Origin: Cryobacterium sp. PAMC25264
Lineage (GTDB): Bacteria > Actinomycetota > Actinomycetes > Actinomycetales > Microbacteriaceae
NCBI RefSeq assembly: GCF_019443325.1
Contig: NZ_CP080383.1
Location: 1,240,001-1,304,000, forward strand
Reading direction: 5' to 3'
Length of the DNA stretch: 64,000 nucleotides
A model generated the notes under the pieces. That model had not been told where the DNA came from. It saw only the letters and a list, made by a program, of their open reading frames with translations, and did not search any database. Both the position numbers and the translations under genes were made by a program. Below are positions 1-64,000 of the stretch, piece by piece; positions within the stretch are counted from its first letter, which is position 1; every line of letters starts with the position of its first letter.

Positions 1-822
1 GTGGGCAAGTCGTCGTTGTTGTCGATGATCGCCCGCGGCACCGACGCCGAGGTGTCCGTGATCGCCCTGGTCGGGGAGCGCGGCCGCGAGGTGCGGGAGT
101 TCCTCGAGGACGACCTGGGCGCGGAGGGGCTTGCCCGGTCGATCGTGGTGGTGTCCACCTCGGACGAACCGGCCATGATGCGCCTGCGCGCCGCGTTCGT
201 CGCTACCCGCATCGCGGAGTCGTTCCGTGACCGGGGTGCCGACGTGATGTTGATGATGGATTCGCTGACCCGGGTGGCCATGGCTCAGCGCGAGATCGGC
301 CTGTCCGCCGGGGAGCCACCGGCCACCCGGGGGTACCCGCCGTCGACGTTCTCGCTGCTCGCCCGGCTGCTGGAACGGGCCGGCACCGACCAGGTCGGCT
401 CGATCACGGGTATCTACACGGTGCTCGTCGACGGCGACGATCACAACGAGCCCATCGCGGATGCCGCCCGGTCCATCCTCGATGGACACGTCGTGCTCGA
501 TCGCACGCTGGCTGTGCTCGGGCACTTCCCCGCCGTGGACGCTCTCGCCTCGATCTCCCGGGTGGCATCACGAGTGACCACCCCGCAGCAGGCCGAGTCG
601 GCCAGCCGGCTGCGCGCCGTCCTGGCCGCCCGCCGCGCCGCGCAGGACCTGCTCGACGTGGGCGCCTACCGCCGCGGCACCAACCCGTTGGTGGACGCGG
701 CCGTGGAGCACGATGCGGCGATCACGGCATTTCTGCGCCAGCGGATCGACGAGCACACCCCGGCCGACCAGGCTTGGACCCGGCTCGCCGAACTGGCCGC
801 GCTGCTCGGCGGCGACCAATGA
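1..822 (+). CDS. fliI: Flagellum-specific ATPase FliI (5' truncated by window)
   Basis: This ATPase of the flagellar type III export apparatus powers and orders delivery of rod, hook and filament subunits at the inner face of the basal body. The window opens inside the P-loop: the first visible residues are V-G-K-S-S of the Walker A motif, so the first GTG is an internal valine codon and roughly the N-terminal 160 residues lie upstream. The Walker B stretch LMMDSLTR (about residues 83-90) and the segment SAGEPPATRGYPPS are typical of FliI and SctN proteins and differ from F1-ATPase beta. The stop overlaps the fliJ start as ATGA, matching the usual fliI-fliJ order. Confidence 0.95.
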   Translation: MGKSSLLSMIARGTDAEVSVIALVGERGREVREFLEDDLGAEGLARSIVVVSTSDEPAMMRLRAAFVATRIAESFRDRGADVMLMMDSLTRVAMAQREIGLSAGEPPATRGYPPSTFSLLARLLERAGTDQVGSITGIYTVLVDGDDHNEPIADAARSILDGHVVLDRTLAVLGHFPAVDALASISRVASRVTTPQQAESASRLRAVLAARRAAQDLLDVGAYRRGTNPLVDAAVEHDAAITAFLRQRIDEHTPADQAWTRLAELAALLGGDQ

Positions 823-1358
823 GCCGCCCGTTCTCCCTCGCCGGGTTGCTGCGGTTGCGCCACCTCGAGCAGGACCAGGCCGCCGGCGACCTGGCCGCCG
901 CGAACGCGCGACTCAGGGCGACGGCCACCCGCATCGACGAAACCCGGGCGGCGCTCGAGCACCTGCCGCTGAACCCCACCGGGGCCGACACCCTCTACGC
1001 GATCGCGGCGGCACGGGCATCCTCTCGGAGCATGCTGGCCGAACTGGCCGCGCTGGACGGCGTGGCCCAGCAGGCGGCGGCAGTGGCACGAGCGGACTTC
1101 GAGGCGAAGAAGGCCGCGTCGGCGAGCCTGGAAAAGCTCGAAGGGCGACACGGGGCTTCGGCGGCGGCGGAGGACCTGCACGCCCAGCAGACGGTCATCG
1201 ACGAGATCGCCTCGACGGGCTGGCATCGAAGGCAGGGCGAGCAGCGCGCGCAGGCCGGAACCACGGCGAACGGAATCACAGCGTCGGGTAAGCCAGCGTC
1301 CGGCAACACGGCACTGGGAAACACAGCATCGGGACACGCAGCGGGGGAGAGAACATGA
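819..1358 (+). CDS. fliJ: Flagellar export chaperone FliJ-like protein
   Basis: This 179-residue protein starts at the ATG that overlaps the fliI stop. FliJ is a small coiled-coil protein that sits in the FliI hexamer and escorts export substrates. The N-terminus (MSRPFSLAGLLRLRHLEQDQ) followed by an Ala/Glu/Arg-rich helical stretch to about residue 130 fits a FliJ antiparallel coiled coil. FliJ sequences are poorly conserved, so position after fliI carries much of the call. The last 30 residues are a degenerate Ser/Thr/Gly/Ala repeat (TASGKPASGNTALGNTASG), unlike ordinary FliJ. An in-frame ATG at 774 lies inside fliI and was not used. Confidence 0.8.
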   Translation: MSRPFSLAGLLRLRHLEQDQAAGDLAAANARLRATATRIDETRAALEHLPLNPTGADTLYAIAAARASSRSMLAELAALDGVAQQAAAVARADFEAKKAASASLEKLEGRHGASAAAEDLHAQQTVIDEIASTGWHRRQGEQRAQAGTTANGITASGKPASGNTALGNTASGHAAGERT

Positions 1359-2122
1359 CACTGGTGGATGCCACGCAGCGGGTGGGAGAAATCCAGGCGC
1401 GGCTGGTGCAGCTCAACGACCTGGTCGCCGGGGGCACCGGCGTCACGGCGAGCAAGACGGCCGCGGCGACCGCGACGGCGTCGGCCACGAGCTTCGCGGA
1501 TGCCCTGGCTGCGGCGACCGCAACGTCCACCGTGGCCAACGCCGGGGGAGCCACGGGTACCGACGTGGTTGCCTCCGCGGAGAAGTACCTGGGCGTGCCA
1601 TACGTCTTCGGCGGGGAGGACGGCAGCGGGATGGACTGCTCGGGGCTCGTGCAGCGGGTGTATGCCGACCTGGGCATAGACGTTCCGCGCCTGGTCTCGG
1701 GGCAGATGACCATCGGCACCGAGGTGGGCTCCCTCGCCGAGGCGCGCCCCGGTGACCTCATCGTGACGGGCGGTGGAGAACACATCCTGATCTATGCCGG
1801 CAACAACCAGGTGATCCACGCTCCGTATGAGGGACGCACGGTCTGCAAGGTAGATGCCTACATGGACGATTCCGACATCGACACCATCCGGCGGGTGATT
1901 CCGGATGCCGCGGCAGCCGGCACGGCGTCGAGCACGGTGTCGGGCACGGTGTCGGGCACGGCGCTGAGTGCAACATCGAGCTCGAGCCAGACCGATCTGC
2001 TCACGGCGGCGTTCGCCTCACTGTTCTCGGGAACGGCGACGCAGTCGGCGCAGTCCACGTCGGCGCTGTCCACGTCGGCGCTGTCCGCTTCCGGACTGTC
2101 CACGTCTGGACTGGCGTCGTGA
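1355..2122 (+). CDS. C40-family (NlpC/P60) peptidoglycan peptidase in the flagellar locus
   Basis: This 255-residue protein carries a central NlpC/P60 domain at about residues 70-165. The catalytic Cys95 lies in DCSGLV and a His at about 143 in GGGEHILIY, followed by VIHAP. Such enzymes cleave D-Glu-diaminoacid bonds in peptidoglycan stems. No signal peptide is evident, so export may go through the flagellar apparatus. Its place between fliJ and fliK suggests it opens the wall for the growing rod, the job FlgJ does in Proteobacteria; this is an inference. The tail after residue 185 is Ser/Thr/Ala-rich with 5-residue repeats (STSAL, SASGL). It overlaps fliJ and fliK at ATGA and GTGA-type junctions. 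Confidence 0.85.
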   Translation: MTLVDATQRVGEIQARLVQLNDLVAGGTGVTASKTAAATATASATSFADALAAATATSTVANAGGATGTDVVASAEKYLGVPYVFGGEDGSGMDCSGLVQRVYADLGIDVPRLVSGQMTIGTEVGSLAEARPGDLIVTGGGEHILIYAGNNQVIHAPYEGRTVCKVDAYMDDSDIDTIRRVIPDAAAAGTASSTVSGTVSGTALSATSSSSQTDLLTAAFASLFSGTATQSAQSTSALSTSALSASGLSTSGLAS

Positions 2123-4089
2123 CCTCGGGCGCCGCACCTCTGAGCCCGGGACCGGCAGCGACCCGCCTATCAGCTGGGCGACTGTCACCGGCATCGACAG
2201 GCGCAGCAGACGGTTCCCGGCGAGCCGCGGCCGCCTTTGCCGGCATGCTGAAAGATGCCGCCACCCGCCCCGGTCCGGACGTCACCGTGACGAGGTCGGC
2301 GGCAGCGTCGAAAAGGACCGAGCACCACGCTGCGGCGGGACATCCCTCCGGAGGCGCGACAACCGGCTCAGCAGCCGCATCAGACGACGCAGCAACCGCT
2401 GCAACCGCGGCAGCCGCAGCGGGCATAGCCCACGCACGTGCAACCGTGTCGAGCGGCGCCGAGACCGCAGCCACCCGTGCCGGCGCGGTTCCCCACGACG
2501 CAGCCCATACCGCCTCCGCTCACGTCGGCGGAGCCCCAGCCACCGCTGGGGAACTCGGCACTGGACAGGGGGGCACCATCCCGTCGGCGCAGACTTCGGC
2601 CGAGTCGGCCGAGGCGGCCACGATGGACGGGACAGCCGGGTCAGGACTCGTCCAGGCCGGTGCCACCGACGCCGGGCTTCCGCGGGCCGCCGGTCTCACG
2701 CAGCTTGGCGGTCTTCCGGAGTCTGGTGGTGTCCTGCCCGGCGGGGCCTCGTCGAGCAACGCCCCAGGCACCGCCGCCCCGGGCAGCGCCTCTGATGGCG
2801 CGGCGACCGCGGGGACCGTCTCCACCCTCGCAGCTCTGATCGGTGCTACTTCGGCGGGCGCTGATGTGAGCGGCACCGTCCTCACCGATGCAGTTCTGGG
2901 CGGTGCCGGCCAGAGCGGCGCCGCACTCATCGGGGCGGAGCTCTCCGGTGCCTCCGGGACCGGAGCCGACCCGAGCGGTGGAGCCTCGGGTGGCGCCAAC
3001 CTGGGTGGCGCCGTCCTGGGTGGCGCCGACCTGAGTGGTGCCCCCCTCGGTGGTGCCGGACAGAGTGGTACAGACCTGACGGGTGCGGCCCAGGGAGTGT
3101 CGGCCGCAGGCACCGCAGGCATGAACAGTGCGAATCCCAGCGCCACGGCCCACATCGTCGCAGCCCAGCTCGGTGTTGCCCAGTCTGGTGCCGTCACGCT
3201 CGGTGTCGCCCCAGCCGGTGTTGCGCAGGCCGGCGCTCAGAACGGCGCCGTTCCCGCGGCCGTGAACCAGACGATCGCAGCGCCGGGCGATTCCTCCCCG
3301 GTGGAGGCCGCTGCCGCGACGGGCTCTGCTGCAGGGACCGCCGCCGGCACTGTCACCGCCACCACGACGGCCGCCGCGACTGCCGCTGCCGCCACACCTG
3401 TCAAGGCGGCCGGAGCGCGGGACGGTCGGATCGGAGCTGTACCCGCGACGGTACCCGACGCATCCGCGGGGGCCGTGGCCACCGGGCCCGCCGCCCCGGA
3501 TTCGGCCATACCCATGGGCTTCACGGTCCCGGGGACGGTCCTGGGGGCATCCGCACCCGCTGTGGCCCCTCCGACAGGTGCTGTGCCGAACAGTACGCCG
3601 GTGCCCCTGGCCACCCAGGTCGCCCGGCCATTGTTCACCCTGGCCGCCGCGGGCCCGGGGGAGCACACCCTGTCGATCAGCGTGACCCCCGACAACCTGG
3701 GACCGGTGCTGGTGCGCGCGCAGATCAGCGCCGGCGGAATGCGACTGGAACTCTTCGCTCCCACCGACGCAGCCCGCGAGGCGCTGCGCCTCATCCTGCC
3801 CGACCTGCGTCGCGACCTCGCCGGAGGCGGGCTTCCGGCCAGCCTCGACCTGTCCAGCCGAAGCCAGCCGGGGGACCCGGGTCAGTCCGGCCCGCAGGAT
3901 CGTGCCGCTACCGGTCAGGGGAACCCGGGTCCTGGGGGCGATGCCGGCGGGCACCAGGACCGGCCGAGGGTCGCGGTTCCGGATCCCTGGCTCAGATCGT
4001 CCGTCCCGGCATCCGCAGACCCGGCCGGCGGCTCACCCGATGATGCCGGTGGCCACTCGCAGAGGGGACGTGTTGATGTTCTCGCCTGA
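2119..4089 (+). CDS. fliK: Flagellar hook-length control protein FliK
   Basis: FliK is a secreted ruler that sets hook length and switches export specificity through FlhB. The gene starts at a GTG overlapping the preceding stop. The first 500 residues are almost entirely Ala/Gly/Thr/Ser, as expected for a disordered ruler. At about residues 513-575 lies a conserved C-terminal Flg_hook domain (LSISVTPDNLGPVLVRAQIS, then LRLILPDLRRDLAGGGL). A block at 2989-3078 is built from 15-bp units encoding pentapeptide-like GGA(D/N/V)L repeats. Its 656 residues are longer than many FliK proteins. Its position upstream of flgD and flgE supports the call. Confidence 0.9.
   Translation: MTSGAAPLSPGPAATRLSAGRLSPASTGAADGSRRAAAAFAGMLKDAATRPGPDVTVTRSAAASKRTEHHAAAGHPSGGATTGSAAASDDAATAATAAAAAGIAHARATVSSGAETAATRAGAVPHDAAHTASAHVGGAPATAGELGTGQGGTIPSAQTSAESAEAATMDGTAGSGLVQAGATDAGLPRAAGLTQLGGLPESGGVLPGGASSSNAPGTAAPGSASDGAATAGTVSTLAALIGATSAGADVSGTVLTDAVLGGAGQSGAALIGAELSGASGTGADPSGGASGGANLGGAVLGGADLSGAPLGGAGQSGTDLTGAAQGVSAAGTAGMNSANPSATAHIVAAQLGVAQSGAVTLGVAPAGVAQAGAQNGAVPAAVNQTIAAPGDSSPVEAAAATGSAAGTAAGTVTATTTAAATAAAATPVKAAGARDGRIGAVPATVPDASAGAVATGPAAPDSAIPMGFTVPGTVLGASAPAVAPPTGAVPNSTPVPLATQVARPLFTLAAAGPGEHTLSISVTPDNLGPVLVRAQISAGGMRLELFAPTDAAREALRLILPDLRRDLAGGGLPASLDLSSRSQPGDPGQSGPQDRAATGQGNPGPGGDAGGHQDRPRVAVPDPWLRSSVPASADPAGGSPDDAGGHSQRGRVDVLA
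2989..3078 (+). repeat. Six 15-bp tandem units inside fliK
   Basis: Units start at 2989, 3004, 3019, 3034, 3049 and 3064. The first three are nearly identical (GGTGGCGCC-NNC-CTG) and the later ones diverge. They encode a GGANL/GGAVL/GGADL/SGAPL series. Degenerate copies extend upstream to about 2830, consistent with recent tandem expansion in the ruler region. Confidence 0.8.
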
Positions 4090-4182
4090 TCCGCCGCACG
4101 GTGAAGCACCTCCGGCCATGCCCTTGTCACCACAGTCCTCCCCGCCCACCTCATCCCCGCAGCCCCCGAGAAACGAGATCTC

Positions 4183-4638
4183 ATGACCATCGACGCCGTA
4201 GGGACCGTGGCCGCAGCTACCCCGAACGCCACCGGCTCGGCCACCAAAGCCGGTATGTACGCCACCACGCCGGTGCGCACGCCCAAGCAGACCCTGGACT
4301 CCGAAGCCTTCATGTCGCTCCTGGTCACCCAGCTTCGCAACCAGGATCCCAGCTCGCCCATGGATACGAACCAGATGATCTCACAGACCACCCAGCTGGC
4401 CATGATGGAGAAGATCACCGCCCTGTCCACCACCTCGGACGAGAACTTCTCGCTGCAGATGCGCACGTCGGCCGCGGCCCTCGTCGGCCAGAACGTCACC
4501 TACACGGATGCCGCGGGACTGAGCGTCTCCGGAATCGTCTCCGCGGTGTCCTTTGCGGGCTCGGTGCCCCAGGTCACCGTCGGCAAGGCCAGCGTGGCCC
4601 TCGATGCCATCTCGGGGGTGACCGCCCCGACGGGGTGA
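4183..4638 (+). CDS. flgD: Flagellar hook-capping protein FlgD
   Basis: FlgD forms the temporary scaffold at the tip of the growing hook on which FlgE assembles. The 151-residue product has the diagnostic N-terminal signature (FMSLLVTQLRNQDPSSPMDT, then FlgD-typical QTTQLAMMEKI). A short C-terminal part carries the start of the FlgD Ig-like/tudor region (ALVGQNVTYTDAAGLSVSG). It is shorter than the enterobacterial protein, as in many Gram-positive bacteria. It lies 93 bp after fliK and 88 bp before flgE. Confidence 0.93.
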   Translation: MTIDAVGTVAAATPNATGSATKAGMYATTPVRTPKQTLDSEAFMSLLVTQLRNQDPSSPMDTNQMISQTTQLAMMEKITALSTTSDENFSLQMRTSAAALVGQNVTYTDAAGLSVSGIVSAVSFAGSVPQVTVGKASVALDAISGVTAPTG

Positions 4639-4726
4639 CCCGGCACCACCTCTCGGCCGCTCGGCAGGGCCGACACCACCGCACCCACCATCATCCGTCT
4701 GCACGACCTCTCGAAAGGAAGCACCC

Positions 4727-5914
4727 ATGCTTCGCTCTCTCTACTCCGGTATCTCCGGCCTTCGCGCTCACCAGACCATGCTCGACGTCACCGGCAACAA
4801 CATCGCCAACGTCAACACCACGGCGTTCAAGGCGTCGGCAACCCAGTTCCAGGACACCCTGTCCCAGCTGACCCAGGGCGCCAGCGGACCCGGTGCCCAG
4901 ACCGGCGGCACCAACCCGGCCCAGGTGGGCCTCGGAGTCCAGGTCGCCGGCATCTCGACCAACTTCACCCAGGGTTCTTCGCAGTCCACCGGCAAAGCCG
5001 GCGACATGCTCATCTCCGGCGACGGCTTCTTTGTGACCAAGGAAGGCGGCCAGACCCTCTACAGCCGGGCGGGTTCCTTCGATTTCGATTCGTCCGGGCG
5101 GCTAGTGACACCGTCCGGTGCGATCGTGCAGGGCTGGGGTGCGGTCAACGGCGTGATCAACGAGGGCGGTGCGCTTGGTGACATCACCTTGCCGCAGAAC
5201 GTCGTGATCGCCGGAACCGTAACGACATCTGCGGCCATGGGCGGAAACCTGCCGTCGGATGCAGCAGAGGGCAAGTCAGTGTTGCTTGACATCAAGGTCT
5301 ACGACGCGGCGGGGGCGGCCCGCACGGTGTCGCTCACCTTCACGCGCACGGCAGCGGCGGGCGGGTGGGCCGTCTCCGGGACCGACGGCACCGCGGCGGG
5401 ATCTCCCACAGGCTCGACGACTTTGGCCTTCACTGACGGCAAGCTCGTCTCTGGGCCCGATCTGGTCGTCGGCGGAATCACTGTGAGTATGGCGGCGCTC
5501 ACCGGCTTTGCCGGCCTCAGCACGGCCGTAGTCGCATCCAAATCCGGGAGCGCGCCCGGTTCGCTGGAGTCCTATTCTTTCAGCAAGGACGGCACCCTCA
5601 TCGGACTGTTCAGCAACGGCGAGCAGAAGGCCCTCGGCCGCATCGCCCTGGCCACATTCACAAACCCGGGTGGTCTCGAGAAAACCGGGTCCAACGGATA
5701 CCAGGCCACATTCAACTCCGGCACCGCTGAAATTGGCGCTCCCGGATCGACCGGGCTGGGCTCACTCACCGGTGGAGCCCTGGAGATGTCGAACGTGGAC
5801 CTCTCACAGGAGTTCACCAACCTCATCGTCGCGCAGCGTGGCTTCCAGGCGAACGCTCGCATCATCACGACCTCGGATGAGGTCCTGCAGGAACTCACCA
5901 ACCTCAAGCGCTAA
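4727..5914 (+). CDS. flgE: Flagellar hook protein FlgE
   Basis: This is the subunit of the hook, the universal joint between rod and filament. The 395-residue protein has the N-terminal flagellar rod/hook motif (MLRSLYSGISGLRAHQTMLD, then VTGNNIANVNTTAFKAS). The matching C-terminal segment is LEMSNVDLSQEFTNLIVAQR followed by GFQANARIITTSDEVLQELTNLKR. These ends form the coiled D0/D1 core, and the variable middle is exposed. A Shine-Dalgarno (CGAAAGGAAG) precedes the ATG. A strong hairpin terminator follows at 5922, so the early flagellar unit probably ends here. Confidence 0.96.
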   Translation: MLRSLYSGISGLRAHQTMLDVTGNNIANVNTTAFKASATQFQDTLSQLTQGASGPGAQTGGTNPAQVGLGVQVAGISTNFTQGSSQSTGKAGDMLISGDGFFVTKEGGQTLYSRAGSFDFDSSGRLVTPSGAIVQGWGAVNGVINEGGALGDITLPQNVVIAGTVTTSAAMGGNLPSDAAEGKSVLLDIKVYDAAGAARTVSLTFTRTAAAGGWAVSGTDGTAAGSPTGSTTLAFTDGKLVSGPDLVVGGITVSMAALTGFAGLSTAVVASKSGSAPGSLESYSFSKDGTLIGLFSNGEQKALGRIALATFTNPGGLEKTGSNGYQATFNSGTAEIGAPGSTGLGSLTGGALEMSNVDLSQEFTNLIVAQRGFQANARIITTSDEVLQELTNLKR

Positions 5915-5921
5915 CTCCCGG

Positions 5922-5961
5922 GAACGCGGCCACCCCTCCGGACACGGAGGTGGCCGCGTTC
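5922..5961 (+). terminator. Rho-independent terminator after flgE
   Basis: A perfect 13-bp stem pairs GAACGCGGCCACC (5922-5934) with GGTGGCCGCGTTC (5949-5961). Additional pairing is possible inside the loop. It lies 7 bp after the flgE stop. The T-run after it is weak. Confidence 0.75.
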
Positions 5962-6003
5962 TGCGTATGTGTGCCGCCGCGCGCGCTCCCACCAAGCCCG
6001 ACC

Positions 6004-6138
6004 AGCGGATGGTCGTGCCCCAGCCCAGGTCGCGCTTGTCGACGGCGTACTGAGCTTGTCGAAGTAGACCGAGTGACGCTGCTCGCGAACGTGCACCGGC
6101 TGGCGGGATCTCGACGAGCTCGATCAGCGGATGGTCGC
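6004..6138. repeat. Short intergenic repeat elements
   Basis: The 13-mer CAGCGGATGGTCG occurs at 6004-6016 and again at about 6126-6138. Just before the second copy, GATCTCGACGAGCTCGATCA (6107-6126) matches 18 of 20 bases of a site at 43201-43220. These look like members of a dispersed family of small intergenic repeats; copy number in the genome cannot be seen here. Confidence 0.5.
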
Positions 6139-6151
6139 GACCCAGCGTGGG

Positions 6152-8001
6152 TCAGGTGGTGCTGGGTGGGGTGTGGCTGGGCATGTCGATGAGTGCCTGG
6201 CCGGGGTCGATGTTGGCTGGTGGTCGGAGCCAGTACTGGCCGGTGTTTTCGAAGATCTGCCAGCCTTGGTTGTGGAGCAGCATGTGGTGGGCGTGGCAGA
6301 GCAGGATGCCGTGGTTGATGTCGGTGCGGCCGTGGTCGCGTTTCCAGTGTTGGATGTGGTGGGCTTCGGTGAAGGCGGGTGGTCGGTCGCAGCCGGGCCA
6401 GCGGCAGCCGCCGTCGCGGGCGGCGAGGGCGCGGCGTTGGGCGCGGTTGAAGAGGCGTTGTTCGTGGCCGACGTCGAGGGGCCGGCCCAGGTCGTCGACG
6501 GTGATTTCGATGGTGGCGGAGTCGCAGATGAGGCGTTCGATGGTTTCCTGGGAGAGGGGTGCGGTGTTGCCTTCGAGGTAGCCGTGGCCGGGTTGGCCGG
6601 GTTCGCAGACCAGGATGTTGTCGGCGTCGCGGAGCAACCCCGGCGGGAACGGGCTGTCCGCCGGGCAGGGCCCGGTCTGTGCCGCGGGCCCGGGAGGTCC
6701 AGGCTGCCCGGTGGATCCGGTGGATCCGGTGAACCAGGTGGTACCGGTGGTCTGGGTGGTGTCGCCGACCGAGTTCGGGGTGGCGGGGGTGCCGTGGGTC
6801 GGGGCGTCGGTGGCCGCGGGGCGGGTGGCCGGGGTGCGGGTGGTGAGGATCTGCACGGTGGGGCGGCGGCCGCCGAGCATCTCGTGGGGGTTGATGGTGG
6901 TGCCGGCCTCGATCAGGTCGACGAAGCCGTCGCAGGTGATCTGCTCGGTGCTGCGGGGGTCGTCCTGGACGCGTTTGGCCCAGGCGGCGCGGTCGGTGTC
7001 GACGAAGCGCACGCCGCCGCGGCGGGGGCTGGTGAGGCTGTCGAAGGTGGCCTTGATGAATTCGCCCTGTTCCGGTGGGAATAGCCCGTCGACCCTCACC
7101 TGGCCGGTGTTCAGGGTCCAGATGCGGAGGTAGCGGTCGTCCCAGGCTTTCTGTTCTCGCACCCGGATGCCGGCTTCATCCAGGCAGTCCCGGGTCTGCC
7201 GGGCGCGTTTGAGGAGTTGGTCCACGTTTATCGACCTGGCGTCGACGAGCAACCCCTCCAGCGCGTCGGAGAGGACTAGCCCGGTGACGACGGTGTCGAT
7301 ATCGCCCAGGCCGGTGCGGATCGCGTAGGCGGCGTCGACGGAGAGAGTACCGGCGTTCACCGCGCGGCTGATCGGCGCGTGCCACGGCGCCGGCACCAGG
7401 GGAGCGCCGGCCAGTGCTGGGTCGGACGTGTCGGCCGCGTCGGGTCAAGCGGGCCGTTCAACGCCGCGTCCGCGAGCCGGCGGGCTGCCTCGGCCTCGGC
7501 TTCGGCGGCCTGTATCTCGGCGGCTTCGGCCTCGGCGAGCATCTGGCCCACTCCGACGAGTTTGCGGGACTCGACCTTGCTCGCGCCGGTCAACTCCTGG
7601 ATCAACGCCTCGGGGCTGAGGAAGCCCTGCTTCTTCGCCAATCCCGCCTGGCCGAGCTCCCACCGGGACCGGTGCGCGAGCGTCTTCGCCATCCACGCCT
7701 TGCGGGTGTCCAGCTCACGCTGCGCCCGGGCGAGGGTCTGCTGCCCGGCCAGCACGTCGGCATCCGACAGGGCGTCGTACTCGGCACTCGAACAGCCCAA
7801 CCGGGCCACATTCGCCGCCGCGACCACGAGGCCGTCGCCACCGCCCACAGCAGCATCGACAGCCCCTTCGACAGCGATCACACCACCCCGGTCAGCAGGC
7901 CCGTCAGCAGACCCGTCAGCAGCACCCGCAGCGGCACGAAAAGCACCGTCGGGAGGGTTCCCGACGGTGAACGTGTCTGCGATGCTCGACTGGATTGCCA
8001 T
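6152..8001 (-). pseudogene. DUF222 domain HNH endonuclease, frameshifted
   Basis: The N-terminal part (8001 down to about 7425, start MAIQSSIADTF) and the C-terminal part (read down to 6152) are one DUF222/HNH protein in two frames. The C-terminal half holds the HNH site (RDGGCRWPGCDRPP, then EAHHIQHW, then NHGILLCHAHHMLLHNQGW). Such proteins are multicopy in Microbacteriaceae and other Actinobacteria, and their role is unclear. Near 7424 the first frame reads into nonsense (QHWPALPWCRRRGT), while the other frame gives the sensible continuation DPALAGAPLVPAPWHAP. One missing base, or two extra, would explain this. The gene is antisense to the flagellar genes and separates flgE from flbD. A sequencing error is possible. 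Confidence 0.8.
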
Positions 8002-8050
8002 GCCCCGAATCTAGCCCGATATCGCATCCTCGTGTGAGCAAAACTCAACT

Positions 8051-8059
8051 TGTGGATAA
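8051..8059 (-). other. Single perfect DnaA-box-like 9-mer
   Basis: TGTGGATAA is the reverse complement of the DnaA box TTATCCACA. It lies in an AT-richer stretch between the HNH gene and the lipoprotein gene. It is alone, so an origin is not implied. Confidence 0.3.
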
Positions 8060-8196
8060 GTTTTTTCGGGAATCCCGTCAGCGTCTCCCGCATCCTGAAT
8101 ATTGGCTGTGACCAGTAAAAAAGACTCTTGCCCCTGCTTGGTATGAACGTTAGCTTCTTCCCAGGAGAGCGGAACATCGAGGCGTCGGGGGCGGAC

Positions 8197-8904
8197 ATGA
8201 GAAAAGCGACAGTACGGGGCATTGGAATCGCTGCTGCGTTGGGGGTGTCGACCCTGGGTCTGAGCGGGTGCGCGGTGCCGCTTGACGGGTCGCCGGCCGT
8301 GGCCGTCGGTGCTGAGGCGCCCGCGCCAACCTGGCACGTCACCGAGCATCCCGGTGCCTCCCTGCCGACTGACCAGGACTCACTGATGCAGCGTGAGATC
8401 TATCCCGGCTATACCCTGGGCGAGTTGGGGTACTCGGACGAAGAGAGCGAATGGGCGCTCTACCAGAAGCCATTGGGTGATGCGGCGAGCGCTATCGAGG
8501 GCCGGTTCGCCGGGGAGTACTCGTACGCGTTCTTCGGGCCGGAGCGCACGTTCTCCATCGGGTTCACGGGCGCTGCTCCGGCGGGGGCTCTTGCGGTCCT
8601 CGACGACACCGGCCTGCCGTACTCCACCATCGAAGACCTCGGTTTCACCGCAGCGGGCTACGAGGCCGCGGTGAGTGACGTCGGCCGCTGGGTCACGGAC
8701 AGCATGACGAGAAACGGCTCATTCCCAGAGGCCTTGTTCTCGGTGGGGTCTGACCTGACCTCGCAGCCCGGAGCGATCGTGGTCAGCATCACGGGAGCGA
8801 GCTCATCCGTGCGCAGAGCCGCCATGGACGCCCTCGGCAGTGTGCCCGTGGACGCACCGTTCAGCGTGACCGTGGTCGAGGGCGGTGGCAACACCTCGTT
8901 CTGA
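8197..8904 (+). CDS. Putative lipoprotein of unknown function
   Basis: The chosen ATG at 8197 gives a 235-residue protein with a lipoprotein signal peptide. This has a basic start (MRKATVR), a hydrophobic core, and the lipobox LSGC with the lipidated Cys at residue 25. Upstream GGAGAGCGGA may serve as a distant ribosome site. An in-frame ATG at 8128 would bury the signal peptide and was rejected. I do not recognise the mature domain, which is acidic and has no visible catalytic motif. It sits between the HNH gene and flbD. A flagellar role cannot be inferred from sequence. Confidence 0.7.
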   Translation: MRKATVRGIGIAAALGVSTLGLSGCAVPLDGSPAVAVGAEAPAPTWHVTEHPGASLPTDQDSLMQREIYPGYTLGELGYSDEESEWALYQKPLGDAASAIEGRFAGEYSYAFFGPERTFSIGFTGAAPAGALAVLDDTGLPYSTIEDLGFTAAGYEAAVSDVGRWVTDSMTRNGSFPEALFSVGSDLTSQPGAIVVSITGASSSVRRAAMDALGSVPVDAPFSVTVVEGGGNTSF

Positions 8905-8959
8905 CCGGTCCGGGCGCGCCGCGGTGAGCGTGACGAGCATCCTCACGGCGGCCGGCAGC

Positions 8960-8986
8960 TAACCTAATGCGCCCGTCGGCCGACAG
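8960..8986 (+). promoter_or_regulatory. Sigma-28/sigma-D-like promoter upstream of flbD
   Basis: TAAC (8960-8963), a 15-bp spacer, then GCCGACAG (8979-8986). This matches the flagellar sigma consensus TAAA-N15-GCCGATAA at 3 of 4 and 6 of 8 positions. The flbD ATG is 47 bp downstream. The same architecture recurs upstream of fliM. Confidence 0.6.
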
Positions 8987-9033
8987 TGGTCGCTGACGGC
9001 TACTGGAGCCGTCCGGGAACCAGGGACGGGTCC

Positions 9034-9315
9034 ATGATCGTTGTAACCAGGCTGAACGATAGTCAGTTCGCGATCAATCCCGACCTCATCGAACGCATCC
9101 ATGTGAACCCGGACACCACCCTCGTGATGGTGGACGGAGCCAAGTTCATCGTCACGGAGAGCCTGGCCGAGGTGATCGAGAAGATCGCCGCCTATCGGGC
9201 GCACGTGATCAACCTGGCCTACACCTCCCCACATGGCAGCGACGGCGACCACACCGCGTCCGATCCCGACACTCGACCGGACGCCGTTGTCCCCCTGCGC
9301 CCCCGGAGAATGTAG
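9034..9315 (+). CDS. flbD: Flagellar FlbD family protein
   Basis: This 93-residue protein of the FlbD/SwrD family includes MIVVTRLNDSQFAINPDLIE and TLVMVDGAKFIVTESLAEVI. In Bacillus the homologue SwrD is reported to raise motor torque; it is not the Caulobacter response regulator also named FlbD. The ATG at 9034 is preceded by GGGACGGG and matches the family start. An upstream in-frame GTG at 8986 overlaps the predicted promoter and was rejected. The gene abuts motA with no gap, which fits a role with the stator. Confidence 0.9.
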   Translation: MIVVTRLNDSQFAINPDLIERIHVNPDTTLVMVDGAKFIVTESLAEVIEKIAAYRAHVINLAYTSPHGSDGDHTASDPDTRPDAVVPLRPRRM

Positions 9316-10134
9316 ATGGATCCCGCAACCCTGATCGGTATCGTCCTGGCGTTCGGCGCCCTGTTCGCGATGATCACCATCGAGGGATCGCACGTCACCG
9401 CGATCCTGCTCCCGGCGCCGATGGTGCTGGTGTTCGGTGCCACCATCGCCGTCGGCATCGCCGGGGGAACCCTGCGGGACACGATCCAGGCCGTCAAGGC
9501 GCTGCCAGGCGCCTTCCTGGGCAAGACCACGCCGCCACAGAAGCTCATCGACCAGGTCGTCGGCCTGGCCGAGAAGGCGCGCAGTTCGGGTCTCCTCGCC
9601 CTCGAGCAGGAAGCCGACAAGGTCTCGGACCCGTTCCTCCGCGGTGCACTGCAGAACATCGCCGACGGCACGGACGGTGACGAGCTGCGCATCCTGCTCG
9701 AAGATGAGATCGCCACCCGCACCAAGGCGAGCCGCACCGCCGCCAAGTTCTTCACCACGCTCGGCGGCTACGCCCCGACGGTCGGCATCATCGGCACCGT
9801 GATCTCCCTCACCCATGTGCTCGAGAACCTGGACACGCCGTCCACCCTCGGCCCCATGATCGCTGCGGCGTTCGTGGCCACCCTGTGGGGCCTGCTGAGC
9901 GCGAACTTCCTCTGGCTGCCGATCGGCAACCGGCTCAAGCGCCTGTCCGACATCGAGGCCGAACGGATGACCCTGCTGATGGAGGGTGCCCTCGCCGTTC
10001 AAGCCGGCAGTCAGCCACGGCTTCTCGGCGAACGGCTGCAGGCCATGGTGCCCCTCGCCTCCGCGAAGTCCGCCAAAGGCAGCAAACAGGGCAAGCAGTC
10101 CGGGGCGGCCAAGCCGCTCAAGAAGGCCGCGTGA
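9316..10134 (+). CDS. motA: Flagellar motor stator protein MotA
   Basis: MotA is the membrane subunit of the proton-driven stator that pushes on FliG in the rotor. The 272-residue product has the expected two N-terminal membrane segments (LIGIVLAFGALFAMITIEGS, then ILLPAPMVLVFGATIAVGIAGG). A cytoplasmic region follows, then the conserved pair of later segments around GGYAPTVGIIGTVISLTHVL and AAFVATLWGLLSANFLWLPI. The tail is Lys/Ser-rich and cytoplasmic. Its stop overlaps the motB GTG start. Confidence 0.96.
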   Translation: MDPATLIGIVLAFGALFAMITIEGSHVTAILLPAPMVLVFGATIAVGIAGGTLRDTIQAVKALPGAFLGKTTPPQKLIDQVVGLAEKARSSGLLALEQEADKVSDPFLRGALQNIADGTDGDELRILLEDEIATRTKASRTAAKFFTTLGGYAPTVGIIGTVISLTHVLENLDTPSTLGPMIAAAFVATLWGLLSANFLWLPIGNRLKRLSDIEAERMTLLMEGALAVQAGSQPRLLGERLQAMVPLASAKSAKGSKQGKQSGAAKPLKKAA

Positions 10135-10400
10135 GCGGTCACGGCCGGGGGCGCCGCCGCGGCCTGGAGGAGGAACACGAAGAGCACGTCGACGAACGCT
10201 GGATGGCCTCCTATATGGACATGGTCACCGTGCTGATGTGCATGTTCATCGTGCTCTTCGCCATGTCGACGGTCGATCAGGCGAAATTCGTGCAGCTGAA
10301 GAACTCCCTGGCCACCGGATTCGGGTCCGTCGACGTGGGCAAGGTCGACACCGCCGAGGGCATCGTGGTGCCACCCGATCTGGTCGACACCCCGCTGTGA
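10131..10400 (+). CDS. motB: MotB N-terminal part: membrane segment and plug region
   Basis: This 89-residue frame starts at a GTG overlapping motA (GTGA). It contains the basic cytoplasmic tail, the single membrane helix, and the universally needed proton-binding Asp (D30 in MASYMDMVTVLMCMFIVLFA). The following VDQAKFVQLKNSLATGFG region corresponds to the plug and linker. It stops at 10400 inside what should be the periplasmic linker. The peptidoglycan-binding OmpA domain continues in another frame, so alone this product lacks its wall anchor. It may be half of a broken or recoded motB. Confidence 0.85.
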   Translation: MSGHGRGRRRGLEEEHEEHVDERWMASYMDMVTVLMCMFIVLFAMSTVDQAKFVQLKNSLATGFGSVDVGKVDTAEGIVVPPDLVDTPL

Positions 10401-11029
10401 ACCAGGACGTCGGACTCACCGACCTCGAACTGGCCATCGCCGAAGTCGACGACCTGACTGCCGTGGAGAAAGCGATGGACAGCGCCCTCACGGCCGTCGG
10501 ACTGAACACCCTGGTGGAATACACCATCGACGAGCGCGGGCTCTCGGCGGGCCTGGTGGGATCCGAGACGTTCTTCGAACCCAATGTGGCCACCCTGAGT
10601 GTGCAGGCGGTCTCGGTCCTCGACACCATCGGACCGATCCTGGCCGGCACCGCACGGCAGGTGTCGGTGGAGGGGCATGCCGACCGGCACGGCGTGACCA
10701 TCAACTATCCGACCGACTGGGAACTCTCCAGCGCCCGCGCCACCCAGGTATTGCGACACCTGGTGGAGCGCACCGGTGTGGCCCAGGAGCGGATCGGCGC
10801 CGTGGGCTACGGCTCGGCCCGACCGGTCGACATGGGCGACGACCTGGCCGCGATGGCCCGCAACCGGCGGGTCGACGTGGTGCTGCTGTCGAACCAGCCG
10901 GACAGCGTGCGCGCCCTGATCCCGTCGGTCCTCGATGGCACGGCGGTACCGGACGAGCCCGTGGAACCTGGTCCGGCCGCCCCGGCAGGCACCTCGCCGG
11001 GGGACTCGGCGGAGGACACCGGGCACTGA
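10397..11029 (+). CDS. motB: MotB C-terminal part: OmpA-like peptidoglycan-binding domain
   Basis: This frame opens with GTG at 10397, overlapping the previous stop as GTGA, and encodes 210 residues. The OmpA-like domain at about residues 55-160 includes SVEGHADRHG, WELSSARATQVL, VGYGSARPV and NRRVDVVLL. A disordered Pro/Ala/Gly tail follows. It has no signal peptide or membrane helix, so as a separate protein it would stay in the cytoplasm. One inserted base near 10397 would fuse both frames into a normal MotB. Frameshift, assembly error, recoding or true splitting cannot be told apart from sequence alone. Confidence 0.8.
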   Translation: MNQDVGLTDLELAIAEVDDLTAVEKAMDSALTAVGLNTLVEYTIDERGLSAGLVGSETFFEPNVATLSVQAVSVLDTIGPILAGTARQVSVEGHADRHGVTINYPTDWELSSARATQVLRHLVERTGVAQERIGAVGYGSARPVDMGDDLAAMARNRRVDVVLLSNQPDSVRALIPSVLDGTAVPDEPVEPGPAAPAGTSPGDSAEDTGH

Positions 11030-11039
11030 GCACCCCACA

Positions 11040-11064
11040 CCACCCGCCGGAACCTGCCGGGTGG
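11040..11064 (+). terminator. Possible terminator between motB and fliM
   Basis: A 7-bp stem pairs CCACCCG (11040-11046) with CGGGTGG (11058-11064) around an 11-nt loop. It has no T-run. Position between motB and the fliM promoter suggests a transcription unit boundary. Confidence 0.4.
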
Positions 11065-11079
11065 ATCCGGCGACGCCGC

Positions 11080-11106
11080 TAACATCCGTTCGCGACCGGC
11101 CGATAG
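11080..11106 (+). promoter_or_regulatory. Sigma-28/sigma-D-like promoter upstream of fliM
   Basis: TAAC (11080-11083), a 15-bp spacer, then GCCGATAG (11099-11106). It matches the TAAA-N15-GCCGATAA consensus at 3 of 4 and 7 of 8 positions. Expected initiation near 11112-11115 coincides with the fliM GTG at 11115, so the transcript may be leaderless. Confidence 0.65.
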
Positions 11107-11114
11107 TGCCAGTC

Positions 11115-12023
11115 GTGACGGTCCAGGAACACAACAGCACGGGCGTGCCCGGAAAACCGGCGCGCACGGTGGAGGTCTATGACTTCAGCCGTCCGACGAC
11201 GCTGGCCCGCGACCATGCCCGGGTGCTGGAGCTGGCCTTCGAGACCTTCGCCCGGCAGTGGGGAACCCAGCTGACCGCGCAGGTGCGCGTGATCTCCCAG
11301 GTCACCTGCGAGCAGGTACTCATGCGCGGCTACGACGAGTACGCCGCGTCGCTGCCCGCCACGACGACCATGGTGCTCTGCAACGTCGGCGACCTCGAGG
11401 CCCAGGCCGTCATCCAGTTTCCCTCGGCCGCGGCTCTGTCCTGGGTCACCCACATGCTCGGGGGAACCGGCCTGCCCGCCCCCTCTGAGCGCCCGTTCAC
11501 CCAGATCGAGCAGGCGCTCGTGCGGCGTCTGATGGACGATGCCCTCGAAGACCTGCGGTACTCGCTCGGCGCGCTGCTCACCCGTCCCATCATTGTCGGG
11601 GCCATCCAGTACAACTCCCAGTTCGCCCAGGCCGCCGCCACGGCCGATCTCATGATCGTGGCGAGCTTCACCATCCGGGTCGGCGAGAGCACCACCACCG
11701 CCACCCTCGCCCTGCCGGCCGAGGCTCTGCTCCCGCAGCTCGGCGAGCCCGGACCGGTACTGCCACCCACCCCGGCTCCCGAACTGCTCCGCGCCCAGCT
11801 CGGCTGGGTGCCCGTCGACGTGTCGGTGCGTCTCACCCACGCCCGCGTCAAGCCCAGCGCCATCCTGGCCCTGGCCGTCGGCGACGTCCTGGCCCTCCCG
11901 CATCCCACCCACCGACCGCTCGACCTGGTGGTGGATGGCCGCCCGCTCGCCCGGGCCGCCGTCGGATCCACCGGGTCCCGCCTGGCCTGCATCATCATCG
12001 ACACCGAGGACACCACGCCATGA
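11115..12023 (+). CDS. fliM: Flagellar motor switch protein FliM
   Basis: FliM is a C-ring component that binds phosphorylated CheY and sets rotation direction. The 302-residue product has the FliM middle domain (VYDFSRPTTLARDHARVLEL, FETFARQWGTQL, VTHMLGGTG, RPFTQIEQALVRRLMDDAL) and a C-terminal SpoA domain. The N-terminus lacks the classical CheY-binding LSQxEID box seen in enterobacteria. I chose GTG 11115; GTG 11106 is also in frame. No Shine-Dalgarno is visible, which fits a leaderless transcript from the predicted promoter. Its stop overlaps fliN. Confidence 0.92.
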   Translation: MTVQEHNSTGVPGKPARTVEVYDFSRPTTLARDHARVLELAFETFARQWGTQLTAQVRVISQVTCEQVLMRGYDEYAASLPATTTMVLCNVGDLEAQAVIQFPSAAALSWVTHMLGGTGLPAPSERPFTQIEQALVRRLMDDALEDLRYSLGALLTRPIIVGAIQYNSQFAQAAATADLMIVASFTIRVGESTTTATLALPAEALLPQLGEPGPVLPPTPAPELLRAQLGWVPVDVSVRLTHARVKPSAILALAVGDVLALPHPTHRPLDLVVDGRPLARAAVGSTGSRLACIIIDTEDTTP

Positions 12024-12772
12024 CGCTTCACAGCCCCGCGCAGCAGCATTTCGCCGCCCCGGCCACCGCGCACGCCCACCCCGGCCTCACCGACGGCACG
12101 GCGCAGGCGGCGGTGGACGCCCTTCTCACGGTGTTGCCCACCGCCACGCTGCTCAGCGCCCGGCCGGGCGTCGCCGCGGCGGCCGCGGGTCTCGCCGGCG
12201 GGGCCGTGGTGGCCTCCTTCGTGGGCGCCACATCGGCCGACCTCGCCGTCGTGCTGGCCGACCCGGCCTCGCTCGACGCGGCGGCCGGCGCCGACGGCGG
12301 CCTGGTGTCGCGTGACGACATCGTGCGCCCGGCCCTCGAGCGTGCCGCAGGGGCCCTCGGGCTCGGCGTGCTCGGCGACGCCCGCGTCGACGACGCCTCC
12401 GCACTGCTGCTCGACCCGGAGACCGTGGTCTTCGACCTCGTCGGCGACGGCGAGACGGTGGGCTGGTTCGCGATCCGCCTGCGCCAGAACGGCACCCCTG
12501 CCGTGCGGAACGAAAGCGCCGTCGGCAACCTCGGCCGGATCAACAGCGTGGAGATGGCCCTCACCGTGGAGATCGGCCGCACCCGCATGACCGTCCGCGA
12601 CGTACTGGCCCTCGAACCCGGTGCCGTTGTGGAGCTGGACCGTTCGGTCGGCTCGCCCGCGGACATCCTGCTCAATGGCCGGCTCATCGCCCACGGCGAG
12701 ATCGTCGTGGTCGATCAGGACTACGCGGTGCGCATCACCGAGATCCTCGACGTCGCCGAGAGCCTGAGCTAG
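12020..12772 (+). CDS. fliN: Flagellar motor switch protein FliN (FliY-like)
   Basis: FliN forms the base of the C-ring and docks export ATPase complexes. The 250-residue protein is longer than enterobacterial FliN. It has an N-terminal region of about 170 residues that resembles the CheC-like part of FliY only loosely. The C-terminal SpoA domain is clear (VEMALTVEIGRTRMTVRDVL, ALEPGAVVELDRSVGSPADI, LLNGRLIAHGEIVVVDQDYA). The start is an ATG overlapping the fliM stop, and fliO begins immediately after the stop. Confidence 0.92.
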   Translation: MTLHSPAQQHFAAPATAHAHPGLTDGTAQAAVDALLTVLPTATLLSARPGVAAAAAGLAGGAVVASFVGATSADLAVVLADPASLDAAAGADGGLVSRDDIVRPALERAAGALGLGVLGDARVDDASALLLDPETVVFDLVGDGETVGWFAIRLRQNGTPAVRNESAVGNLGRINSVEMALTVEIGRTRMTVRDVLALEPGAVVELDRSVGSPADILLNGRLIAHGEIVVVDQDYAVRITEILDVAESLS

Positions 12773-13300
12773 GTGGACACCGTCGTCGTCGCCCTCAGAG
12801 TGGTGCTGTCCCTGGCCGTGGTGCTCGGGCTGCTCTGGGTGCTGCAACGACGCCTGTCCAGGGGCCCCGGCACGCGCACGGCCAATGTCGTCACGGTCGT
12901 GGGCCGCCAGGGCCTCGGCCAGAAGGTATCCGTGGTGGTGGTCGATGTCGACGGCCGCCGGTTCGTGCTCGGTGTGACGGAGCAGTCCGTCACCGTGCTC
13001 CACGGCGGCGAGGCCGAACCCGAGGCAAATCGGGCTGAACACCAGACCTCGGATGACCGATCGGCCGCTTTCGCCCGGTCCCTTCACGCGGCCTCCGGCG
13101 GCCCCACGCTCGTACCGCCGGTGCTCGTGCCGCTGCGGGTGGAGGAACCCGTCGCCTCCGCCACGGCCGGGCTGTCCGCCGACCCGCCGCTCACCTTCCG
13201 GCCGCGCCGCGATCGCAGCAGCACTGGGCGTCTGGGCGGCTCCATCCTGTCCCCGTCCACCTGGCAACAGACCGCCGCCCTGCTCCGGCACGGCCGGTGA
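12773..13300 (+). CDS. fliO: Flagellar biosynthesis protein FliO
   Basis: FliO is a small membrane protein that assists assembly of the FliP ring of the export gate. It has 175 residues. One N-terminal membrane helix (ALRVVLSLAVVLGLLWVLQR) is followed by a basic cytoplasmic FliO domain (VVTVVGRQGLGQKVSVVVVD, then RRFVLGVTEQSVTVLH) and a long disordered tail. The GTG start directly follows the fliN stop, and the stop overlaps the fliP GTG as GTGA. Position immediately before fliP is canonical. Confidence 0.9.
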   Translation: MDTVVVALRVVLSLAVVLGLLWVLQRRLSRGPGTRTANVVTVVGRQGLGQKVSVVVVDVDGRRFVLGVTEQSVTVLHGGEAEPEANRAEHQTSDDRSAAFARSLHAASGGPTLVPPVLVPLRVEEPVASATAGLSADPPLTFRPRRDRSSTGRLGGSILSPSTWQQTAALLRHGR

Positions 13301-14286
13301 AGCCCGTCCTGCCAAGCCCGGCACGCGCCGGACTCGTCCCACGGGCGGTTGGTGGGCTGGCACCCGGGCCGATCCGTCGACCGTCACGCCCGCGCGCAGT
13401 GGTCGGTGAGCGGCGCCGCCGGCTGGCTCGCATCGGCGTCGCCGCCGCCCTGATCCTCATCATCGTGGCCGCCCTGATGATGCTGGTCGCCTCGGCAGGA
13501 CACGCTGCCGGAAACACGACCGGCCACAGCCACGCCCTGGCGGTACCCGCCGAACCGATCGCGCCCACCGACCCGGCCACGCCCACCCCCGTGGCCACGC
13601 CGGCGGCCACCCCGGGCACCGGGCTCACGGTGGAGATCAACGGTCCGGACGGCGCCCCCTCCTCGGCCATCGTGACCCTGATCGGCATCACGCTGCTGTC
13701 GGTGGCCCCGGCGCTGCTGCTGATGATGACGTCGTTCACCAAGATCTTCGTGGTTCTCGCCATGACCCGCAACGCCCTCGCGCTGCCGTCGATCCCGCCG
13801 AACCAGGTGCTCGCCGGTCTCGCCCTGTTCCTGTCGCTGTTCATCATGGCTCCCGTGCTCACCGACATCAACACTGATGCCCTGCAGCCCTACCTCAACG
13901 GCACCATGACCTTCGACGACGCCGTGACGACAGGGTCGGAGCCGCTGCGTACCTTCATGCTCGCGCACACCAGGCAGGAGGACCTCGCCCTGATGGTGCG
14001 CGCCTCCGACCAGCCCAACCCGGCCAACACCGCCGCCGTATCGCTGCTCACCCTCATCCCGGCGTTCATGATCTCCGAACTCCGGGCCGCGTTCATCATC
14101 GGCTTCGTGATCTTCATCCCGTTCCTGGTCATCGACCTCGTGGTGTCCGCGGCGCTGATGTCGATGGGCATGATGATGCTGCCACCCGTGATGATCTCCC
14201 TGCCGTTCAAGATCCTGCTGTTCATCCTCGTCGACGGCTGGGGCCTGATCATCACGACTCTGGTCAACAGTTACCGGGGTGGCTGA
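13297..14286 (+). CDS. fliP: Flagellar export gate protein FliP
   Basis: FliP is the main ring protein of the export gate. The 329-residue product is longer than usual. An Arg/Pro-rich start is followed by a hydrophobic signal-like helix (IGVAAALILIIVAALMMLVA) and a Pro/Ala/Thr linker to about residue 105. The conserved FliP body follows (LTVEINGP, LLMMTSFTKIFVVLAMTRNA, LPSIPPNQVLAGLALFLSLF, TLIPAFMISELRAAFIIGFV, MMMLPPVMISLPFKILLFIL). The long periplasmic linker before the body is unusual. Confidence 0.96.
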   Translation: MKPVLPSPARAGLVPRAVGGLAPGPIRRPSRPRAVVGERRRRLARIGVAAALILIIVAALMMLVASAGHAAGNTTGHSHALAVPAEPIAPTDPATPTPVATPAATPGTGLTVEINGPDGAPSSAIVTLIGITLLSVAPALLLMMTSFTKIFVVLAMTRNALALPSIPPNQVLAGLALFLSLFIMAPVLTDINTDALQPYLNGTMTFDDAVTTGSEPLRTFMLAHTRQEDLALMVRASDQPNPANTAAVSLLTLIPAFMISELRAAFIIGFVIFIPFLVIDLVVSAALMSMGMMMLPPVMISLPFKILLFILVDGWGLIITTLVNSYRGG

Positions 14287-14561
14287 TGGACTCCAACGCC
14301 GTTCTCGACATCGGGCTGCAGGCCATCGTCGTGGCCGCCAAGCTCTCCGCGCCCATCCTGATCACCGCCCTGGTGGTCGGCTTCGCGATCTCCCTCGTGC
14401 AGTCGATCACACAGATCCAGGAGGTGACGCTCTCCTTCGTGCCCAAGGCCATCGCGGTCTGCGTGGCCATGCTCATCTGCGGACACTGGATGATCTCGGA
14501 GATCGTCTCGTTCACCACCAATCTGTTCGACAAGATCCCCGGCCTCATCGGCGGTGGCTAG
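14286..14561 (+). CDS. fliQ: Flagellar export gate protein FliQ
   Basis: FliQ packs around FliP and FliR in the export gate. It has 91 residues and two membrane helices, with the hallmark segment (ITALVVGFAISLVQSITQIQ followed by EVTLSFVPKAIAV). The ATG shares one base with the fliP stop (TGATG), and fliR starts directly after the stop. Length and order are standard. Confidence 0.96.
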   Translation: MDSNAVLDIGLQAIVVAAKLSAPILITALVVGFAISLVQSITQIQEVTLSFVPKAIAVCVAMLICGHWMISEIVSFTTNLFDKIPGLIGGG

Positions 14562-15320
14562 GTGAACATCACCCTGGACTTCGGCTGGCTCGAAGCCGTG
14601 CTGCTCGCGGGTGTGCGCATGGTCGCGTTCCTCGTGATCGCGCCGCCGTTTTCGTTCAACGCCTTCCCACTGCGCATCAAGGGCATGCTCGCCGTGGGGC
14701 TGGCCCTGGCCGTCGCCCCACGCGTGGTGCCCGGCTACGCCTCGCCGGACACGGGCGGGTTCATCCTGGCGCTGCTGCTCGAGATCCTCGTGGGCGGGGT
14801 GTTGGGCTTCCTGGTGCTCGTCGTCTTCTCCGCCATCCAGTCCGCCGGTAACCTCATCGACCTGTTCGGCGGCTTCCAGCTGGCCCAGGGCTTCGACCCG
14901 CAGTCGATGGTCAACGGTGCCCAGTTCACTCGGCTTTACCAGATGACCGCGCTGGCGCTCCTGTTCGCCTCCGGTGGCTACCAGCTCATCCTCGGTGGAC
15001 TCGCCCGGTCGTTCGCCGCCCTGCCGGTCGGCGGCGGAATCGACCTCGCCGTGCCCCTCGAGGCCATCACCGCAGCCGTCGGCCAGATGCTCCTGGCCGC
15101 TGTGCAGATCGCCGGCCCCCTCATCGTGGTGCTGTTCCTCGCCGACGCGGGCCTCGGCCTCCTCACCCGGGTGGCGCCCGCGCTGAACGCCTTCGCCCTC
15201 GGCTTCCCGCTCAAGATCCTCATCACCCTCACCCTCGGCGCGGCCGGCTTCATGGCCCTCCCAGGCATCGTGGCGTCCCTCACCGACGACGCGGTCACAA
15301 GCATGTGGGGGGTGCGCTGA
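14562..15320 (+). CDS. fliR: Flagellar export gate protein FliR
   Basis: FliR caps the FliP/FliQ helical gate assembly. It has 252 residues with several hydrophobic segments. Typical family features are FSFNAFPLRIKGMLAVGLAL, the IQSAGNLIDLFGGFQLAQGF loop, and the C-terminal FALGFPLKILITLTLGAAGF region. The GTG start abuts the fliQ stop. The stop TGA shares its last base with the flhB ATG. Confidence 0.96.
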   Translation: MNITLDFGWLEAVLLAGVRMVAFLVIAPPFSFNAFPLRIKGMLAVGLALAVAPRVVPGYASPDTGGFILALLLEILVGGVLGFLVLVVFSAIQSAGNLIDLFGGFQLAQGFDPQSMVNGAQFTRLYQMTALALLFASGGYQLILGGLARSFAALPVGGGIDLAVPLEAITAAVGQMLLAAVQIAGPLIVVLFLADAGLGLLTRVAPALNAFALGFPLKILITLTLGAAGFMALPGIVASLTDDAVTSMWGVR

Positions 15321-16501
15321 TGAGCGATTCGGGCGAACGCACCGAACAAGCCACCGAGAAGCGGATGCGCGAGGTGCGCTCCAAGGGACAGCTCTCCCGC
15401 TCCCAGGACCTCACGGCGTGGGTCGGCATCGGCGCTGCCGCGGTGATGATGCCCCTCACCATCCAGGCCGGTGCCGCCGCCGGGCGGACACAACTGTTCG
15501 ACATCCGTGCGGTGGCCGAGAACCCCGACCCGCAACGTGCGCTGGACCTGCTCGGTGAGGGACTCGGCGCTATGGGCGGCATCCTCACCCCGATGCTGAT
15601 CGTGGTGTGCGTGGCGGTCCTGGCCGGGTCGATCGCCCAGGGCGGTATCCACATCAAGAAGCTCGCCGGCAAGTACGACCAGTTCAACCCGGTCACCGGA
15701 CTGGCCCGCACCTTCGGCAGCCAGGCCCTGTGGCAGGGGGTGAAGGCACTGCTGAAGACCGTCGTCGTCGGCGTGGTGCTGACGAGCGTGATCCAGGGCC
15801 TGACGCCGGTGCTCATGACCGCCGGGGGACTGCCCGTGACCGTGCTGATCGGCGCCGCCACGGACGGCACCGCCGCGCTGGTGCAGTCGGCCGTGATCGC
15901 CGGTCTCGTGCTGGCCGCCGCCGACGTGTTCGTGGTGCTGCGGCGCAACCGCAAGCGCACCCGGATGACCAAGAAGGAGGTCACCGACGAGCACAAGAGC
16001 TCGGAGGGCGACCCGCTGATCCGCTCCCAGCGCCGGGCCCGGCAACTGGCGATGAGCCGCAACCGCATGATCGCCGCGGTCGCCACCGCCGACGTGGTGC
16101 TGATCAACCCCACCCATTTCGCCGTGGCCCTGCGCTATGAGCCGGGTAAGTCGGCACCGCGCGTGGTCGCCACGGGTGCCGGGGTGATCGCCGCCCGCAT
16201 CCGCGAGCAGGCGGAGACCGATGCCGTGCCCATCGTCAAGGACATCCCGCTCACCCGGGCGCTGCACAGCGCCTGCGCCCTCGGTGACGAGATCCCGGTG
16301 GAGCTCTACAACGCGGTCGCCCGGGTGCTCGCCTTCGTGCTGGCGCTCAAGACCCGCGGCTCCCGATCCGGCGTTCACACCATGACCACCCCGCCGGCGC
16401 CGCCCCCGCCGGCCCGCCATCGCGGCGCGCCCACCCCGCCCGGTCCCACAAGACACCCCTCGCACCTGCCCACTCGTATCCGCACCACGGAGGCCACCTA
16501 A
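15320..16501 (+). CDS. flhB: Flagellar export switch protein FlhB
   Basis: FlhB is the membrane protein whose self-cleavage switches export from hook to filament subunits. The N-terminus (GERTEQATEKRMREVRSKGQ) is diagnostic, followed by four membrane segments. The cleavage motif is visible as NPTH in DVVLINPTHFAVALRYEPGK. After the FlhBc domain come about 45 extra residues rich in Pro, His and Arg, not typical of the family. I used the ATG at 15320 overlapping fliR; an ATG at 15305 lies inside fliR. Confidence 0.96.
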   Translation: MSDSGERTEQATEKRMREVRSKGQLSRSQDLTAWVGIGAAAVMMPLTIQAGAAAGRTQLFDIRAVAENPDPQRALDLLGEGLGAMGGILTPMLIVVCVAVLAGSIAQGGIHIKKLAGKYDQFNPVTGLARTFGSQALWQGVKALLKTVVVGVVLTSVIQGLTPVLMTAGGLPVTVLIGAATDGTAALVQSAVIAGLVLAAADVFVVLRRNRKRTRMTKKEVTDEHKSSEGDPLIRSQRRARQLAMSRNRMIAAVATADVVLINPTHFAVALRYEPGKSAPRVVATGAGVIAARIREQAETDAVPIVKDIPLTRALHSACALGDEIPVELYNAVARVLAFVLALKTRGSRSGVHTMTTPPAPPPPARHRGAPTPPGPTRHPSHLPTRIRTTEAT

Positions 16502-18553
16502 GTGAACAGCACCCTCGCGAAACTCGCCGTCCCGGTCGGGGTGGTCGGCATCATCATGCTCCTGGTGGTCCCGGTGCCGGCCGTGCTCCTGGACGTGCTG
16601 ATCATCGTCAACATCCTGCTGGCCCTGGTGACCCTGCTCACCACGATGTTCGTCAAGAAGCCGCTGGACTTCTCGGTCTTCCCGTCGTTGCTGCTCGTGG
16701 CCACGCTGTTCCGGCTGGGCCTCAATGTGGCCTCCACCCGCCTCGTGCTCGGGCAGGGCTACGCCGGGCAGGTGATCGCGTCGTTCGGGCATGTGGCCGT
16801 CGGCGGCTCGATCATCATCGGCGCGGTGATCTTCCTGATCCTCGTCGTCATCCAGTTCGTCGTGGTCACCAAGGGTGCCGAACGTGTCGCAGAGGTGGGC
16901 GCCCGGTTCACCCTCGATGCCATGCCGGGCAAGCAGATGGCCATCGACGCCGACCTGAACGCCGGCCTCATCACCGACGTGCAGGCCAAGGACCGCCGTG
17001 CAGAGGTCTCGGCCGAGGCCGACTTCTACGGTGCCATGGACGGCGCCTCCAAGTTCGTCAAGGGCGACGCGATCGCCGGCATCATCATCATCGTGATCAA
17101 CCTGATCGGCGGCATCGCGATCGGCATGCTGCAGCGGGGCATGGAGATCGGCGACGCGCTGAACACCTACGCCCTGCTCACCATCGGCGACGGCCTGGTC
17201 ACCCAGATCCCTGCGCTTCTGATGGCCGTCTCCACCGGCATGATCGTCACCCGGTCCAACGCCGAGTCCGACATCGGCGCCACAGCGTCCGCCCAGCTCA
17301 CCCAGTCCCGCATGGCCCTGATGATTGCCGGAGCCGCCGCCATCCTGATGGCGCTCATCCCCGGCATGCCGATCATCCCGTTCGTGGTCGTCGGCGCCGG
17401 CCTCATCGTGCTCGCCCAACGCATCAAGGGCAACGAGGCCAGGGCCAAGGCCGGCGCAGCGGCTGCCGTGGCCGTCGAGAGCCGCGCCCCCCGGTCAGAC
17501 ACCGCCGAGGAGCTCATCGAGCAGATGCGCGTGCACGCCCTGGAGATTCAGCTCGCACCGGACCTGGTCGACCTGGTGTCCGGCGCATCCGACGATCTGC
17601 TCGCCCGGGTGCGGGCGCTCCGCCGCAAGGTCGCCCTCGACCTGGGCATGGTGGTGCCCCCGGTCCGCACGAGGGACAACGTCGACCTGCCGCCGGCCAC
17701 CTACTCCATCCGCATTTCCGGCGTCGAGGCCGGGCGGGGGATCGCCCCGGCCGGCAAGGTGCTCGCGCTCGGCGATAACCTGGAGTCCCTGCCGGGCACT
17801 GCGACGGTCGAACCGGTCTTCGGTCTGGCCGGCAAGTGGGTGTCCAGCGAGATGCGGCCCCGGGCCGAGATGGCCGGCGCCACCGTGATCGACCGGGTGT
17901 CGGTGCTCGTCACCCACCTGTCCTCGATCATCACGGGCAACGCCGCGCGGCTGCTCACCCGCGAAGACGTGCGGGTGCTCACGGATGGTGTGCGCCAGGT
18001 GAGTCCCTCCGCCGTCGACGACCTGGTGCCCGCCCTGCTCTCCCTGGCCGAGGTTCAGCGGGTGCTGCAGGGCCTGCTCGGCGAGCAGATCCCGATCAAC
18101 GACCTGCCGCGCATCTATGAGGCCCTCTCGGTGCGGGCCAAGGTGTCCGTGGACCAGGAGGGGCTGGTCGAGGCGGCCAGGCAGGCGCTGGGCCCCGCGC
18201 TGACCGCCCTGTATGTCGACGGCGGGGTGCTCCGGGTGATCATGATCGAACCGGGGCTCGAGCAGTCCATGCTCGAGGGTATGCGGCCGAGCGACCAAGG
18301 CAGCCAGATCCTCCTGGACCCGGTGCGGATCGACGCCATCCTCGGCTCACTGCAGAGCGCCATAGCCACCGTCGAGGCCAGCGGACGCACGGCGGTGCTG
18401 GTCTGCGCGCCGGCCTTGCGCCCCGCCATCCGGCGCCTGGTCTCGGCGCAGTCCGGCGGCCTGCCGGTGCTGTCCTACGAAGAGGTCACCTCCGCCCGCG
18501 TGGCCATCGAAACCGTGGGGGTGGTCCGTGGAACCGCGACGATTCCGGCTTGA
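16502..18553 (+). CDS. flhA: Flagellar export protein FlhA
   Basis: FlhA is the largest membrane component of the export gate. Its cytoplasmic ring docks substrate-chaperone complexes. The 683-residue length is standard. Eight N-terminal membrane helices include LDFSVFPSLLLVATLFRLGL followed by NVASTRLVL. The cytoplasmic FHIPEP signature region is visible (ALNTYALLTIGDGLVTQIPA). The C-terminal half contains VSPSAVDDLVPALLSLAEVQ. GTG start directly after flhB. The last 26 bp overlap the next gene in another frame. Confidence 0.97.
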   Translation: MNSTLAKLAVPVGVVGIIMLLVVPVPAVLLDVLIIVNILLALVTLLTTMFVKKPLDFSVFPSLLLVATLFRLGLNVASTRLVLGQGYAGQVIASFGHVAVGGSIIIGAVIFLILVVIQFVVVTKGAERVAEVGARFTLDAMPGKQMAIDADLNAGLITDVQAKDRRAEVSAEADFYGAMDGASKFVKGDAIAGIIIIVINLIGGIAIGMLQRGMEIGDALNTYALLTIGDGLVTQIPALLMAVSTGMIVTRSNAESDIGATASAQLTQSRMALMIAGAAAILMALIPGMPIIPFVVVGAGLIVLAQRIKGNEARAKAGAAAAVAVESRAPRSDTAEELIEQMRVHALEIQLAPDLVDLVSGASDDLLARVRALRRKVALDLGMVVPPVRTRDNVDLPPATYSIRISGVEAGRGIAPAGKVLALGDNLESLPGTATVEPVFGLAGKWVSSEMRPRAEMAGATVIDRVSVLVTHLSSIITGNAARLLTREDVRVLTDGVRQVSPSAVDDLVPALLSLAEVQRVLQGLLGEQIPINDLPRIYEALSVRAKVSVDQEGLVEAARQALGPALTALYVDGGVLRVIMIEPGLEQSMLEGMRPSDQGSQILLDPVRIDAILGSLQSAIATVEASGRTAVLVCAPALRPAIRRLVSAQSGGLPVLSYEEVTSARVAIETVGVVRGTATIPA

Positions 18554-19898
18554 GGGTGCGTCGCTTCCGAAGTTGCGGGAACGTGTACGCGCCGAGCACG
18601 GGCGGGATGCCCGCATCGTGCGGGCCGAACAGATCACCGTCGGCGGTATCCGCGGCTATTTCGCCAAACGGCACGTGGAGGTGACGGTCGAGGTTCCCGT
18701 CGAGGTATTCGTGGAGGTGCCGTCCGCCGGCCGGCGCCGCGGCAGGGATGAGCTCACCACCAGGCTCGGCATCGCGGCCCTGCTCGACGACGCCGACGCG
18801 GCCGAGTCCGAGTTGATCGGCATCGGGACAGGCCCAGACCGGGCGGGCGCGGGGGCGACCGGTGCCGGTTCCGCGGGCGCCGGCACGAGTGGCGCCGGCT
18901 CTGCCGGCAGCGGTCCGGCGGGCAGCGGTGCGAACGGAGTGGGGTCGACCGGAGTGGGCCACGGAGCCGCCGGCGCGACGGGTGCCGGCGGGGCGGATGC
19001 CGCATCGAGCGGTGCCGCACAGCCGGGGGAGACCGAGAGTCCCGTGGACGTCGATCCTGCCGGACAGGCCGCGCCGCGCCGCGCCGCATCCGCGCGTGAG
19101 AGGCGGCCGGAAGCGGTGTCCACCGGCACGCCCGACTTCGCCCGGCTGATGGACGACCTCACCTTCGCCACCTCACCCGGCCGCGGCGGGCCGGGTCAGA
19201 CGGCCCCGAAGGTCGCATCCGGGCCCGGTACCGGCTCCGGTACGGCCTCGTCGGGCATCGAGGCACCTGAGCTCCCTCTCGAACTCAGTGTTGCGGCCCC
19301 TGCACTGCTCGCCGGCCCGGGCGACCTGGTGCTGCTGGTCGGGATACCTGACGACGTGCTCGAGGTCGTGCGACTGCTCTCGACAGCTCCAGGCGCGCCG
19401 ATCTTCGCCGCCAGTGACCGGATCATCGACCGGCGCGGCGCGCTGGCCGCCCGGGCCAGGGGAGTGGAGCAGGGGCGGAGCATCATGGTCGCCTGCCCGG
19501 CACCCGGCCCGTTCGCGCTGTCCGGTCCCGGTGGTGCGACCGGAGCGTCCGGCGCCGACGTCGCCGCCCTGGCAGCGCTGGGCGCAGACCAGGCCTGGGC
19601 CGTCGTGCATGCCGGACGGAAGGCCGCCGACACCGCCCGGTGGGTGAGTGCCGCGCGGGCCACCCTGGACATAGACGCCCTCGCGGTGGTGGGCGCCGAG
19701 TCCACGGCCACCCCGGGCACGGTGCGCCGGCTCGGCCTTCCGATCGGGTGGATCGCCCCGGCCCAGCGATCTCCGTCGGGCCCGGTGGGCACGCAGCAGC
19801 AGGCCAGGACCCCGGTGCAGGAGCGGCCCGGCACGCCCGCCGACTCACGTCTGCAACACGGCCCCGAGGGGCCGAACGACCCGTTCGCGATAGGCTGA
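18528..19898 (+). CDS. FlhF-like protein lacking a recognisable GTPase core
   Basis: The GTG at 18528 lies inside the end of flhA. The first 60 residues ([40 protein letters not shown]) resemble the N-terminal domain of FlhF, the SRP-like GTPase that positions flagella, and flhA-flhF is a common order. A Gly/Ala/Ser-rich linker spans about residues 100-240. The C-terminal 200 residues have an alpha/beta look ([40 protein letters not shown]). I see no P-loop GxxGxGKTT and no DTAG box. It may be a degenerate FlhF or a distinct actinobacterial partner. Function is inferred from location. Confidence 0.6.
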
Positions 19899-19902
19899 GC
19901 GG

Positions 19903-20166
19903 ATGCTGGTTCTCACGCGCAAACAGGGGGAAAAGATCCTCATCGGTGACGATATCGTCATCACCGTGCTCGACGTCCGCGGCGACAGCATCCGCATCGG
20001 GGTGGACGCCCCGCGCGGTATCTCGATCCAGCGGGCCGAGATCCTCACGGCCGTCACCGAGGCCAACCTCGAGGCGAACATGGCCGCCGGCCGGTCCGAC
20101 GAGGCCGCCGCCGACCAGCTCAGGTCCAGCCTCGGCCTGCCTGCCCCGGTGACGCCCGCCCCGTAA
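19903..20166 (+). CDS. csrA: Carbon storage regulator CsrA
   Basis: CsrA is a small dimeric RNA-binding protein that blocks or stabilises mRNAs at GGA motifs. In Gram-positive bacteria it commonly represses flagellin translation. The 87-residue product has the canonical fold sequence ([20 protein letters not shown], then [19 protein letters not shown]). The C-terminal 25 residues are longer than in E. coli CsrA. It is the last gene of the flagellar run, 4 bp after the previous stop. The antagonist FliW is not in this window. Confidence 0.95.
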
Positions 20167-20228
20167 TCACCGGCCCGACGGCCCCGTCCCAATTGTCCGG
20201 TTCGGGACCAGTTCTGGGTGGGGGCGGC

Positions 20229-21305
20229 TCAGTCGAGCGGGCGGCGGTCCATCCGGGCCACGCCGATCTTGGAGTCGGCCATACCGTAGAACACGTAGAG
20301 CTGACCCTCGATCTCCTCGATCGCGGTGGGGAAGACCACATTGGGCACGATCCCGCTGGTCTCATCGGGCGTCTCGGCCTTCAGCAGCGGTTCCTCGGTG
20401 CGTGCCAGCACGATCGTGGGGTCGTCCGCGTCTAGGATCATGGCGCCGGCGGCATAGTTCACCTTCTGCTGCTGGTCGAACGCGCTGTTGATCACCCCGG
20501 TCACACCGTGGTGCAGCAGCAGCCAGCCCTCCGGAACCCGCATCGGAGCGGGGCCGCCGCCGATCTTGAGCTCTTCGAAGGCAAACTCCGGTCCGGCCAG
20601 GAACCGGTGCCCGCGCCACATCGTGAGGGCGGAGACATCCGCCAGCACCTCGGACACCGGGATGTAGCTGATCCAGATGCTCTGGCGCTGGTCGGTCACC
20701 CCGGCCGGCACCCGGATACCCTCGCCGGGGCGGGTCTCGCCCAGGTCCCACATGGGCCGGTGCAGCACCGCGAAGCTGGCCACGCCGTCCGGGGCGGTCA
20801 CCGGCTCCGGGAAGAAGACGGTGTCCTTGTTGTGGAACAGGTTGAGGTCCATGTCGAGGGCGTCATCGTAGGCGAACAGGGCCGGGCCCAGTCGCCGCCA
20901 TTCGCGGAGATCCTCCGACACGGCCACCGCGGTGCGCGGACCGAGCGGCCCGTAGGCCACGTAGGTCATCACGTGCAGCCCGAGGAACGGCACGAAGGTC
21001 ACCCGGGGATCCTCCACGCCGGCATTGTTGGCGCCGCGTTCCCAGCCACGGTCGGGGGCGAGGACGACGCCCTCGCGTTCGACGCCGGTGGGTACACCGT
21101 CCTCGATGATCAGGCGCGCCAAGCCGACCCTGGAGACGTTGCCGGTGGCGACCAGGCGGGGGAGAAGGTACAGGGTGCCGTCTGGCGTGCGGCCGGTCGC
21201 CGGGTTGAGCACGCCCTCGGCCTCGAGCTCATTGCCGTCTTCCGGCGTCATGATGACGCCCATCCGGGTGAGGGTGTACGGGAATGCGGTGCTGACGGTG
21301 TGCAT
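20229..21305 (-). CDS. GH130-family glycoside phosphorylase
   Basis: This 358-residue protein resembles glycoside hydrolase family 130, enzymes that phosphorolyse beta-mannosides or related oligosaccharides to a sugar 1-phosphate. Typical segments are LNPATGRTPDGTLYLLPRLV, NNAGVEDPRVTFVPFLGLHV with the conserved EDPR, LNLFHNKDTVFFPE, WLLLHHGVTG and YAAGAMILDADDPTIVLART. The start MHTVSTAF at 21305 lies just after the permease stop; the longer frame to 21902 runs through the permease gene. It ends the lacI-ABC operon and is cytoplasmic, consistent with processing the imported sugar. The exact substrate cannot be read from sequence. Confidence 0.85.
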   Translation of the reverse strand: MHTVSTAFPYTLTRMGVIMTPEDGNELEAEGVLNPATGRTPDGTLYLLPRLVATGNVSRVGLARLIIEDGVPTGVEREGVVLAPDRGWERGANNAGVEDPRVTFVPFLGLHVMTYVAYGPLGPRTAVAVSEDLREWRRLGPALFAYDDALDMDLNLFHNKDTVFFPEPVTAPDGVASFAVLHRPMWDLGETRPGEGIRVPAGVTDQRQSIWISYIPVSEVLADVSALTMWRGHRFLAGPEFAFEELKIGGGPAPMRVPEGWLLLHHGVTGVINSAFDQQQKVNYAAGAMILDADDPTIVLARTEEPLLKAETPDETSGIVPNVVFPTAIEEIEGQLYVFYGMADSKIGVARMDRRPLD

Positions 21306-21307
21306 GG

Positions 21308-22210
21308 CTAACCTTTCACGCCCGAGCCGATATTGCTCGAGACGAAGTGACGCTGGAACAGGATGAACAGGAGCACTGCCGGGCCGGCCAGAACACAGGC
21401 GCCGGCCAGGATGGCTCCGAAGGGGTTGGCCGCCGTGGCGGCGACATTGCTGAGGTAGTTCGCCAGGGAGACGGCGAGCGGTTGCAGCGAGGCTTCCTTG
21501 GTGATCAGGAACGGCCAGAGGAACTCGTTCCACGGGCCGATGAAGGTCAACAGCACCACAGTGAGCAGCGCGGGCCGCACGAGCGGCAACGCGATCCGGC
21601 GCAGGATCCGCAGCTCCCCGGCACCGTCGATGCGGGCCGCATCGAAGAGTTCCTTGGGGATCTGCAGGAAGTACTGCCGGAAGATGATCACCGCGGTCGA
21701 GTTGATGGCGAACGGCAGGATCATTCCCAGGTAGTTGTCGGCGAGGCCGTAGTCCCTGGCGATCATCACGTAGAGCGGGATCATCAGGAGCTGGAATGGC
21801 ACCACCTGCACCAGCAGCGCCAGCGCAAAGGTCACTCCGCGGCCGCGCCATTGCAACTGCGCAAGGGCGTACCCCACCAGGACACCGAACACGACGGTGC
21901 ACAGGATCACGCCGCCGGTGAAGATGCCCGAGTTGAGAAGCCCCTGCAGCAGGTTGATCCGACCGTTGATGTCGGCGTAGTTGTCGAGAGTCAGGTTGGC
22001 CGGGTTGGGGAAGGCCCCCGCGATGGTCGAGTCCGGCTTGGTCTGGAGCGATCCGATGACCATGTAGTAGAACGGGAACAGGAACACCAGTGCGCCGACC
22101 AGCAGCACGACGCCGCGCAGGATGTTCTGGCCGCGGCTCATACCGTCCGCCCGGTGGGTGCGGTCGGGTGCCTCAGCGGTGCTGGGCCGCTCGGTGCGTG
22201 TGCGGCTCAT
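21308..22210 (-). CDS. Carbohydrate ABC transporter permease, MalG/AraQ type
   Basis: This inner-membrane permease of a CUT1 sugar importer has 300 residues and six predicted membrane segments. It carries the ATPase-docking EAA loop (ELFDAARIDGAGELRILRRI, then ALPLVRPAL). The C-terminal segment ends FQRHFVSSNIGSGVKG, typical of MalG-like proteins. It overlaps the upstream permease by 4 bp and is followed 2 bp later by the phosphorylase gene. No ATP-binding subunit is nearby, so a shared MsmK/UgpC-type ATPase elsewhere is expected. Confidence 0.93.
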   Translation of the reverse strand: MSRTRTERPSTAEAPDRTHRADGMSRGQNILRGVVLLVGALVFLFPFYYMVIGSLQTKPDSTIAGAFPNPANLTLDNYADINGRINLLQGLLNSGIFTGGVILCTVVFGVLVGYALAQLQWRGRGVTFALALLVQVVPFQLLMIPLYVMIARDYGLADNYLGMILPFAINSTAVIIFRQYFLQIPKELFDAARIDGAGELRILRRIALPLVRPALLTVVLLTFIGPWNEFLWPFLITKEASLQPLAVSLANYLSNVAATAANPFGAILAGACVLAGPAVLLFILFQRHFVSSNIGSGVKG

Positions 22211-23166
22211 GATTCGTCACCCCCGGCGAGCTTCCGCTGGATGAAGGCGAGGATGAGGACACCGATCACGAGGATCACTCCGATCGCGGCCGCCGTGTCC
22301 GGCGAGCCCTGTTCGATACCGCGCTGGTACATGATCAGCACAGGGGAGGTGGAAGCGCCGTTCGGGCCGCCGCCGCCGGTGAGCAGGTACGGCTCGGTGA
22401 AGAGGTTGGCGCCGGTCACGGTCGACAGCAGCAGCACGAGCACCGTCGCCGGGCGCACACCGGGCACGGTGACCGAGAAGAAGCTGCGGATCTTGCCCGC
22501 ACCATCCGTCGCGGCTGCCTCGTAGAGCTCCTCGGACACGTTCTGCAGCGCGGCCAGGTAGAGCAGGATGAAGAACCCCAGGCCCTTCCAGGTGACGAAG
22601 ATCGCGATGGTGGGCATGGCCCACTGCTCGTTGATCAGCCAGGCCGGATCGGGGGCCAGTGGGCCCAGGATCTGGTTCACCAGCCCGTTGCCGCTGAACA
22701 GGAAGATCCACACGCCCACGACCGCCACGGATGCGGTGACATACGGCACGTAATACGACACGCGCAGGAAGGTGCGGAAACGCACCGCCTTGTTCAGGGC
22801 GCTGGCGAGAACGAGCGAGAGCACCACGGTGAGCGGCACGTTGATCAGCAGGAAGATCCCCACGTTGCCGAATGACCGGATGACGGCGGGATCGCTGAGC
22901 ACCTCTTGGAAGTTGGCCAGCCCCACGAAGGGCCGGTCGACCTGGGCACCGGGAGCGGCAAAGAAGTAATCGTGGAACGACATCCAGAAGGCGAACACCA
23001 GGGGATAGGCGAAGACCGCGAGCACGAAGATCAGGTACGGTGCGCTGAGCAGGAGCCCGAACGGGTTCTTGCCCAGCCACTGGCGCTTGCGGCCCGGGCG
23101 GGCGCCCCCGCCGGCAGGCGTTGCAGGCCTGGCGGCGAGGGGTCGTTTCGGGGTGACGGTGGACAT
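22207..23166 (-). CDS. Carbohydrate ABC transporter permease, MalF/UgpA type
   Basis: This is the partner permease of the importer, with 319 residues. A basic, Pro-rich N-terminus precedes six membrane helices (PYLIFVLAVFAYPLVFAFWM and others). The EAA loop reads ELYEAAATDGAGKIRSFFSV. The segment NLFTEPYLLTGGGGPNGAST is typical of MalF-like CUT1 permeases. It begins 5 bp after the binding-protein stop, so translation is probably coupled. Confidence 0.93.
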   Translation of the reverse strand: MSTVTPKRPLAARPATPAGGGARPGRKRQWLGKNPFGLLLSAPYLIFVLAVFAYPLVFAFWMSFHDYFFAAPGAQVDRPFVGLANFQEVLSDPAVIRSFGNVGIFLLINVPLTVVLSLVLASALNKAVRFRTFLRVSYYVPYVTASVAVVGVWIFLFSGNGLVNQILGPLAPDPAWLINEQWAMPTIAIFVTWKGLGFFILLYLAALQNVSEELYEAAATDGAGKIRSFFSVTVPGVRPATVLVLLLSTVTGANLFTEPYLLTGGGGPNGASTSPVLIMYQRGIEQGSPDTAAAIGVILVIGVLILAFIQRKLAGGDES

Positions 23167-23171
23167 GATGG

Positions 23172-24506
23172 CTACGGCTGCGTGATCAGGTCGTTGATCT
23201 TTGTGGCCGCGTCATCCAGGGAACCGGCCACATCACCGTCTCCGGTGATCACCGACTTGGTGTACGCGTCGCGGAAGGCCTGCCACACGGCGACCGAGTT
23301 GGCGACGCTGGGCACCTCGACCGTGCGGGACGCCTGGTCACCGAACTGCTGGTACGCGGGGTTGGCCGTGAAGTAGTCCGGGTACACCGTGGTGAGGTCG
23401 GCTCGCAGCGGCATCTGGCCGGTCAATTCGAGGAGCTGGCCGTCCTGCTCCTCGCTGGTGGCGAACTTCAGCACATCCCAGGCCGTGGCCTGGTTCTCGC
23501 AGGCGGTGAACATGCCCACGTTCTTGGCGTCGCTGAAGGTGTAGGTGTCCTCGGCCGGGATGCCGGCGCTGGTGGGGACGGGAACCGCTCCCCAGTTCAC
23601 GGCGTCCTTGTAGACCGACACCGCCCACGGGCCGACGATCGACATGGCCGCCTGGCCGTCGGCGAACGAGTCACCCTGGTACTGCTCCTTGCCGGCGAGG
23701 CCCTCCGAGTACAGGGTCTTCCAGAACTCGGCCACCGCGGCACCGTCGGCGTCGTTGAAGGTGGCTTCGCTGTCCTCGACGAGCTGTGTGCCGCCGGTCT
23801 CGGCCGCGTAGAGCGGGTAGAAGTCGAACCAGCTCTGGAAGAACTGGCTGGTGGGGGCCGGATAGATGGCGTTGGGGGCTGCGCCGCTGGCGACCAGGGT
23901 GCGCGAGGTGGCGAGGAAGTCATCATAGGTGGACAGCTGCGGGTTCTCGGGGTCGAGCCCGGCCGCGGCGAACATGTCCTTGTTGTAGAAGATCATGACG
24001 GGGTTCGACTTCCAGGGCATCTGGTAGTAGTCCCCGTCGGCGTCCTGGTACTGCGACGACGCCTCTCCGGTGCGTTCCTCGATGTAGCTGGCGCCGTCCT
24101 CGAAGCTGCTCAGATCGACCAGACCGCCCTGCTTCTGGAACTGTGGCACCGCGACGGGGGCGGTGTTGAAGACCAGGCAGGGCGCGTTGCCGGCCGTGAT
24201 GGCGGCTCCGATGACCTCTTCACTGCTCTTGCCGGCGGGGATCTCCTGGGCCTTGACCTGCTCATCGGGATGGTCGGCGTTCCAGGCCGAGACCATCTGC
24301 TTGCCCCAGGCGATCTCGGTCTCGTTGTTGGAGTACCAGATGGTGATGTCGCCGCGGGAGTCCGAGCCGCCGGAAGAGGCGCCTCCGCTCGAGCAGGCGC
24401 CCAGGGCGACGATCATGGCGGCGGAGGTGGCTGCCGCGGCGAGGAGCCTGGCGTTGCGGCGCCTGCTCTGGCGGTTCGTGCTGGTGATGCGGGTGCGGGT
24501 ATGCAT
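23172..24506 (-). CDS. Extracellular sugar-binding lipoprotein of ABC transporter
   Basis: This CUT1-type solute-binding protein has 444 residues from the chosen ATG at 24506. A GGAG sits about 7 bp upstream of that ATG; an in-frame ATG 12 bp earlier has no such site. The lipobox LGAC puts the lipidated Cys at residue 38. The mature part shows family-1 binding protein features: GDITIWYSNNETEIAWGKQM at the start, VMIFYNKDMFAAAGLDPENP, and FADGQAAMSIVGPWAVSVYK. It is the first structural gene after lacI and presumably captures the oligosaccharide later cut by the GH130 enzyme. Confidence 0.92.
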   Translation of the reverse strand: MHTRTRITSTNRQSRRRNARLLAAAATSAAMIVALGACSSGGASSGGSDSRGDITIWYSNNETEIAWGKQMVSAWNADHPDEQVKAQEIPAGKSSEEVIGAAITAGNAPCLVFNTAPVAVPQFQKQGGLVDLSSFEDGASYIEERTGEASSQYQDADGDYYQMPWKSNPVMIFYNKDMFAAAGLDPENPQLSTYDDFLATSRTLVASGAAPNAIYPAPTSQFFQSWFDFYPLYAAETGGTQLVEDSEATFNDADGAAVAEFWKTLYSEGLAGKEQYQGDSFADGQAAMSIVGPWAVSVYKDAVNWGAVPVPTSAGIPAEDTYTFSDAKNVGMFTACENQATAWDVLKFATSEEQDGQLLELTGQMPLRADLTTVYPDYFTANPAYQQFGDQASRTVEVPSVANSVAVWQAFRDAYTKSVITGDGDVAGSLDDAATKINDLITQP

Positions 24507-24582
24507 GCGATTCTCCATTCATGAATCCGCAGCGGCTCTGCTGCGGAACGGTAGTGCGGGGCATGTCCGGCGGGACACGTCC

Positions 24583-25653
24583 CTAGTAGGACGGTGGGGC
24601 GGATGCCGATCCCCGCACGATCAGGCGGGCAGCGGGCAGCTCGACATCCTCGGCGCTGCCGGTGCGGATCAGCCCGAGAAGCGTGCTCGCCGCGGCTCGG
24701 CCCCAGACCATGGGGGTGGCGCCGACGGTGGTCAGGGCCGGGTAGACATACCGGGCGAACTCGATGTCGTCGAAGCCGGTGATGGACAGGTCGTCGGGGA
24801 CCCGCACGCCGAGCTCCTGGGCGACACCGATGCCGGCAATGGCCATCGGGTCGTTGGCGAAGACGATGGCGGTGGGCCGTTCACTCTGGCTCAGCAGCCG
24901 CCGAGTGGCATCCGCGCCGGCCGCGATCGAGAAGTCAGTTTCGACGACCTGCCCCTGGCCGAGCCCGGCGGCCTTCATGGCCTGCGTGAACGCATCCCGC
25001 CGCCGACTCCCGTGCAGCATGGCCGGGCTGCCGGCGACATGGGCGATGCGGCGGTGGCCGAGGGAGCTGAGATGCCGAACGGACTCGGCGATGCCCTGGG
25101 TGTCGTCGATGGACACCGCGGGAAACGGGCTCGGCTGGTCCGGCCGGCCCAGGGTCACGGTCGGCAGGGCGAGCTCGGTCAGGCAGGGGATGCGCGCATC
25201 GTCCCGGCGGAGGTCGCTGACGAAGACGCCGTCGACCCGGCCGTCGGCGACGAGGGTGCGGTAGGTGGCCAGCTCGGTCTTCTCATCGGGAACGACGCTG
25301 AGGACGAGGGCCAGCCCTTCCGGGGCCAGGATGGTTTCGACGCCGGCGATGAAGGAGGTGAAGAAGGGGTCGGAGCCGAGGACCTCGGGGTCCCTGGCGA
25401 TGACCAGGCCCAGGGCGAACGACCGCTGCGAGGAGAGCGACCGGGCCCGGAGCGACGGCGTCCAGCCGAGCCGGCCGGCGACGGAGAGGATACGGGCCCG
25501 CGTCTCGGCGGAGACTCCCGGTCGGTCGTTGAGGGCGAACGACACCAGCCCCTTGCTGACCCCGGCCTGACGGGCGACGTCGGCGATGGTCACCTTGGCC
25601 GCGTCCTTCGACGCTGACGCAGCGGGTGTGCTGGAATCCGGGTGGGAATCCAT
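24583..25653 (-). CDS. LacI-family transcriptional regulator
   Basis: This 356-residue protein has an N-terminal LacI helix-turn-helix (VTIADVARQAGVSKGLVSFA, then LNDRPGVSAETRARIL). A periplasmic-binding-protein-like sensor domain follows (GLVIARDPEVLGSDPFFTSF, VDGVFVSDLRRDD, HRRIAHVAGSPAMLHGSRRR). It heads the same-strand sugar operon with 76 bp to the binding-protein gene. Its own promoter carries two 14-bp palindromes of LacI type, so it probably represses itself and the whole operon until the sugar appears. Effector identity is unknown. Confidence 0.93.
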   Translation of the reverse strand: MDSHPDSSTPAASASKDAAKVTIADVARQAGVSKGLVSFALNDRPGVSAETRARILSVAGRLGWTPSLRARSLSSQRSFALGLVIARDPEVLGSDPFFTSFIAGVETILAPEGLALVLSVVPDEKTELATYRTLVADGRVDGVFVSDLRRDDARIPCLTELALPTVTLGRPDQPSPFPAVSIDDTQGIAESVRHLSSLGHRRIAHVAGSPAMLHGSRRRDAFTQAMKAAGLGQGQVVETDFSIAAGADATRRLLSQSERPTAIVFANDPMAIAGIGVAQELGVRVPDDLSITGFDDIEFARYVYPALTTVGATPMVWGRAAASTLLGLIRTGSAEDVELPAARLIVRGSASAPPSY

Positions 25654-25700
25654 GCGGAGCCTCCTCGTTGATGGCGTTCCCGGTTCGGCGGACTGCTGTG

Positions 25701-25748
25701 CTGAACCGGTTTAGAGTCAAACTATACCGGTTTAGCCGATGACGTCAA
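25701..25748 (-). promoter_or_regulatory. lacI promoter with two palindromic operators
   Basis: On the - strand, TTGACG (25743-25748) and TATAGT (25721-25726) are separated by 16 bp, giving a good sigma-A promoter. Two near-identical 14-mers, CTATACCGGTTTAG (25722-25735) and CTGAACCGGTTTAG (25701-25714), approximate the perfect palindrome CTAAACCGGTTTAG. Their centres are 21 bp apart, two helical turns. One covers the -10 and spacer, the other lies near the start site. Confidence 0.75.
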
Positions 25749-25795
25749 GGGTCTCCTTGTCGGGCAACGCGGGTGCGCCTAGGGTGGGCAGCACC

Positions 25796-27295
25796 ATGGA
25801 GTGGTTCGGGACCGGCGACTACGACATCGCCCGCGAGGTGCTGCAACGGGGGATCGCCGCGATCTTCCTGATCGCCTTCGTTTCCGCGCTCGCCCAGTTC
25901 CCGGCTTTGTTGGGCGACAACGGCCTGCTGCCCGTCCGCCGGTTCACCCAGGTGGTGAGCATGCGCCGGGCGCCCAGCCTGTTCCAGTGGCGGTATTCAG
26001 ACAGGTTGCTGCGCCTGGTCGCCTCGGGGTGCGTCCTGCTGGCCGCGTCGGTGCTCCTCGGCCTGCCGCAGGCCGGTCCGGCCTGGCTGCCGATGCTCGT
26101 CTTCCTGGTGCTCTTCGGGGCCTACCTCTCCATCGTCAACGTGGGGCAGACGTTTTACGCCTTCGGCTGGGAGAGCCTCCTGGTCGAGGCGGGCTTCATC
26201 GTCGCGTTCCTCGGCTCCGATGCCGTGGCCACACCGCTGCCGATCCTGCTCTTCCTGCGCTGGCTGGTGTTCCGGCTCGAGTTCGGCGCCGGACTGATCA
26301 AGATCCGCGGCGGCCGGGAGTGGCGGGACCTCACCGCGCTGTTCTACCACCACGAGACCCAGCCGATGCCCAATCCGGTCAGCTGGTTCGTGCACCACCT
26401 GCCCCGGTGGTTCCACCGCGGCGAGGTGTTGGCCAACCACGCCGTTCAGCTGGTGTTGCCGTTCCTGCTCTTCGCTCCGCAGCCCGTGGCGTCTGTCGCC
26501 GCGGGCATCATCGTGCTCAGCCAGCTCTGGCTGGTGCTCACGGGCAATTTCGCCTGGTTGAACTGGATCACGATAGTTCTGGCCGCCTCCGCGATCAACG
26601 ACGCGTCGTTCCGCTGGCTCGGCGGATGGGTCGTGCCGGCCCTGCGGGAGCCGGCACCGTTGGAGGCGCAGGGGGAGCAGCCCCAGTGGTTCGTCGTGGT
26701 GGTGCTGGCCGTGACGACCCTGCTGCTGGTGCTCAGTTACTGGCCGGCCCGCAACCTGTTCCGGCGGCGGCAGCTCATGAACGCGAGCTTCAACCCTTTC
26801 CACCTGGTGAACGCCTATGGGGCCTTCGGCACGGTCACCAAGGAACGCTTCGAGGTGGTGGTCGAGGGCAGCGCGAACGAGGATCCCCGCACCGAGGACG
26901 GGTGGCTGGCCTACGAGTTCCGTGGCAAGCCAGGCGCAATCGGCCGGGTACCCGGGCAGTTCGCCCCGTACCACCTGCGGTTGGACTGGCTGATGTGGTT
27001 CCTGGCCCTTGGCGCCCGTGACACTGGCTGGTTCGAAGTCTTCCTGGCCCGACTGCTGCAGGGAGATCGGGCCACCCTGCGCCTTCTGGCCGGCAACCCG
27101 TTCCCGGGAGCGCCGCCGCGCTTCGTGCGGGCGCGGGTGTTCCGCTACCGGTTCAGCACCCCGGCCGAGCGCCGTGCCGGGCAGGTGTGGTGGGTGCGCA
27201 CAGAGGCCGGCGTGCTGGTGCCGCCGGTGACCCTGCCTCCCCAGGGGCCGCCCTCGGCCTCCCCGTCCGCACCGCCGCAGGCTAGCGGTCAGTAG
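25796..27295 (+). CDS. Lipase maturation factor family membrane protein
   Basis: This 499-residue polytopic membrane protein matches the LMF1 family, named for the vertebrate ER factor needed for lipase folding. Recognisable family blocks are QTFYAFGWESLLVEAGFIVA, FRLEFGAGLIKIRGGREWRD, LTALFYHHETQPMPNPVSWF and LVNAYGAFGTVTKERFEVVV. Its role in bacteria is not established. The ATG at 25796 is chosen because the family begins here; an earlier ATG at 25739 would run through the lacI promoter. It is divergent from lacI across the operator region and overlaps the S4 gene by 7 bp at its end. Confidence 0.85.
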   Translation: MEWFGTGDYDIAREVLQRGIAAIFLIAFVSALAQFPALLGDNGLLPVRRFTQVVSMRRAPSLFQWRYSDRLLRLVASGCVLLAASVLLGLPQAGPAWLPMLVFLVLFGAYLSIVNVGQTFYAFGWESLLVEAGFIVAFLGSDAVATPLPILLFLRWLVFRLEFGAGLIKIRGGREWRDLTALFYHHETQPMPNPVSWFVHHLPRWFHRGEVLANHAVQLVLPFLLFAPQPVASVAAGIIVLSQLWLVLTGNFAWLNWITIVLAASAINDASFRWLGGWVVPALREPAPLEAQGEQPQWFVVVVLAVTTLLLVLSYWPARNLFRRRQLMNASFNPFHLVNAYGAFGTVTKERFEVVVEGSANEDPRTEDGWLAYEFRGKPGAIGRVPGQFAPYHLRLDWLMWFLALGARDTGWFEVFLARLLQGDRATLRLLAGNPFPGAPPRFVRARVFRYRFSTPAERRAGQVWWVRTEAGVLVPPVTLPPQGPPSASPSAPPQASGQ

Positions 27296-27657
27296 CCGCG
27301 CAGCTCCTCGATGTCCCGGCGCTCGCGCTTGGTGGGCCGGCCGGCGCCCCGGTCGCGCATCGGCACCAGGGCCACCTCCTCGCGGGGCGGCGGCGGCGGG
27401 GTGTTGTCCACGAAGCACTCCGCGGCCACGCTCGGCCCCACGCGCTTGACGATGATCCGCGACACCACGAGCACCCGGTCGAACCCATTGGACCTGATGC
27501 GCACCTCGTCGCCCGGTTTGACCGCCTGAGCGGACTTGGCCCGCTCGCCGTTCACCCGCACGTGCCCGGCCCGGCAGGCCGCGGTGGCCTGGGAGCGGGT
27601 CTTGTACATCCGCACCGCCCAGGCCCAGCTGTCGACGCGGGCGCTCTGCAGTTCCAT
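27289..27657 (-). CDS. S4-domain RNA-binding protein (Hsp15-like)
   Basis: This 122-residue protein has an N-terminal S4 RNA-binding domain at about residues 5-60 (RVDSWAWAVRMYKTRSQATA, then RAGHVRVNGERAKSAQAVKP). In E. coli the relative Hsp15 (HslR) binds stalled 50S subunits carrying nascent chains, so a ribosome rescue role is plausible. The C-terminal half is Pro- and Arg-rich (PPPPPREE, RPTKRERRDIEELRG). It is convergent with and slightly overlaps the lipase maturation factor gene. Confidence 0.9.
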   Translation of the reverse strand: MELQSARVDSWAWAVRMYKTRSQATAACRAGHVRVNGERAKSAQAVKPGDEVRIRSNGFDRVLVVSRIIVKRVGPSVAAECFVDNTPPPPPREEVALVPMRDRGAGRPTKRERRDIEELRGY

Positions 27658-27701
27658 GCCTCGACTCTACGCGGCGGCGGCGGCCGCAGGACGACGCCGG
27701 C

Positions 27702-28613
27702 TCAGCGCACCACGACCCAGACGATCAGCAACATGGTCACCAGGAACCCCGTGAAGAAGTTCAATCGGAGGAACCGCTTCCAGCCGTTGTTGGCCCGTTC
27801 GGAATCGGCGTCGCTGATCGACCGGTACGGCCACGCGGCGAGCACGTAGGGGATCACGAGCAGTGCGGCGAGGGGCCCCGGCCAATCCGTCACGAGCATC
27901 AACAGGCCCGCCAGCACCCAGAAACCGATCGCCAGGCGCACGGTCTGGGCAGCGCCGAACGCCGTGGCGATCGAGCTGATGCCACCCTGGCGGTCGGGTT
28001 CGACATCCTGCACGGCGCCGAACGCGTGGCTGGCGATACCCCAGAAGAAGAACGCCGTGAGCAGCGCCACGAGGTCGGGGGTGATCAGGGCGCCGGCCAC
28101 GGCGAGGCCGTACACCGCCGGGCTGACGAAGTGGATGCTCGAGGTCACCGAGTCCAGCACCGGGCGTTCCTTGAACCGCAGGCCGGGGGCCGAGTAGGCC
28201 ACCACCGCGAACAGGCTGAGCGCCAGCACGACCCACGACCAGGGGTTCACGCCGGCGAGCAGCACCATGGCGAGCAGCACCGGCAGGGCCGTGGCTACGC
28301 CGGAGACCAGCACCGTGCGGTGCATGCTCCGGTCGAGCATGGCTCCCTCGACGCCGCCCTTCCGGGGATTGCGCAGGTCGGACTCGTAGTCGAAGACGTC
28401 GTTGATGCCGTACATGAGCAGGTTGTACGGAATGAGGAAGAACAGGGTGCCCACCACGAGCAGGGCGTCGACCCGTCCGGTGCTGACGATATAGGCGGCC
28501 GCGAAGGGAAACGCCGTGTTGATCCAACTGAGCGGGCGCGACGAGAGCAGCACCTGGCGTGCGGTGTGGCCGAGGCCCGTCGCCGGTCGTGGTCGGGGTG
28601 CCGATTCGGTCAT
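27702..28613 (-). CDS. crtEb: Lycopene elongase / UbiA-type prenyltransferase
   Basis: This 303-residue membrane prenyltransferase adds two C5 units to lycopene to make a C50 carotenoid such as flavuxanthin. UbiA-type Asp motifs are visible: NDVFDYESDLRNPRKGG at about residues 70-86 and DVEPDRQGGISSIATAFGAA further on. Eight or so hydrophobic segments are present. It is the last gene of the crt operon and overlaps crtYf by 4 bp. Neighbouring crtYe and crtYf favour CrtEb over a menaquinone or heme prenyltransferase. Confidence 0.9.
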   Translation of the reverse strand: MTESAPRPRPATGLGHTARQVLLSSRPLSWINTAFPFAAAYIVSTGRVDALLVVGTLFFLIPYNLLMYGINDVFDYESDLRNPRKGGVEGAMLDRSMHRTVLVSGVATALPVLLAMVLLAGVNPWSWVVLALSLFAVVAYSAPGLRFKERPVLDSVTSSIHFVSPAVYGLAVAGALITPDLVALLTAFFFWGIASHAFGAVQDVEPDRQGGISSIATAFGAAQTVRLAIGFWVLAGLLMLVTDWPGPLAALLVIPYVLAAWPYRSISDADSERANNGWKRFLRLNFFTGFLVTMLLIVWVVVR

Positions 28614-28960
28614 TGTCTGCCTTCCGATCGTGACGGACCCCGGCCCCTCGAGCTCCGCCGGGAGTCACCGCCGAGCAGCGACCAGACCGCGGGCAGCAGG
28701 AGCGCCGCCGCCACGGGATAGGCGAAGTCCTCCAGGGGAGCGATCCCCACGAAGAATCCGGAGATCAGGGCCGGGTCGTAGTCGACCAGTCCCACTCCGA
28801 TCATGATGTTATCGAACACCGCGGTCAGCAGGAGCACGGCCACCAGGGCGAGTCCCGCCGCCGGGACCATTCGGCGGTACCCCGGCCGGCGCAGGAACGC
28901 CACGGCGGCCACGATGGCGGCCAGGCCGAGGAACAGGATATTGAGCAGGGTGTAGGTCAC
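28610..28960 (-). CDS. crtYf: C50 carotenoid cyclase subunit (CrtYf type)
   Basis: One half of the heterodimeric membrane cyclase that closes the rings of the C50 carotenoid. It has 116 residues and three hydrophobic segments, with the conserved lycopene cyclase domain signature TAVFDNIMIGVGLVDYDP and PLEDFAYPVAAALLLPA. It lies between crtYe and crtEb with 4-bp overlaps on both sides. Whether the ring is beta, gamma or epsilon cannot be decided from these motifs. Confidence 0.9.
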   Translation of the reverse strand: MTYTLLNILFLGLAAIVAAVAFLRRPGYRRMVPAAGLALVAVLLLTAVFDNIMIGVGLVDYDPALISGFFVGIAPLEDFAYPVAAALLLPAVWSLLGGDSRRSSRGRGPSRSEGRQ

Positions 28961-29283
28961 GCGGTGCGCCTCGTCTCCAGCAGCATCCGCACGCCCTGCA
29001 GCGCGTTCATGAACAGGTAGCAGAGGAAGGTCAGGAAGAAGAACTCCTCGACGGGCAGCTCGGGCGCCAGCTGCAGCCCGGTCATGAAGTCGGTCTCGCC
29101 GCGGTAGAAGATGCCGGCGCCGATGCCCCAGAGGTCCCAGGCCAGGAAGAAGCCAACCCCGATAGCCAGAACGGCGGCCGCCGCTACGGGCGCGCGCCAG
29201 AAGAACAGCCCGAACCGCCGGTCGAGCACGACCATGCCGGTCAGTGAGACGAGCAGGGCCAGCAGGTACAGCACACCCGGCAT
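28957..29283 (-). CDS. crtYe: C50 carotenoid cyclase subunit (CrtYe type)
   Basis: This is the other half of the cyclase, with 108 residues and three membrane helices. The domain motif ELPVEEFFFLTFLCYLFMNA matches the PxE(E/D) signature paired with the PLEDFAY motif of the next gene. LVSLTGMVVLDRRFGLFFWR is the usual N-terminal segment. Two small adjacent cyclase genes after crtI are the signature of actinobacterial C50 pathways. It is 7 bp after crtI. Confidence 0.9.
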   Translation of the reverse strand: MPGVLYLLALLVSLTGMVVLDRRFGLFFWRAPVAAAAVLAIGVGFFLAWDLWGIGAGIFYRGETDFMTGLQLAPELPVEEFFFLTFLCYLFMNALQGVRMLLETRRTA

Positions 29284-29290
29284 CGAGGTG

Positions 29291-30910
29291 TCACCGCACC
29301 CTGGCGCCGGCCGGACCGCTCGGCAGGGGCTCGGGTAGCGGACCTGTGCTCACGTCACCGCGGATGCGCTTGAGCAGGATCTCGGCGCTGATCAGGCACA
29401 TCGGCAGACCGATGCCCGGGATGGTGCTGCCGCCGGCGTAGTACAGGCCGTCGATGTGCCGTGACACATTGGTGCCGCGGAAGAACGCGCTCTGCTTGAG
29501 CGTGTGCGCCGGGCCCAGGGCCCCGCCCTTCCAGGAGTTGAGGTCGTCGGCGAAGTCGGCCGGGCCGATCGTGCGACGCACCACGATGCGTTCGGCCAGG
29601 TCGGGGATACCGGCCCACTCGGCGAGCTGGCCGATCGCGGCGTCCGCGATGCCCTCGACCGTGTCGGAGCCGGCGCCGTTGACACCGCCGTGGCCGAGGC
29701 CGGTGTCGGCGGGCACGGGGATGAGCAGGAACAGGTTGCTCGCACCGTCCGGGGCGACCCCGGGATCGGTCGCGCTGGGCATGCAGGCGTAGAACGACGC
29801 CGGGTTCGGCACCGAGGTCTCTTGACCGAAGATGCGGTCGAAGTTGTCGGCCCAGTCTTTCGTGAAGAACAGGGTGTGGTGGGTGAGCTTGGGCAGGTCA
29901 CCCGTCACACCGAGCAGAACGAGCACCGCGCCGGGCCCGGAGGTGCGCTTCTGCCACCAGCGCTCGGGGTAGGTCTGCTTGGCCGGCTCCACGAGCTCGG
30001 TCTCGGTGTGGTGCAGGTCGGCGGCGGAGACGACGATGTCGGCATCCAGCGTCACGGTCGCTCCGGCCGCAGTGGTGTAGCGCACGCCCTCCACGGCGGC
30101 CTTGGCAGAACGGCCGGCCGGGGTGGCGCCCGAACGGATGGCTTGGACCCGGGCGCCGGTCTCGATCGTGACGCCCTGGGCGCGGGCGAGGTCGGCGATG
30201 CTGTCGATCAGGCGGGTGAAACCGCCCTGCGGGTACAGCACGCCGTCGGCGAGGTCGAGGTGGCTCATCAGGTGGTACATGGACGGGGTGCGGTCGGGCG
30301 AGGAGCCGAGGAACACGGCGGGGTAGCCGAGGATCTGCCGGATCCGGGGGTCGCGGAAGTAGCCGGCCACGAACCTGTCCAGGGGCTGCAGCAGCAGTCG
30401 GCCGAGCCGACCCATCCGGGAGAGCACATCGCGCACCAGCAGGGGCTTGAACGAGGCGAAGCTGGTGTACAGGAACCTGTCGACGGCCATGTCGTACGTC
30501 TCCCGCGCCGAGGCGAGATAAGTCTCCAACCGGGCGCCGGCGCCGGGCTCGAGGCTCTCGAAGAGCCGAATGTTGTCGGCGCGGTCGGCGCGCACGTCCA
30601 CGGGCTCGGCGTCGGACTCGAAGTAGACCCGGTAGCCGGGGTCGAGGCGGGTGAGCTCGAGCTGTTCGGCCGCGCTCGTGCCCATCAGGCGGTAGAAGTG
30701 CTCGAACACCTGCGGCATGAGGTACCACGACGGCCCGGTCTCGAACCTGAACCCGTCGGCCTCCCAGAACCCGGCCCGGCCGCCGAGGGTGTCGTGCGCC
30801 TCGAGAAGCGTGACCTCGTGGCCCTCCTTGGCCAGCAGGGCGGCGCTGGCCAGCCCGGCGATGCCGCCGCCGATCACGACGGTGCGGATGGGTGTTGTCG
30901 GGCGGCTCAT
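29291..30910 (-). CDS. crtI: Phytoene desaturase CrtI
   Basis: This FAD enzyme introduces four double bonds into phytoene to give lycopene. It has 539 residues from ATG 30910, which overlaps the crtB stop as ATGA; an ATG 9 bp earlier is inside crtB. The N-terminal dinucleotide-binding motif is VVIGGGIAGLASAALLAKEG followed by HEVTLLEAHDTLGGRAG. The C-terminal carotenoid oxidoreductase signature is YYAGGSTIPGIGLPMCLISA. It is membrane-associated and acts between CrtB and CrtEb. Confidence 0.96.
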   Translation of the reverse strand: MSRPTTPIRTVVIGGGIAGLASAALLAKEGHEVTLLEAHDTLGGRAGFWEADGFRFETGPSWYLMPQVFEHFYRLMGTSAAEQLELTRLDPGYRVYFESDAEPVDVRADRADNIRLFESLEPGAGARLETYLASARETYDMAVDRFLYTSFASFKPLLVRDVLSRMGRLGRLLLQPLDRFVAGYFRDPRIRQILGYPAVFLGSSPDRTPSMYHLMSHLDLADGVLYPQGGFTRLIDSIADLARAQGVTIETGARVQAIRSGATPAGRSAKAAVEGVRYTTAAGATVTLDADIVVSAADLHHTETELVEPAKQTYPERWWQKRTSGPGAVLVLLGVTGDLPKLTHHTLFFTKDWADNFDRIFGQETSVPNPASFYACMPSATDPGVAPDGASNLFLLIPVPADTGLGHGGVNGAGSDTVEGIADAAIGQLAEWAGIPDLAERIVVRRTIGPADFADDLNSWKGGALGPAHTLKQSAFFRGTNVSRHIDGLYYAGGSTIPGIGLPMCLISAEILLKRIRGDVSTGPLPEPLPSGPAGARVR

Positions 30911-31815
30911 CGGCGCCACGCCTGCGGGCCGAGCGAGGACGACAGGGCGATCATCAGTTTCTCCGGATCCGGCACTCGCACGCGGGTGCTCATCAATTCG
31001 TGGGCGGGGGTCTCCCGCAGTCTCGCAGACAGCCTGGCGAACAGGTGGTGTGCGGCCGTCACGGCGCGTCGGCTGCCGGTCGGCAGCAGCGGAAGGACCC
31101 GCTCGGCGGCCTCGAGGTCGGCGTCCATGTCGTCGAGCAGGAGGTCTTTCTGCGGGTCGGTGAGCCGGGCCAGGTCGATTCCGGGGAAGTAGTTCCGGCC
31201 GAGCGCATCGCGGTCGGCGGCCAGATCGCGGAGGAAGTTGACCTTCTGGAAGGCCGCGCCGAGGCTGCGGGCACCGTGGACCAGCTCGGCCCGCTCAGCG
31301 GGGGTGCGGGGGGAGTCCTGCAGGAAGCTCTGCAGGCACATCAGCCCCACGACCTCCGCCGAGCCGTAGATGTACTCCGCGACGCTTGCGGCCGTGAAGG
31401 GCGCCGGGTCGAGGTCGCGGCGCATCGACGCGAAGAACGGGCGGGTGAGTGCGGGCTCGATCCCCACGCGGCGGGCGGTGAGGGCGAAAGCGTGCACCAC
31501 CAGGTTGGTGCTGAAGCCCCGGGTCATGGCGCGCTCGGTCTCCTGCTCCAGGTCGTCCAGCAGCTCGCGCTGGCCGGCCAAGTCGATGCCGGCCTCGGCG
31601 GCGGCGCCGTCGACGATCTCGTCGGCGATCCGCACGAGAGCGTAGATGGTGCGCACATCCTCGCGCACACCGGGCGCCAGGAGGCGGGCGGCGAGTCCGA
31701 ACGACGTCGAGTAGTGCCCGATCACCGTGGCGGAACTGGCGAGGGCGGCGGCATTGTAGGTACCGAGAGTGGTGGGCAGGGCGCTGGTGCGGGTCCCCGC
31801 GGTGTCGCGGCTCAT
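30907..31815 (-). CDS. crtB: Phytoene synthase CrtB
   Basis: CrtB condenses two geranylgeranyl diphosphates to phytoene. The 302-residue protein has both Asp-rich sites: ALVRIADEIVDGAA near residue 50 and VNFLRDLAADRDALGRNYFP near residue 190. The segment YIYGSAEVVGLMCLQSFLQD is also typical of squalene/phytoene synthases. Its ATG overlaps the crtE stop; the longer in-frame extension to 32037 lies entirely within crtE. Confidence 0.95.
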   Translation of the reverse strand: MSRDTAGTRTSALPTTLGTYNAAALASSATVIGHYSTSFGLAARLLAPGVREDVRTIYALVRIADEIVDGAAAEAGIDLAGQRELLDDLEQETERAMTRGFSTNLVVHAFALTARRVGIEPALTRPFFASMRRDLDPAPFTAASVAEYIYGSAEVVGLMCLQSFLQDSPRTPAERAELVHGARSLGAAFQKVNFLRDLAADRDALGRNYFPGIDLARLTDPQKDLLLDDMDADLEAAERVLPLLPTGSRRAVTAAHHLFARLSARLRETPAHELMSTRVRVPDPEKLMIALSSSLGPQAWRR

Positions 31816-32858
31816 TTGCGGCGGGTCACGGCGCTGCGCGCCAGCTGGGTCAGGGTGGTGCGCAGGTCTTCGGGCATCAGCGGCACGGCAAGGGCCTCCA
31901 CGGCGCGGCCGGCGTATTCGCGGGCCAGCGCATCCGTGGTTTCGAGGGCTCCGCACTCGCGCAGATGCGTGCGAACGGACTCTGCCTCGGGTTCGGTCAG
32001 ATCGTCTTTGCCCAGGAACGGCGCGATCAGCGGCCACCGGTCGGTGGCGCCGGCGTGCGCGATCAGGGCGGTCTGCTTGCCCTCCCGCAGGTCGGCGAGC
32101 ACGCTCTTTCCGGTGGTGTCCGGGTCGCCGAACACACCGAGCAGGTCGTCGGTGAGCTGGAAGGCCACGCCGATCAGACGACCGAACCGGCCGAGGGCGT
32201 CGATGGCTTCCTCTGGTGCGCCGGCCAGCACGGCGCCGGCCTGCAACGGTGCCTCGAACGAGTAGATCGCCGTCTTGTGCTCGAGTGTGGCGATGACCTG
32301 ATCGATGGTGAGCGGCACCCGGCTGACCGTGTTGGTCACATCTGCCAGCTCGCCCGCGGCCGACACGAACACGGCCCGGTCGAGGAGGTCGAGCAGGCGG
32401 GCGCGCACGGTGGTCTCCACCGGGAGCAGGGCGAGGGCGCGGTGGGCCTCGCTCAGGGCCAGGTCACCGGCCAGGATGGCGGCGGTGGCTGCCCAGGCCT
32501 CGGCCTGACCGGTGCCCGCACCGTGCGCGATGGCGCGCTCGGTGAACCGTCCGGCGATGTTGGCCATGCCGCGGCGGGAGAGGTCACGGTCGATCACGTC
32601 GTCGTGGATCAGGAACGCGGTGTGCAGCAGCTCGAAGCTGACCGCCACGGGGGTGGACAGGGTGTGATCGGTGCCGCCGAAACCGTCGTACGCGGCCAGA
32701 ACCAGTGCCGGGCGTACCCGCTTGCCGCCACGGCTGGCCAGATCGAGGGCGTCCCAGAGCGCCACGTAGTGCTCGCCGTAGTCACTGGCACGCAGCCGCG
32801 CGGCCGCGAAGAAGCGGTGCAGTTCGGTCTCGACGCCCAGCGTCGCGATCTCATGCAC
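31812..32858 (-). CDS. crtE: Geranylgeranyl diphosphate synthase CrtE
   Basis: This trans-prenyltransferase makes the C20 precursor. FARM-type motif LIHDDVIDRDLSRRG and SARM-type motif FQLTDDLLGVFGD are present. GGKRVRPALVLAAYDGFGG is the usual N-terminal block. The start is uncertain: GTG 32858 has GGAG about 7 bp upstream and overlaps the idi stop, while ATG 32876 lacks such a site. From 32858 it has 348 residues. A second polyprenyl synthase lies at 59030-60139. Confidence 0.93.
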   Translation of the reverse strand: MHEIATLGVETELHRFFAAARLRASDYGEHYVALWDALDLASRGGKRVRPALVLAAYDGFGGTDHTLSTPVAVSFELLHTAFLIHDDVIDRDLSRRGMANIAGRFTERAIAHGAGTGQAEAWAATAAILAGDLALSEAHRALALLPVETTVRARLLDLLDRAVFVSAAGELADVTNTVSRVPLTIDQVIATLEHKTAIYSFEAPLQAGAVLAGAPEEAIDALGRFGRLIGVAFQLTDDLLGVFGDPDTTGKSVLADLREGKQTALIAHAGATDRWPLIAPFLGKDDLTEPEAESVRTHLRECGALETTDALAREYAGRAVEALAVPLMPEDLRTTLTQLARSAVTRRK

Positions 32859-33402
32859 CGAAGTTCTCCAATTCACGCATCTGCAGGACCATCCAGGGGC
32901 TGAAGGCGAAGGGGCTGGCCAGGACGGAGCGCCGCAGCACCTCAGGGTCGGTCCAGGTGAACTCCATCACCTCGTCCGCGTTGGCCGTCAGGTCGCCCAC
33001 GGCGCGGGCGAGATAAACCGGGCACACCTCGTTCTCGACGATTCCGCTGCTGTCGGTGGCACGGTAGCGGAACAGCGGGAGGGCGAGCTCGATGTTCTCG
33101 ATCCGCAGACCGAGCTCGAAGTCGGCGCGGCGGTGTACGGCGTCGGTAAGGGTCTCGGCCGGAGCCGGGTGGCCGCAGAAGGAGTTCGTCCAGACGCCGG
33201 GCCAGGTCTTCTTGCCCAATGCCCTGCGGGTGAGCAGGACCTCGCCACGCTCGTTGAAGACGTAGCAGGAGAATGCCAGGTGCAACGATGTATCGGCGCC
33301 GTGCACACTGCTCTTGGGCGCGGTGCCGATCTCGAGGCCATCCTCGTCGAGCAGAACGACCCAGTCGTCTACCCGGTCCATGGTGTTTTCTGCTGTGTGC
33401 AT
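32851..33402 (-). CDS. idi: Isopentenyl-diphosphate delta-isomerase, type I
   Basis: This NUDIX-fold enzyme interconverts IPP and DMAPP, supplying both C5 units for CrtE and CrtEb. Active-site regions are visible: WPGVWTNSFCGHPAPAETLT with the catalytic Cys, and SSGIVENEVCPVYLARAVGD with the metal-binding Glu. It has 183 residues from ATG 33402, preceded by GGGAG. It is the first gene of the crt operon, transcribed away from the MarR gene, and overlaps crtE. Confidence 0.94.
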   Translation of the reverse strand: MHTAENTMDRVDDWVVLLDEDGLEIGTAPKSSVHGADTSLHLAFSCYVFNERGEVLLTRRALGKKTWPGVWTNSFCGHPAPAETLTDAVHRRADFELGLRIENIELALPLFRYRATDSSGIVENEVCPVYLARAVGDLTANADEVMEFTWTDPEVLRRSVLASPFAFSPWMVLQMRELENFGA

Positions 33403-33446
33403 CACGGCACTCCCTCTCGTGCAGCCAAGATACCCGAAAAAATTAC

Positions 33447-33459
33447 CTAACCGAGTTAG
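33447..33459. promoter_or_regulatory. Palindromic operator between idi-crt and marR
   Basis: CTAAC-CGA-GTTAG is a perfect 5-bp inverted repeat in the AT-richer 83-bp divergent spacer. MarR dimers bind such short palindromes. It probably controls both the crt operon and the regulator gene. Confidence 0.6.
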
Positions 33460-33485
33460 CGATATTCGAGGCTAGCATGGTGCCT

Positions 33486-34082
33486 ATGCCCACCGACGCC
33501 CAACCTGCCGGGCAAGCTGAAGCCGACCGTTCGGGCGGCTTCTGGTACCCGGCCTCCGGCGGCGCTCCCTTGAGCGCCGTGGACGTCCTACGCGCCGTCC
33601 GGCGGTTCCGGGCAGCCGATCTCGCCATGCGCAACCGGGCGCGGACGGGTATGGACATGCACGATACCGACCTCGTCGCCGTGCGGCACCTGATCGCGGC
33701 GGAGGAGCGCGGCGAACCCATCGGGCCCAAGGACCTGACCCGGCATCTGGGGATCTCCACCGCCGCCACGGCCAAACTGCTCACCCGTCTCGAGGCCGCC
33801 GGCCGGTTGCGCCGGGAACCGCACCCGAGCGATCGCCGGGCACAGGTGCTGCACGCCACCGGCGCCGCGCACGAGGAGGTACGCCGGGCTCTCGGGTCGG
33901 CGCATCAGCGTATGCTCGCCGCCGCAGAGAAACTCAGTCAGTCGGAGCAGCTCGCGGTGGTGAGTTTCCTCGACGAGCTCAGCGGGGCCATGGATGAACC
34001 GCCCGAGCCGAAGGAGCCGACGAACGACGAAGAGGCGGCTGCCGGGACCTCCGGCCTACCGGGGGCGCCGCGGCGGCCGTGA
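33486..34082 (+). CDS. MarR-family regulator, probable carotenoid regulator
   Basis: This 198-residue protein has a winged-helix MarR domain at about residues 30-150. DMHDTDLVAVRHLIAAEERG, LTRHLGISTAATAKLLTRLE and HPSDRRAQVLHATGAAHEEV give the recognition helix and wing. It is divergent from idi-crtE-crtB-crtI and shares a palindromic operator with it. In Corynebacterium a MarR protein, CrtR, represses the crt genes, so an equivalent role is likely here. Starts at 33477 and 33486 are both possible. The tail is acidic and disordered. Confidence 0.85.
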   Translation: MPTDAQPAGQAEADRSGGFWYPASGGAPLSAVDVLRAVRRFRAADLAMRNRARTGMDMHDTDLVAVRHLIAAEERGEPIGPKDLTRHLGISTAATAKLLTRLEAAGRLRREPHPSDRRAQVLHATGAAHEEVRRALGSAHQRMLAAAEKLSQSEQLAVVSFLDELSGAMDEPPEPKEPTNDEEAAAGTSGLPGAPRRP

Positions 34083-34104
34083 CCGCGACGGTACCCTGGA
34101 GGAC

Positions 34105-34632
34105 GTGATTGTTCCCGCAGCCCAGCACGTGCACACCCTCCTCGCCTCCTACCCCGACTTCCCGCTTCCCGGCATCCTGTTCCGCGATCTCAACCCGGTC
34201 TTCGCGGATGCCGTGGCGTTCCGGGCCATCATCGACGAGCTGACCGAGCGCTATCGGGGCCAGTTCGACGCCGTCGCCGGGATCGAGGCCCGCGGCTTCC
34301 TGCTCGCGGCCGGCATCGGCTACGCCGCCGGATGCGCCGTGCTCGCCGTGCGGAAGGGCGGCAAGCTGCCCGGCACGGTCCTGGCCGAGGAGTACGACCT
34401 GGAGTACGGTTCTGCCCGGCTCGAGCTCGAGGTAGGCCAGCTGCCCGCCGGCACCCGGGTGCTCATCGTGGACGATGTGCTCGCAACGGGCGGCACCGTC
34501 GCGGCGACGGCACGACTGGTCGAGCGCGCCGGCTACACCATGGTGGGTGTGGGCGTGGTGCTCGAGCTGGCGGACCTCGACGGCCGCAGCCGCATCGGCG
34601 ACACGCCAGTGCACACCATCATCGCGCTGTAG
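34105..34632 (+). CDS. apt: Adenine phosphoribosyltransferase
   Basis: This enzyme salvages adenine with PRPP to form AMP. It has 175 residues. The PRPP-binding motif VLIVDDVLATGGTVAATARL is intact. Typical family blocks are YPDFPLPGILFRDLNPVFAD and AGIEARGFLLAAGIGYAAGC. GTG 34105 is preceded by TGGAGG, a good Shine-Dalgarno; the in-frame ATG at 33994 lies within marR. It ends before a long hairpin and is convergent with deoC. Confidence 0.96.
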   Translation: MIVPAAQHVHTLLASYPDFPLPGILFRDLNPVFADAVAFRAIIDELTERYRGQFDAVAGIEARGFLLAAGIGYAAGCAVLAVRKGGKLPGTVLAEEYDLEYGSARLELEVGQLPAGTRVLIVDDVLATGGTVAATARLVERAGYTMVGVGVVLELADLDGRSRIGDTPVHTIIAL

Positions 34633-34675
34633 CGCTGAACCGAGCCGCCGTCCCTGGCGGCAACTCCACCCGCTA

Positions 34676-34713
34676 CGGACACGTGCACCCGGAACGCCGG
34701 GTGCAGTTGTCCG
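34676..34713. terminator. Bidirectional hairpin between apt and deoC
   Basis: A perfect 8-bp stem GCACCCGG/CCGGGTGC (34685-34692 with 34697-34704) closes a 4-nt loop. It extends through 3-nt internal bulges by CGGACA/TGTCCG (34676-34681 with 34708-34713). It lies between convergent genes. No strong T-run is present. Confidence 0.6.
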
Positions 34714-34754
34714 CAACGGGTGCGAAAAGCCCGCCAGGGCAGCTCGGGCGGCGC

Positions 34755-35468
34755 CTAGTAAGCCGCGGGGTTGGCCGGGGCGGCGACGGCTGCGCCGGAG
34801 AGCACGGCCCTCGTGCCCGAGACACCCAGTCGCGTGGCGCCCGCGTCGATCATGGCGAGGGCGTCGGCATTGCTGCGCACCCCGCCGGAGGCCTTCACGC
34901 CCAGGGCGCCGGCAACGGTGTGGGCCATCAGTCGCACGGCGTGCACGGTCGCTCCGCCGGCCGGGTGGAAGCCCGTGGAGGTCTTGACGAAGTCGGCGCC
35001 GGCGGCGACGGCCGCCCGGCAGGCGCCCACGATCTCGTCGTCGGTGAGGGCGGCGGATTCGATGATGACCTTGAGCACCAGGGGCGCGGGGATCTCTGCG
35101 CGCACGGCGCTGATGTCGGCCTCGACGAGGTCGAACCGACCGGCCTTGGCTGCTCCGATGTCGATGACCATGTCCACCTCGTCGGTGCCCTGGGCGACGG
35201 CCAGTGCGGCCTCTGCGGCCTTGATCGCGCTGGCGTGCTTGCCGCTCGGGAACCCGCACACCACGGCGATCTTGAGGTCGGCATCCGCGGGCAGGGTGAG
35301 CGGCAGCATCGACGGCGACACGCAGACGGAGTAGGCGCCGAGCTCCACGGCCTCCGCGATGAGGGCCGCCACGTCGGCCTGGGTGGCCTCGGGCTTGAGC
35401 AGGGTGTGGTCGATGTAGCGGGCCAGTCCTGCGGCGTCGAGGGCGCTGGCGGGGGTGGAAGAGGTCAT
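34755..35468 (-). CDS. deoC: Deoxyribose-phosphate aldolase
   Basis: This class I aldolase splits 2-deoxyribose 5-phosphate into acetaldehyde and glyceraldehyde 3-phosphate in deoxynucleoside catabolism. It has 237 residues. The Schiff-base Lys lies in [20 protein letters not shown] and the second active-site Lys in [10 protein letters not shown]. The N-terminus [20 protein letters not shown] is typical. I used ATG 35468 (MTSSTPAS); a longer in-frame start at 35591 lacks conservation and would overlap the next promoter region. Confidence 0.95.
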
Positions 35469-35567
35469 GCTCGTCAAGTCCTTTGGGAGGGGCGGGAAGG
35501 TCGCCGCCGGGCTCGATCTTACCCGGCCCGGCAGAACAGGCCCCGGCCGGTGCGGCATGCTTAAGCG

Positions 35568-36032
35568 ATGAGCGGCAGCGTGAGTGCACACAGTGGGGAC
35601 GCCTGGGTCTTCGGCCCGGACGGTTCCCGGTTCTGGGGTCGATACGGCGCGGCCGGATTACTCGTGCACCATGCCGAGCGAGGGGTGCTCCTGCAGCACC
35701 GGGCCGTGTGGAGCCATCACGGTGACACCTGGGGTGTCCCGGGCGGCGCCAGGCACGAGAACGAGAGCGCACTCGACGCCGCGATCCGGGAGGCCGGGGA
35801 AGAGGCCGGTGTGCCGGCGCACCTGCTCCGGTTCAGCTTCAGCTCGGTGGTCGACCTCGGATTCTGGTCCTATACGACCGTGGTGGTGGAGGCCCGTGAG
35901 GCCTTCGACGCGGTCATCAGCGACTCCGAGAGCATCGCGCTGCGCTGGGTGCCGCCGGCCGACGTCGACCTGCTGCCCCTGCATCCGGGCTTCGCCGCCA
36001 GCTGGCCCGCACTCAGGGCGCGCCTGGCCTGA
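35568..36032 (+). CDS. NUDIX hydrolase
   Basis: This 154-residue protein of the NUDIX superfamily hydrolyses nucleoside diphosphate-linked compounds. The Nudix box is intact: [20 protein letters not shown] followed by EAGV, fitting GX5EX7REUXEEXGU. The substrate cannot be predicted. It is divergent from deoC. Its last 20 bp overlap the convergent DUF1295 gene. Confidence 0.92.
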
Positions 36033-36879
36033 ACGGGTCCTCGGCCCCCGGCACGCGGATGTCAGCGTGGCGCCTGGGGAACCACGGCACCAGAGGCCAC
36101 ACCTCGCGCCGGTAGCCGGCATAGCCGGGATGCCGCGCCAACGAGATGCTCTCGGTGAGGGCGATCGAGCCCACAAAGAGCAGGGTCAACAGCACCGCCC
36201 CCAGCGTGCCTGGCTGCAGGAGCGTGCCCGCCGCGAGGGCGCCGAAAACGGCGACGGTCCACCACTGGGCGATCTCGAAGAAGTAGTTCGGATGGCGGGA
36301 GAACCGGAACAGCCCGCTCCGCAGGAAGCCCGGATCCGCCGCACCCTCGGCCTGAAGCCTGCGCCGCTTCTGCTGGAACCTCCACTGCTGCTGATCGGCC
36401 ACGCTCTCGCCGGCCAGGAAGGCCAGGAACAGGGCCGTCGCGGCGAGCTCAGGGACGCCGAACCGGCCCGGGTGCTGCAGCACGATCCAGCCGGGCAGGG
36501 CGATCATGAGCAGCAGGAGGTTTTGGGTCACCGAGATGAATACCAGGTTGACGACGGCGAAGCGGCGCGGCGACATCCGCCGGCGCAGTTCGGCCCAGCG
36601 GTAGTCCTCGCCGCCGGGCCGGTAGCCGCCCTTGCGCGCGAAGTTCAGGGTGAGCCGCACGCCCCACAGGGTGCCAAGCGCCGCCAGGACGAGCAGGCGC
36701 GCATCCGGCGGGTCGGCGGCGAGGGCGAAGATCCAGAGATAGACGGCCGGCAGGATGGACCAGGCCCTGTCGGCCCAGGAGTAGTCGCGGGTGGCCAGCG
36801 ACAGCAGCCACGCGGCGGCCGAGGCCAGCCCCGCGATCACCAGGCAGATGAGCAGGGCGGATGCGGCCGGTTCGGTCAT
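36013..36879 (-). CDS. DUF1295 membrane protein (steroid 5-alpha-reductase-like fold)
   Basis: This 288-residue polytopic membrane protein belongs to the DUF1295 family, related to the C-terminal domain of steroid 5-alpha-reductases and isoprenylcysteine methyltransferases. The family block is RSGLFRFSRHPNYFFEIAQW, with SLARHPGYAGYRREVWPLVP near the C-terminus. SWADRAWSILPAVYLWIFAL is the usual N-terminal helix. The substrate is unknown; reduction of a lipid or isoprenoid double bond is possible. It starts 4 bp inside the ligD stop, so the two may be co-transcribed. Confidence 0.85.
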   Translation of the reverse strand: MTEPAASALLICLVIAGLASAAAWLLSLATRDYSWADRAWSILPAVYLWIFALAADPPDARLLVLAALGTLWGVRLTLNFARKGGYRPGGEDYRWAELRRRMSPRRFAVVNLVFISVTQNLLLLMIALPGWIVLQHPGRFGVPELAATALFLAFLAGESVADQQQWRFQQKRRRLQAEGAADPGFLRSGLFRFSRHPNYFFEIAQWWTVAVFGALAAGTLLQPGTLGAVLLTLLFVGSIALTESISLARHPGYAGYRREVWPLVPWFPRRHADIRVPGAEDPFRPGAP

Positions 36880-39500
36880 CGGGAATCACCGGCCTCAACC
36901 ACGCCGGCCTCCCGCACTGGTTCTTCCCGCACCACATCGGCGGGGTCCTTGTCGGCCCGCAGCCCCCGCCAGCTGGGGTGCCGCAGCCGGCCGGCCGGCG
37001 TCCAGGCCGAGAAGTCCACCTCGCCGACCAGCACCGGCTCCACCCAGACGGCGTCCGCCGCGTCCGCCGCCGGCACGTCCTGGAACGGGGTGTCCGTCAT
37101 CGAAAGCTCGTCGAGGCGCCGTCGGAGAGCAGTGAGGTCCCGGTCGCGGAAGCCCGTGCCGACCCGCCCGGCGTAGAGCAGCCGCCGGGGTGCGTCCGGG
37201 GCGGCTTCGGGCCCCGCCGGCGTGGGGATCCCCACCAGGAGCGAGCCCAGGGTCGAGGATCGATGGCCGGCGCCGGGACGCCAGCCGCCGATGACGACCT
37301 CCTGGCTGGTCACATGCTTGATCTTTACCCAGCGGTCGGCGCGGCGTCCGGTGAGGTAACCGCTGCGGGTGTCCTTGGCGATGATCCCCTCCAGGCCCAG
37401 CCTGGAGCTGGTGGCCAGCACCGTGGCCGCATCCTGGTCGTCGAACGCCGGCGGCACCTGAACGGTGCCCGTTCCCTGCACCCACCGTTCCAAGCCCTGC
37501 CGGCGCTCGGCATAGGGCAGCTCGACGAGGGGGCGCCAGTCGTGCTCGAGGAGGTCGAAGACGAAGTAGTGCACCGGCGCGCCCTGGCGGGCTCGGCGCA
37601 CAGCGGTCGGGTCGGTGAGCCCGAGCCGGGTCTGCAACAGGGAGAAATCGGGCCGGTTGCGACGGTCCAGCGCGACGACCTCGCCGTCGAGCACTGCGGC
37701 CCGGGCGGCCAGGGCCGCGCGCAGGTCGTCAACGAGTTCGGGGAACGCGGCCGTGACGTCGTTGCCGTTGCGGGTGAGGAAACGCACGGCTCCGTCGGCG
37801 CCCGCTCCGACCGTGGCGATCATGCGGATGCCGTCCCATTTCATCTCATACGCCCAGTCGGTCTCGGCCGAGAGGTCGCGCAGGCTGCCAGGCCGGGCGA
37901 GCATGGGGGAGTATGCCGCGGCGCGAGGTGGGGCGCTGGTGACACGGGCGTCCTGGGCCGAGCCGCCTTGGCCGGCACCGGGTGTCTCCGCGGCCGGCGG
38001 GCGCCGGGGCTTCATGAGGTGGATCAACCAGTTGCGGGAGCCGGCGCCCCCGGTGCGGATGAGGGCGAAGGTGCGCCCGGACTCGTCCCCACCCGCCGTG
38101 AGCGGGCCGCCGGGACTGCCGTGCACGGTCATGATGATCTCGTCGTCCCGCCACTTCTCCACGCTGTATTCGCCCCGGTCCCAGATCGACATCGTCCCTG
38201 CACCGTATTCACCGGCTGGAATGTCACCTTCGAACCCGAGGTACTCGAGCGGGTGGTCCTCGGTCTGCACGGCCAGGTGGTTGTGGGTCGGGTCGGTGGG
38301 CACCCCCTTCGGCAGCGCCCAGGAGGCCAGAACGCCCTCGTGCTCCAAGCGCAGATCGAAGTGCAGGGCCCGTGCGTGGTGTTCCTGGATCACGAAGGCC
38401 GCTCCGCCGGCGGCCGGCGAGCCGTCCAGCGTGCCCTCCGGCATGGGTTCGGGCGTGCGCCGGGCGTCCCGCTTGCTCCGGTAGGTGTGCAGGCGGTCCT
38501 CGTCCGGCCCTGCGGCGGCCCCGGAGGCCGACACTGCGCCTGCCACGGCGCCGGAGTGCGCCTCGACGGCGTCGGCCACGGCCGCCAGCGGGTCCGGCGT
38601 CCTGGAGAGCCGTTTGAGCACCTGGTGGTAGTCCAACTGCTCCAGCCCCGGTGCCTCCAGCTCGCGCCAGGTGCGCGGAGCCGCCACGAACGGCCGCAGC
38701 AGGCCGCGCAGGCTGTACGGAGCGATGGTGGTCTTGGCCGCGCTGTTCTGGCTCCAGTCCACAAAGACCTTGCCCGGTCGCATCGACCGGGTCATGGTGC
38801 TGATCACCTCGCCCGGATGATCGGCTTCGAGCACCCGGGCCAGCTCCCTGGCCACCTGGCTCACCTGCTCAGAACTGGTGCGGCCGTCCAACGCCGCATA
38901 GAGGTGGATGCCCTTGCTCCCGCTCGTCACCGGTCGGGCTTCCAGGCCCATGTCCAGCAGCAGCGCCCGTGCCCAGCGCGCCACCTCGGCGCATTCGGAC
39001 AGGGCCACCCCGTCGCCGGGGTCGAGGTCGAGCACCAGCCGGTCCGGAGGGCTCTGGGCGCCCCGGGCATCGAACCGCCACTGCGGAACATGGATCTCGA
39101 GGGTGCCGATCTGCGCCAGCCAGGTGAGTGTGGCCAGGTCGTTCACGAGCGGGTACACGGTGCTGCGCTCCTTGTGCTCCAGCTCGCGTCGCTCGACCCA
39201 CTCGGGTGTGCCGTCGCCCAGGTTCTTCTGGAAGAACACCTGGCCGGGTTCGGCAGCGGTGCCCACGCCGTGCACCCAGCGCTTGCGGGTGGCCGGCCGT
39301 TCTCGCGTGTGCCGGATGAGCGTATCCGCCACGGCCGCGTAGTAGCCGAGGACATCGGCCTTGGTCGTGCCGGTGGCCGGATACATCACCTTCTCGAGAT
39401 TGGTGAGGGTGACCCGGCGGCCGCCCACCGTCACGACCTCGCGGTGGGCCCCGGCGGCGTCCGCCGGGTTGTGTCCCGCACCTTCTGCACCATGTGCCAT
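36876..39500 (-). CDS. ligD: ATP-dependent DNA ligase LigD (polymerase-phosphoesterase-ligase)
   Basis: This 874-residue enzyme of bacterial non-homologous end joining has three domains in the mycobacterial order. The primase-polymerase domain (about residues 20-300) has the metal-binding LDLDPGDG near residue 157 and RPVTSGSKGIHLYAALDG. The 3'-phosphoesterase domain (about 345-480) has HHARALHFDLRLEHEGVLAS and YGAGTMSIWDRGEYSVEKW. The ligase domain (about 530-860) has the adenylation motif KWDGIR with Lys554. It works with Ku, encoded divergently 101 bp away. Confidence 0.97.
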   Translation of the reverse strand: MAHGAEGAGHNPADAAGAHREVVTVGGRRVTLTNLEKVMYPATGTTKADVLGYYAAVADTLIRHTRERPATRKRWVHGVGTAAEPGQVFFQKNLGDGTPEWVERRELEHKERSTVYPLVNDLATLTWLAQIGTLEIHVPQWRFDARGAQSPPDRLVLDLDPGDGVALSECAEVARWARALLLDMGLEARPVTSGSKGIHLYAALDGRTSSEQVSQVARELARVLEADHPGEVISTMTRSMRPGKVFVDWSQNSAAKTTIAPYSLRGLLRPFVAAPRTWRELEAPGLEQLDYHQVLKRLSRTPDPLAAVADAVEAHSGAVAGAVSASGAAAGPDEDRLHTYRSKRDARRTPEPMPEGTLDGSPAAGGAAFVIQEHHARALHFDLRLEHEGVLASWALPKGVPTDPTHNHLAVQTEDHPLEYLGFEGDIPAGEYGAGTMSIWDRGEYSVEKWRDDEIIMTVHGSPGGPLTAGGDESGRTFALIRTGGAGSRNWLIHLMKPRRPPAAETPGAGQGGSAQDARVTSAPPRAAAYSPMLARPGSLRDLSAETDWAYEMKWDGIRMIATVGAGADGAVRFLTRNGNDVTAAFPELVDDLRAALAARAAVLDGEVVALDRRNRPDFSLLQTRLGLTDPTAVRRARQGAPVHYFVFDLLEHDWRPLVELPYAERRQGLERWVQGTGTVQVPPAFDDQDAATVLATSSRLGLEGIIAKDTRSGYLTGRRADRWVKIKHVTSQEVVIGGWRPGAGHRSSTLGSLLVGIPTPAGPEAAPDAPRRLLYAGRVGTGFRDRDLTALRRRLDELSMTDTPFQDVPAADAADAVWVEPVLVGEVDFSAWTPAGRLRHPSWRGLRADKDPADVVREEPVREAGVVEAGDSR

Positions 39501-39601
39501 GAGGCCAGCTTGCTCCTGGCGGCGCTTCCGGTCTAGCCGGGGCGGGCCAACACGGTGTGTACTGGAAGCGTCAACCGGCCCACGAGCGTTCAGGAGGCGC
39601 G

Positions 39602-40540
39602 ATGAGATCGATCTGGAAGGGCGCCATCACCTTCGGCCTCGTCAACGTACCGGTGAAGGTCTACAGCGCGACCGAAGACCACGATGTCGAGTTGCACCAG
39701 GTGCACGACGCGGATGGCGGCCGCATCCGCTACCAGCGCCGCTGCGAGGTGTGTGGCAACATCGTGGACTACGCCCATATCGACAAGGCTTTCACCGACG
39801 GCGACAAGACCGTCATCATCACCGATACCGACCTCAAGTCCCTCCCGGAGGAACGCAGCCGGGAGATCGACGTGCTCGAGTTCGTGCCCAGCGACCAGCT
39901 CAACCCGATCATGTTCGACCGGAGCTATTTCCTCGAGCCCGACGGGAGCTCGCCCAAGGCCTACGTGCTGTTGCGCCGCACGCTCGAACAATCCGATCGC
40001 ACCGCCATCGTGCACTTCTCGCTCCGGCAGAAGACTCGGCTGGCGGCGCTCCGGGTGCAGGGTGACGTGCTGATGCTGCAGACCCTGCTCTGGAACGACG
40101 AAGTGCGCACCGCCGACTTCCCGGTCCTGGACGACACGGTGACGATCTCCGACCGAGAGCTGGACCTCTCGGCGGCCCTGGTCGAGTCCTTCGCGGCCGA
40201 CTTCAGCCCCGGCGCCTACACCGACGAATATCAGGCCCAGCTGCGCCGGCTCATCGAGGAGAAGCTCGATAAGGGCGACGCCATCGACACGGAGGCCACC
40301 TTCGGTGCCGCGGAGGACGAGGGCGGGGGAGAGGTGCTCGACCTCATGGAGGCATTGCGCCGGAGTGTGGACCGCAGCCGGACGGGCACCGCCGCGGCGG
40401 CGGACCCTGCCCCGGCACCGTCGGGGGCGAAGGCATCACGGGCGAAAAAGGCGGCTAAGAAACCGGCGGAGCAGAAGTCGTCGGCGGCGGACAAGAAGAA
40501 GAGCACGGCGAAGAGCGTCTCTGACCGGCACACCGCCTGA
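39602..40540 (+). CDS. ku: Ku DNA end-binding protein
   Basis: This ring-forming homodimer protects double-strand ends and recruits LigD. It has 312 residues. The Ku core (MRSIWKGAITFGLVNVPVKV, HQVHDADGGRIRYQRRCEVC) fills residues 1-260. The Lys/Ala-rich tail is typical of actinobacterial Ku and probably aids DNA binding. ATG 39602 has a strong AGGAGG upstream; an in-frame ATG at 39557 was rejected. The pair ku/ligD is divergent. Confidence 0.97.
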   Translation: MRSIWKGAITFGLVNVPVKVYSATEDHDVELHQVHDADGGRIRYQRRCEVCGNIVDYAHIDKAFTDGDKTVIITDTDLKSLPEERSREIDVLEFVPSDQLNPIMFDRSYFLEPDGSSPKAYVLLRRTLEQSDRTAIVHFSLRQKTRLAALRVQGDVLMLQTLLWNDEVRTADFPVLDDTVTISDRELDLSAALVESFAADFSPGAYTDEYQAQLRRLIEEKLDKGDAIDTEATFGAAEDEGGGEVLDLMEALRRSVDRSRTGTAAAADPAPAPSGAKASRAKKAAKKPAEQKSSAADKKKSTAKSVSDRHTA

Positions 40541-40601
40541 TAGGACCGCCTGAGAGGGACGTGCCCGACCGGAACCGTGGGCGCGTCGATAGACTCGACA
40601 C

Positions 40602-41180
40602 GTGACAGGGCCCGAGTCGAGTGTGGTGAGCTCCCGGGTGATCACCGTGCCCAATCTGCTCAGTTTCCTGCGCCTGGGGCTCGTGCCGGTCTTCCTCGCA
40701 CTGCTCGTCAACGGTGCCGATGCGTGGGCGCTGCTGGTGCTGGCGGTGTCCAGCCTCACCGACTTCCTGGACGGCTGGATCGCCCGCCGGTTCAATCAGA
40801 TCACCCGGCTCGGCCAGCTGCTCGATCCGGCAGCCGACAGGCTCTACATCTTCGCCGCACTGATCGGGCTGGCCTGGCGCGACCTCGTCCCCTGGTGGAT
40901 CGTGGCCGTCGTCGTCGGCCGGGACGTCTTCCTGCTCGGCCTCGGAGTTGTGCTGGCCAACCACGGTTTCGGTCCGCTTCCGGTGCATCAGCTGGGCAAG
41001 ATCGCCACCTTCTGCCTGTTCTACGCCCTTCCGATGATCATGCTCGGGCAGGCGTTCCCCGAGCTGTCCTGGTGGTCGCTGCCCGTCGGCTGGGCCTTCG
41101 GGCTCTGGGGCGCGTACCTCTACTGGTGGGCCGGAGTCATCTACGCGATTGAAACGGTTCGGGTGATTCGGCTGCCGTAG
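40602..41180 (+). CDS. CDP-alcohol phosphatidyltransferase family protein
   Basis: This 192-residue membrane protein has the intact family active site D-x2-D-G-x2-A-R-x8-G-x3-D-x3-D (SLTDFLDGWIARRFNQITRL, then GQLLDPAADRL). Such enzymes make phosphatidylglycerolphosphate, cardiolipin or phosphatidylinositol phosphate. In mycobacteria a pgsA paralogue lies near garA, so a phosphatidylglycerolphosphate synthase-like role is plausible but unproven. GTG start. It precedes the FHA gene by 50 bp. Confidence 0.88.
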   Translation: MTGPESSVVSSRVITVPNLLSFLRLGLVPVFLALLVNGADAWALLVLAVSSLTDFLDGWIARRFNQITRLGQLLDPAADRLYIFAALIGLAWRDLVPWWIVAVVVGRDVFLLGLGVVLANHGFGPLPVHQLGKIATFCLFYALPMIMLGQAFPELSWWSLPVGWAFGLWGAYLYWWAGVIYAIETVRVIRLP

Positions 41181-41230
41181 CAAATGTTGGCCGGTTCCAT
41201 CCGATACGATTTACCGGTAGGAGGTGCACG

Positions 41231-41740
41231 GTGGTCGATTCCGACGATAAGAAAGAACCCGAGCAGACGGTGTCGCCGGGGAAGACGGTAGCGCCCGAGA
41301 ACGCCAGGGGGAACGTCGACACGACGATGACGTTCAGCCAGGAGTTCGCGGCGTCGTTGGCCGCCCTCGACTCGAACGTCACGGTCGAGGAGCAGGAAGC
41401 CATCGCCGCGTTGCCCTCCGGCTCGGCCCTTCTGGTGGTGCGCCGCGGGCCCAACTCCGGTGCGCGCTTCCTCCTGGACGCCGATGTCACCACGGTCGGC
41501 CGGCACCCCAACGCCGACATCTTCCTCGACGACGTCACGGTCTCCAGGCGTCACGCCGAGTTCCTGCGTTCAGGCCGCACCTTCCAGGTCAAGGACCTCG
41601 GATCGCTCAACGGCACCTACTTCGATGGCGAACGCATCGACCTGGCCGTCCTCACCGACGGGTCCGAAGTGCAGGTCGGAAAATTCCGTCTGACGTTCTA
41701 CGCCTCGCGGCTCGACCTCGTACACCTGGCGAGCGACTAG
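41231..41740 (+). CDS. garA: FHA-domain protein, GarA/OdhI-like
   Basis: This 169-residue protein has a C-terminal FHA phosphothreonine-binding domain (ADVTTVGRHPNADIFLDDVT, VSRRHAEFL, DLGSLNGTYFDGERID). The N-terminal DTTMTF at residues 30-35 corresponds to the ETTS(V/M)F phosphorylation motif of GarA/OdhI. There, kinase-modified Thr folds back onto the FHA domain and switches off inhibition of 2-oxoglutarate dehydrogenase. A nitrogen/TCA control role is therefore expected. It overlaps the next MerR gene by one base. Confidence 0.9.
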   Translation: MVDSDDKKEPEQTVSPGKTVAPENARGNVDTTMTFSQEFAASLAALDSNVTVEEQEAIAALPSGSALLVVRRGPNSGARFLLDADVTTVGRHPNADIFLDDVTVSRRHAEFLRSGRTFQVKDLGSLNGTYFDGERIDLAVLTDGSEVQVGKFRLTFYASRLDLVHLASD

Positions 41741-42438
41741 TGCCGGCGTCCTCCGCCCAGGCCAGGCTGCCGGGCGCGACGTCACTACTGAGTATCGGCC
41801 AGGTCCTCGCCCGGCTCACGCCGGAATTCCCCGACCTCACCCCGTCGAAGCTGCGCTTCCTCGAGGAGCAGGGGCTGGTCTCCCCGGCCCGCACCGAGTC
41901 GGGCTACCGCAAGTTCAACGGCGGCGACCTGGATCGGTTGCGCTTGATCCTGTCGATGCAGCGTGATCACTACCTACCGCTGAAGGTCATCCGCTCCTAC
42001 CTCGACGACCTCGACGCCGGTCTGTCCCCGTCCCTGCCCGGCGGAGGGGCTCCGGGGCCGAGCATGCTCGTCGTGGCCCGCCGTTTCAGCCGTGACGAAC
42101 TGTTGCGCGAGTCCGGCGCCCCCGCAGCCCTCCTGCACGACGCCGTCTCATCGTCGATCATCCTGCCGGCCGAGCACTACGGTGAAGACGCCCTGCAGGT
42201 GCTCCGTGCCCTCGTCGACCTGCAGAAGAGCGGCATCGAACCTCGGCACCTGCGCGGGTTCCGCGGTGCGGCCGAACGCGAGCTAGGCCTGATCGAGAGC
42301 GCGCTCGTGCCGCTCGCGCGCCGCAAGGACGCCTCCAGCCGGGCCAAGGCCGCCGAGATGGCCGTGGAGATCGCCGGCCAGCTCGAAGTGATCCGCGGTA
42401 GCCTCATCCGCTCCGCCCTGGGTCGCCTGACCAAATAG
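41740..42438 (+). CDS. MerR-family regulator, FtsR-like
   Basis: This 232-residue protein has an N-terminal MerR winged helix (LLSIGQVLARLTPEFPDLTP, SKLRFLEEQGLVSPARTESG, YRKFNGGDLDRLRLILSMQR). The overall layout matches actinobacterial FtsR, shown in Corynebacterium to activate ftsZ. Context next to garA and an Rv1828-like gene supports this. The remaining 130 residues are helical and may serve dimerisation. GTG start overlapping the FHA stop. Confidence 0.85.
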   Translation: MPASSAQARLPGATSLLSIGQVLARLTPEFPDLTPSKLRFLEEQGLVSPARTESGYRKFNGGDLDRLRLILSMQRDHYLPLKVIRSYLDDLDAGLSPSLPGGGAPGPSMLVVARRFSRDELLRESGAPAALLHDAVSSSIILPAEHYGEDALQVLRALVDLQKSGIEPRHLRGFRGAAERELGLIESALVPLARRKDASSRAKAAEMAVEIAGQLEVIRGSLIRSALGRLTK

Positions 42439-42648
42439 GTCGTAGACTGCAAGTTCAACGTATGCCAGCGTGCTCGACTCCTCGTGGCACGCAACTGGTG
42501 GGTGCGCGCGGAGCACAATCCGCGCACGCGTCACCGTTCCCAAGACACGCCGGGGCCTTTGCACCGGATGTCACGGGTTGGGGCCGTCGGCCTCGCTAAC
42601 GTTGAAGTGCGGCCTGAAGGTTCGCATCCACCCCCGAGAGGCGATCGT

Positions 42649-43200
42649 ATGAGTGAGCTCAATCCCCGAGACGATTCGTCTCGCTACGGTCAGGGACTGC
42701 TCTTCACCGACGGCATGCCCGAGCTGGACGAAAACTCCGGGTACCGCGGAGCCGTCGCGGCCCGCGCCGCCGGCATCAGCTACCGCCAGCTCGACTACTG
42801 GGCCCGCACCGAACTCGTCGAACCCACCGTGCGCGGCGCGGCCGGCTCCGGCTCCCAGCGCCTCTACGGCTTCCGCGACATCCTCGTGCTCAAGCTCGTC
42901 AAGCGCCTCCTCGACACCGGCATCTCTCTGCAGCAGATCCGAACCGCTGTGAACCAGCTCCGCGAGTCCGGCGTGAACGACCTGGCCCAGACCACCCTCA
43001 TGAGCGACGGCGCCAGCGTCTATCTCTGCACGTCCAACGACGAGGTCATCGACCTCGTCAGCCGCGGCCAGGGCGTCTTCGGTATCGCCGTGGGCAAGGT
43101 CCTCCGCGAGGTCGAGACCACCCTGGTCGAACTCGACACCCAGGCTAACGACCCCTCGGACGAGCTCGCCGCCCGTCGCGTCTCCCGCAAGGTCTCCTAG
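42649..43200 (+). CDS. MerR-family regulator, Rv1828-like
   Basis: This 183-residue protein starts at ATG 42649 after CGAGAGGCG; upstream in-frame codons from 42484 are not conserved-looking. The MerR-like DNA-binding part is GYRGAVAARAAGISYRQLDY, WARTELVEPTVRGAAGSGSQ, RLYGFRDILVLKLVKRLLDT. The C-terminal region (YLCTSNDEVIDLVSRGQGVF) matches the small domain of Mycobacterium Rv1828 homologues, which also sit near garA. Its regulon is unclear. A very strong terminator follows. Confidence 0.87.
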   Translation: MSELNPRDDSSRYGQGLLFTDGMPELDENSGYRGAVAARAAGISYRQLDYWARTELVEPTVRGAAGSGSQRLYGFRDILVLKLVKRLLDTGISLQQIRTAVNQLRESGVNDLAQTTLMSDGASVYLCTSNDEVIDLVSRGQGVFGIAVGKVLREVETTLVELDTQANDPSDELAARRVSRKVS

Positions 43201-43220
43201 GATCTCGACAGGCTCGATCA
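43201..43220. repeat. Second copy of 20-bp intergenic repeat
   Basis: GATCTCGACAGGCTCGATCA differs from the site at 6107-6126 at two adjacent bases. It lies directly after a stop codon. Confidence 0.5.
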
Positions 43221-43235
43221 ACCATCCCTCGCGAA

Positions 43236-43284
43236 CTGTGAGAAAAGCACCCAAAACGCAAGCGTTTGGGTGCTTTTCTCACAG
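43236..43284. terminator. Strong bidirectional terminator
   Basis: A perfect 20-bp inverted repeat pairs 43236-43255 with 43265-43284. The stem carries AAAA near the base on one side and TTTT on the other, so it can act for both the Rv1828-like gene and the convergent parA. The central AACGCAAGCG adds pairing. Confidence 0.92.
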
Positions 43285-43305
43285 CTCGCGGGGGTGTGAA
43301 CCCTT

Positions 43306-44118
43306 CTAGCGCGCTGTCGCCTCGGCGTACTCGCCGATGCGGGCGGTGCGCAGCACGCGGTCAAGCAGCTGGTCGAAGTAGTGCGCCATCTCCTGGGCGC
43401 TGTCGCCGGGCCAGGTGTGCAGGGGCTTCGCCGCACCCTGGGCCTGCTGCAGGCTGGTGCGCTCGGGAAGCTGCGGGGTGAGTACGAGAGGTCCGAACAT
43501 GTCGCGGAGTTCCTTGATGCGGAACTGGTGCTCGAGCGAGGCCGTGCGGGCCCGGTTCACGATGATTCCCAGAGGCTGCAGCCGGGGGCTGAGGCCACGA
43601 CGGATCTCCTCGATCGCGCGCAGGGCGCGGTCGGCGGCGGCCACCGAGAACAGGCCGGGCTCGGTGACCACGGCAACTCGGTCGCTGGCGGCCCACGCGG
43701 TGCGGGTGAGCGCGTTCAGCGAGGGCGCGCAGTCGATGAGCACGAGGTCGTAGTCCTTCTCCACTGTGGAGAGGGCCTCCTCGAGCTTCCAGATGTCCCG
43801 GATGCTGGGGTGCGGGCCGTCGAAATTGATGGCGGAGGGGCTGCCGATCATGACGTCGATGGTGCCGGGGCGGCCGCGGGTCCAGCCGCTGGGCGCGATG
43901 GCGGCCCGCACGACTTTCTCCTTCGGTGAGGCCAGCACATCGGCCACGTTGAGGTGGCCGGCGAGTTGGATGTCGAGCCCGGTAGAGACATCCGATTGCG
44001 GATCGAGGTCGACCACGAGGGTCCGAACACCGCGGGCGAAGGCAGCAGAAGCCAGACCAAGGGTCACCGTGGTCTTGCCTACCCCTCCCTTGAGGGAGCT
44101 AACGCTAAGTACGTGCAC
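43306..44118 (-). CDS. ParA-family ATPase
   Basis: This deviant Walker A ATPase has 270 residues from the chosen GTG at 44118 (start MHVLSVSSLKGGVGKTTVTL); a longer GTG start at 44139 is possible. The KGGVGKTT motif, LVVDLDPQSD switch and VLIDCAPSLNAL motif are intact. No parB is adjacent, so it is not a simple partition pair. Orphan ParA proteins of this kind position chromosomes, carboxysomes or polar machinery; the cargo here is unknown. It is divergent from pyc. Confidence 0.85.
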   Translation of the reverse strand: MHVLSVSSLKGGVGKTTVTLGLASAAFARGVRTLVVDLDPQSDVSTGLDIQLAGHLNVADVLASPKEKVVRAAIAPSGWTRGRPGTIDVMIGSPSAINFDGPHPSIRDIWKLEEALSTVEKDYDLVLIDCAPSLNALTRTAWAASDRVAVVTEPGLFSVAAADRALRAIEEIRRGLSPRLQPLGIIVNRARTASLEHQFRIKELRDMFGPLVLTPQLPERTSLQQAQGAAKPLHTWPGDSAQEMAHYFDQLLDRVLRTARIGEYAEATAR

Positions 44119-44195
44119 AAGTAGATACGTTACCTTCACTAGTCTTAGAGAACCTAACCGTCAGCTGTGTGCCGCTCCCGGATCGAAAGGTCTCT

Positions 44196-47100
44196 ATGTT
44201 CACCAAAATCCTCGTCGCCAACCGCGGAGAGATAGCAATCCGCGCCTTCCGCGCCGCCTATGAATTGGGAGCAAAGACAGTCGCCGTCTTCCCGTTCGAA
44301 GACCGCAATTCGCTGCACCGGCTCAAGGCCGATGAGGCGTACGAGATCGGCGAGCCGGGTCACCCCGTGCGCGCCTACCTCGACGTGGCCGAGATCATCC
44401 GGGTGGCCAAGGAGAGTGGCGCAGACGCCATTTATCCCGGCTACGGATTCCTCTCCGAAAACCCCGAGCTGGCCGAAGCGGCCACGGCCGCCGGAATCAC
44501 CTTCATCGGGCCGGGATCGCACGTGCTCGAAATGGCCGGTAACAAGGTCACCGCCAAGGAACACGCAATCGCCGCCGGTGTCCCCGTGCTCAAGTCCAGC
44601 GCACCGTCGCGCGACGTCGAGGAACTCATCGCGGCCGCCGAGGACATCGGCTTCCCCATCTTCGCCAAGGCCGTCGCCGGAGGCGGCGGACGCGGCATGC
44701 GCCGGGTCGCCACCATGGCCGACCTGCGCGGCTCACTCGAAGAAGCAATGCGGGAGGCCAACAGCGCCTTCGGCGACCCCACCATGTTCCTCGAGCAGGC
44801 CGTGCTCCGCCCGCGTCACATCGAGGTTCAGATCCTCGCGGATGCCACGGGCGAGACCGTGCACCTGTTCGAGCGGGACTGCTCCGTGCAGCGCCGCCAC
44901 CAGAAGGTCATCGAGATCGCGCCCGCGCCCAACCTGCCCGAGGAGATCCGCCAGCGTCTGCACAAGGACGCCGTGGCCTTCGCTCGGTCGATCGGCTACG
45001 TCAACGCCGGCACCGTCGAGTTCCTGCTCGACACCGTGGGCGAACGCGCCGGCCAGCACGTGTTCATTGAGATGAACCCGCGCATCCAGGTGGAGCACAC
45101 CGTCACAGAAGAGGTCACCGACGTCGACCTGGTGCAGTCGCAGATCCGGATCGCCGCGGGGGAGACCCTCGCCGACCTGGGCCTGAGCCAGGACTCGATC
45201 AAGTTGCGCGGTTTCGCCCTGCAGTGCCGCATCACCACGGAGGACCCGACCGCGGGTTTCCGGCCCGACACCGGCAAGATCACCACCTACCGCTCACCCG
45301 GCGGCGCCGGTATCCGCCTGGACGGCGGCACCATCAACCCGGGCGCGCAGATCAGCCCGCACTTCGACTCGATGCTGGCCAAGCTCACCTGCCGCGGCCG
45401 CGACTACGCCTCCGCCGTCACCCGGTCCAAGCGCGCTCTGGCGGAGTTCCGCATCCGCGGCGTCTCCACCAACATCGCCTTCCTGCAGGCCGTGCTCGAA
45501 GACCCCGACTTCGCCAACGGCGACCTGAGCACCTCGTTTATCGACGAGCGCCCGCAGCTGCTGCGCGGCCGCGCCTCGAAGGACCGCGGCACGAAGATCC
45601 TCAACTGGCTGGCCGACGTCACAGTCAACCAGCCCAACGGGGTGCCGATCACGCTGATGAACCCGGCGGAGAAGCTCCCGAAGATCGACCTCTCGCTGCC
45701 GGCGCCCGAGGGCTCCCGCCAGAAGCTGCAGCTGCTCGGCCCGGTCGGTTTCGCGAGCGCCCTGCGCGCCCAGACCGCGTTGGCCGTCACCGACACCACC
45801 TTCCGCGACGCCCACCAGTCCCTGCTGGCCACCCGGGTGCGCACCAAGGACCTTGTCGCCGTGGCCCCGCACGTGGCCAGGCTCACCCCGGAGCTGCTCT
45901 CGGTCGAGGCCTGGGGCGGCGCCACCTACGACGTCGCGCTGCGCTTTCTCGGCGAAGACCCCTGGGAGCGCCTCGGCGCCCTCCGCGAGGCGCTGCCCAA
46001 CATCAACATCCAGATGCTCCTGCGCGGTCGAAACACCGTCGGCTACACGCCGTACCCCACCGAGGTGACGGATGCGTTCGTGCGCGAGGCCAGCGACACC
46101 GGCGTCGACATCTTCCGCATCTTCGACGCCCTCAACGACGTCAACCAGATGCGCCCGGCCATCGATGCCGTGCTGAACACCGGCAGCAGCGTGGCCGAAG
46201 TTGCGGTCTGCTACACGGGCGACCTGCTCGACCCGGCCGAGGACCTTTACACGCTGGACTACTACCTGCGCCTGGCCGACCAGATCGTCGCCTCCGGCGC
46301 ACACATCCTGGCCATCAAGGACATGGCCGGGCTGCTGCGTCCGGCCGCAGCGGAGAAGCTCGTCGCGGCGTTCCGCGAACGGTTCGACCTGCCGGTGCAC
46401 GTGCACACTCACGACACTCCGGGCGGCCAGCTCGCCACACTGCTCGCGGCCTCCCGCGCCGGCGCCGACGCCGTCGACGTGGCCAGCGCGCCCATGGGCG
46501 GCACCACCAGCCAGCCCTCCGCCTCGTCGCTCGTCGCGGCCCTCGCGCACACCGAGCGCGACACGGGTATCTCGCTGCAGAACGTCTGCGACCTCGAGCC
46601 CTACTGGGAGGACGTGCGCCGGGTCTACCACCCCTTCGAATCCGGCCTCCGCGCCCCCACCGGCCGGGTCTACAAGCACGAGATCCCGGGCGGACAGCTC
46701 TCCAACCTGCGCACGCAGGCCGTGGCGTTGGGCCTCGCCGACGACTTCGAGCTCATCGAGGACATGTACGCGGCGGCCAACACCATCCTGGGCCGGGTGC
46801 CCAAGGTGACGCCGTCGTCCAAGGTGGTCGGCGACCTCGCCCTCTACCTCGCCGCCGTGAACGCCGACCCCGCCGACTTCGAGGCCAACCCGTCCAAGTA
46901 CGACGTGCCGGACTCCGTGGTGGGTTTCATGGCCGGCGAGCTGGGCGACCTGCCCGGCGGCTGGCCGGAGCCCTTCCGCAGCAAGGTCCTCGAGGGCCGG
47001 AACGTGCGCGTGAGCACCACCGAGCTGACCGCGGACGAGAAAGAAGCCCTGGGCGGCGACAGCGACACCCGGCGCGGCATGCTCAACCAGCTGCTCTTTC

Positions 47101-47600
47101 CCGCGCCCACCCGGCACTTCCAGCAGATCCGCGAGCTGTTCGGCGACCTGTCCGTCGTGGACACCGTCGACTACCTCTACGGCCTGCGCCAGGGTACCGA
47201 GCACTCGGTCGAGATCGACAAGGGCGTACGACTCTACGTCGGCCTGGAGGCGATCGGCGAGGCCGACGACAAGGGCATGCGCACCGTCATGACCATCCTC
47301 AACGGCCAGCTGCGTCCGGTGTTCGTGCGCGACCGCAGCATCGCCGTCGTGACCAAGGCCGCCGAGAAGGCGGATGCCAACCAGCCCGGCCAGATCGCCG
47401 CCCCGTTCTCCGGAGTGGTCACCCTGCAGGTCGCCGACGGCGATCATGTCGTGGCCGGCCAGAGCGTGGCGTCCATCGAAGCCATGAAGATGGAAGCGGC
47501 CATCACCTCGCCCATCGCGGGCGTGGTGGAGCGGGTGGCGATTCCCACCACCCAGCAGGTTGACGCCGGTGACCTGCTCGTGGTGGTGCGACCACGCTAG
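44196..47600 (+). CDS. pyc: Pyruvate carboxylase
   Basis: This anaplerotic enzyme converts pyruvate to oxaloacetate with ATP and bicarbonate. It has 1134 residues, full length for a single-chain Pyc. The biotin carboxylase domain (about 1-450) has ILVANRGEIAIRAFRAAYEL and AVAGGGGRGMRRV. The carboxyltransferase domain (about 530-800) has VTDTTFRDAHQSLLATRVRT and HTHDTPGGQLATLLAASRAG. The C-terminal biotinyl domain has EAMKMEA with the biotinylated Lys at about 1098. ATG 44196 is preceded by GAAAGG. Confidence 0.98.
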   Translation: MFTKILVANRGEIAIRAFRAAYELGAKTVAVFPFEDRNSLHRLKADEAYEIGEPGHPVRAYLDVAEIIRVAKESGADAIYPGYGFLSENPELAEAATAAGITFIGPGSHVLEMAGNKVTAKEHAIAAGVPVLKSSAPSRDVEELIAAAEDIGFPIFAKAVAGGGGRGMRRVATMADLRGSLEEAMREANSAFGDPTMFLEQAVLRPRHIEVQILADATGETVHLFERDCSVQRRHQKVIEIAPAPNLPEEIRQRLHKDAVAFARSIGYVNAGTVEFLLDTVGERAGQHVFIEMNPRIQVEHTVTEEVTDVDLVQSQIRIAAGETLADLGLSQDSIKLRGFALQCRITTEDPTAGFRPDTGKITTYRSPGGAGIRLDGGTINPGAQISPHFDSMLAKLTCRGRDYASAVTRSKRALAEFRIRGVSTNIAFLQAVLEDPDFANGDLSTSFIDERPQLLRGRASKDRGTKILNWLADVTVNQPNGVPITLMNPAEKLPKIDLSLPAPEGSRQKLQLLGPVGFASALRAQTALAVTDTTFRDAHQSLLATRVRTKDLVAVAPHVARLTPELLSVEAWGGATYDVALRFLGEDPWERLGALREALPNINIQMLLRGRNTVGYTPYPTEVTDAFVREASDTGVDIFRIFDALNDVNQMRPAIDAVLNTGSSVAEVAVCYTGDLLDPAEDLYTLDYYLRLADQIVASGAHILAIKDMAGLLRPAAAEKLVAAFRERFDLPVHVHTHDTPGGQLATLLAASRAGADAVDVASAPMGGTTSQPSASSLVAALAHTERDTGISLQNVCDLEPYWEDVRRVYHPFESGLRAPTGRVYKHEIPGGQLSNLRTQAVALGLADDFELIEDMYAAANTILGRVPKVTPSSKVVGDLALYLAAVNADPADFEANPSKYDVPDSVVGFMAGELGDLPGGWPEPFRSKVLEGRNVRVSTTELTADEKEALGGDSDTRRGMLNQLLFPAPTRHFQQIRELFGDLSVVDTVDYLYGLRQGTEHSVEIDKGVRLYVGLEAIGEADDKGMRTVMTILNGQLRPVFVRDRSIAVVTKAAEKADANQPGQIAAPFSGVVTLQVADGDHVVAGQSVASIEAMKMEAAITSPIAGVVERVAIPTTQQVDAGDLLVVVRPR

Positions 47601-47602
47601 GC

Positions 47603-47623
47603 TGAGGCCTGATTTGGGCCTCA
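47603..47623 (+). terminator. Possible weak terminator after pyc
   Basis: TGAGGCC (47603-47609) and GGCCTCA (47617-47623) form a 7-bp stem with a 7-nt loop, immediately after the pyc stop. T-rich bases after it are few. Confidence 0.45.
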
Positions 47624-47655
47624 TTCGTGGCCCGCTGAGGAACGAGGAGTCTGCT

Positions 47656-49080
47656 GTGACAGATAAACGGACAGACGATACCTATCCGCACGACGAGGGT
47701 GACGGCGAGCTGACCCCGGCTCCGGCTTCGGCCAGGGCCGTGGGCGCCGCCGGCACCTCGGTGCGGGCCGGCGACGAGTATCACAGCGAACTCCCGCCGC
47801 ATACCTTCGACAACCTCGCGGCGGCACTGCCCGAGAGCCTGGGGGTGCCACTGGGCGACGGGTCGCGGGCCGTGTCGGCGGCCTCTGCGCCGTCGTCCGC
47901 ACTGACCCGCGGATCCGGGCGGCCCGCAGGAGCGGGCCGGACGGCCGGCGACCCGTCGGCTCATGCCCACCCCGGCACGCACACCATCGAGATCGTCACC
48001 CCTCAGCCCGCGCGCGAGCTGGCCGTTCCCGTCGGAGCCAGCGGCACCGCCGCCGCCGCGCTCTCGCTCGGCACCGGTCCGACCGGTGCGCCCACCGGCA
48101 GCCGGCGCGAACGCACCCGCACCGACACCGTCGCCCCGGAGTCCGCCTCGATGCTCACCTCCGACCGGCTGCTCGAGGTCAACCGGCGCACCCGGCGGGC
48201 GCCCAAGGGCGGCTGGAACCGGTTCGTCTACAGCGCCTCCTTCCACCTGATCAACCTCGGCGACTCTGCCGCCGTGCGCGCTCACCAGGCCATGGACGAA
48301 CGCATCCGCAAGCAGTTCGAGGGCGGCGCCCGCTTCGTGCCGGTCCTCACCCGCAAGGGCGGGGTGGGCAAGACCACGGTCACCGCGCTCATGGGAATGG
48401 CCCTCGCCGACGCCCGCGAGGACCGGATCATCGCCGTCGACGCCAACCCCGACCGCGGCACGCTCTCCGAACGTGTGACCAAGCAGACCAGGTCGACCGT
48501 GCGCGACGTCGTCACCAAGGCCGCCTCCATCGGCGGTTTCACCGACTTCTCCGCCCTGGTCTCCCGGGACGAGACCCGGCTGGACATCCTCGCCAGCGAC
48601 ACCGACCCGCTGCTCTCCGAGGCGTTCGACGAGAACGACTACAACGTCGTCGCCGACCTCGCGGCCCGGTTCTACTCGATCGTGCTCACCGACTGCGGCA
48701 CCGGTATCGTGCACTCGGTCATGCGGGCGACCCTGCAGCGGGCCGACTCAATCGTCATCGTCTCCGGCGGCAGCGTCGACGAGGCGCGGCTGGCGTCGGA
48801 GACGCTCACCTGGCTGGAAGCCAATGGCTACGGCGAGCTCGTGCGCAACGCCGTCGTCGCCCTGAACACGGCCACGCAGGGCACCAACCTGGTCAAGCTC
48901 GAGGAGATCGAGTCGCACTTCAGGTCTCGCGTGCGCGAGATCGTGCGGATCCCGTACGACCCGCAGCTGGCCGCCGGCAGTGTCGTGTCCTACAAAGATC
49001 TCAAGCCGATCACGCGCCTGGCCGCGCGCACCCTGGCCGCCCTCGTCGTGGAAGGCCTGCCCGCCGAGCGACGCGCCTGA
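47656..49080 (+). CDS. MinD/ParA-like ATPase with long disordered N-terminus
   Basis: This 474-residue protein starts at GTG 47656, preceded by GAGGAG. The first 180 residues are low-complexity (Ala, Gly, Thr, Pro) with no membrane segment. A basic stretch (NRRTRRAPKGGWNRFVYSA) leads into the P-loop ATPase. Its deviant Walker A is RKGGVGKTT at about 233-241, followed by IIAVDANPDRGTLSERV and IVLTDCGTG. The layout recalls actinobacterial EspI/MinD-like ATPases linked to secretion or polar growth. No secretion gene is adjacent, so the role is unknown. Confidence 0.8.
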   Translation: MTDKRTDDTYPHDEGDGELTPAPASARAVGAAGTSVRAGDEYHSELPPHTFDNLAAALPESLGVPLGDGSRAVSAASAPSSALTRGSGRPAGAGRTAGDPSAHAHPGTHTIEIVTPQPARELAVPVGASGTAAAALSLGTGPTGAPTGSRRERTRTDTVAPESASMLTSDRLLEVNRRTRRAPKGGWNRFVYSASFHLINLGDSAAVRAHQAMDERIRKQFEGGARFVPVLTRKGGVGKTTVTALMGMALADAREDRIIAVDANPDRGTLSERVTKQTRSTVRDVVTKAASIGGFTDFSALVSRDETRLDILASDTDPLLSEAFDENDYNVVADLAARFYSIVLTDCGTGIVHSVMRATLQRADSIVIVSGGSVDEARLASETLTWLEANGYGELVRNAVVALNTATQGTNLVKLEEIESHFRSRVREIVRIPYDPQLAAGSVVSYKDLKPITRLAARTLAALVVEGLPAERRA

Positions 49081-49185
49081 GCGCCGGCACATCCGCTGCA
49101 CTCCACCACCCGAACCCGTATTCCTCCCATCTGTACCGCGACCGACGCCGAACCGGCCGCCGCTGAACCCGAAGAGAGTCACCCC

Positions 49186-49677
49186 GTGCCCGAACGCCAG
49201 ATCCGCCTGCTGGGCGATCCCGTCCTCAAGACCCGCTCCGAGCCGATCGGCACGATCGACGCACGGGTGCGGAGCCTCGTGGAGGACCTCGTCGACAGCG
49301 TGAAGCTGCCGGGACGCGCGGGAGTCGCTGCGTCGCAGATCGGCGTCAACCTGCGTGCGTTCAGCTACAACATCGACGGCGATATCGGCTACATCCTCAA
49401 CCCGGTCATCGTCGAGCTCTCGGGCGAGCCGGAGCTGGTCGATGAGGGCTGCCTGTCGGTGCCCGGACTGTGGTACCCCACTCGGCGGTTCCCGTTCGCC
49501 CGGGTCACCGGCATCGACCTCGACGGGAACGCGGTCGAGTTGGCCGGCGAAGGCCTGCTGGCCCAGGCCCTGCAGCACGAGACCGACCACCTGGATGGCT
49601 TGCTCTATCTCGACAGACTCGACAAGGAGAGCCGGCGGGCGGCCATGAAGGAAGTCCGCGAGTCGGACTGGTTCTAG
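49186..49677 (+). CDS. def: Peptide deformylase
   Basis: This metalloenzyme removes the formyl group from nascent proteins. It has 163 residues with all three motifs: [11 protein letters not shown] (motif 1), EGCLSVPG (motif 2, metal-binding Cys), and QHETDHLDG (motif 3, HExxH). GTG start. A strong hairpin follows the stop. Confidence 0.96.
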
Positions 49678-49690
49678 GCCAGGCCCTCCC

Positions 49691-49722
49691 AGCTCAGGGC
49701 CGGCAGCGCACGGCCCTGAGCT
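49691..49722. terminator. Bidirectional terminator between def and fadD
   Basis: A perfect 12-bp stem pairs AGCTCAGGGCCG (49691-49702) with CGGCCCTGAGCT (49711-49722) around an 8-nt loop. It lies between convergent genes. Confidence 0.8.
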
Positions 49723-49728
49723 TCGGCG

Positions 49729-51573
49729 CTAGTCCTCGGCGCTCGTGCGCACCGGCACGGCCGCGGTGACCGGATTGGCGCCGTAGAGGTTTTGGATCTC
49801 TGCGGCGAAGTCGCGCAGGATCACGTCGCGCTTGATGCTCATCTTGGGGGTGAGGTAGCCGGCGGCCTCGGTGAGCTCGACCGGCAGCACCACGAACTTC
49901 CGGATCGACTCGGCCCGGGAGACCGTCTCATTGGCGTGGTCGATGGCGCGCTGCACCTCGGCGAGCACTTTCGGGTGCACCGACGCGTCCATGAGCGACA
50001 GACCGGCGTCCTCGTGGTTGTTGTTCAGCCACACCGGCAGCATCTCCGGGTCGAGGGTCACCAGGGCGGCGATGAACGGCTTCTGGTCGCCGACAACGAC
50101 AACCTGGCCGACCAGCGGGTTGGAGCGGATGGGGTCTTCCAGCGCGGCCGGGGCGACGTTCTTGCCGCCGGCGGTCACGATGATTTCCTTCTTACGCCCG
50201 GTGATCGAGAGGAAACCCTCGGCGTCGAGGGCGCCGATGTCCCCGGTTTTCAGCCAGCCGTCGTCGAAGGCGGCGGCCGTGGCCTCGGCATTCTGCCAGT
50301 ACTCGGTGAAGACGTTGACGCCCTTGACCTCGATCTCACCGTCGTCCATGACCCGCACCGACACACCGGGCAGCGCCGGTCCGACAGTGCCGATCTTTGA
50401 CTTTGTGGCCAGGTTCACGGTCGCGGGCGCCGTGGTCTCGGTGAGGCCGTAGCCCTCGAGGATGACGATTCCCAGGCTGTGGAAGAAGTGGCCCAGGTGG
50501 GCGCCGAGCGGTGCTGAGCCCGACACGGCGTACTTCACCTTGCCGCCCATGGCGGCGCGCAGCTTGCTGTAGACGAGCCTGTCGAAGAGGGCGAACTTGA
50601 TCTTCATGGCCAGCGGGATCCGTTCCCCGGCCTCGATGAGCTTCGAGTGCTCGACGGCGACATCCGACGCGGCCTCGAAGATCTTGCCCTTGCCGCCGGA
50701 TTCAGCCTTCTGTTCGGCGGAGTTGTAGACCTTCTCGAACACCCGCGGAACGGCCAGCAGGAAGGTGGGCTTGAAGCTCCCCAGGGACGGCAGCAACTGC
50801 CGGGTGTCCGGCTGGTGGCCGACCCGCACGCCGCCGTGCACGCAGAGCACGGAGATGAAGCGGGCGAAGACGTGGGCGGTGGTGATGAAGAGCAGCGTGG
50901 ATGCGCCCTCCGGGTCGGTGAGAACCGGCTTGAGCGCGATCCCGGCGTTACGGCTGGTCTCCACGAAATTGCTGTGGCTGAGCACGCAACCCTTGGGGCG
51001 CCCGGTGGAGCCCGAGGTGTAGATGAGGGTGGCCATGTCCGAGCCGACCGCCAGGCTGCGGCGGCGTTCGATCTCGGCATCCGGAACGTCGACCCCGCGG
51101 GAGGCGAGTTTGTCGAGGTCGCCGAGGTCGATCTGCCAGACCGTCTCGACGCCGGGCAGGTCAGGGTGCACTTCGTCGAACCGGGCGAAGTGGTCCGCAG
51201 TCTCCACGATGAGCGCCGTTGCTCCCGAGTCGCTGAGGATCCACTGGATCTGGCTGGGTGAGCTGGTCTCGTAGACCGGGACCAGGATCGCACCGGCGAA
51301 CCAGACGGCGAAGTCGATCAGCGTCCATTCGTACCGGGTCTTGCAGGTCAAGCCGATCTTGTCGCCCGGTTGGACACCGGAGGCGACAAGGCCCTTGGCC
51401 AGTGCGACGACCTCGGCGTGGAACTCCGTGGTGGTGACCGGCAGCCACCCACCCTGGTCCGGTCGTGAGAACAGAACGGAGTGCGGGGTCAGGGCGAGGC
51501 GGTCGACCAGCAGGTCGGTGACGTTCGCGTTCGGGTCGGCGGGGACGACGGCAGGCTCGTCGAACTGTTTCAC
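49729..51573 (-). CDS. Long-chain fatty acid-CoA ligase (AMP-forming)
   Basis: This 614-residue acyl-adenylating enzyme activates fatty acids with ATP and CoA. The AMP-binding signature is TLIYTSGSTGRPKGCVLSHS. Other conserved blocks are ILEGYGLTETTAPATVNLAT, WLKTGDIGALDAEGFLSITG and the catalytic-Lys region RKKEIIVTAGGKNVAPA. It resembles mycobacterial FadD15, which also lies near aroG and pknL. It is divergent from the glucokinase gene across a 202-bp spacer. Confidence 0.93.
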   Translation of the reverse strand: MKQFDEPAVVPADPNANVTDLLVDRLALTPHSVLFSRPDQGGWLPVTTTEFHAEVVALAKGLVASGVQPGDKIGLTCKTRYEWTLIDFAVWFAGAILVPVYETSSPSQIQWILSDSGATALIVETADHFARFDEVHPDLPGVETVWQIDLGDLDKLASRGVDVPDAEIERRRSLAVGSDMATLIYTSGSTGRPKGCVLSHSNFVETSRNAGIALKPVLTDPEGASTLLFITTAHVFARFISVLCVHGGVRVGHQPDTRQLLPSLGSFKPTFLLAVPRVFEKVYNSAEQKAESGGKGKIFEAASDVAVEHSKLIEAGERIPLAMKIKFALFDRLVYSKLRAAMGGKVKYAVSGSAPLGAHLGHFFHSLGIVILEGYGLTETTAPATVNLATKSKIGTVGPALPGVSVRVMDDGEIEVKGVNVFTEYWQNAEATAAAFDDGWLKTGDIGALDAEGFLSITGRKKEIIVTAGGKNVAPAALEDPIRSNPLVGQVVVVGDQKPFIAALVTLDPEMLPVWLNNNHEDAGLSLMDASVHPKVLAEVQRAIDHANETVSRAESIRKFVVLPVELTEAAGYLTPKMSIKRDVILRDFAAEIQNLYGANPVTAAVPVRTSAED

Positions 51574-51775
51574 GGTAACTCCTTTGGCACCGGACGGGTA
51601 AGTGCGACCACTCTAGCCGTGAAACGACTTGAGCCTCGCGATTCTCCCGGCGGCATACTCGTTTACTACACTCTAGGGGGTGCCTCCGTGGTCGTTCAGG
51701 TCGCTCTCGCGCCCAGGTCGGTGTGCAACCGACGCAAGATCCTCCCTGAAGCTCCACCAACGAAAGGTGTCAGTC

Positions 51776-52723
51776 GTGCACGCCATTGGGATTGACATCG
51801 GCGGGACCAAGATCGCCGGTGCCCTCGTCGACGAATTCGGAACCATCATCAAGTCGGACCGCCGCCCCACCGAGGCCGCGGATCCGCGTGAGATCGAGGA
51901 CGCCGTCGTCGAGATGATCGAAGGACTCTCCGCGGGTCAAGAGGTCGTCGCCGCGGGTGTGGCCGCCGCCGGGTTCATCGACGCCGCTCAGTCGACCGTC
52001 TACTACGCCCCCAACATCAACTGGCGCAACGAGCCGTTGCGCGAGAAGCTCGAGTCCCGCCTGTCGGTGCCCATCATCATCGAGAACGACGCCAACGCGG
52101 CCGGCTGGGCCGAGTTCTGCTTCGGCGCCGGCCGGCTCTACAGCGACATGGTGACTCTCACCATCGGCACCGGCGTCGGCGGCGCCATCGTCTCCCGCGA
52201 CAAGCTGTTCCGTGGCGGCTTCGGTGTGGGTGCCGAGCTGGGCCACCTGCGCGTCGTGCCCGACGGACTGCCCTGCGGCTGCGGCGCGCACGGCTGCATC
52301 GAACAGTACGGCTCCGGACGTGCCCTGCTGCGCATCGCCAACGAATTCGCGGATGCCGGCGGCATCGGGCTGGGCCTGGCCGCGTCGCGCGCCAAGCGCG
52401 GCAAGCTCACCGGGAAGGATGTCGGCCGCTTCATCCAGGACGGCGACCCCGGTGCCCTGGCGGCGCTCCGCCAGCTCGGCGCCTCGCTCGGCCAGGCCTG
52501 CGCGAGCCTGGCCGCGGTGCTCGACCCGCAGGTCTTCGTCTTCGGCGGCGGTGTGGCCGCGGCCGGCGAATTGCTTCTCGAGCCCATCCGCAGCGCCTAC
52601 CTCGACAACCTGCCGGCCCGTGGCTACCACCCAGAGGCCGAGTTCGCCATCGCCGAGTTGGTCAACGATGCCGGCGTCGTCGGCGCCGCCGATCTCGCCC
52701 GCCGACACGTCACCGGTGAGTAG
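51776..52723 (+). CDS. glkA: ROK-family glucokinase
   Basis: This 315-residue sugar kinase probably phosphorylates glucose. The phosphate-binding motif is AIGIDIGGTKIAGALVD. The ROK zinc motif CGCGAHGCIEQYGSGRALLR is intact. The sequence resembles the main glucokinase of Streptomyces and other Actinobacteria. GTG 51776 has AAAGG upstream; longer in-frame starts run into the divergent promoter. The next gene begins 54 bp later. Confidence 0.92.
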   Translation: MHAIGIDIGGTKIAGALVDEFGTIIKSDRRPTEAADPREIEDAVVEMIEGLSAGQEVVAAGVAAAGFIDAAQSTVYYAPNINWRNEPLREKLESRLSVPIIIENDANAAGWAEFCFGAGRLYSDMVTLTIGTGVGGAIVSRDKLFRGGFGVGAELGHLRVVPDGLPCGCGAHGCIEQYGSGRALLRIANEFADAGGIGLGLAASRAKRGKLTGKDVGRFIQDGDPGALAALRQLGASLGQACASLAAVLDPQVFVFGGGVAAAGELLLEPIRSAYLDNLPARGYHPEAEFAIAELVNDAGVVGAADLARRHVTGE

Positions 52724-52777
52724 GCTGGCTGTGCTCGAGGGCAGCGCAGTGCAGAGCACCGTCAGGTAAGGACACCG

Positions 52778-53467
52778 ATGTTCTACTGGTTCATGAAGAA
52801 TATTGTCGCGGGCCCGCTCCTGCTCGGCCTGTTCCGGCCCTGGGTGATCGGGCTCGACAACATCCCCAAAGAGGGCGGCGTGGTGCTGGCGAGCAATCAC
52901 CTCTCCTTCATCGACTCGGTCTTCCTGCCGCTTGTCGTGCCGCGCCGGGTCGTGTTCCTGGCCAAGAGCGAGTACTTCACGGGCACGGGCCTGAAGGGAT
53001 GGGCCACCCGGCAGTTCTTCAAAGCCACCGGGCAGCTGCCCATCGACCGGTCCGGCGGCAAGGCCTCCGAAGACTCCCTCAATACCGGGCTCGCGGTCCT
53101 GAACGCCGGGGGAGCCCTCGGCATCTACCCCGAGGGCACTCGCAGCCCGGACGCCCGCATGTACCGCGGTCGCACGGGCGTGGCCCGGATGGTGCTCGAG
53201 GCGGGCGTCCCCGTCGTGCCCGTTGCCATGATCGACACCGAGAAGGCCATGCCCACCGGCACCCGGATCCCCAAGGTCCGACGTATCGGAATCGTGATCG
53301 GGAAGCCGCTGGACTTCAGCCGGTTCGAGGGAATGGAGGGCGACAGGTTCGTGTTGCGCTCTGTGACGGACGAGCTGATGTATGAGCTGCGCCGCCTCAG
53401 CACGCAGGAATATGTCGACGTCTATGCCACCAGTGTCAAGGAGAAGCGCGCCAGCCTTTCACGCTAG
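52778..53467 (+). CDS. 1-acyl-glycerol-3-phosphate acyltransferase (PlsC family)
   Basis: This 229-residue membrane-associated acyltransferase probably makes phosphatidic acid from lysophosphatidic acid. The HX4D catalytic motif is SNHLSFIDSVF and the substrate-binding motif is IYPEGTRSPD. A short hydrophobic N-terminus (FYWFMKNIVAGPLLLGLF) can anchor it. A homologue lies near aroG in mycobacteria. Lysyl or glycolipid acceptors are possible alternatives. Confidence 0.9.
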   Translation: MFYWFMKNIVAGPLLLGLFRPWVIGLDNIPKEGGVVLASNHLSFIDSVFLPLVVPRRVVFLAKSEYFTGTGLKGWATRQFFKATGQLPIDRSGGKASEDSLNTGLAVLNAGGALGIYPEGTRSPDARMYRGRTGVARMVLEAGVPVVPVAMIDTEKAMPTGTRIPKVRRIGIVIGKPLDFSRFEGMEGDRFVLRSVTDELMYELRRLSTQEYVDVYATSVKEKRASLSR

Positions 53468-53480
53468 GCTCGAATATCCC

Positions 53481-53512
53481 TCACGGGCCGTGTGCGCTTG
53501 CCGCGCCCGTGA
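53481..53512 (+). terminator. Hairpin between plsC-like gene and aroG
   Basis: TCACGGGC (53481-53488) and GCCCGTGA (53505-53512) form an 8-bp stem with a 16-nt loop. It could terminate the upstream unit or lie in the aroG leader. Confidence 0.4.
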
Positions 53513-53568
53513 CGTTCACCCCAGGCCCGCACCGAGCGGGCCGAAGAAGAGAAAACAGGCTCAGTCCC

Positions 53569-54939
53569 GTGGTAGACCCCACCGAACCGGTTGTACTGGC
53601 AGACACATCTGTAATCAACGGGCTGGACTATTGGCGCACCCTTCCCATCAAGCAGCAGCCGGCCTGGCCTGATGCCGACGCCGTGGCCGCCGCCTCCGCC
53701 GAGCTGGCCACCCAGCCGCCATTGGTCTTCGCCGGCGAGGTCGACATCCTGCGCGACCGCCTGGCCCAGGCTGCCCGTGGCGAGGCCTTCCTGCTGCAGG
53801 GCGGCGACTGTGCCGAGACCTTCAGCGGCGCCACGGCCGAGCAGATCCGCAACCGGGTCAAGACCGTACTGCAGATGGCCGTCGTCCTCACCTACGGCGC
53901 CTCCATGCCCGTCGTGAAGATGGGCCGTATGGCCGGCCAGTTCGCCAAGCCGCGCTCGAGCGACTTCGAGACCCGCGGCGACGTGACCCTGCCCGCCTAC
54001 CGCGGCGACATCGTGAACGGGTACGACTTCACGCCGGAGTCCCGCGAGGCCGACCCCGACCGGTTGGTCAAGGCCTACCACACGAGCGCCTCCACCCTCA
54101 ATCTGATCCGTGCGTTCACGCAGGGCGGCTTCGCCGACCTCCGCCAGGTGCACAGCTGGAATCAGGGCTTCGCGAAGAACCCGGCCAACCAGCGCTACGA
54201 GGGCCTGGCCAAGGACATCGACCGCGCCATCAAGTTCATGATCGCCTGTGGCGCCGACTTCGAGGCCATGCGCCGCACGGAGTTCTACACCAGCCACGAG
54301 GGTCTGCTGATGGACTACGAGCGCCCCATGACGCGCATCGATTCCCGCACCGGCACGCCGTACAACACCTCGGCGCACTTCGTCTGGATCGGGGAGCGCA
54401 CCCGCGAGATCGACGGCGCCCACGTGGACTTCCTCTCCCGCGTGCGCAACCCCATCGGCGTCAAACTCGGCCCGAGCACATCGATCGACGACATGCTGCG
54501 CCTGATCGACAAGCTCGACCCCGACCGCGAACCCGGCCGACTGACCTTCATCACCCGGATGGGTGCCGGCAAGATCCGCGACGCTCTGCCGCCGCTGCTC
54601 GAGGCCATCAAGGCCAGCGACGCGACACCGCTGTGGGTCACCGACCCCATGCACGGTAACGGCGTCACCACGCCCACCGGGTACAAGACCCGTCGCTTCG
54701 ACGACGTGGTCGACGAGGTCAAGGGCTTCTTCGAGGCGCACCGCTCGGTGGGCACTCACCCGGGCGGCATCCACGTCGAGCTCACGGGAGACGACGTCAC
54801 CGAGTGCCTCGGTGGCTCCGAGCACATCGACGAGGCCGCCCTGGCGACCCGGTACGAGTCGCTCTGCGACCCGCGCCTGAACCACATGCAGTCCCTGGAG
54901 CTCGCGTTCCTGGTGGCCGAGGAGCTGGCCGCCCGCTAG
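53569..54939 (+). CDS. aroG: Class II DAHP synthase
   Basis: This first enzyme of the shikimate pathway condenses phosphoenolpyruvate with erythrose 4-phosphate. It has 456 residues, normal for the plant-like class II type. Hallmarks are LLQGGDCAETFSGATAEQIR with the metal-binding Cys, EFYTSHEGLLMDYERPMTR, and WVTDPMHGNGVTTPTGYKTR. GTG 53569 is chosen; the longer frame from 53509 precedes the conserved N-terminus. A strong terminator follows. Confidence 0.97.
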   Translation: MVDPTEPVVLADTSVINGLDYWRTLPIKQQPAWPDADAVAAASAELATQPPLVFAGEVDILRDRLAQAARGEAFLLQGGDCAETFSGATAEQIRNRVKTVLQMAVVLTYGASMPVVKMGRMAGQFAKPRSSDFETRGDVTLPAYRGDIVNGYDFTPESREADPDRLVKAYHTSASTLNLIRAFTQGGFADLRQVHSWNQGFAKNPANQRYEGLAKDIDRAIKFMIACGADFEAMRRTEFYTSHEGLLMDYERPMTRIDSRTGTPYNTSAHFVWIGERTREIDGAHVDFLSRVRNPIGVKLGPSTSIDDMLRLIDKLDPDREPGRLTFITRMGAGKIRDALPPLLEAIKASDATPLWVTDPMHGNGVTTPTGYKTRRFDDVVDEVKGFFEAHRSVGTHPGGIHVELTGDDVTECLGGSEHIDEAALATRYESLCDPRLNHMQSLELAFLVAEELAAR

Positions 54940-54969
54940 CAGTCCGCGGGCACACCCGCAGTCCGGCCG

Positions 54970-54999
54970 AACGCGGCCCCGATCATCCGGGGCCGCGTT
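54970..54999. terminator. Rho-independent terminator after aroG
   Basis: A perfect 12-bp stem AACGCGGCCCCG/CGGGGCCGCGTT (54970-54981 with 54988-54999) closes a 6-nt loop. T residues run out of the stem. Convergent pknL ends 65 bp away. Confidence 0.88.
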
Positions 55000-55064
55000 T
55001 GCTGTACATGCCGGAGCGAGCATGCAGGTGGGCGACCGTGTGACGGGCCCGTGCTGCGGGCTAG

Positions 55065-57011
55065 CTAGCCGAACGGGTTCGTCGGCTTGAGGGTGATGGT
55101 GCTGCCCTTGGGCAGCGAGGTGCCGGCGACCGGGTCGGTCGAGGCCACGCTCAGCAGGGCAGCGATGGCGTCCGCGCCGGGGTTGTAGCTCAGCTTGAAG
55201 CCGAGGTCGCTCAACGTGGTCTTGGCTTCGGACCACCCCTGTCCGACCACGTCGGGGACCTCGACGGGTTCCGGACCGCGGGAGACCGTGAGCGTGATGA
55301 CCGAGCCCTTCCGGAGCGGCCCGCCACTGGCCGGCGCGGCCGAGATGACCTTGCCCTGCGCCACGGTCTCGCTGTAGGTCTCCGGCCCCGAGCGGCCCTC
55401 GAGGTCCTGGTCGGCCAGCGTGCCGATGGCGTCCGCGAGGGTCTTGCCGGTGACGTCGGTGACGTCGCCCAGGGAGACCGCGTAGTTGATCGTGGCGCCC
55501 TCGAACGAGTCGCCGCCCTGCGAGACGTCGCCGCCGTCGCTGTCACGGGTGGCCGAGATGACCAGGCCCTTCTTGACGGTGTTGGAGAAGATCTCGTCCA
55601 CCGTGCCCGGCACCGCACGGGAGTCGCTGATCGCCGTCGCGGCGGCGTCAGGGGTCAGACCGGCCAGGGTCGGGAGCACGATCGGGGCTGGTCCCTGTGA
55701 CACGTTGACGGTCACCGTGCTGCCCTTGGCCACGCGGGTGCCGTCGCCGGGGTCGGTGCCGACAACGAGCCCGGCGGGGATCTCGGTGCTGTACGCCGTG
55801 CCGGGGGCGGCGACCAGGCCGAGCGCCTCCAGCTGGGCGGTAGCGTCCTCCGGCGAGGCCGAGGTCAGGCTGGGCACGGCGATCTCGGAACCGGGGCCGA
55901 CCCCGAAGTACCAGCCGGCGCCGCCGGCGAGGGCGGCCAACAGCACGATCAGGGTGAAGAGCCAGTAGCCGCGGCGGCGACGCTTCTGCGTCGTGCCGGC
56001 CAGTTGATCGGTGCTGTCCACCTCGCCCGTCTCGGGGTCGGGGGCGATCAGGGTCGCCGCGGCCGCCAGGGGAGCACGACCGAGGATCTGCGTCTCGGCG
56101 TCGGCCGAGGCGGCCACGACGCTCCGGGGCAGCACCATGGTGGCCTGCATGGCGGTCTGGTCGTTCGGACGCACCAGTTTTTCCACGTCGAGGAGCTGGT
56201 CGAGCATCACCCGGGCGTCTCGCGGGCGTTCCTCTGGGTCGCGGGCCGTGGCCCACAGCACGAGCTCGTCGAGTTCCTGGGGCACGCCGGCGGCCACCAG
56301 GCTGGGCATCGGAACGGTGTCGTTGGCGTGCTGGTAGGCCACCTGCATGGGCGCCTCACCGACATAGGGCTGCTCGCCGGTGAGCATCTCGTAGGTCATG
56401 ATGCCGAGGGCGTAGATATCGCTGCGGGCATCCGCGATCCCACGGGTGACGAGTTCGGGGGAGAGATAGGCGACAGTGCCCAGAAGGGCCTGGCCGGTGG
56501 CGGTGTTGTTGTTCACGGCACGGGCCAGGCCGAAGTCGCCGATCTTGATGCGGCCGTCGTCGGCGAGCAGCACGTTCTCCGGCTTGACGTCGCGGTGCAC
56601 GATGCCGGCCTTGTGGGCGGCGGCGAGGCCGGACAGCACGGCCTCGAGGATGTCCATGGTCTGTTCGGGGGTGAGCCGTCCGTAGTCCTTGAGCAGGTCG
56701 CGCAGCGTGATGCCGGGCAGGTGCTCCATCACCAGGTACGCGATATCGGCGTCCTGGCCCTGGTCGAAGACGTTCACCACGTTCGGGTGCGCCAGGCGCG
56801 CCGCCGAGCGGGCCTCCTGGATGAACCGGCTGCGGAACGCGTTGTCATCGGCCAGGTGGCCGTGCATGATCTTGATCGCCACCCGACGCTCGAGGCGCAG
56901 GTCGGTGGCGAGGTACACGGTGGCCATACCGCCGCGGGCGATCCGGGAGCGCACCTGATAGCGGCCGTCGATGAGACGGCCGATCATGGGGTCAGTGGGG
57001 CTTTCGGTCAC
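55065..57011 (-). CDS. pknL: Ser/Thr protein kinase with PASTA domains (PknL-like)
   Basis: This 648-residue membrane kinase has an N-terminal Hanks-type domain (about 15-280). Visible motifs are the Gly loop ARGGMATVYLA, Lys in VAIKIMH, IVHRDVKPENVLL, GDFGLARA and GTVAYLSPELV. A juxtamembrane linker is followed by one membrane helix (YWLFTLIVLLAALAGGAGWY) and about four extracellular PASTA repeats that bind peptidoglycan or lipid II. Context with aroG, an Rv2175c-like gene, a polyprenyl synthase and mraZ favours a PknL orthologue over PknB. It may phosphorylate the nearby DNA-binding protein. Confidence 0.92.
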   Translation of the reverse strand: MTESPTDPMIGRLIDGRYQVRSRIARGGMATVYLATDLRLERRVAIKIMHGHLADDNAFRSRFIQEARSAARLAHPNVVNVFDQGQDADIAYLVMEHLPGITLRDLLKDYGRLTPEQTMDILEAVLSGLAAAHKAGIVHRDVKPENVLLADDGRIKIGDFGLARAVNNNTATGQALLGTVAYLSPELVTRGIADARSDIYALGIMTYEMLTGEQPYVGEAPMQVAYQHANDTVPMPSLVAAGVPQELDELVLWATARDPEERPRDARVMLDQLLDVEKLVRPNDQTAMQATMVLPRSVVAASADAETQILGRAPLAAAATLIAPDPETGEVDSTDQLAGTTQKRRRRGYWLFTLIVLLAALAGGAGWYFGVGPGSEIAVPSLTSASPEDATAQLEALGLVAAPGTAYSTEIPAGLVVGTDPGDGTRVAKGSTVTVNVSQGPAPIVLPTLAGLTPDAAATAISDSRAVPGTVDEIFSNTVKKGLVISATRDSDGGDVSQGGDSFEGATINYAVSLGDVTDVTGKTLADAIGTLADQDLEGRSGPETYSETVAQGKVISAAPASGGPLRKGSVITLTVSRGPEPVEVPDVVGQGWSEAKTTLSDLGFKLSYNPGADAIAALLSVASTDPVAGTSLPKGSTITLKPTNPFG

Positions 57012-57133
57012 CCGTCGAGTCTACGGAATACTCGCGCGTTCCTCGGGATCGACCACCAGCGCGGCGGGACACGATTCGATCACTGTCTCCAGCGTCGACA
57101 GGGTGTCAGGCGTGGGCGACGAGTCAGGGCCGG

Positions 57134-58489
57134 TCAGCCGAGTTCGGCGAGCCAGCTCCTGGCAGAAGCCTCCCAATTGGCGTAGAGGTCGGGGTAGGCG
57201 GAGATCTGCACGGCCTGGGCGGCCTGCGTGACCGTCATGCTCTGCCAGTTCGGGATGTCCAACAGCCCGCGGGTGACACCGGCGTTGGGGTTGACCGGGC
57301 CGCCGAAGAAGGCACGGCTGGCGCGCTCGGCATCCATGACCTGCTCGGCGGTTCCCCAGCCGGAGCTCGGCCGCTGCTGGAAGAGTCCGAGCGAGTCGCG
57401 GTCGCCGTAGTCGATGTTGCGCAGGCCGGACTCCTGGGCGGCCGCGGCCAGGGCGACGACCAGGGCGGCGTCGTTGGCTCCGGCCTGGCGTCCGACGGCG
57501 ATGATCAGCCGCGCGTTCGCGGCCATCTCCGAGGTCAGAGCGGTGACGGTATCGCGCACGGCCGTCGCTGCAGGCGCCGCCGTCACGGTCGGGGTGACGA
57601 CAACGGCGGGTGCGGCGTCCAGCACGGGCGCCGAACCGGGGATCTTCAGGACCTGGCCGGGGTGGATGACGCTCGACCAGCCCAGGCCGTTGGCCTCGAG
57701 GACCGCCTGCACCGAGACGCCGGCGGCGCCGGCCACCTTGTCGACGGTGTCGCCGGAGACCACGGTGTGGGTGCCGGACGACGCCGACGTGGTCGACGCG
57801 AGCGAGACCTGGGGTCCACCGGCCACGACCGAGGATCCGGCGGCCGGCAGCACGATGGTCTGGCCGGGGAAGATGATGCTGTCGCGGCCCAGACCGTTGG
57901 CACGGAAGACGGCGTCGGCGCTCACGCCGTTGGCGGCCGCGATCCCGCTGAGGGTGTCGCCGGAACGGATCGTGTAGCGGGTGAGTTCGCTGGCCACCGC
58001 CGCTGGGGCGGCCGCTGCCGTCACCGGGGAGGTCGAGAGGGTGAGGACCTGGCCGGGGAAGATGACCGCGCTCCAGCCCAGGCCGTTGAGTGCGAGGACC
58101 GACGCCGTCGAGAGGCCGAACGTGCCCGCGATGGCGCTGATGGTGTCGCCGTCGACGACCGTGTACTGGGTCGGCGCCGGGGTCGACGTCGCCGGGCGCA
58201 CGGTCTGGACCGGCTTCACCGTCGCTTGGGGCAGCGTCGTGCGGGTCTTCAGCGGCTTCTTCAGTGCAGTGGCCGCCTGGGCGGGTGACGCCAGGTTGAA
58301 GACGATGGCCACGGTGCTCACGAGAACCAGGGGGATGCTCGCCACCGCCGACCAGGAGCGCCGCGCGCCGGTCTTCGCCGGGCGGCGCCGTGCCGCGGGG
58401 CGCACGACCGCCGACGCGATGGGGGAGTCAGCACCGTGGGAGTCGGCGGTGACCGTCCCCGATTCGATCTTGCTGGCTCTGACCGGCAT
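57134..58489 (-). CDS. LysM-repeat cell wall protein with lysozyme-like C-terminus
   Basis: This 451-residue exported protein starts at ATG 58489, which has AGGA upstream; an earlier in-frame start at 58522 lacks one. A long basic N-terminus precedes a hydrophobic segment (SIPLVLVSTVAIVFNLASPA). Three LysM repeats follow at about residues 110-150, 165-205 and 235-275 (YTVVDGDTISAIAGTFGLST; YTIRSGDTLSGIAAANGVSA; HTVVSGDTVDKVAGAAGVSV). The last 120 residues (ALAAAAQESGLRNIDYGDRD, SLGLFQQRPSSGWGT) resemble a transglycosylase/lysozyme-like fold. It lies between the kinase and the Rv2175c-like gene and probably acts on the cell wall. Confidence 0.87.
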   Translation of the reverse strand: MPVRASKIESGTVTADSHGADSPIASAVVRPAARRRPAKTGARRSWSAVASIPLVLVSTVAIVFNLASPAQAATALKKPLKTRTTLPQATVKPVQTVRPATSTPAPTQYTVVDGDTISAIAGTFGLSTASVLALNGLGWSAVIFPGQVLTLSTSPVTAAAAPAAVASELTRYTIRSGDTLSGIAAANGVSADAVFRANGLGRDSIIFPGQTIVLPAAGSSVVAGGPQVSLASTTSASSGTHTVVSGDTVDKVAGAAGVSVQAVLEANGLGWSSVIHPGQVLKIPGSAPVLDAAPAVVVTPTVTAAPAATAVRDTVTALTSEMAANARLIIAVGRQAGANDAALVVALAAAAQESGLRNIDYGDRDSLGLFQQRPSSGWGTAEQVMDAERASRAFFGGPVNPNAGVTRGLLDIPNWQSMTVTQAAQAVQISAYPDLYANWEASARSWLAELG

Positions 58490-58638
58490 TGCACGTCCTA
58501 TCGATAGATGATGTGTCCTCAACGCTCACACAGAAGCGAGTCCGAGTCAATTAACCACGCGGCAACCACCCAGATCGCCCGTGTGACCGGGGCTGATAGG
58601 GGTTTGTCGCCCGTGCTGAATCGTGGGAGGCTTGGAAG

Positions 58639-59007
58639 GTGACCGATTCGTCTTCCGCTCCGCAGCAGTCCGTTCCTTCCTCCACCCCCGAGTGGTATTC
58701 CATCCCCGACCTCGTCGAGGTCCTCGGGATCAGCCACAGCCGGGTGCGCCAGCTCATCGAAGACAAGCACCTCCTCGCGATCCGTCGCGACGGCAAGGTC
58801 AGCGTCCCGGTGTCCTTCATCCGCGAGGGAGCACCGGTGGGTGAGCTCCGCGGCACCCTGATCGTGCTCTCCGATGACGGCTTCACCGACGAGCAGGCCA
58901 TGGAATGGTTGCTCGAGGTGGACGACAGCCTCGGCGTCCCCCCGATCGACGCACTCCTGGCCGGACGCAAGGCCGAGGTTCGCCGAGTGGCGCAGGCCCT
59001 GGCCTGA
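58639..59007 (+). CDS. Rv2175c-like DNA-binding protein
   Basis: This 122-residue protein has an N-terminal helix-turn-helix (WYSIPDLVEVLGISHSRVRQ, then LIEDKHLLAIRRDGKVSVPV). A small C-terminal domain follows (LIVLSDDGFTDEQAMEWLLE). It matches Mycobacterium Rv2175c, a DNA-binding substrate of PknL whose phosphorylation reduces DNA binding. An N-terminal Ser/Thr-rich segment could be phosphorylated here. GTG start with GGGAGG some distance upstream. Confidence 0.87.
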   Translation: MTDSSSAPQQSVPSSTPEWYSIPDLVEVLGISHSRVRQLIEDKHLLAIRRDGKVSVPVSFIREGAPVGELRGTLIVLSDDGFTDEQAMEWLLEVDDSLGVPPIDALLAGRKAEVRRVAQALA

Positions 59008-59029
59008 TCGAGCCCGGCCGCTCGAACGC

Positions 59030-60139
59030 CTAGAAGACCCGCCGGGTCACCGTGCCGGCGAAGTCGGTGAGCGCGACCAGCACGCTCTGCTCCACGAGCG
59101 AACCGTCCAGGGCGGCAAGAGCCTGAGCCACGTTCTCCTGGATCAGGGTCTCGACCCTGTCGACGGCGCCGCTGTCGACGATGATCTGCTGCAGCTCGGA
59201 GATCTGCTCCGACGTGAGGTCGGGGCGCCCGAGCAGCCTGTCGACGGTACCCCGGGACGCCGTGTCGAGGCGTTCCCTGGCAAGGGCGATCAGAACGGTG
59301 CGCTTGCCCTCGCGCAGGTCGTCGCCACTGGGCTTGCCCGTGACGCTTGCATCGCCGAACACACCGAGCAGGTCGTCGCGCAACTGGTAGGCGATCCCCA
59401 GCGGCAGCCCGAACGCCCGCAGGATGTCGAGCTGGTCGTCATCGGCGCCGGCCAGGGCCGCGCCGATCACCAGCGGTGCCTGCACGCTGTACTTGGCCGA
59501 CTTGAAGATGATGACCCGCACGGCGCGGTCGAGCAGCTCCGCTTCCGGCTGGGTGAGCCAGGCCCGCTCCTCGAGGATGTCGAGATACTGGCCGGCCGTG
59601 ACCTCCGTGCGCATGAGGTTGAACTCGGTGCGGGCGCGCCGTGCGCTGACCCGGTCGGCGGCGGCGTCGAGGCCCTCGTCGAGCAGCTCGTCGCTCCAGC
59701 CGAGCAGGAGGTCGCCGAGCAGGATCGCCGAGGCGCGGCCGAAGTCGGCGGGGCTTCCGGCCCAGCCGTTGGCACCGTGCAGGCTCTCGAAGCGTCGGTG
59801 CGCCGAGGGCGCTCCCCGGCGGGTATCCGAATTGTCGATGATGTCGTCGTGGACGAGCGCCGCGGCATGGAAGACCTCCAGTGCGCTGGCCGCAGACACC
59901 AGCCCGGCCAGGCCCGCCGGCACCCCGTCGGAGGACGTCGGCACGGTCGCCGGAACGCTCTGCCAGCCGAGGTGTGCGAACTGGGCCCGGAAGCGCTTCC
60001 CGCCGCTGAGAAACTGCCGTGAGAAGTCCACCAGCACAGTGAGGTCCGGGCTGATGGTCGTCACAATTGATTCACGCGTATTGATGAATTCGTCGATGCG
60101 AGAATGAACCAGATCGACCAGTCGAGTGCTTTGAGCCAC
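59030..60139 (-). CDS. Polyprenyl diphosphate synthase
   Basis: This 369-residue trans-isoprenyl diphosphate synthase has the first Asp motif AALVHDDIIDNSDTRRG and the second YQLRDDLLGVFGD. GGKRFRAQFAHLGWQ is the usual N-terminal block. Product length cannot be decided; geranylgeranyl or longer chains for menaquinone are likely. It resembles the gene near mraZ and pknL in mycobacteria (idsA2). It is distinct from crtE, with which it shares only family motifs. The start is a GTG at 60139. Confidence 0.9.
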   Translation of the reverse strand: MAQSTRLVDLVHSRIDEFINTRESIVTTISPDLTVLVDFSRQFLSGGKRFRAQFAHLGWQSVPATVPTSSDGVPAGLAGLVSAASALEVFHAAALVHDDIIDNSDTRRGAPSAHRRFESLHGANGWAGSPADFGRASAILLGDLLLGWSDELLDEGLDAAADRVSARRARTEFNLMRTEVTAGQYLDILEERAWLTQPEAELLDRAVRVIIFKSAKYSVQAPLVIGAALAGADDDQLDILRAFGLPLGIAYQLRDDLLGVFGDASVTGKPSGDDLREGKRTVLIALARERLDTASRGTVDRLLGRPDLTSEQISELQQIIVDSGAVDRVETLIQENVAQALAALDGSLVEQSVLVALTDFAGTVTRRVF

Positions 60140-60212
60140 GTGCCTAGCCTAGCCATCTCGGCTGGACTAGAATTAGGGTCTAATCCGCTCGATCCCCAAT
60201 TGGAGGAATGAG

Positions 60213-60593
60213 ATGCCGCTTTCAGAACAAGAGCAGCGACTCCTCGAAGAGATGGAGCGCAGTCTCTATCACAACGATGCCGAATTCGTGGCGAGCGTCG
60301 GGGGCACGCGTCTCCGCCCCAATTACCGATCCATCGTCCTCGGGGTTCTCGCCGGCGTCGTGGGGATCGCGACTCTTGTCGCCGGTGTTGCGGTGCAGCA
60401 GCTCTGGCTGGGCATCATCGGATTCATCATCATGTTCGGCGGGGTGCTTCTGGCCATCACGCCGGGTCGCACGGCCCGGGCGACGAGGCCGTCGTCCTCC
60501 CAGACCCGCCGCCCCGCGCAGGCGCGCACCCAGCAGGGCTTCATGGACAAGCTCAACGACCGCTGGGACCGCCGCCAGGACGGGCAGCAGTAG
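60213..60593 (+). CDS. DUF3040 membrane protein
   Basis: This 126-residue protein begins with the family signature MPLSEQEQRLLEEMERSLYH. Two membrane helices follow (SIVLGVLAGVVGIATLVAGV and LWLGIIGFIIMFGGVLLAIT), then a basic tail. DUF3040 genes sit near mraZ in many Actinobacteria, suggesting a link with envelope growth, but no function is established. ATG is preceded by GGAGGAATGAG. Confidence 0.9.
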   Translation: MPLSEQEQRLLEEMERSLYHNDAEFVASVGGTRLRPNYRSIVLGVLAGVVGIATLVAGVAVQQLWLGIIGFIIMFGGVLLAITPGRTARATRPSSSQTRRPAQARTQQGFMDKLNDRWDRRQDGQQ

Positions 60594-60659
60594 CCAACGG
60601 ATGGGCTCCACGAGCCCGTCACGCAGACCCGCCGGTTCACCCATCCGGTCTGCCGGAAT

Positions 60660-60696
60660 AACGCCCGCCCCTGGCGCACCCAGGATGGCGGGCGTT
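60660..60696 (+). terminator. Rho-independent terminator after DUF3040 gene
   Basis: AACGCCCGCC (60660-60669) pairs with GGCGGGCGTT (60687-60696), with a second inner stem CCTGG/CCAGG. TTTT follows. Confidence 0.85.
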
Positions 60697-60763
60697 TTCG
60701 TTGCCAGCCCCTTCCCGCTCGCCCCACGAGCCTCCCTTTTGCCCCACTAGCCGGAACCCGCAC

Positions 60764-60790
60764 GGGCCGACCACACGGTCGGCCCTTTTT
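60764..60790 (+). terminator. Second terminator upstream of mraZ
   Basis: GGGCCGACC (60764-60772) pairs with GGTCGGCCC (60777-60785) over a 4-nt loop, followed by TTTTT. The 380-bp gap 60594-60973 holds these two terminators and the mraZ control region; no gene is seen in it. Confidence 0.9.
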
Positions 60791-60910
60791 CATGCCCAAA
60801 AACGAGCAAAAGTGCTCCAAAATGTGGGATTTCCCTCCACCCAGTGATTCCCTGTGAAATCGGGGAATAAATCAGCGAATAAACGGTAAAACACCCTGAT
60901 TTCCAGACAA

Positions 60911-60940
60911 AGTGGTTGATAGTGGAGTAAAGTGGAGCAA
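60911..60940 (+). promoter_or_regulatory. Three 10-bp direct repeats, probable MraZ boxes
   Basis: AGTGGTTGAT, AGTGGAGTAA and AGTGGAGCAA follow each other with exact 10-bp period, 33 bp before mraZ. The spacing fits one helical turn. MraZ is known to bind tandem GTGG-type repeats upstream of its own gene. Confidence 0.75.
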
Positions 60941-60973
60941 CACCTGACCTTGGCCGGAAGAGAGGGGTGACGA

Positions 60974-61405
60974 ATGTTCCTCGGGACCTATGCCCCCAAG
61001 CTCGACGACAAAGGACGCGTCATCCTGCCGGCCAAATTCCGCGACGAGCTCTCGACCGGCATCGTTATGACTCGCGGTCAGGAACGCTGCCTCTACGTCT
61101 TCACCTCGCGTGACTTCGACGAGGTGCACGAGAAGATCCGCCAGGCGCCCATCACGAGCAAGGAGGGGCGGGACTTCTTTCGCGTCTTCCTGTCGGGAGC
61201 CAGCGCCGAAACCCCCGACAAGCAGAACCGCGTCACCATCCCGGCCAACCTCAGGGCGTACGCGGGACTCGACCGCGACCTCACGGTCATCGGCGTGGGC
61301 AACCGCGTGGAGATCTGGGACACCGAGGTCTGGGACACCTACCTCGCCGAACAGGAAACCTCGTTCGCCAACATCACGGAGGAGGTGATTCCGGGACTCT
61401 TCTAG
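60974..61405 (+). CDS. mraZ: Transcriptional regulator MraZ
   Basis: This first gene of the dcw cluster encodes a double AbrB-fold protein that regulates its own operon. The 143-residue product has both repeats: [20 protein letters not shown] and [20 protein letters not shown], each carrying the DxxxR box. Good Shine-Dalgarno (GAGAGGGG). Direct repeats upstream probably bind this protein. Confidence 0.97.
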
Positions 61406-61505
61406 CTCCTGGTGCTCGACTCCCAGCCGTCGCCCTCCTGACACACTTCCCCGGTGCCAGGCGGAACGGATGGGGATCCGGCCCCAGGATCCAGCCCGGG
61501 TAGCT

Positions 61506-62561
61506 ATGACCAACGACAGCAACGGCACCAACATCAACGACAACACGAACAACACACCGAACGACGAGATGACCACCGACACCACCTCAGCCATCCCGGG
61601 CGACCGGCCCCAGCTGAGCGAGATCCACACCCCGGTGCTGCTGGAACGCAGCATCGAGCTCCTGGGCCCCGTTCTGGACAAGCCCGGCGCGATCCTCGTC
61701 GACGCCACCCTCGGCATGGGCGGCCACGCCGAAGCCATGCTCAGCCGCTTCCCCGGCCTCACCCTGGTGGGGTTGGACCGCGACCTCGACGCGCTGGCCA
61801 TCGCCGAGGAGCGCCTCAAGCCGTTCCACGACCGCATCCACCTGGTCCACACGGTCTACGACGGCATCCTCGACGCCCTCGCCGGTCTCGGCATCAGCGA
61901 GGTCCAGGGCATCCTGTTCGACCTGGGCGTCTCCAGCATGCAACTCGACCAGGTCGAGCGCGGCTTCTCCTATTCCAAGGACGCTCCGCTGGATATGCGT
62001 ATGGACAGCACCTCGCCGCTCACCGCCGAACGCATCCTCGCCGACTACAGCGAGGCCGAACTGCGTCGCATCTTCCAGGAGTACGGCGAGGAGAAACTCG
62101 CCGGACGCTACGCCACGGCGATCGTTGAGGCTCGCGAGAGAGCGCCGTTCGTCCGGTCGGCCCAGCTGGTCGATGTCATCACCAAGGTCACCCCCGTCGC
62201 CGTGCAGCGGATGGGACACCCCGCCAAGCGGGTGTTCCAGGCGCTGCGCATCGAGGTCAACCAGGAACTGGCCGTCCTCGAACGCGCCGTCCCCGCCGCG
62301 ATGGAAGCTGTCGCCGTCGGCGGCCGCATCGTGACGATGGCCTACCAGTCGCTCGAGGACCGCATCGTCAAGCGGATGTTCGCCGCCGCCTCCACGTCCA
62401 GCGCCCCCGCCGGACTTCCCGTCGAACTGCCGGAGCACAAGCCGCTGTTCACCCTTCTCATCCGCGGCGCCGAGCAGGCGTCCGAGGACGAGAAAGCCAT
62501 CAACCCCCGTGCAACGTCGGTTCGCCTGCGTGCCGCTGAACGACTGAGGAGAGCCGAATGA
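61506..62561 (+). CDS. rsmH: 16S rRNA m4C1402 methyltransferase RsmH
   Basis: This SAM enzyme (formerly MraW) methylates N4 of C1402 in the ribosomal P site. It has 351 residues. Conserved blocks are [29 protein letters not shown] (SAM site), [20 protein letters not shown] and [18 protein letters not shown]. From ATG 61506 the first 25 residues are an Asn/Thr/Asp-rich stretch unlike the rest. An alternative in-frame ATG at 61569 would remove most of it. ATGA overlap with the next gene. Confidence 0.95.
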
Positions 62562-63154
62562 GCGACAACCTGGCCCGGGCATTTGAATCGGCACCGCTGC
62601 GTCCGGATCACGCGCCGCACACCGGGGCGGAGGAACGTCGCCACATCGAGATCGTCAGCCCGAGCGCTCACAAGCGGCCGCGCGTGGTCTACGCGCTGTC
62701 GGCCGTCGCCTGCGTCGGGGCCGTCATCGTCGCCCAGCTCCTCTTGAGCGTCGGAATCTCCCAGGGCGCCTACGAGATCTCGGCACTGCGCGCGAGCCAG
62801 GTCGAACTCGGCCGCACGGCCAGCAGTGTGAGCGAGGACCTCATCCGGGTGTCCTCGCCGCAGAGCCTGGCCGCCAACGCCGAGGCTCTGGGCATGGTCA
62901 GTAATTCCAGCCCCGCCTACCTCCGACTCTCCGACGGCGCCGTCCTCGGTGCGCCGAGCTCGGCCAGCGGCAGCCAGGCCGGCGCCGCGAGCCTGGTGCC
63001 CAACGCCCTGCTCGCCGGGGTGCCGCTGGTGACTCAGCTGCCCGCAGGCGGCCAGGGGACCAGCGTCGCGGCCGCGGCCGCCGCGCCCGTCGGCGGATCG
63101 GCTCCGCTGGCAGTTGCCGTGACCGACGGCCTGCCGTCGCCGACCACTCGCTAA
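62558..63154 (+). CDS. ftsL: FtsL-like cell division protein
   Basis: This 198-residue bitopic membrane protein has an N-terminal cytoplasmic part, one helix ([20 protein letters not shown]) and a coiled region ([20 protein letters not shown]). Position between rsmH and ftsI is that of FtsL, which with DivIC/FtsB activates the septal synthase. Sequence similarity in this family is low. The tail is Ala/Gly/Ser-rich and extracellular. The start overlaps the rsmH stop. Confidence 0.82.
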
Positions 63155-63187
63155 ACGCCGGTACAGTCCGGTACAGGAGGACCACAC

Positions 63188-64000
63188 GTGGCGAAAAGAA
63201 GCATGTCCAGCAAGCGCAGGGTGGCGGCGACGATTCTTGTCCTCGTCGCGATCATCGGACTCTTCGTGGTACGCCTCGTGGATATCCAGGTGGTGCGCGC
63301 CGACTCCCTCAGCGCCGACTCCCTCGGTAATCGCTCGGTGGAGAAGACGGTCTACGGCTCCCGCGGCGAGATCCTCGACGCCAACGGGGTCGTGCTGGCC
63401 GGAACGGTCATGCGCTACGACGTCGTTGTCTCGCCCAAGAACACCAGCACCTTCACCCGCACCGTCAACGGCAAGGATGTTTCGGTGCCGGTGGCCCAGG
63501 CCGCGGCCGAGATCGGGGCCATCACCGGCCAGACCGCCGACGCCGTGCAGGGCATTGTCACGGACTCCCTGACCGAGAATCCCAAGTCCGATTTCGCCTA
63601 CATCATCAAGCAGGTCGATGTCGATGCCTTCCGCGCCCTCGACGCCCTCGACATCCCCTGGCTGTACCTCTACCAGAACCCCAGCCGGGTCTACCCCAAC
63701 GGCGCCGTCGCCGGCAACCTCGTCGGCTTCGTCTCCGGTGAGGGCGAGGCGCAGGCCGGCCTCGAGCTGGGTCAGGACTCCTGCCTGGCCAGCAACAACG
63801 GCATCGAGACCTACGAGCGCGGCGCCGACGGTGTGCGCCTGCCCGAAAGCACCGTCACCACGAAGGCCGCCGTGGACGGCAGCGATGTCGTCACCACCAT
63901 CGACTCCGACCTGCAGTGGTTCGTCCAGCAGGTGCTCGCCAAGCAGGCCCAGGCCACCGGCGCCGCCTGGGGCAACGTCGTCGTACAGGAGGTCAAGACC
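63188..64000 (+). CDS. ftsI: Penicillin-binding protein FtsI/PBP2x-like (3' truncated by window)
   Basis: This septal peptidoglycan transpeptidase starts at GTG 63188 with CAGGAGG upstream. The frame is open to the end of the window, giving 271 residues. A basic start (MAKRSMSSKRR) and one membrane helix (VAATILVLVAIIGLFVVRLV) are followed by the PBP dimerisation domain (YGSRGEILDANGVVLAGTVM, YPNGAVAGNLVGFVSGEGEA, VVTTIDSDLQWFVQQVLAKQ). The catalytic SxxK motif lies beyond the window. Confidence 0.95.
   Translation, partial: MAKRSMSSKRRVAATILVLVAIIGLFVVRLVDIQVVRADSLSADSLGNRSVEKTVYGSRGEILDANGVVLAGTVMRYDVVVSPKNTSTFTRTVNGKDVSVPVAQAAAEIGAITGQTADAVQGIVTDSLTENPKSDFAYIIKQVDVDAFRALDALDIPWLYLYQNPSRVYPNGAVAGNLVGFVSGEGEAQAGLELGQDSCLASNNGIETYERGADGVRLPESTVTTKAAVDGSDVVTTIDSDLQWFVQQVLAKQAQATGAAWGNVVVQEVKT

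Follow-up and report, generated by a model that had tools for sequence, protein, structure and literature searches.

The window analyzed here is a stretch of 64,000 nucleotides from Cryobacterium sp. PAMC25264 (contig NZ_CP080383.1, positions 1,240,001 to 1,304,000) that holds part of the flgB operon, the flbD-motA-motB genes and the run of genes from fliM to csrA (Table 1). The flagellar stretch to which these belong extends over 33 kb from fliW to csrA, with fliW lying directly 3' of flgL. An earlier note on this DNA, made from the letters alone, had named most of these genes, and its names held for flbD, flhA and csrA by Pfam and for motA, motB, fliM, fliN to fliR and flhB by NCBIfam, several of the latter under curated cut-offs; the one correction concerns motB, which this assembly splits over two reading frames. 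The membrane part of MotB is encoded in one frame, closed by a stop at 10398-10400, and a second frame encodes the OmpA part. At this position 32 of 33 relatives have a single open frame of at least 267 residues, the remaining locus (L041) giving no usable frame, and the split may be a true mutation or an assembly error.

Table 1. Features of the flagellar locus. Plain positions are those of the window; C1 is the single contig of the genome and L004 one of its own loci.
Feature	Position	Strand	Basis
Predicted sigma-28-type promoter of flbD-motA-motB, TAAC-N15-GCCGACAG	8960..8986	+	Motif scan; strong site before flbD in 16/16 genomes of the order
Predicted sigma-28-type promoter of fliM-to-csrA, TAAC-N15-GCCGATAG	11080..11106	+	Motif scan; strong site before fliM in 14/16 genomes of the order
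Predicted promoter of flgN-flgK-flgL-fliW	C1:1230266-1230291	-	TAAM-N15-GCCGAYA match
Predicted promoter of fliC	C1:1231485	+	TAAM-N15-GCCGAYA match
Predicted promoter of flgB operon	C1:1234849	+	TAAM-N15-GCCGAYA match
Probable FliA/WhiG-type sigma gene, between divergent flgN promoter and fliC	C1:1230579-1231487		Profile matches
flgN	L004:7710-8195	-	Pfam FlgN
flgB operon, part in window (fliI end, fliK, flgE among others)	1..5914	+	Pfam/annotation; promoter and two-hairpin leader outside window, C1:1234849-1234955
Predicted flbD leader region	8987..9033	+	No ANGGA-loop hairpin in own genome
flbD	9034..9315	+	Pfam FlbD match starts at the ATG at 9034, residue 17 of the ORF that opens at 8986
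motA	9316..10134	+	NCBIfam
motB, apparent frameshift near 10391-10400	10131..11029	+	NCBIfam; comparison with relatives
fliM, likely GTG start 8 nt past the -10; second in-frame GTG at 11106	11115..12023	+	NCBIfam; start geometry
fliN, fliO, fliP, fliQ, fliR, flhB, flhA	12020..18553	+	NCBIfam, Pfam
csrA, last recognized gene downstream of fliM promoter	19903..20166	+	Pfam; structure match

The two matching sites that the earlier note had pointed out before flbD and fliM, each with a 15-nt spacer, are present as described, and the window has no further match of TAAC-N15-GCCGAYAG; none of 100 shuffled windows gave any. The sigma-28 consensus consists of a TAAA-like -35, a 15-nt spacer and a GCCGATAA-like -10 (PMC8325347), and the form found here, TAAC-N15-GCCGA(C/T)AG, agrees with it but for one to two letters outside the core. 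Across the whole genome (one contig, 4,064,970 bases) the pattern TAAM-N15-GCCGAYA has eight matches, against one for a reversed control pattern, and five of the eight fall in the stretch from fliW to csrA, which makes up 0.8% of the genome (binomial P ~2e-9). Near-exact matches cluster in front of flagellar operons rather than in many unrelated places. Among the sites that had been looked for before fliC, mot and che genes, those before fliC and flbD-motAB are present, and sites before che genes cannot be expected because a search of the genome for CheW gave no match, despite the flagellar locus. The three exact-form matches outside the locus lie antisense within a MacB/FtsX-type gene (3885207), over open reading frames that have no Pfam match (360802), and between a divergent ABC-transporter gene and the rifampin ADP-ribosyltransferase gene arr (C1:3356806-3356831), where the match may be due to chance; since their number is close to the control level, we claim none of them as regulon members. 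With one mismatch allowed, TAAC-N15-GCCGATA has 18 matches in the whole genome versus 24 for the reversed control, so that only the near-exact form of the motif is informative and no further members of the regulon are claimed.

The genome has a probable FliA/WhiG-type sigma gene that, as the earlier note had expected, lies outside the window (Table 1). It stops 8.5 kb short of the window on the upstream side, and the TAA of its stop codon is also the TAA of the fliC promoter -35. The protein matches sigma regions 2 and 4 above the Pfam cut-off and region 3 just below it (23.9 vs 25.3); FliA/WhiG is its best NCBIfam model, yet under the curated cut-off (127.8 vs 189.6 bits), and its closest solved structure is FliA (6pmi). 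Fragments of the two other matches of the sigma search in this genome fit primary-type sigma models better. Past region 4 the protein has about 80 residues that are missing from FliA models, and relatives in the order mostly align only to about residue 250-280. A search of the genome for FlgM gave no match, despite the flagellar locus.

The sigma search took in 198 genomes of the order, and the stretches around the sigma gene were compared for 20 of them, 16 of which, together with the genome studied here, gave at least one leader (17 loci). G155, G169, G041 and G113, which have no flgB, flbD or fliM in the stretch, were left out of the leader counts, and G176 contributes a fliC leader only. 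The leader search took the best site per search window and penalized spacers other than 15, so that the choice was forced at weak sites (among them G125, G143, G023 fliC). Strong sites, defined by a group-neutral score of 14 or more out of 16, precede fliC in 14 of 17 and flgB in 13 of 16 genomes and, with flbD and fliM (Table 1), 57 of 65 first genes, versus 4 of 156 for ten genes taken as internal. At the -35, the 27 sites of the families closest to our genome read T(A/T)AC, and the 35 sites of the farther families mostly read TCA(C/T); 27/27 and 30/35 of these sites, respectively, have a spacer of 15, a length that the score favors. Named relatives found via FlhA, including Cryobacterium, Arthrobacter and Microbacterium, have similar sites before flbD, before fliM or before both.

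Given the sigma gene beside the locus, the concentration of the motif before flagellar operons and the presence of strong sites at first rather than internal genes, a dedicated sigma factor of the kind proposed in the earlier note is likely. Two further parts of that proposal have to be given up: the promoters are not specific to stator and switch/export-gate genes, each of the five operons recognized in the locus having this promoter in front, and a sigma-28-type site before fliM, which had been called unusual, is common in this group, because such sites recur in relatives of several families. The two sites in the window appear instead to belong to a five-promoter, single-sigma flagellar regulon covering all flagellar operons of the locus, in which this sigma factor most likely reads T(A/T)AC-N15-GCCGAYAG before each of the five.

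The fliM promoter has a geometry of its own. An in-frame start codon lies 7-8 nt past the fliM -10 in 27 of 33 loci (the exceptions being L025, L031, L035, L036, L038 and L040), and the codons after this early start (GTG ACG GTC CAG or close) recur in several loci. Transcription usually starts about 7 nt past the -10; the fliM transcript would therefore begin on or beside the GTG, and its mRNA is predicted to be, and probably is, leaderless. We consider it unlikely, though deserving of some weight, that translation instead uses a later in-frame start codon, that transcription starts upstream or that the message reads through from motB. Several loci do have later in-frame starts, for example 38 nt past the -10 in the fliM of our genome, but the recurrent distance and the recurrent codons after the early start speak against such a reading.

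Other leaders of the locus hold hairpins of a particular kind. CsrA and its relatives bind hairpins with an ANGGAN hexaloop, the RsmE/CsrA site (PMC7652899). In our genome the fliC leader has a GCCC-ATGGAT-GGGC hairpin and the flgB leader has two hairpins with ACGGATC loops. By a test that asks for four or more perfect pairs and an ANGGA within the loop, with shuffles for comparison, such hairpins occur in 16 of the 17 fliC leaders (mean of 0.34 and maximum of 3 in the shuffles), although one of the 16, G153, has a different hairpin over the ribosome site, and in the flgB leaders of all 16 genomes, with 29 hairpins (shuffle mean about 0.27-0.28, maximum 2). The fliC leaders also keep an ANGGA that overlaps the ribosome site. 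For flbD the count is 4 of 16 (shuffle mean 0.22, maximum 2), or 8 of 16 with G-U pairs allowed; the flbD leaders of our genome and of the near families have no ANGGA hairpin even with G-U pairs, and we reject the former as a CsrA target. The flgN leaders have no CsrA-type hairpin in any of 16 genomes by the stem test, several of the 16 promoter sites scoring weakly, and in our genome this leader has AGGGA in a predicted 8-nt loop. An ANGGAN-type loop on a 5' leader hairpin is thus found in our genome for fliC and flgB, and not for flbD or flgN. Over the 17 loci, leaders hold 143.6 hairpins per 10 kb and the remaining sequence 0.51 (~280-fold), with 48 of 114 hairpins within the leaders, which amount to 3,343 of 1.3 million strand-bases. 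In G197, G144 and G158, paired GGA-loop hairpins lie ~170-200 nt upstream of fliM, between a fliL-like gene and the promoter, a 3' untranslated position in which they might act as a CsrA decoy; no such pair was seen in our genome.

The leaders were also followed through the class. We searched 246 of its genomes with covariance models built from the fliC and the flgB leaders, at a threshold of E up to 0.05; each model matches our genome once, at fliC and at flgB, and the two have matches in 47 and 37 genomes, respectively. We checked the best 30 loci for each model, our own genome, G125 and G153 in each set having also served to build the models. Among the best 22 of the 30 fliC loci, 21 adjoin the start of a flagellin gene and the other is at the end of a contig, whereas none of the remaining eight adjoins such a start; of the 30 flgB loci, 21 adjoin flgB, including the best 16. 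In further families of the class, too, the leader hairpins stand ahead of flagellin and flgB genes. CsrA was found in 32 of the 246 genomes and in 21 of the 22 that have a good fliC-leader match, the sole exception being G219, whose genome is 80% complete; since both CsrA and leader go with flagella, we reject their co-occurrence as independent proof. Three fliC-type leader matches ~1.1 kb apart on contig C57 of G249, and two pairs on contig C7 of G338, suggest multiple flagellin genes that each have a separate hairpin.

The promoters could be real and the leader hairpins still be something other than CsrA sites, namely stems that stabilize the mRNA or tune its translation, or sites of another RNA-binding protein, a reading that we regard as improbable. 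In folds of the leaders by themselves, 15 of 17 fliC and 13 of 16 flgB leaders form the hairpin with a probability of 0.5 or more, with lower stem probabilities in our genome (0.32 for fliC, 0.01 for the second flgB hairpin), and the absence of the ANGGA hairpin from the minimum-energy fold of our fliC leader would be in keeping with another role. So would the flgB stems, which hardly vary and whose weak covariation is reached in 54 of 500 shuffles, and their loops, which in most genomes have 7 rather than 6 nt. The fliC stems have a covariation score of 0.393 vs a shuffled mean of 0.127 (0 of 500 as high), a measure that related rows can inflate. What favors CsrA is the loops themselves, in which the invariant letters are A and GGA and the N positions vary, matching the described ANGGAN site; 48 of 73 leader loops of 6-7 nt closed by at least four pairs begin with ANGGA, and the near-constant company of CsrA and fliC leader points the same way, subject to their shared link with flagella. 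That the two sites in the window are chance matches and their genes are transcribed by the primary sigma factor is highly improbable, since the lack of excess in the one-mismatch scan and the three exact matches outside the locus weigh little beside the crowding of the exact form into the locus and its conservation before first but not internal genes.

The CsrA encoded at the end of the fliM operon has 5dmb chain D as its closest solved structure and keeps L4, R6 and R44, positions with a known role in CsrA. Building on promoters, a sigma gene, conserved hairpins and a fliM geometry that can be read directly from the DNA, we consider it probable that the locus combines a single-sigma, five-promoter regulon with a post-transcriptional layer of CsrA-type leaders that would sort the transcripts. 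One FliA/WhiG-type sigma factor, encoded beside the flagellin gene, would serve flgN-flgK-flgL-fliW, fliC, flgB-to-flgE, flbD-motAB and fliM-to-csrA, and because the same type of promoter precedes all five operons the usual split between early and late genes is not visible at the promoters. In the second layer the fliC and flgB leaders would offer their ANGGA loops to CsrA, which most likely binds these hairpins, and the flbD leader would join the CsrA-type set in other families, not in our genome. CsrA would repress fliC, and FliW, acting as its antagonist, would relieve this repression. At flgB the hairpins lie near the 5' end, well upstream of the start codon, so that CsrA may protect the mRNA, although the effect could go either way. 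The fliM-to-csrA mRNA would give CsrA no leader to bind, because its transcript probably starts at or beside the GTG; by the tests used here, neither the csrA nor the fliW operon of our genome has an ANGGA hairpin in its leader.

One promoter motif for a whole flagellar gene set is not unusual for the phylum, for Jang and colleagues reportedly described in 2016 a single motif, CTCA-N15-17-GCCGAA, for all flagellar genes of Actinoplanes missouriensis. The present locus resembles that system, as reported, in having one motif before all flagellar operons, a spacer near 15 and a (here predicted) FliA-family sigma factor, and differs from it in the motif, T(A/T)AC-N15-GCCGAYAG; we know of no description of CsrA hairpins or a leaderless fliM for A. 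missouriensis. The sigma-28 regulons of E. coli FliA and B. subtilis SigD comprise mainly late genes and come with FlgM. The system described here shares with them the GCCGAT core of the -10, the spacer and probably the sigma family, whereas here every operon of the locus has the promoter and the search for FlgM was without a match. In A. missouriensis, WhiG-like flagellar sigma factors direct the flagellar genes (PMC8325347). CsrA and FliW jointly control B. subtilis flagellin (PMC7652899), and several flagellar mRNAs are under CsrA-FliW control in C. jejuni (PMC4894983). Our locus is like these circuits in its flagellin leader ANGGA hairpin, its GGA over the ribosome site and its csrA and fliW genes, and unlike them in that its most constant sites include two hairpins in the leader of the flgB basal-body operon and that the csrA and fliW operons have no such hairpins. 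The genome paper on Kineococcus radiotolerans reports csrA beside flagellar genes in four actinobacteria, notes no flgM, matches the Kineococcus flagellin leader to the B. subtilis BS2 site and proposes CsrA control from this ribosome-site match (PMC2587704). That match concerns a single species, and the accessible text of the paper describes neither a conserved hairpin nor a leader of flgB or flbD, and neither a set of promoters nor a leaderless fliM. Other regulators also act on flagellar genes, as deletion of phoP in Actinosynnema changes fliA, fliW and csrA, among other flagellar genes, together (PMC9019756).

In the mainly non-subscription literature on actinobacterial CsrA-FliW and leaderless csrA or fliM we found no account of these hairpins or of a leaderless fliM. 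An Rfam scan of four own loci (L004, L008, L009 and L010) gave three matches, all under gathering scores and none at the places of the leader RNAs described here. What looks new is the combination of CsrA-type leaders with a predicted leaderless csrA operon, the one-motif promoter set being of an already known type.

These features bear on a question raised in the Kineococcus paper, the order in time of flagellar genes in FlgM-less actinobacteria (PMC2587704). As a tentative proposal, to which we give less than even chances, flagellated actinobacteria that have no FlgM may have swapped a transcriptional hierarchy for a translational one: a single sigma factor would switch on all operons at once, and CsrA-FliW would order synthesis by way of hairpins that the mRNAs for basal body and filament carry and, in certain lineages, those for the stator as well, while the export-gate/csrA mRNA, by being leaderless, and the fliW mRNA would escape. 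CsrA-type hairpins on particular operons in several families, together with the predicted leaderless csrA operon, would give that question a concrete and cheaply testable answer.
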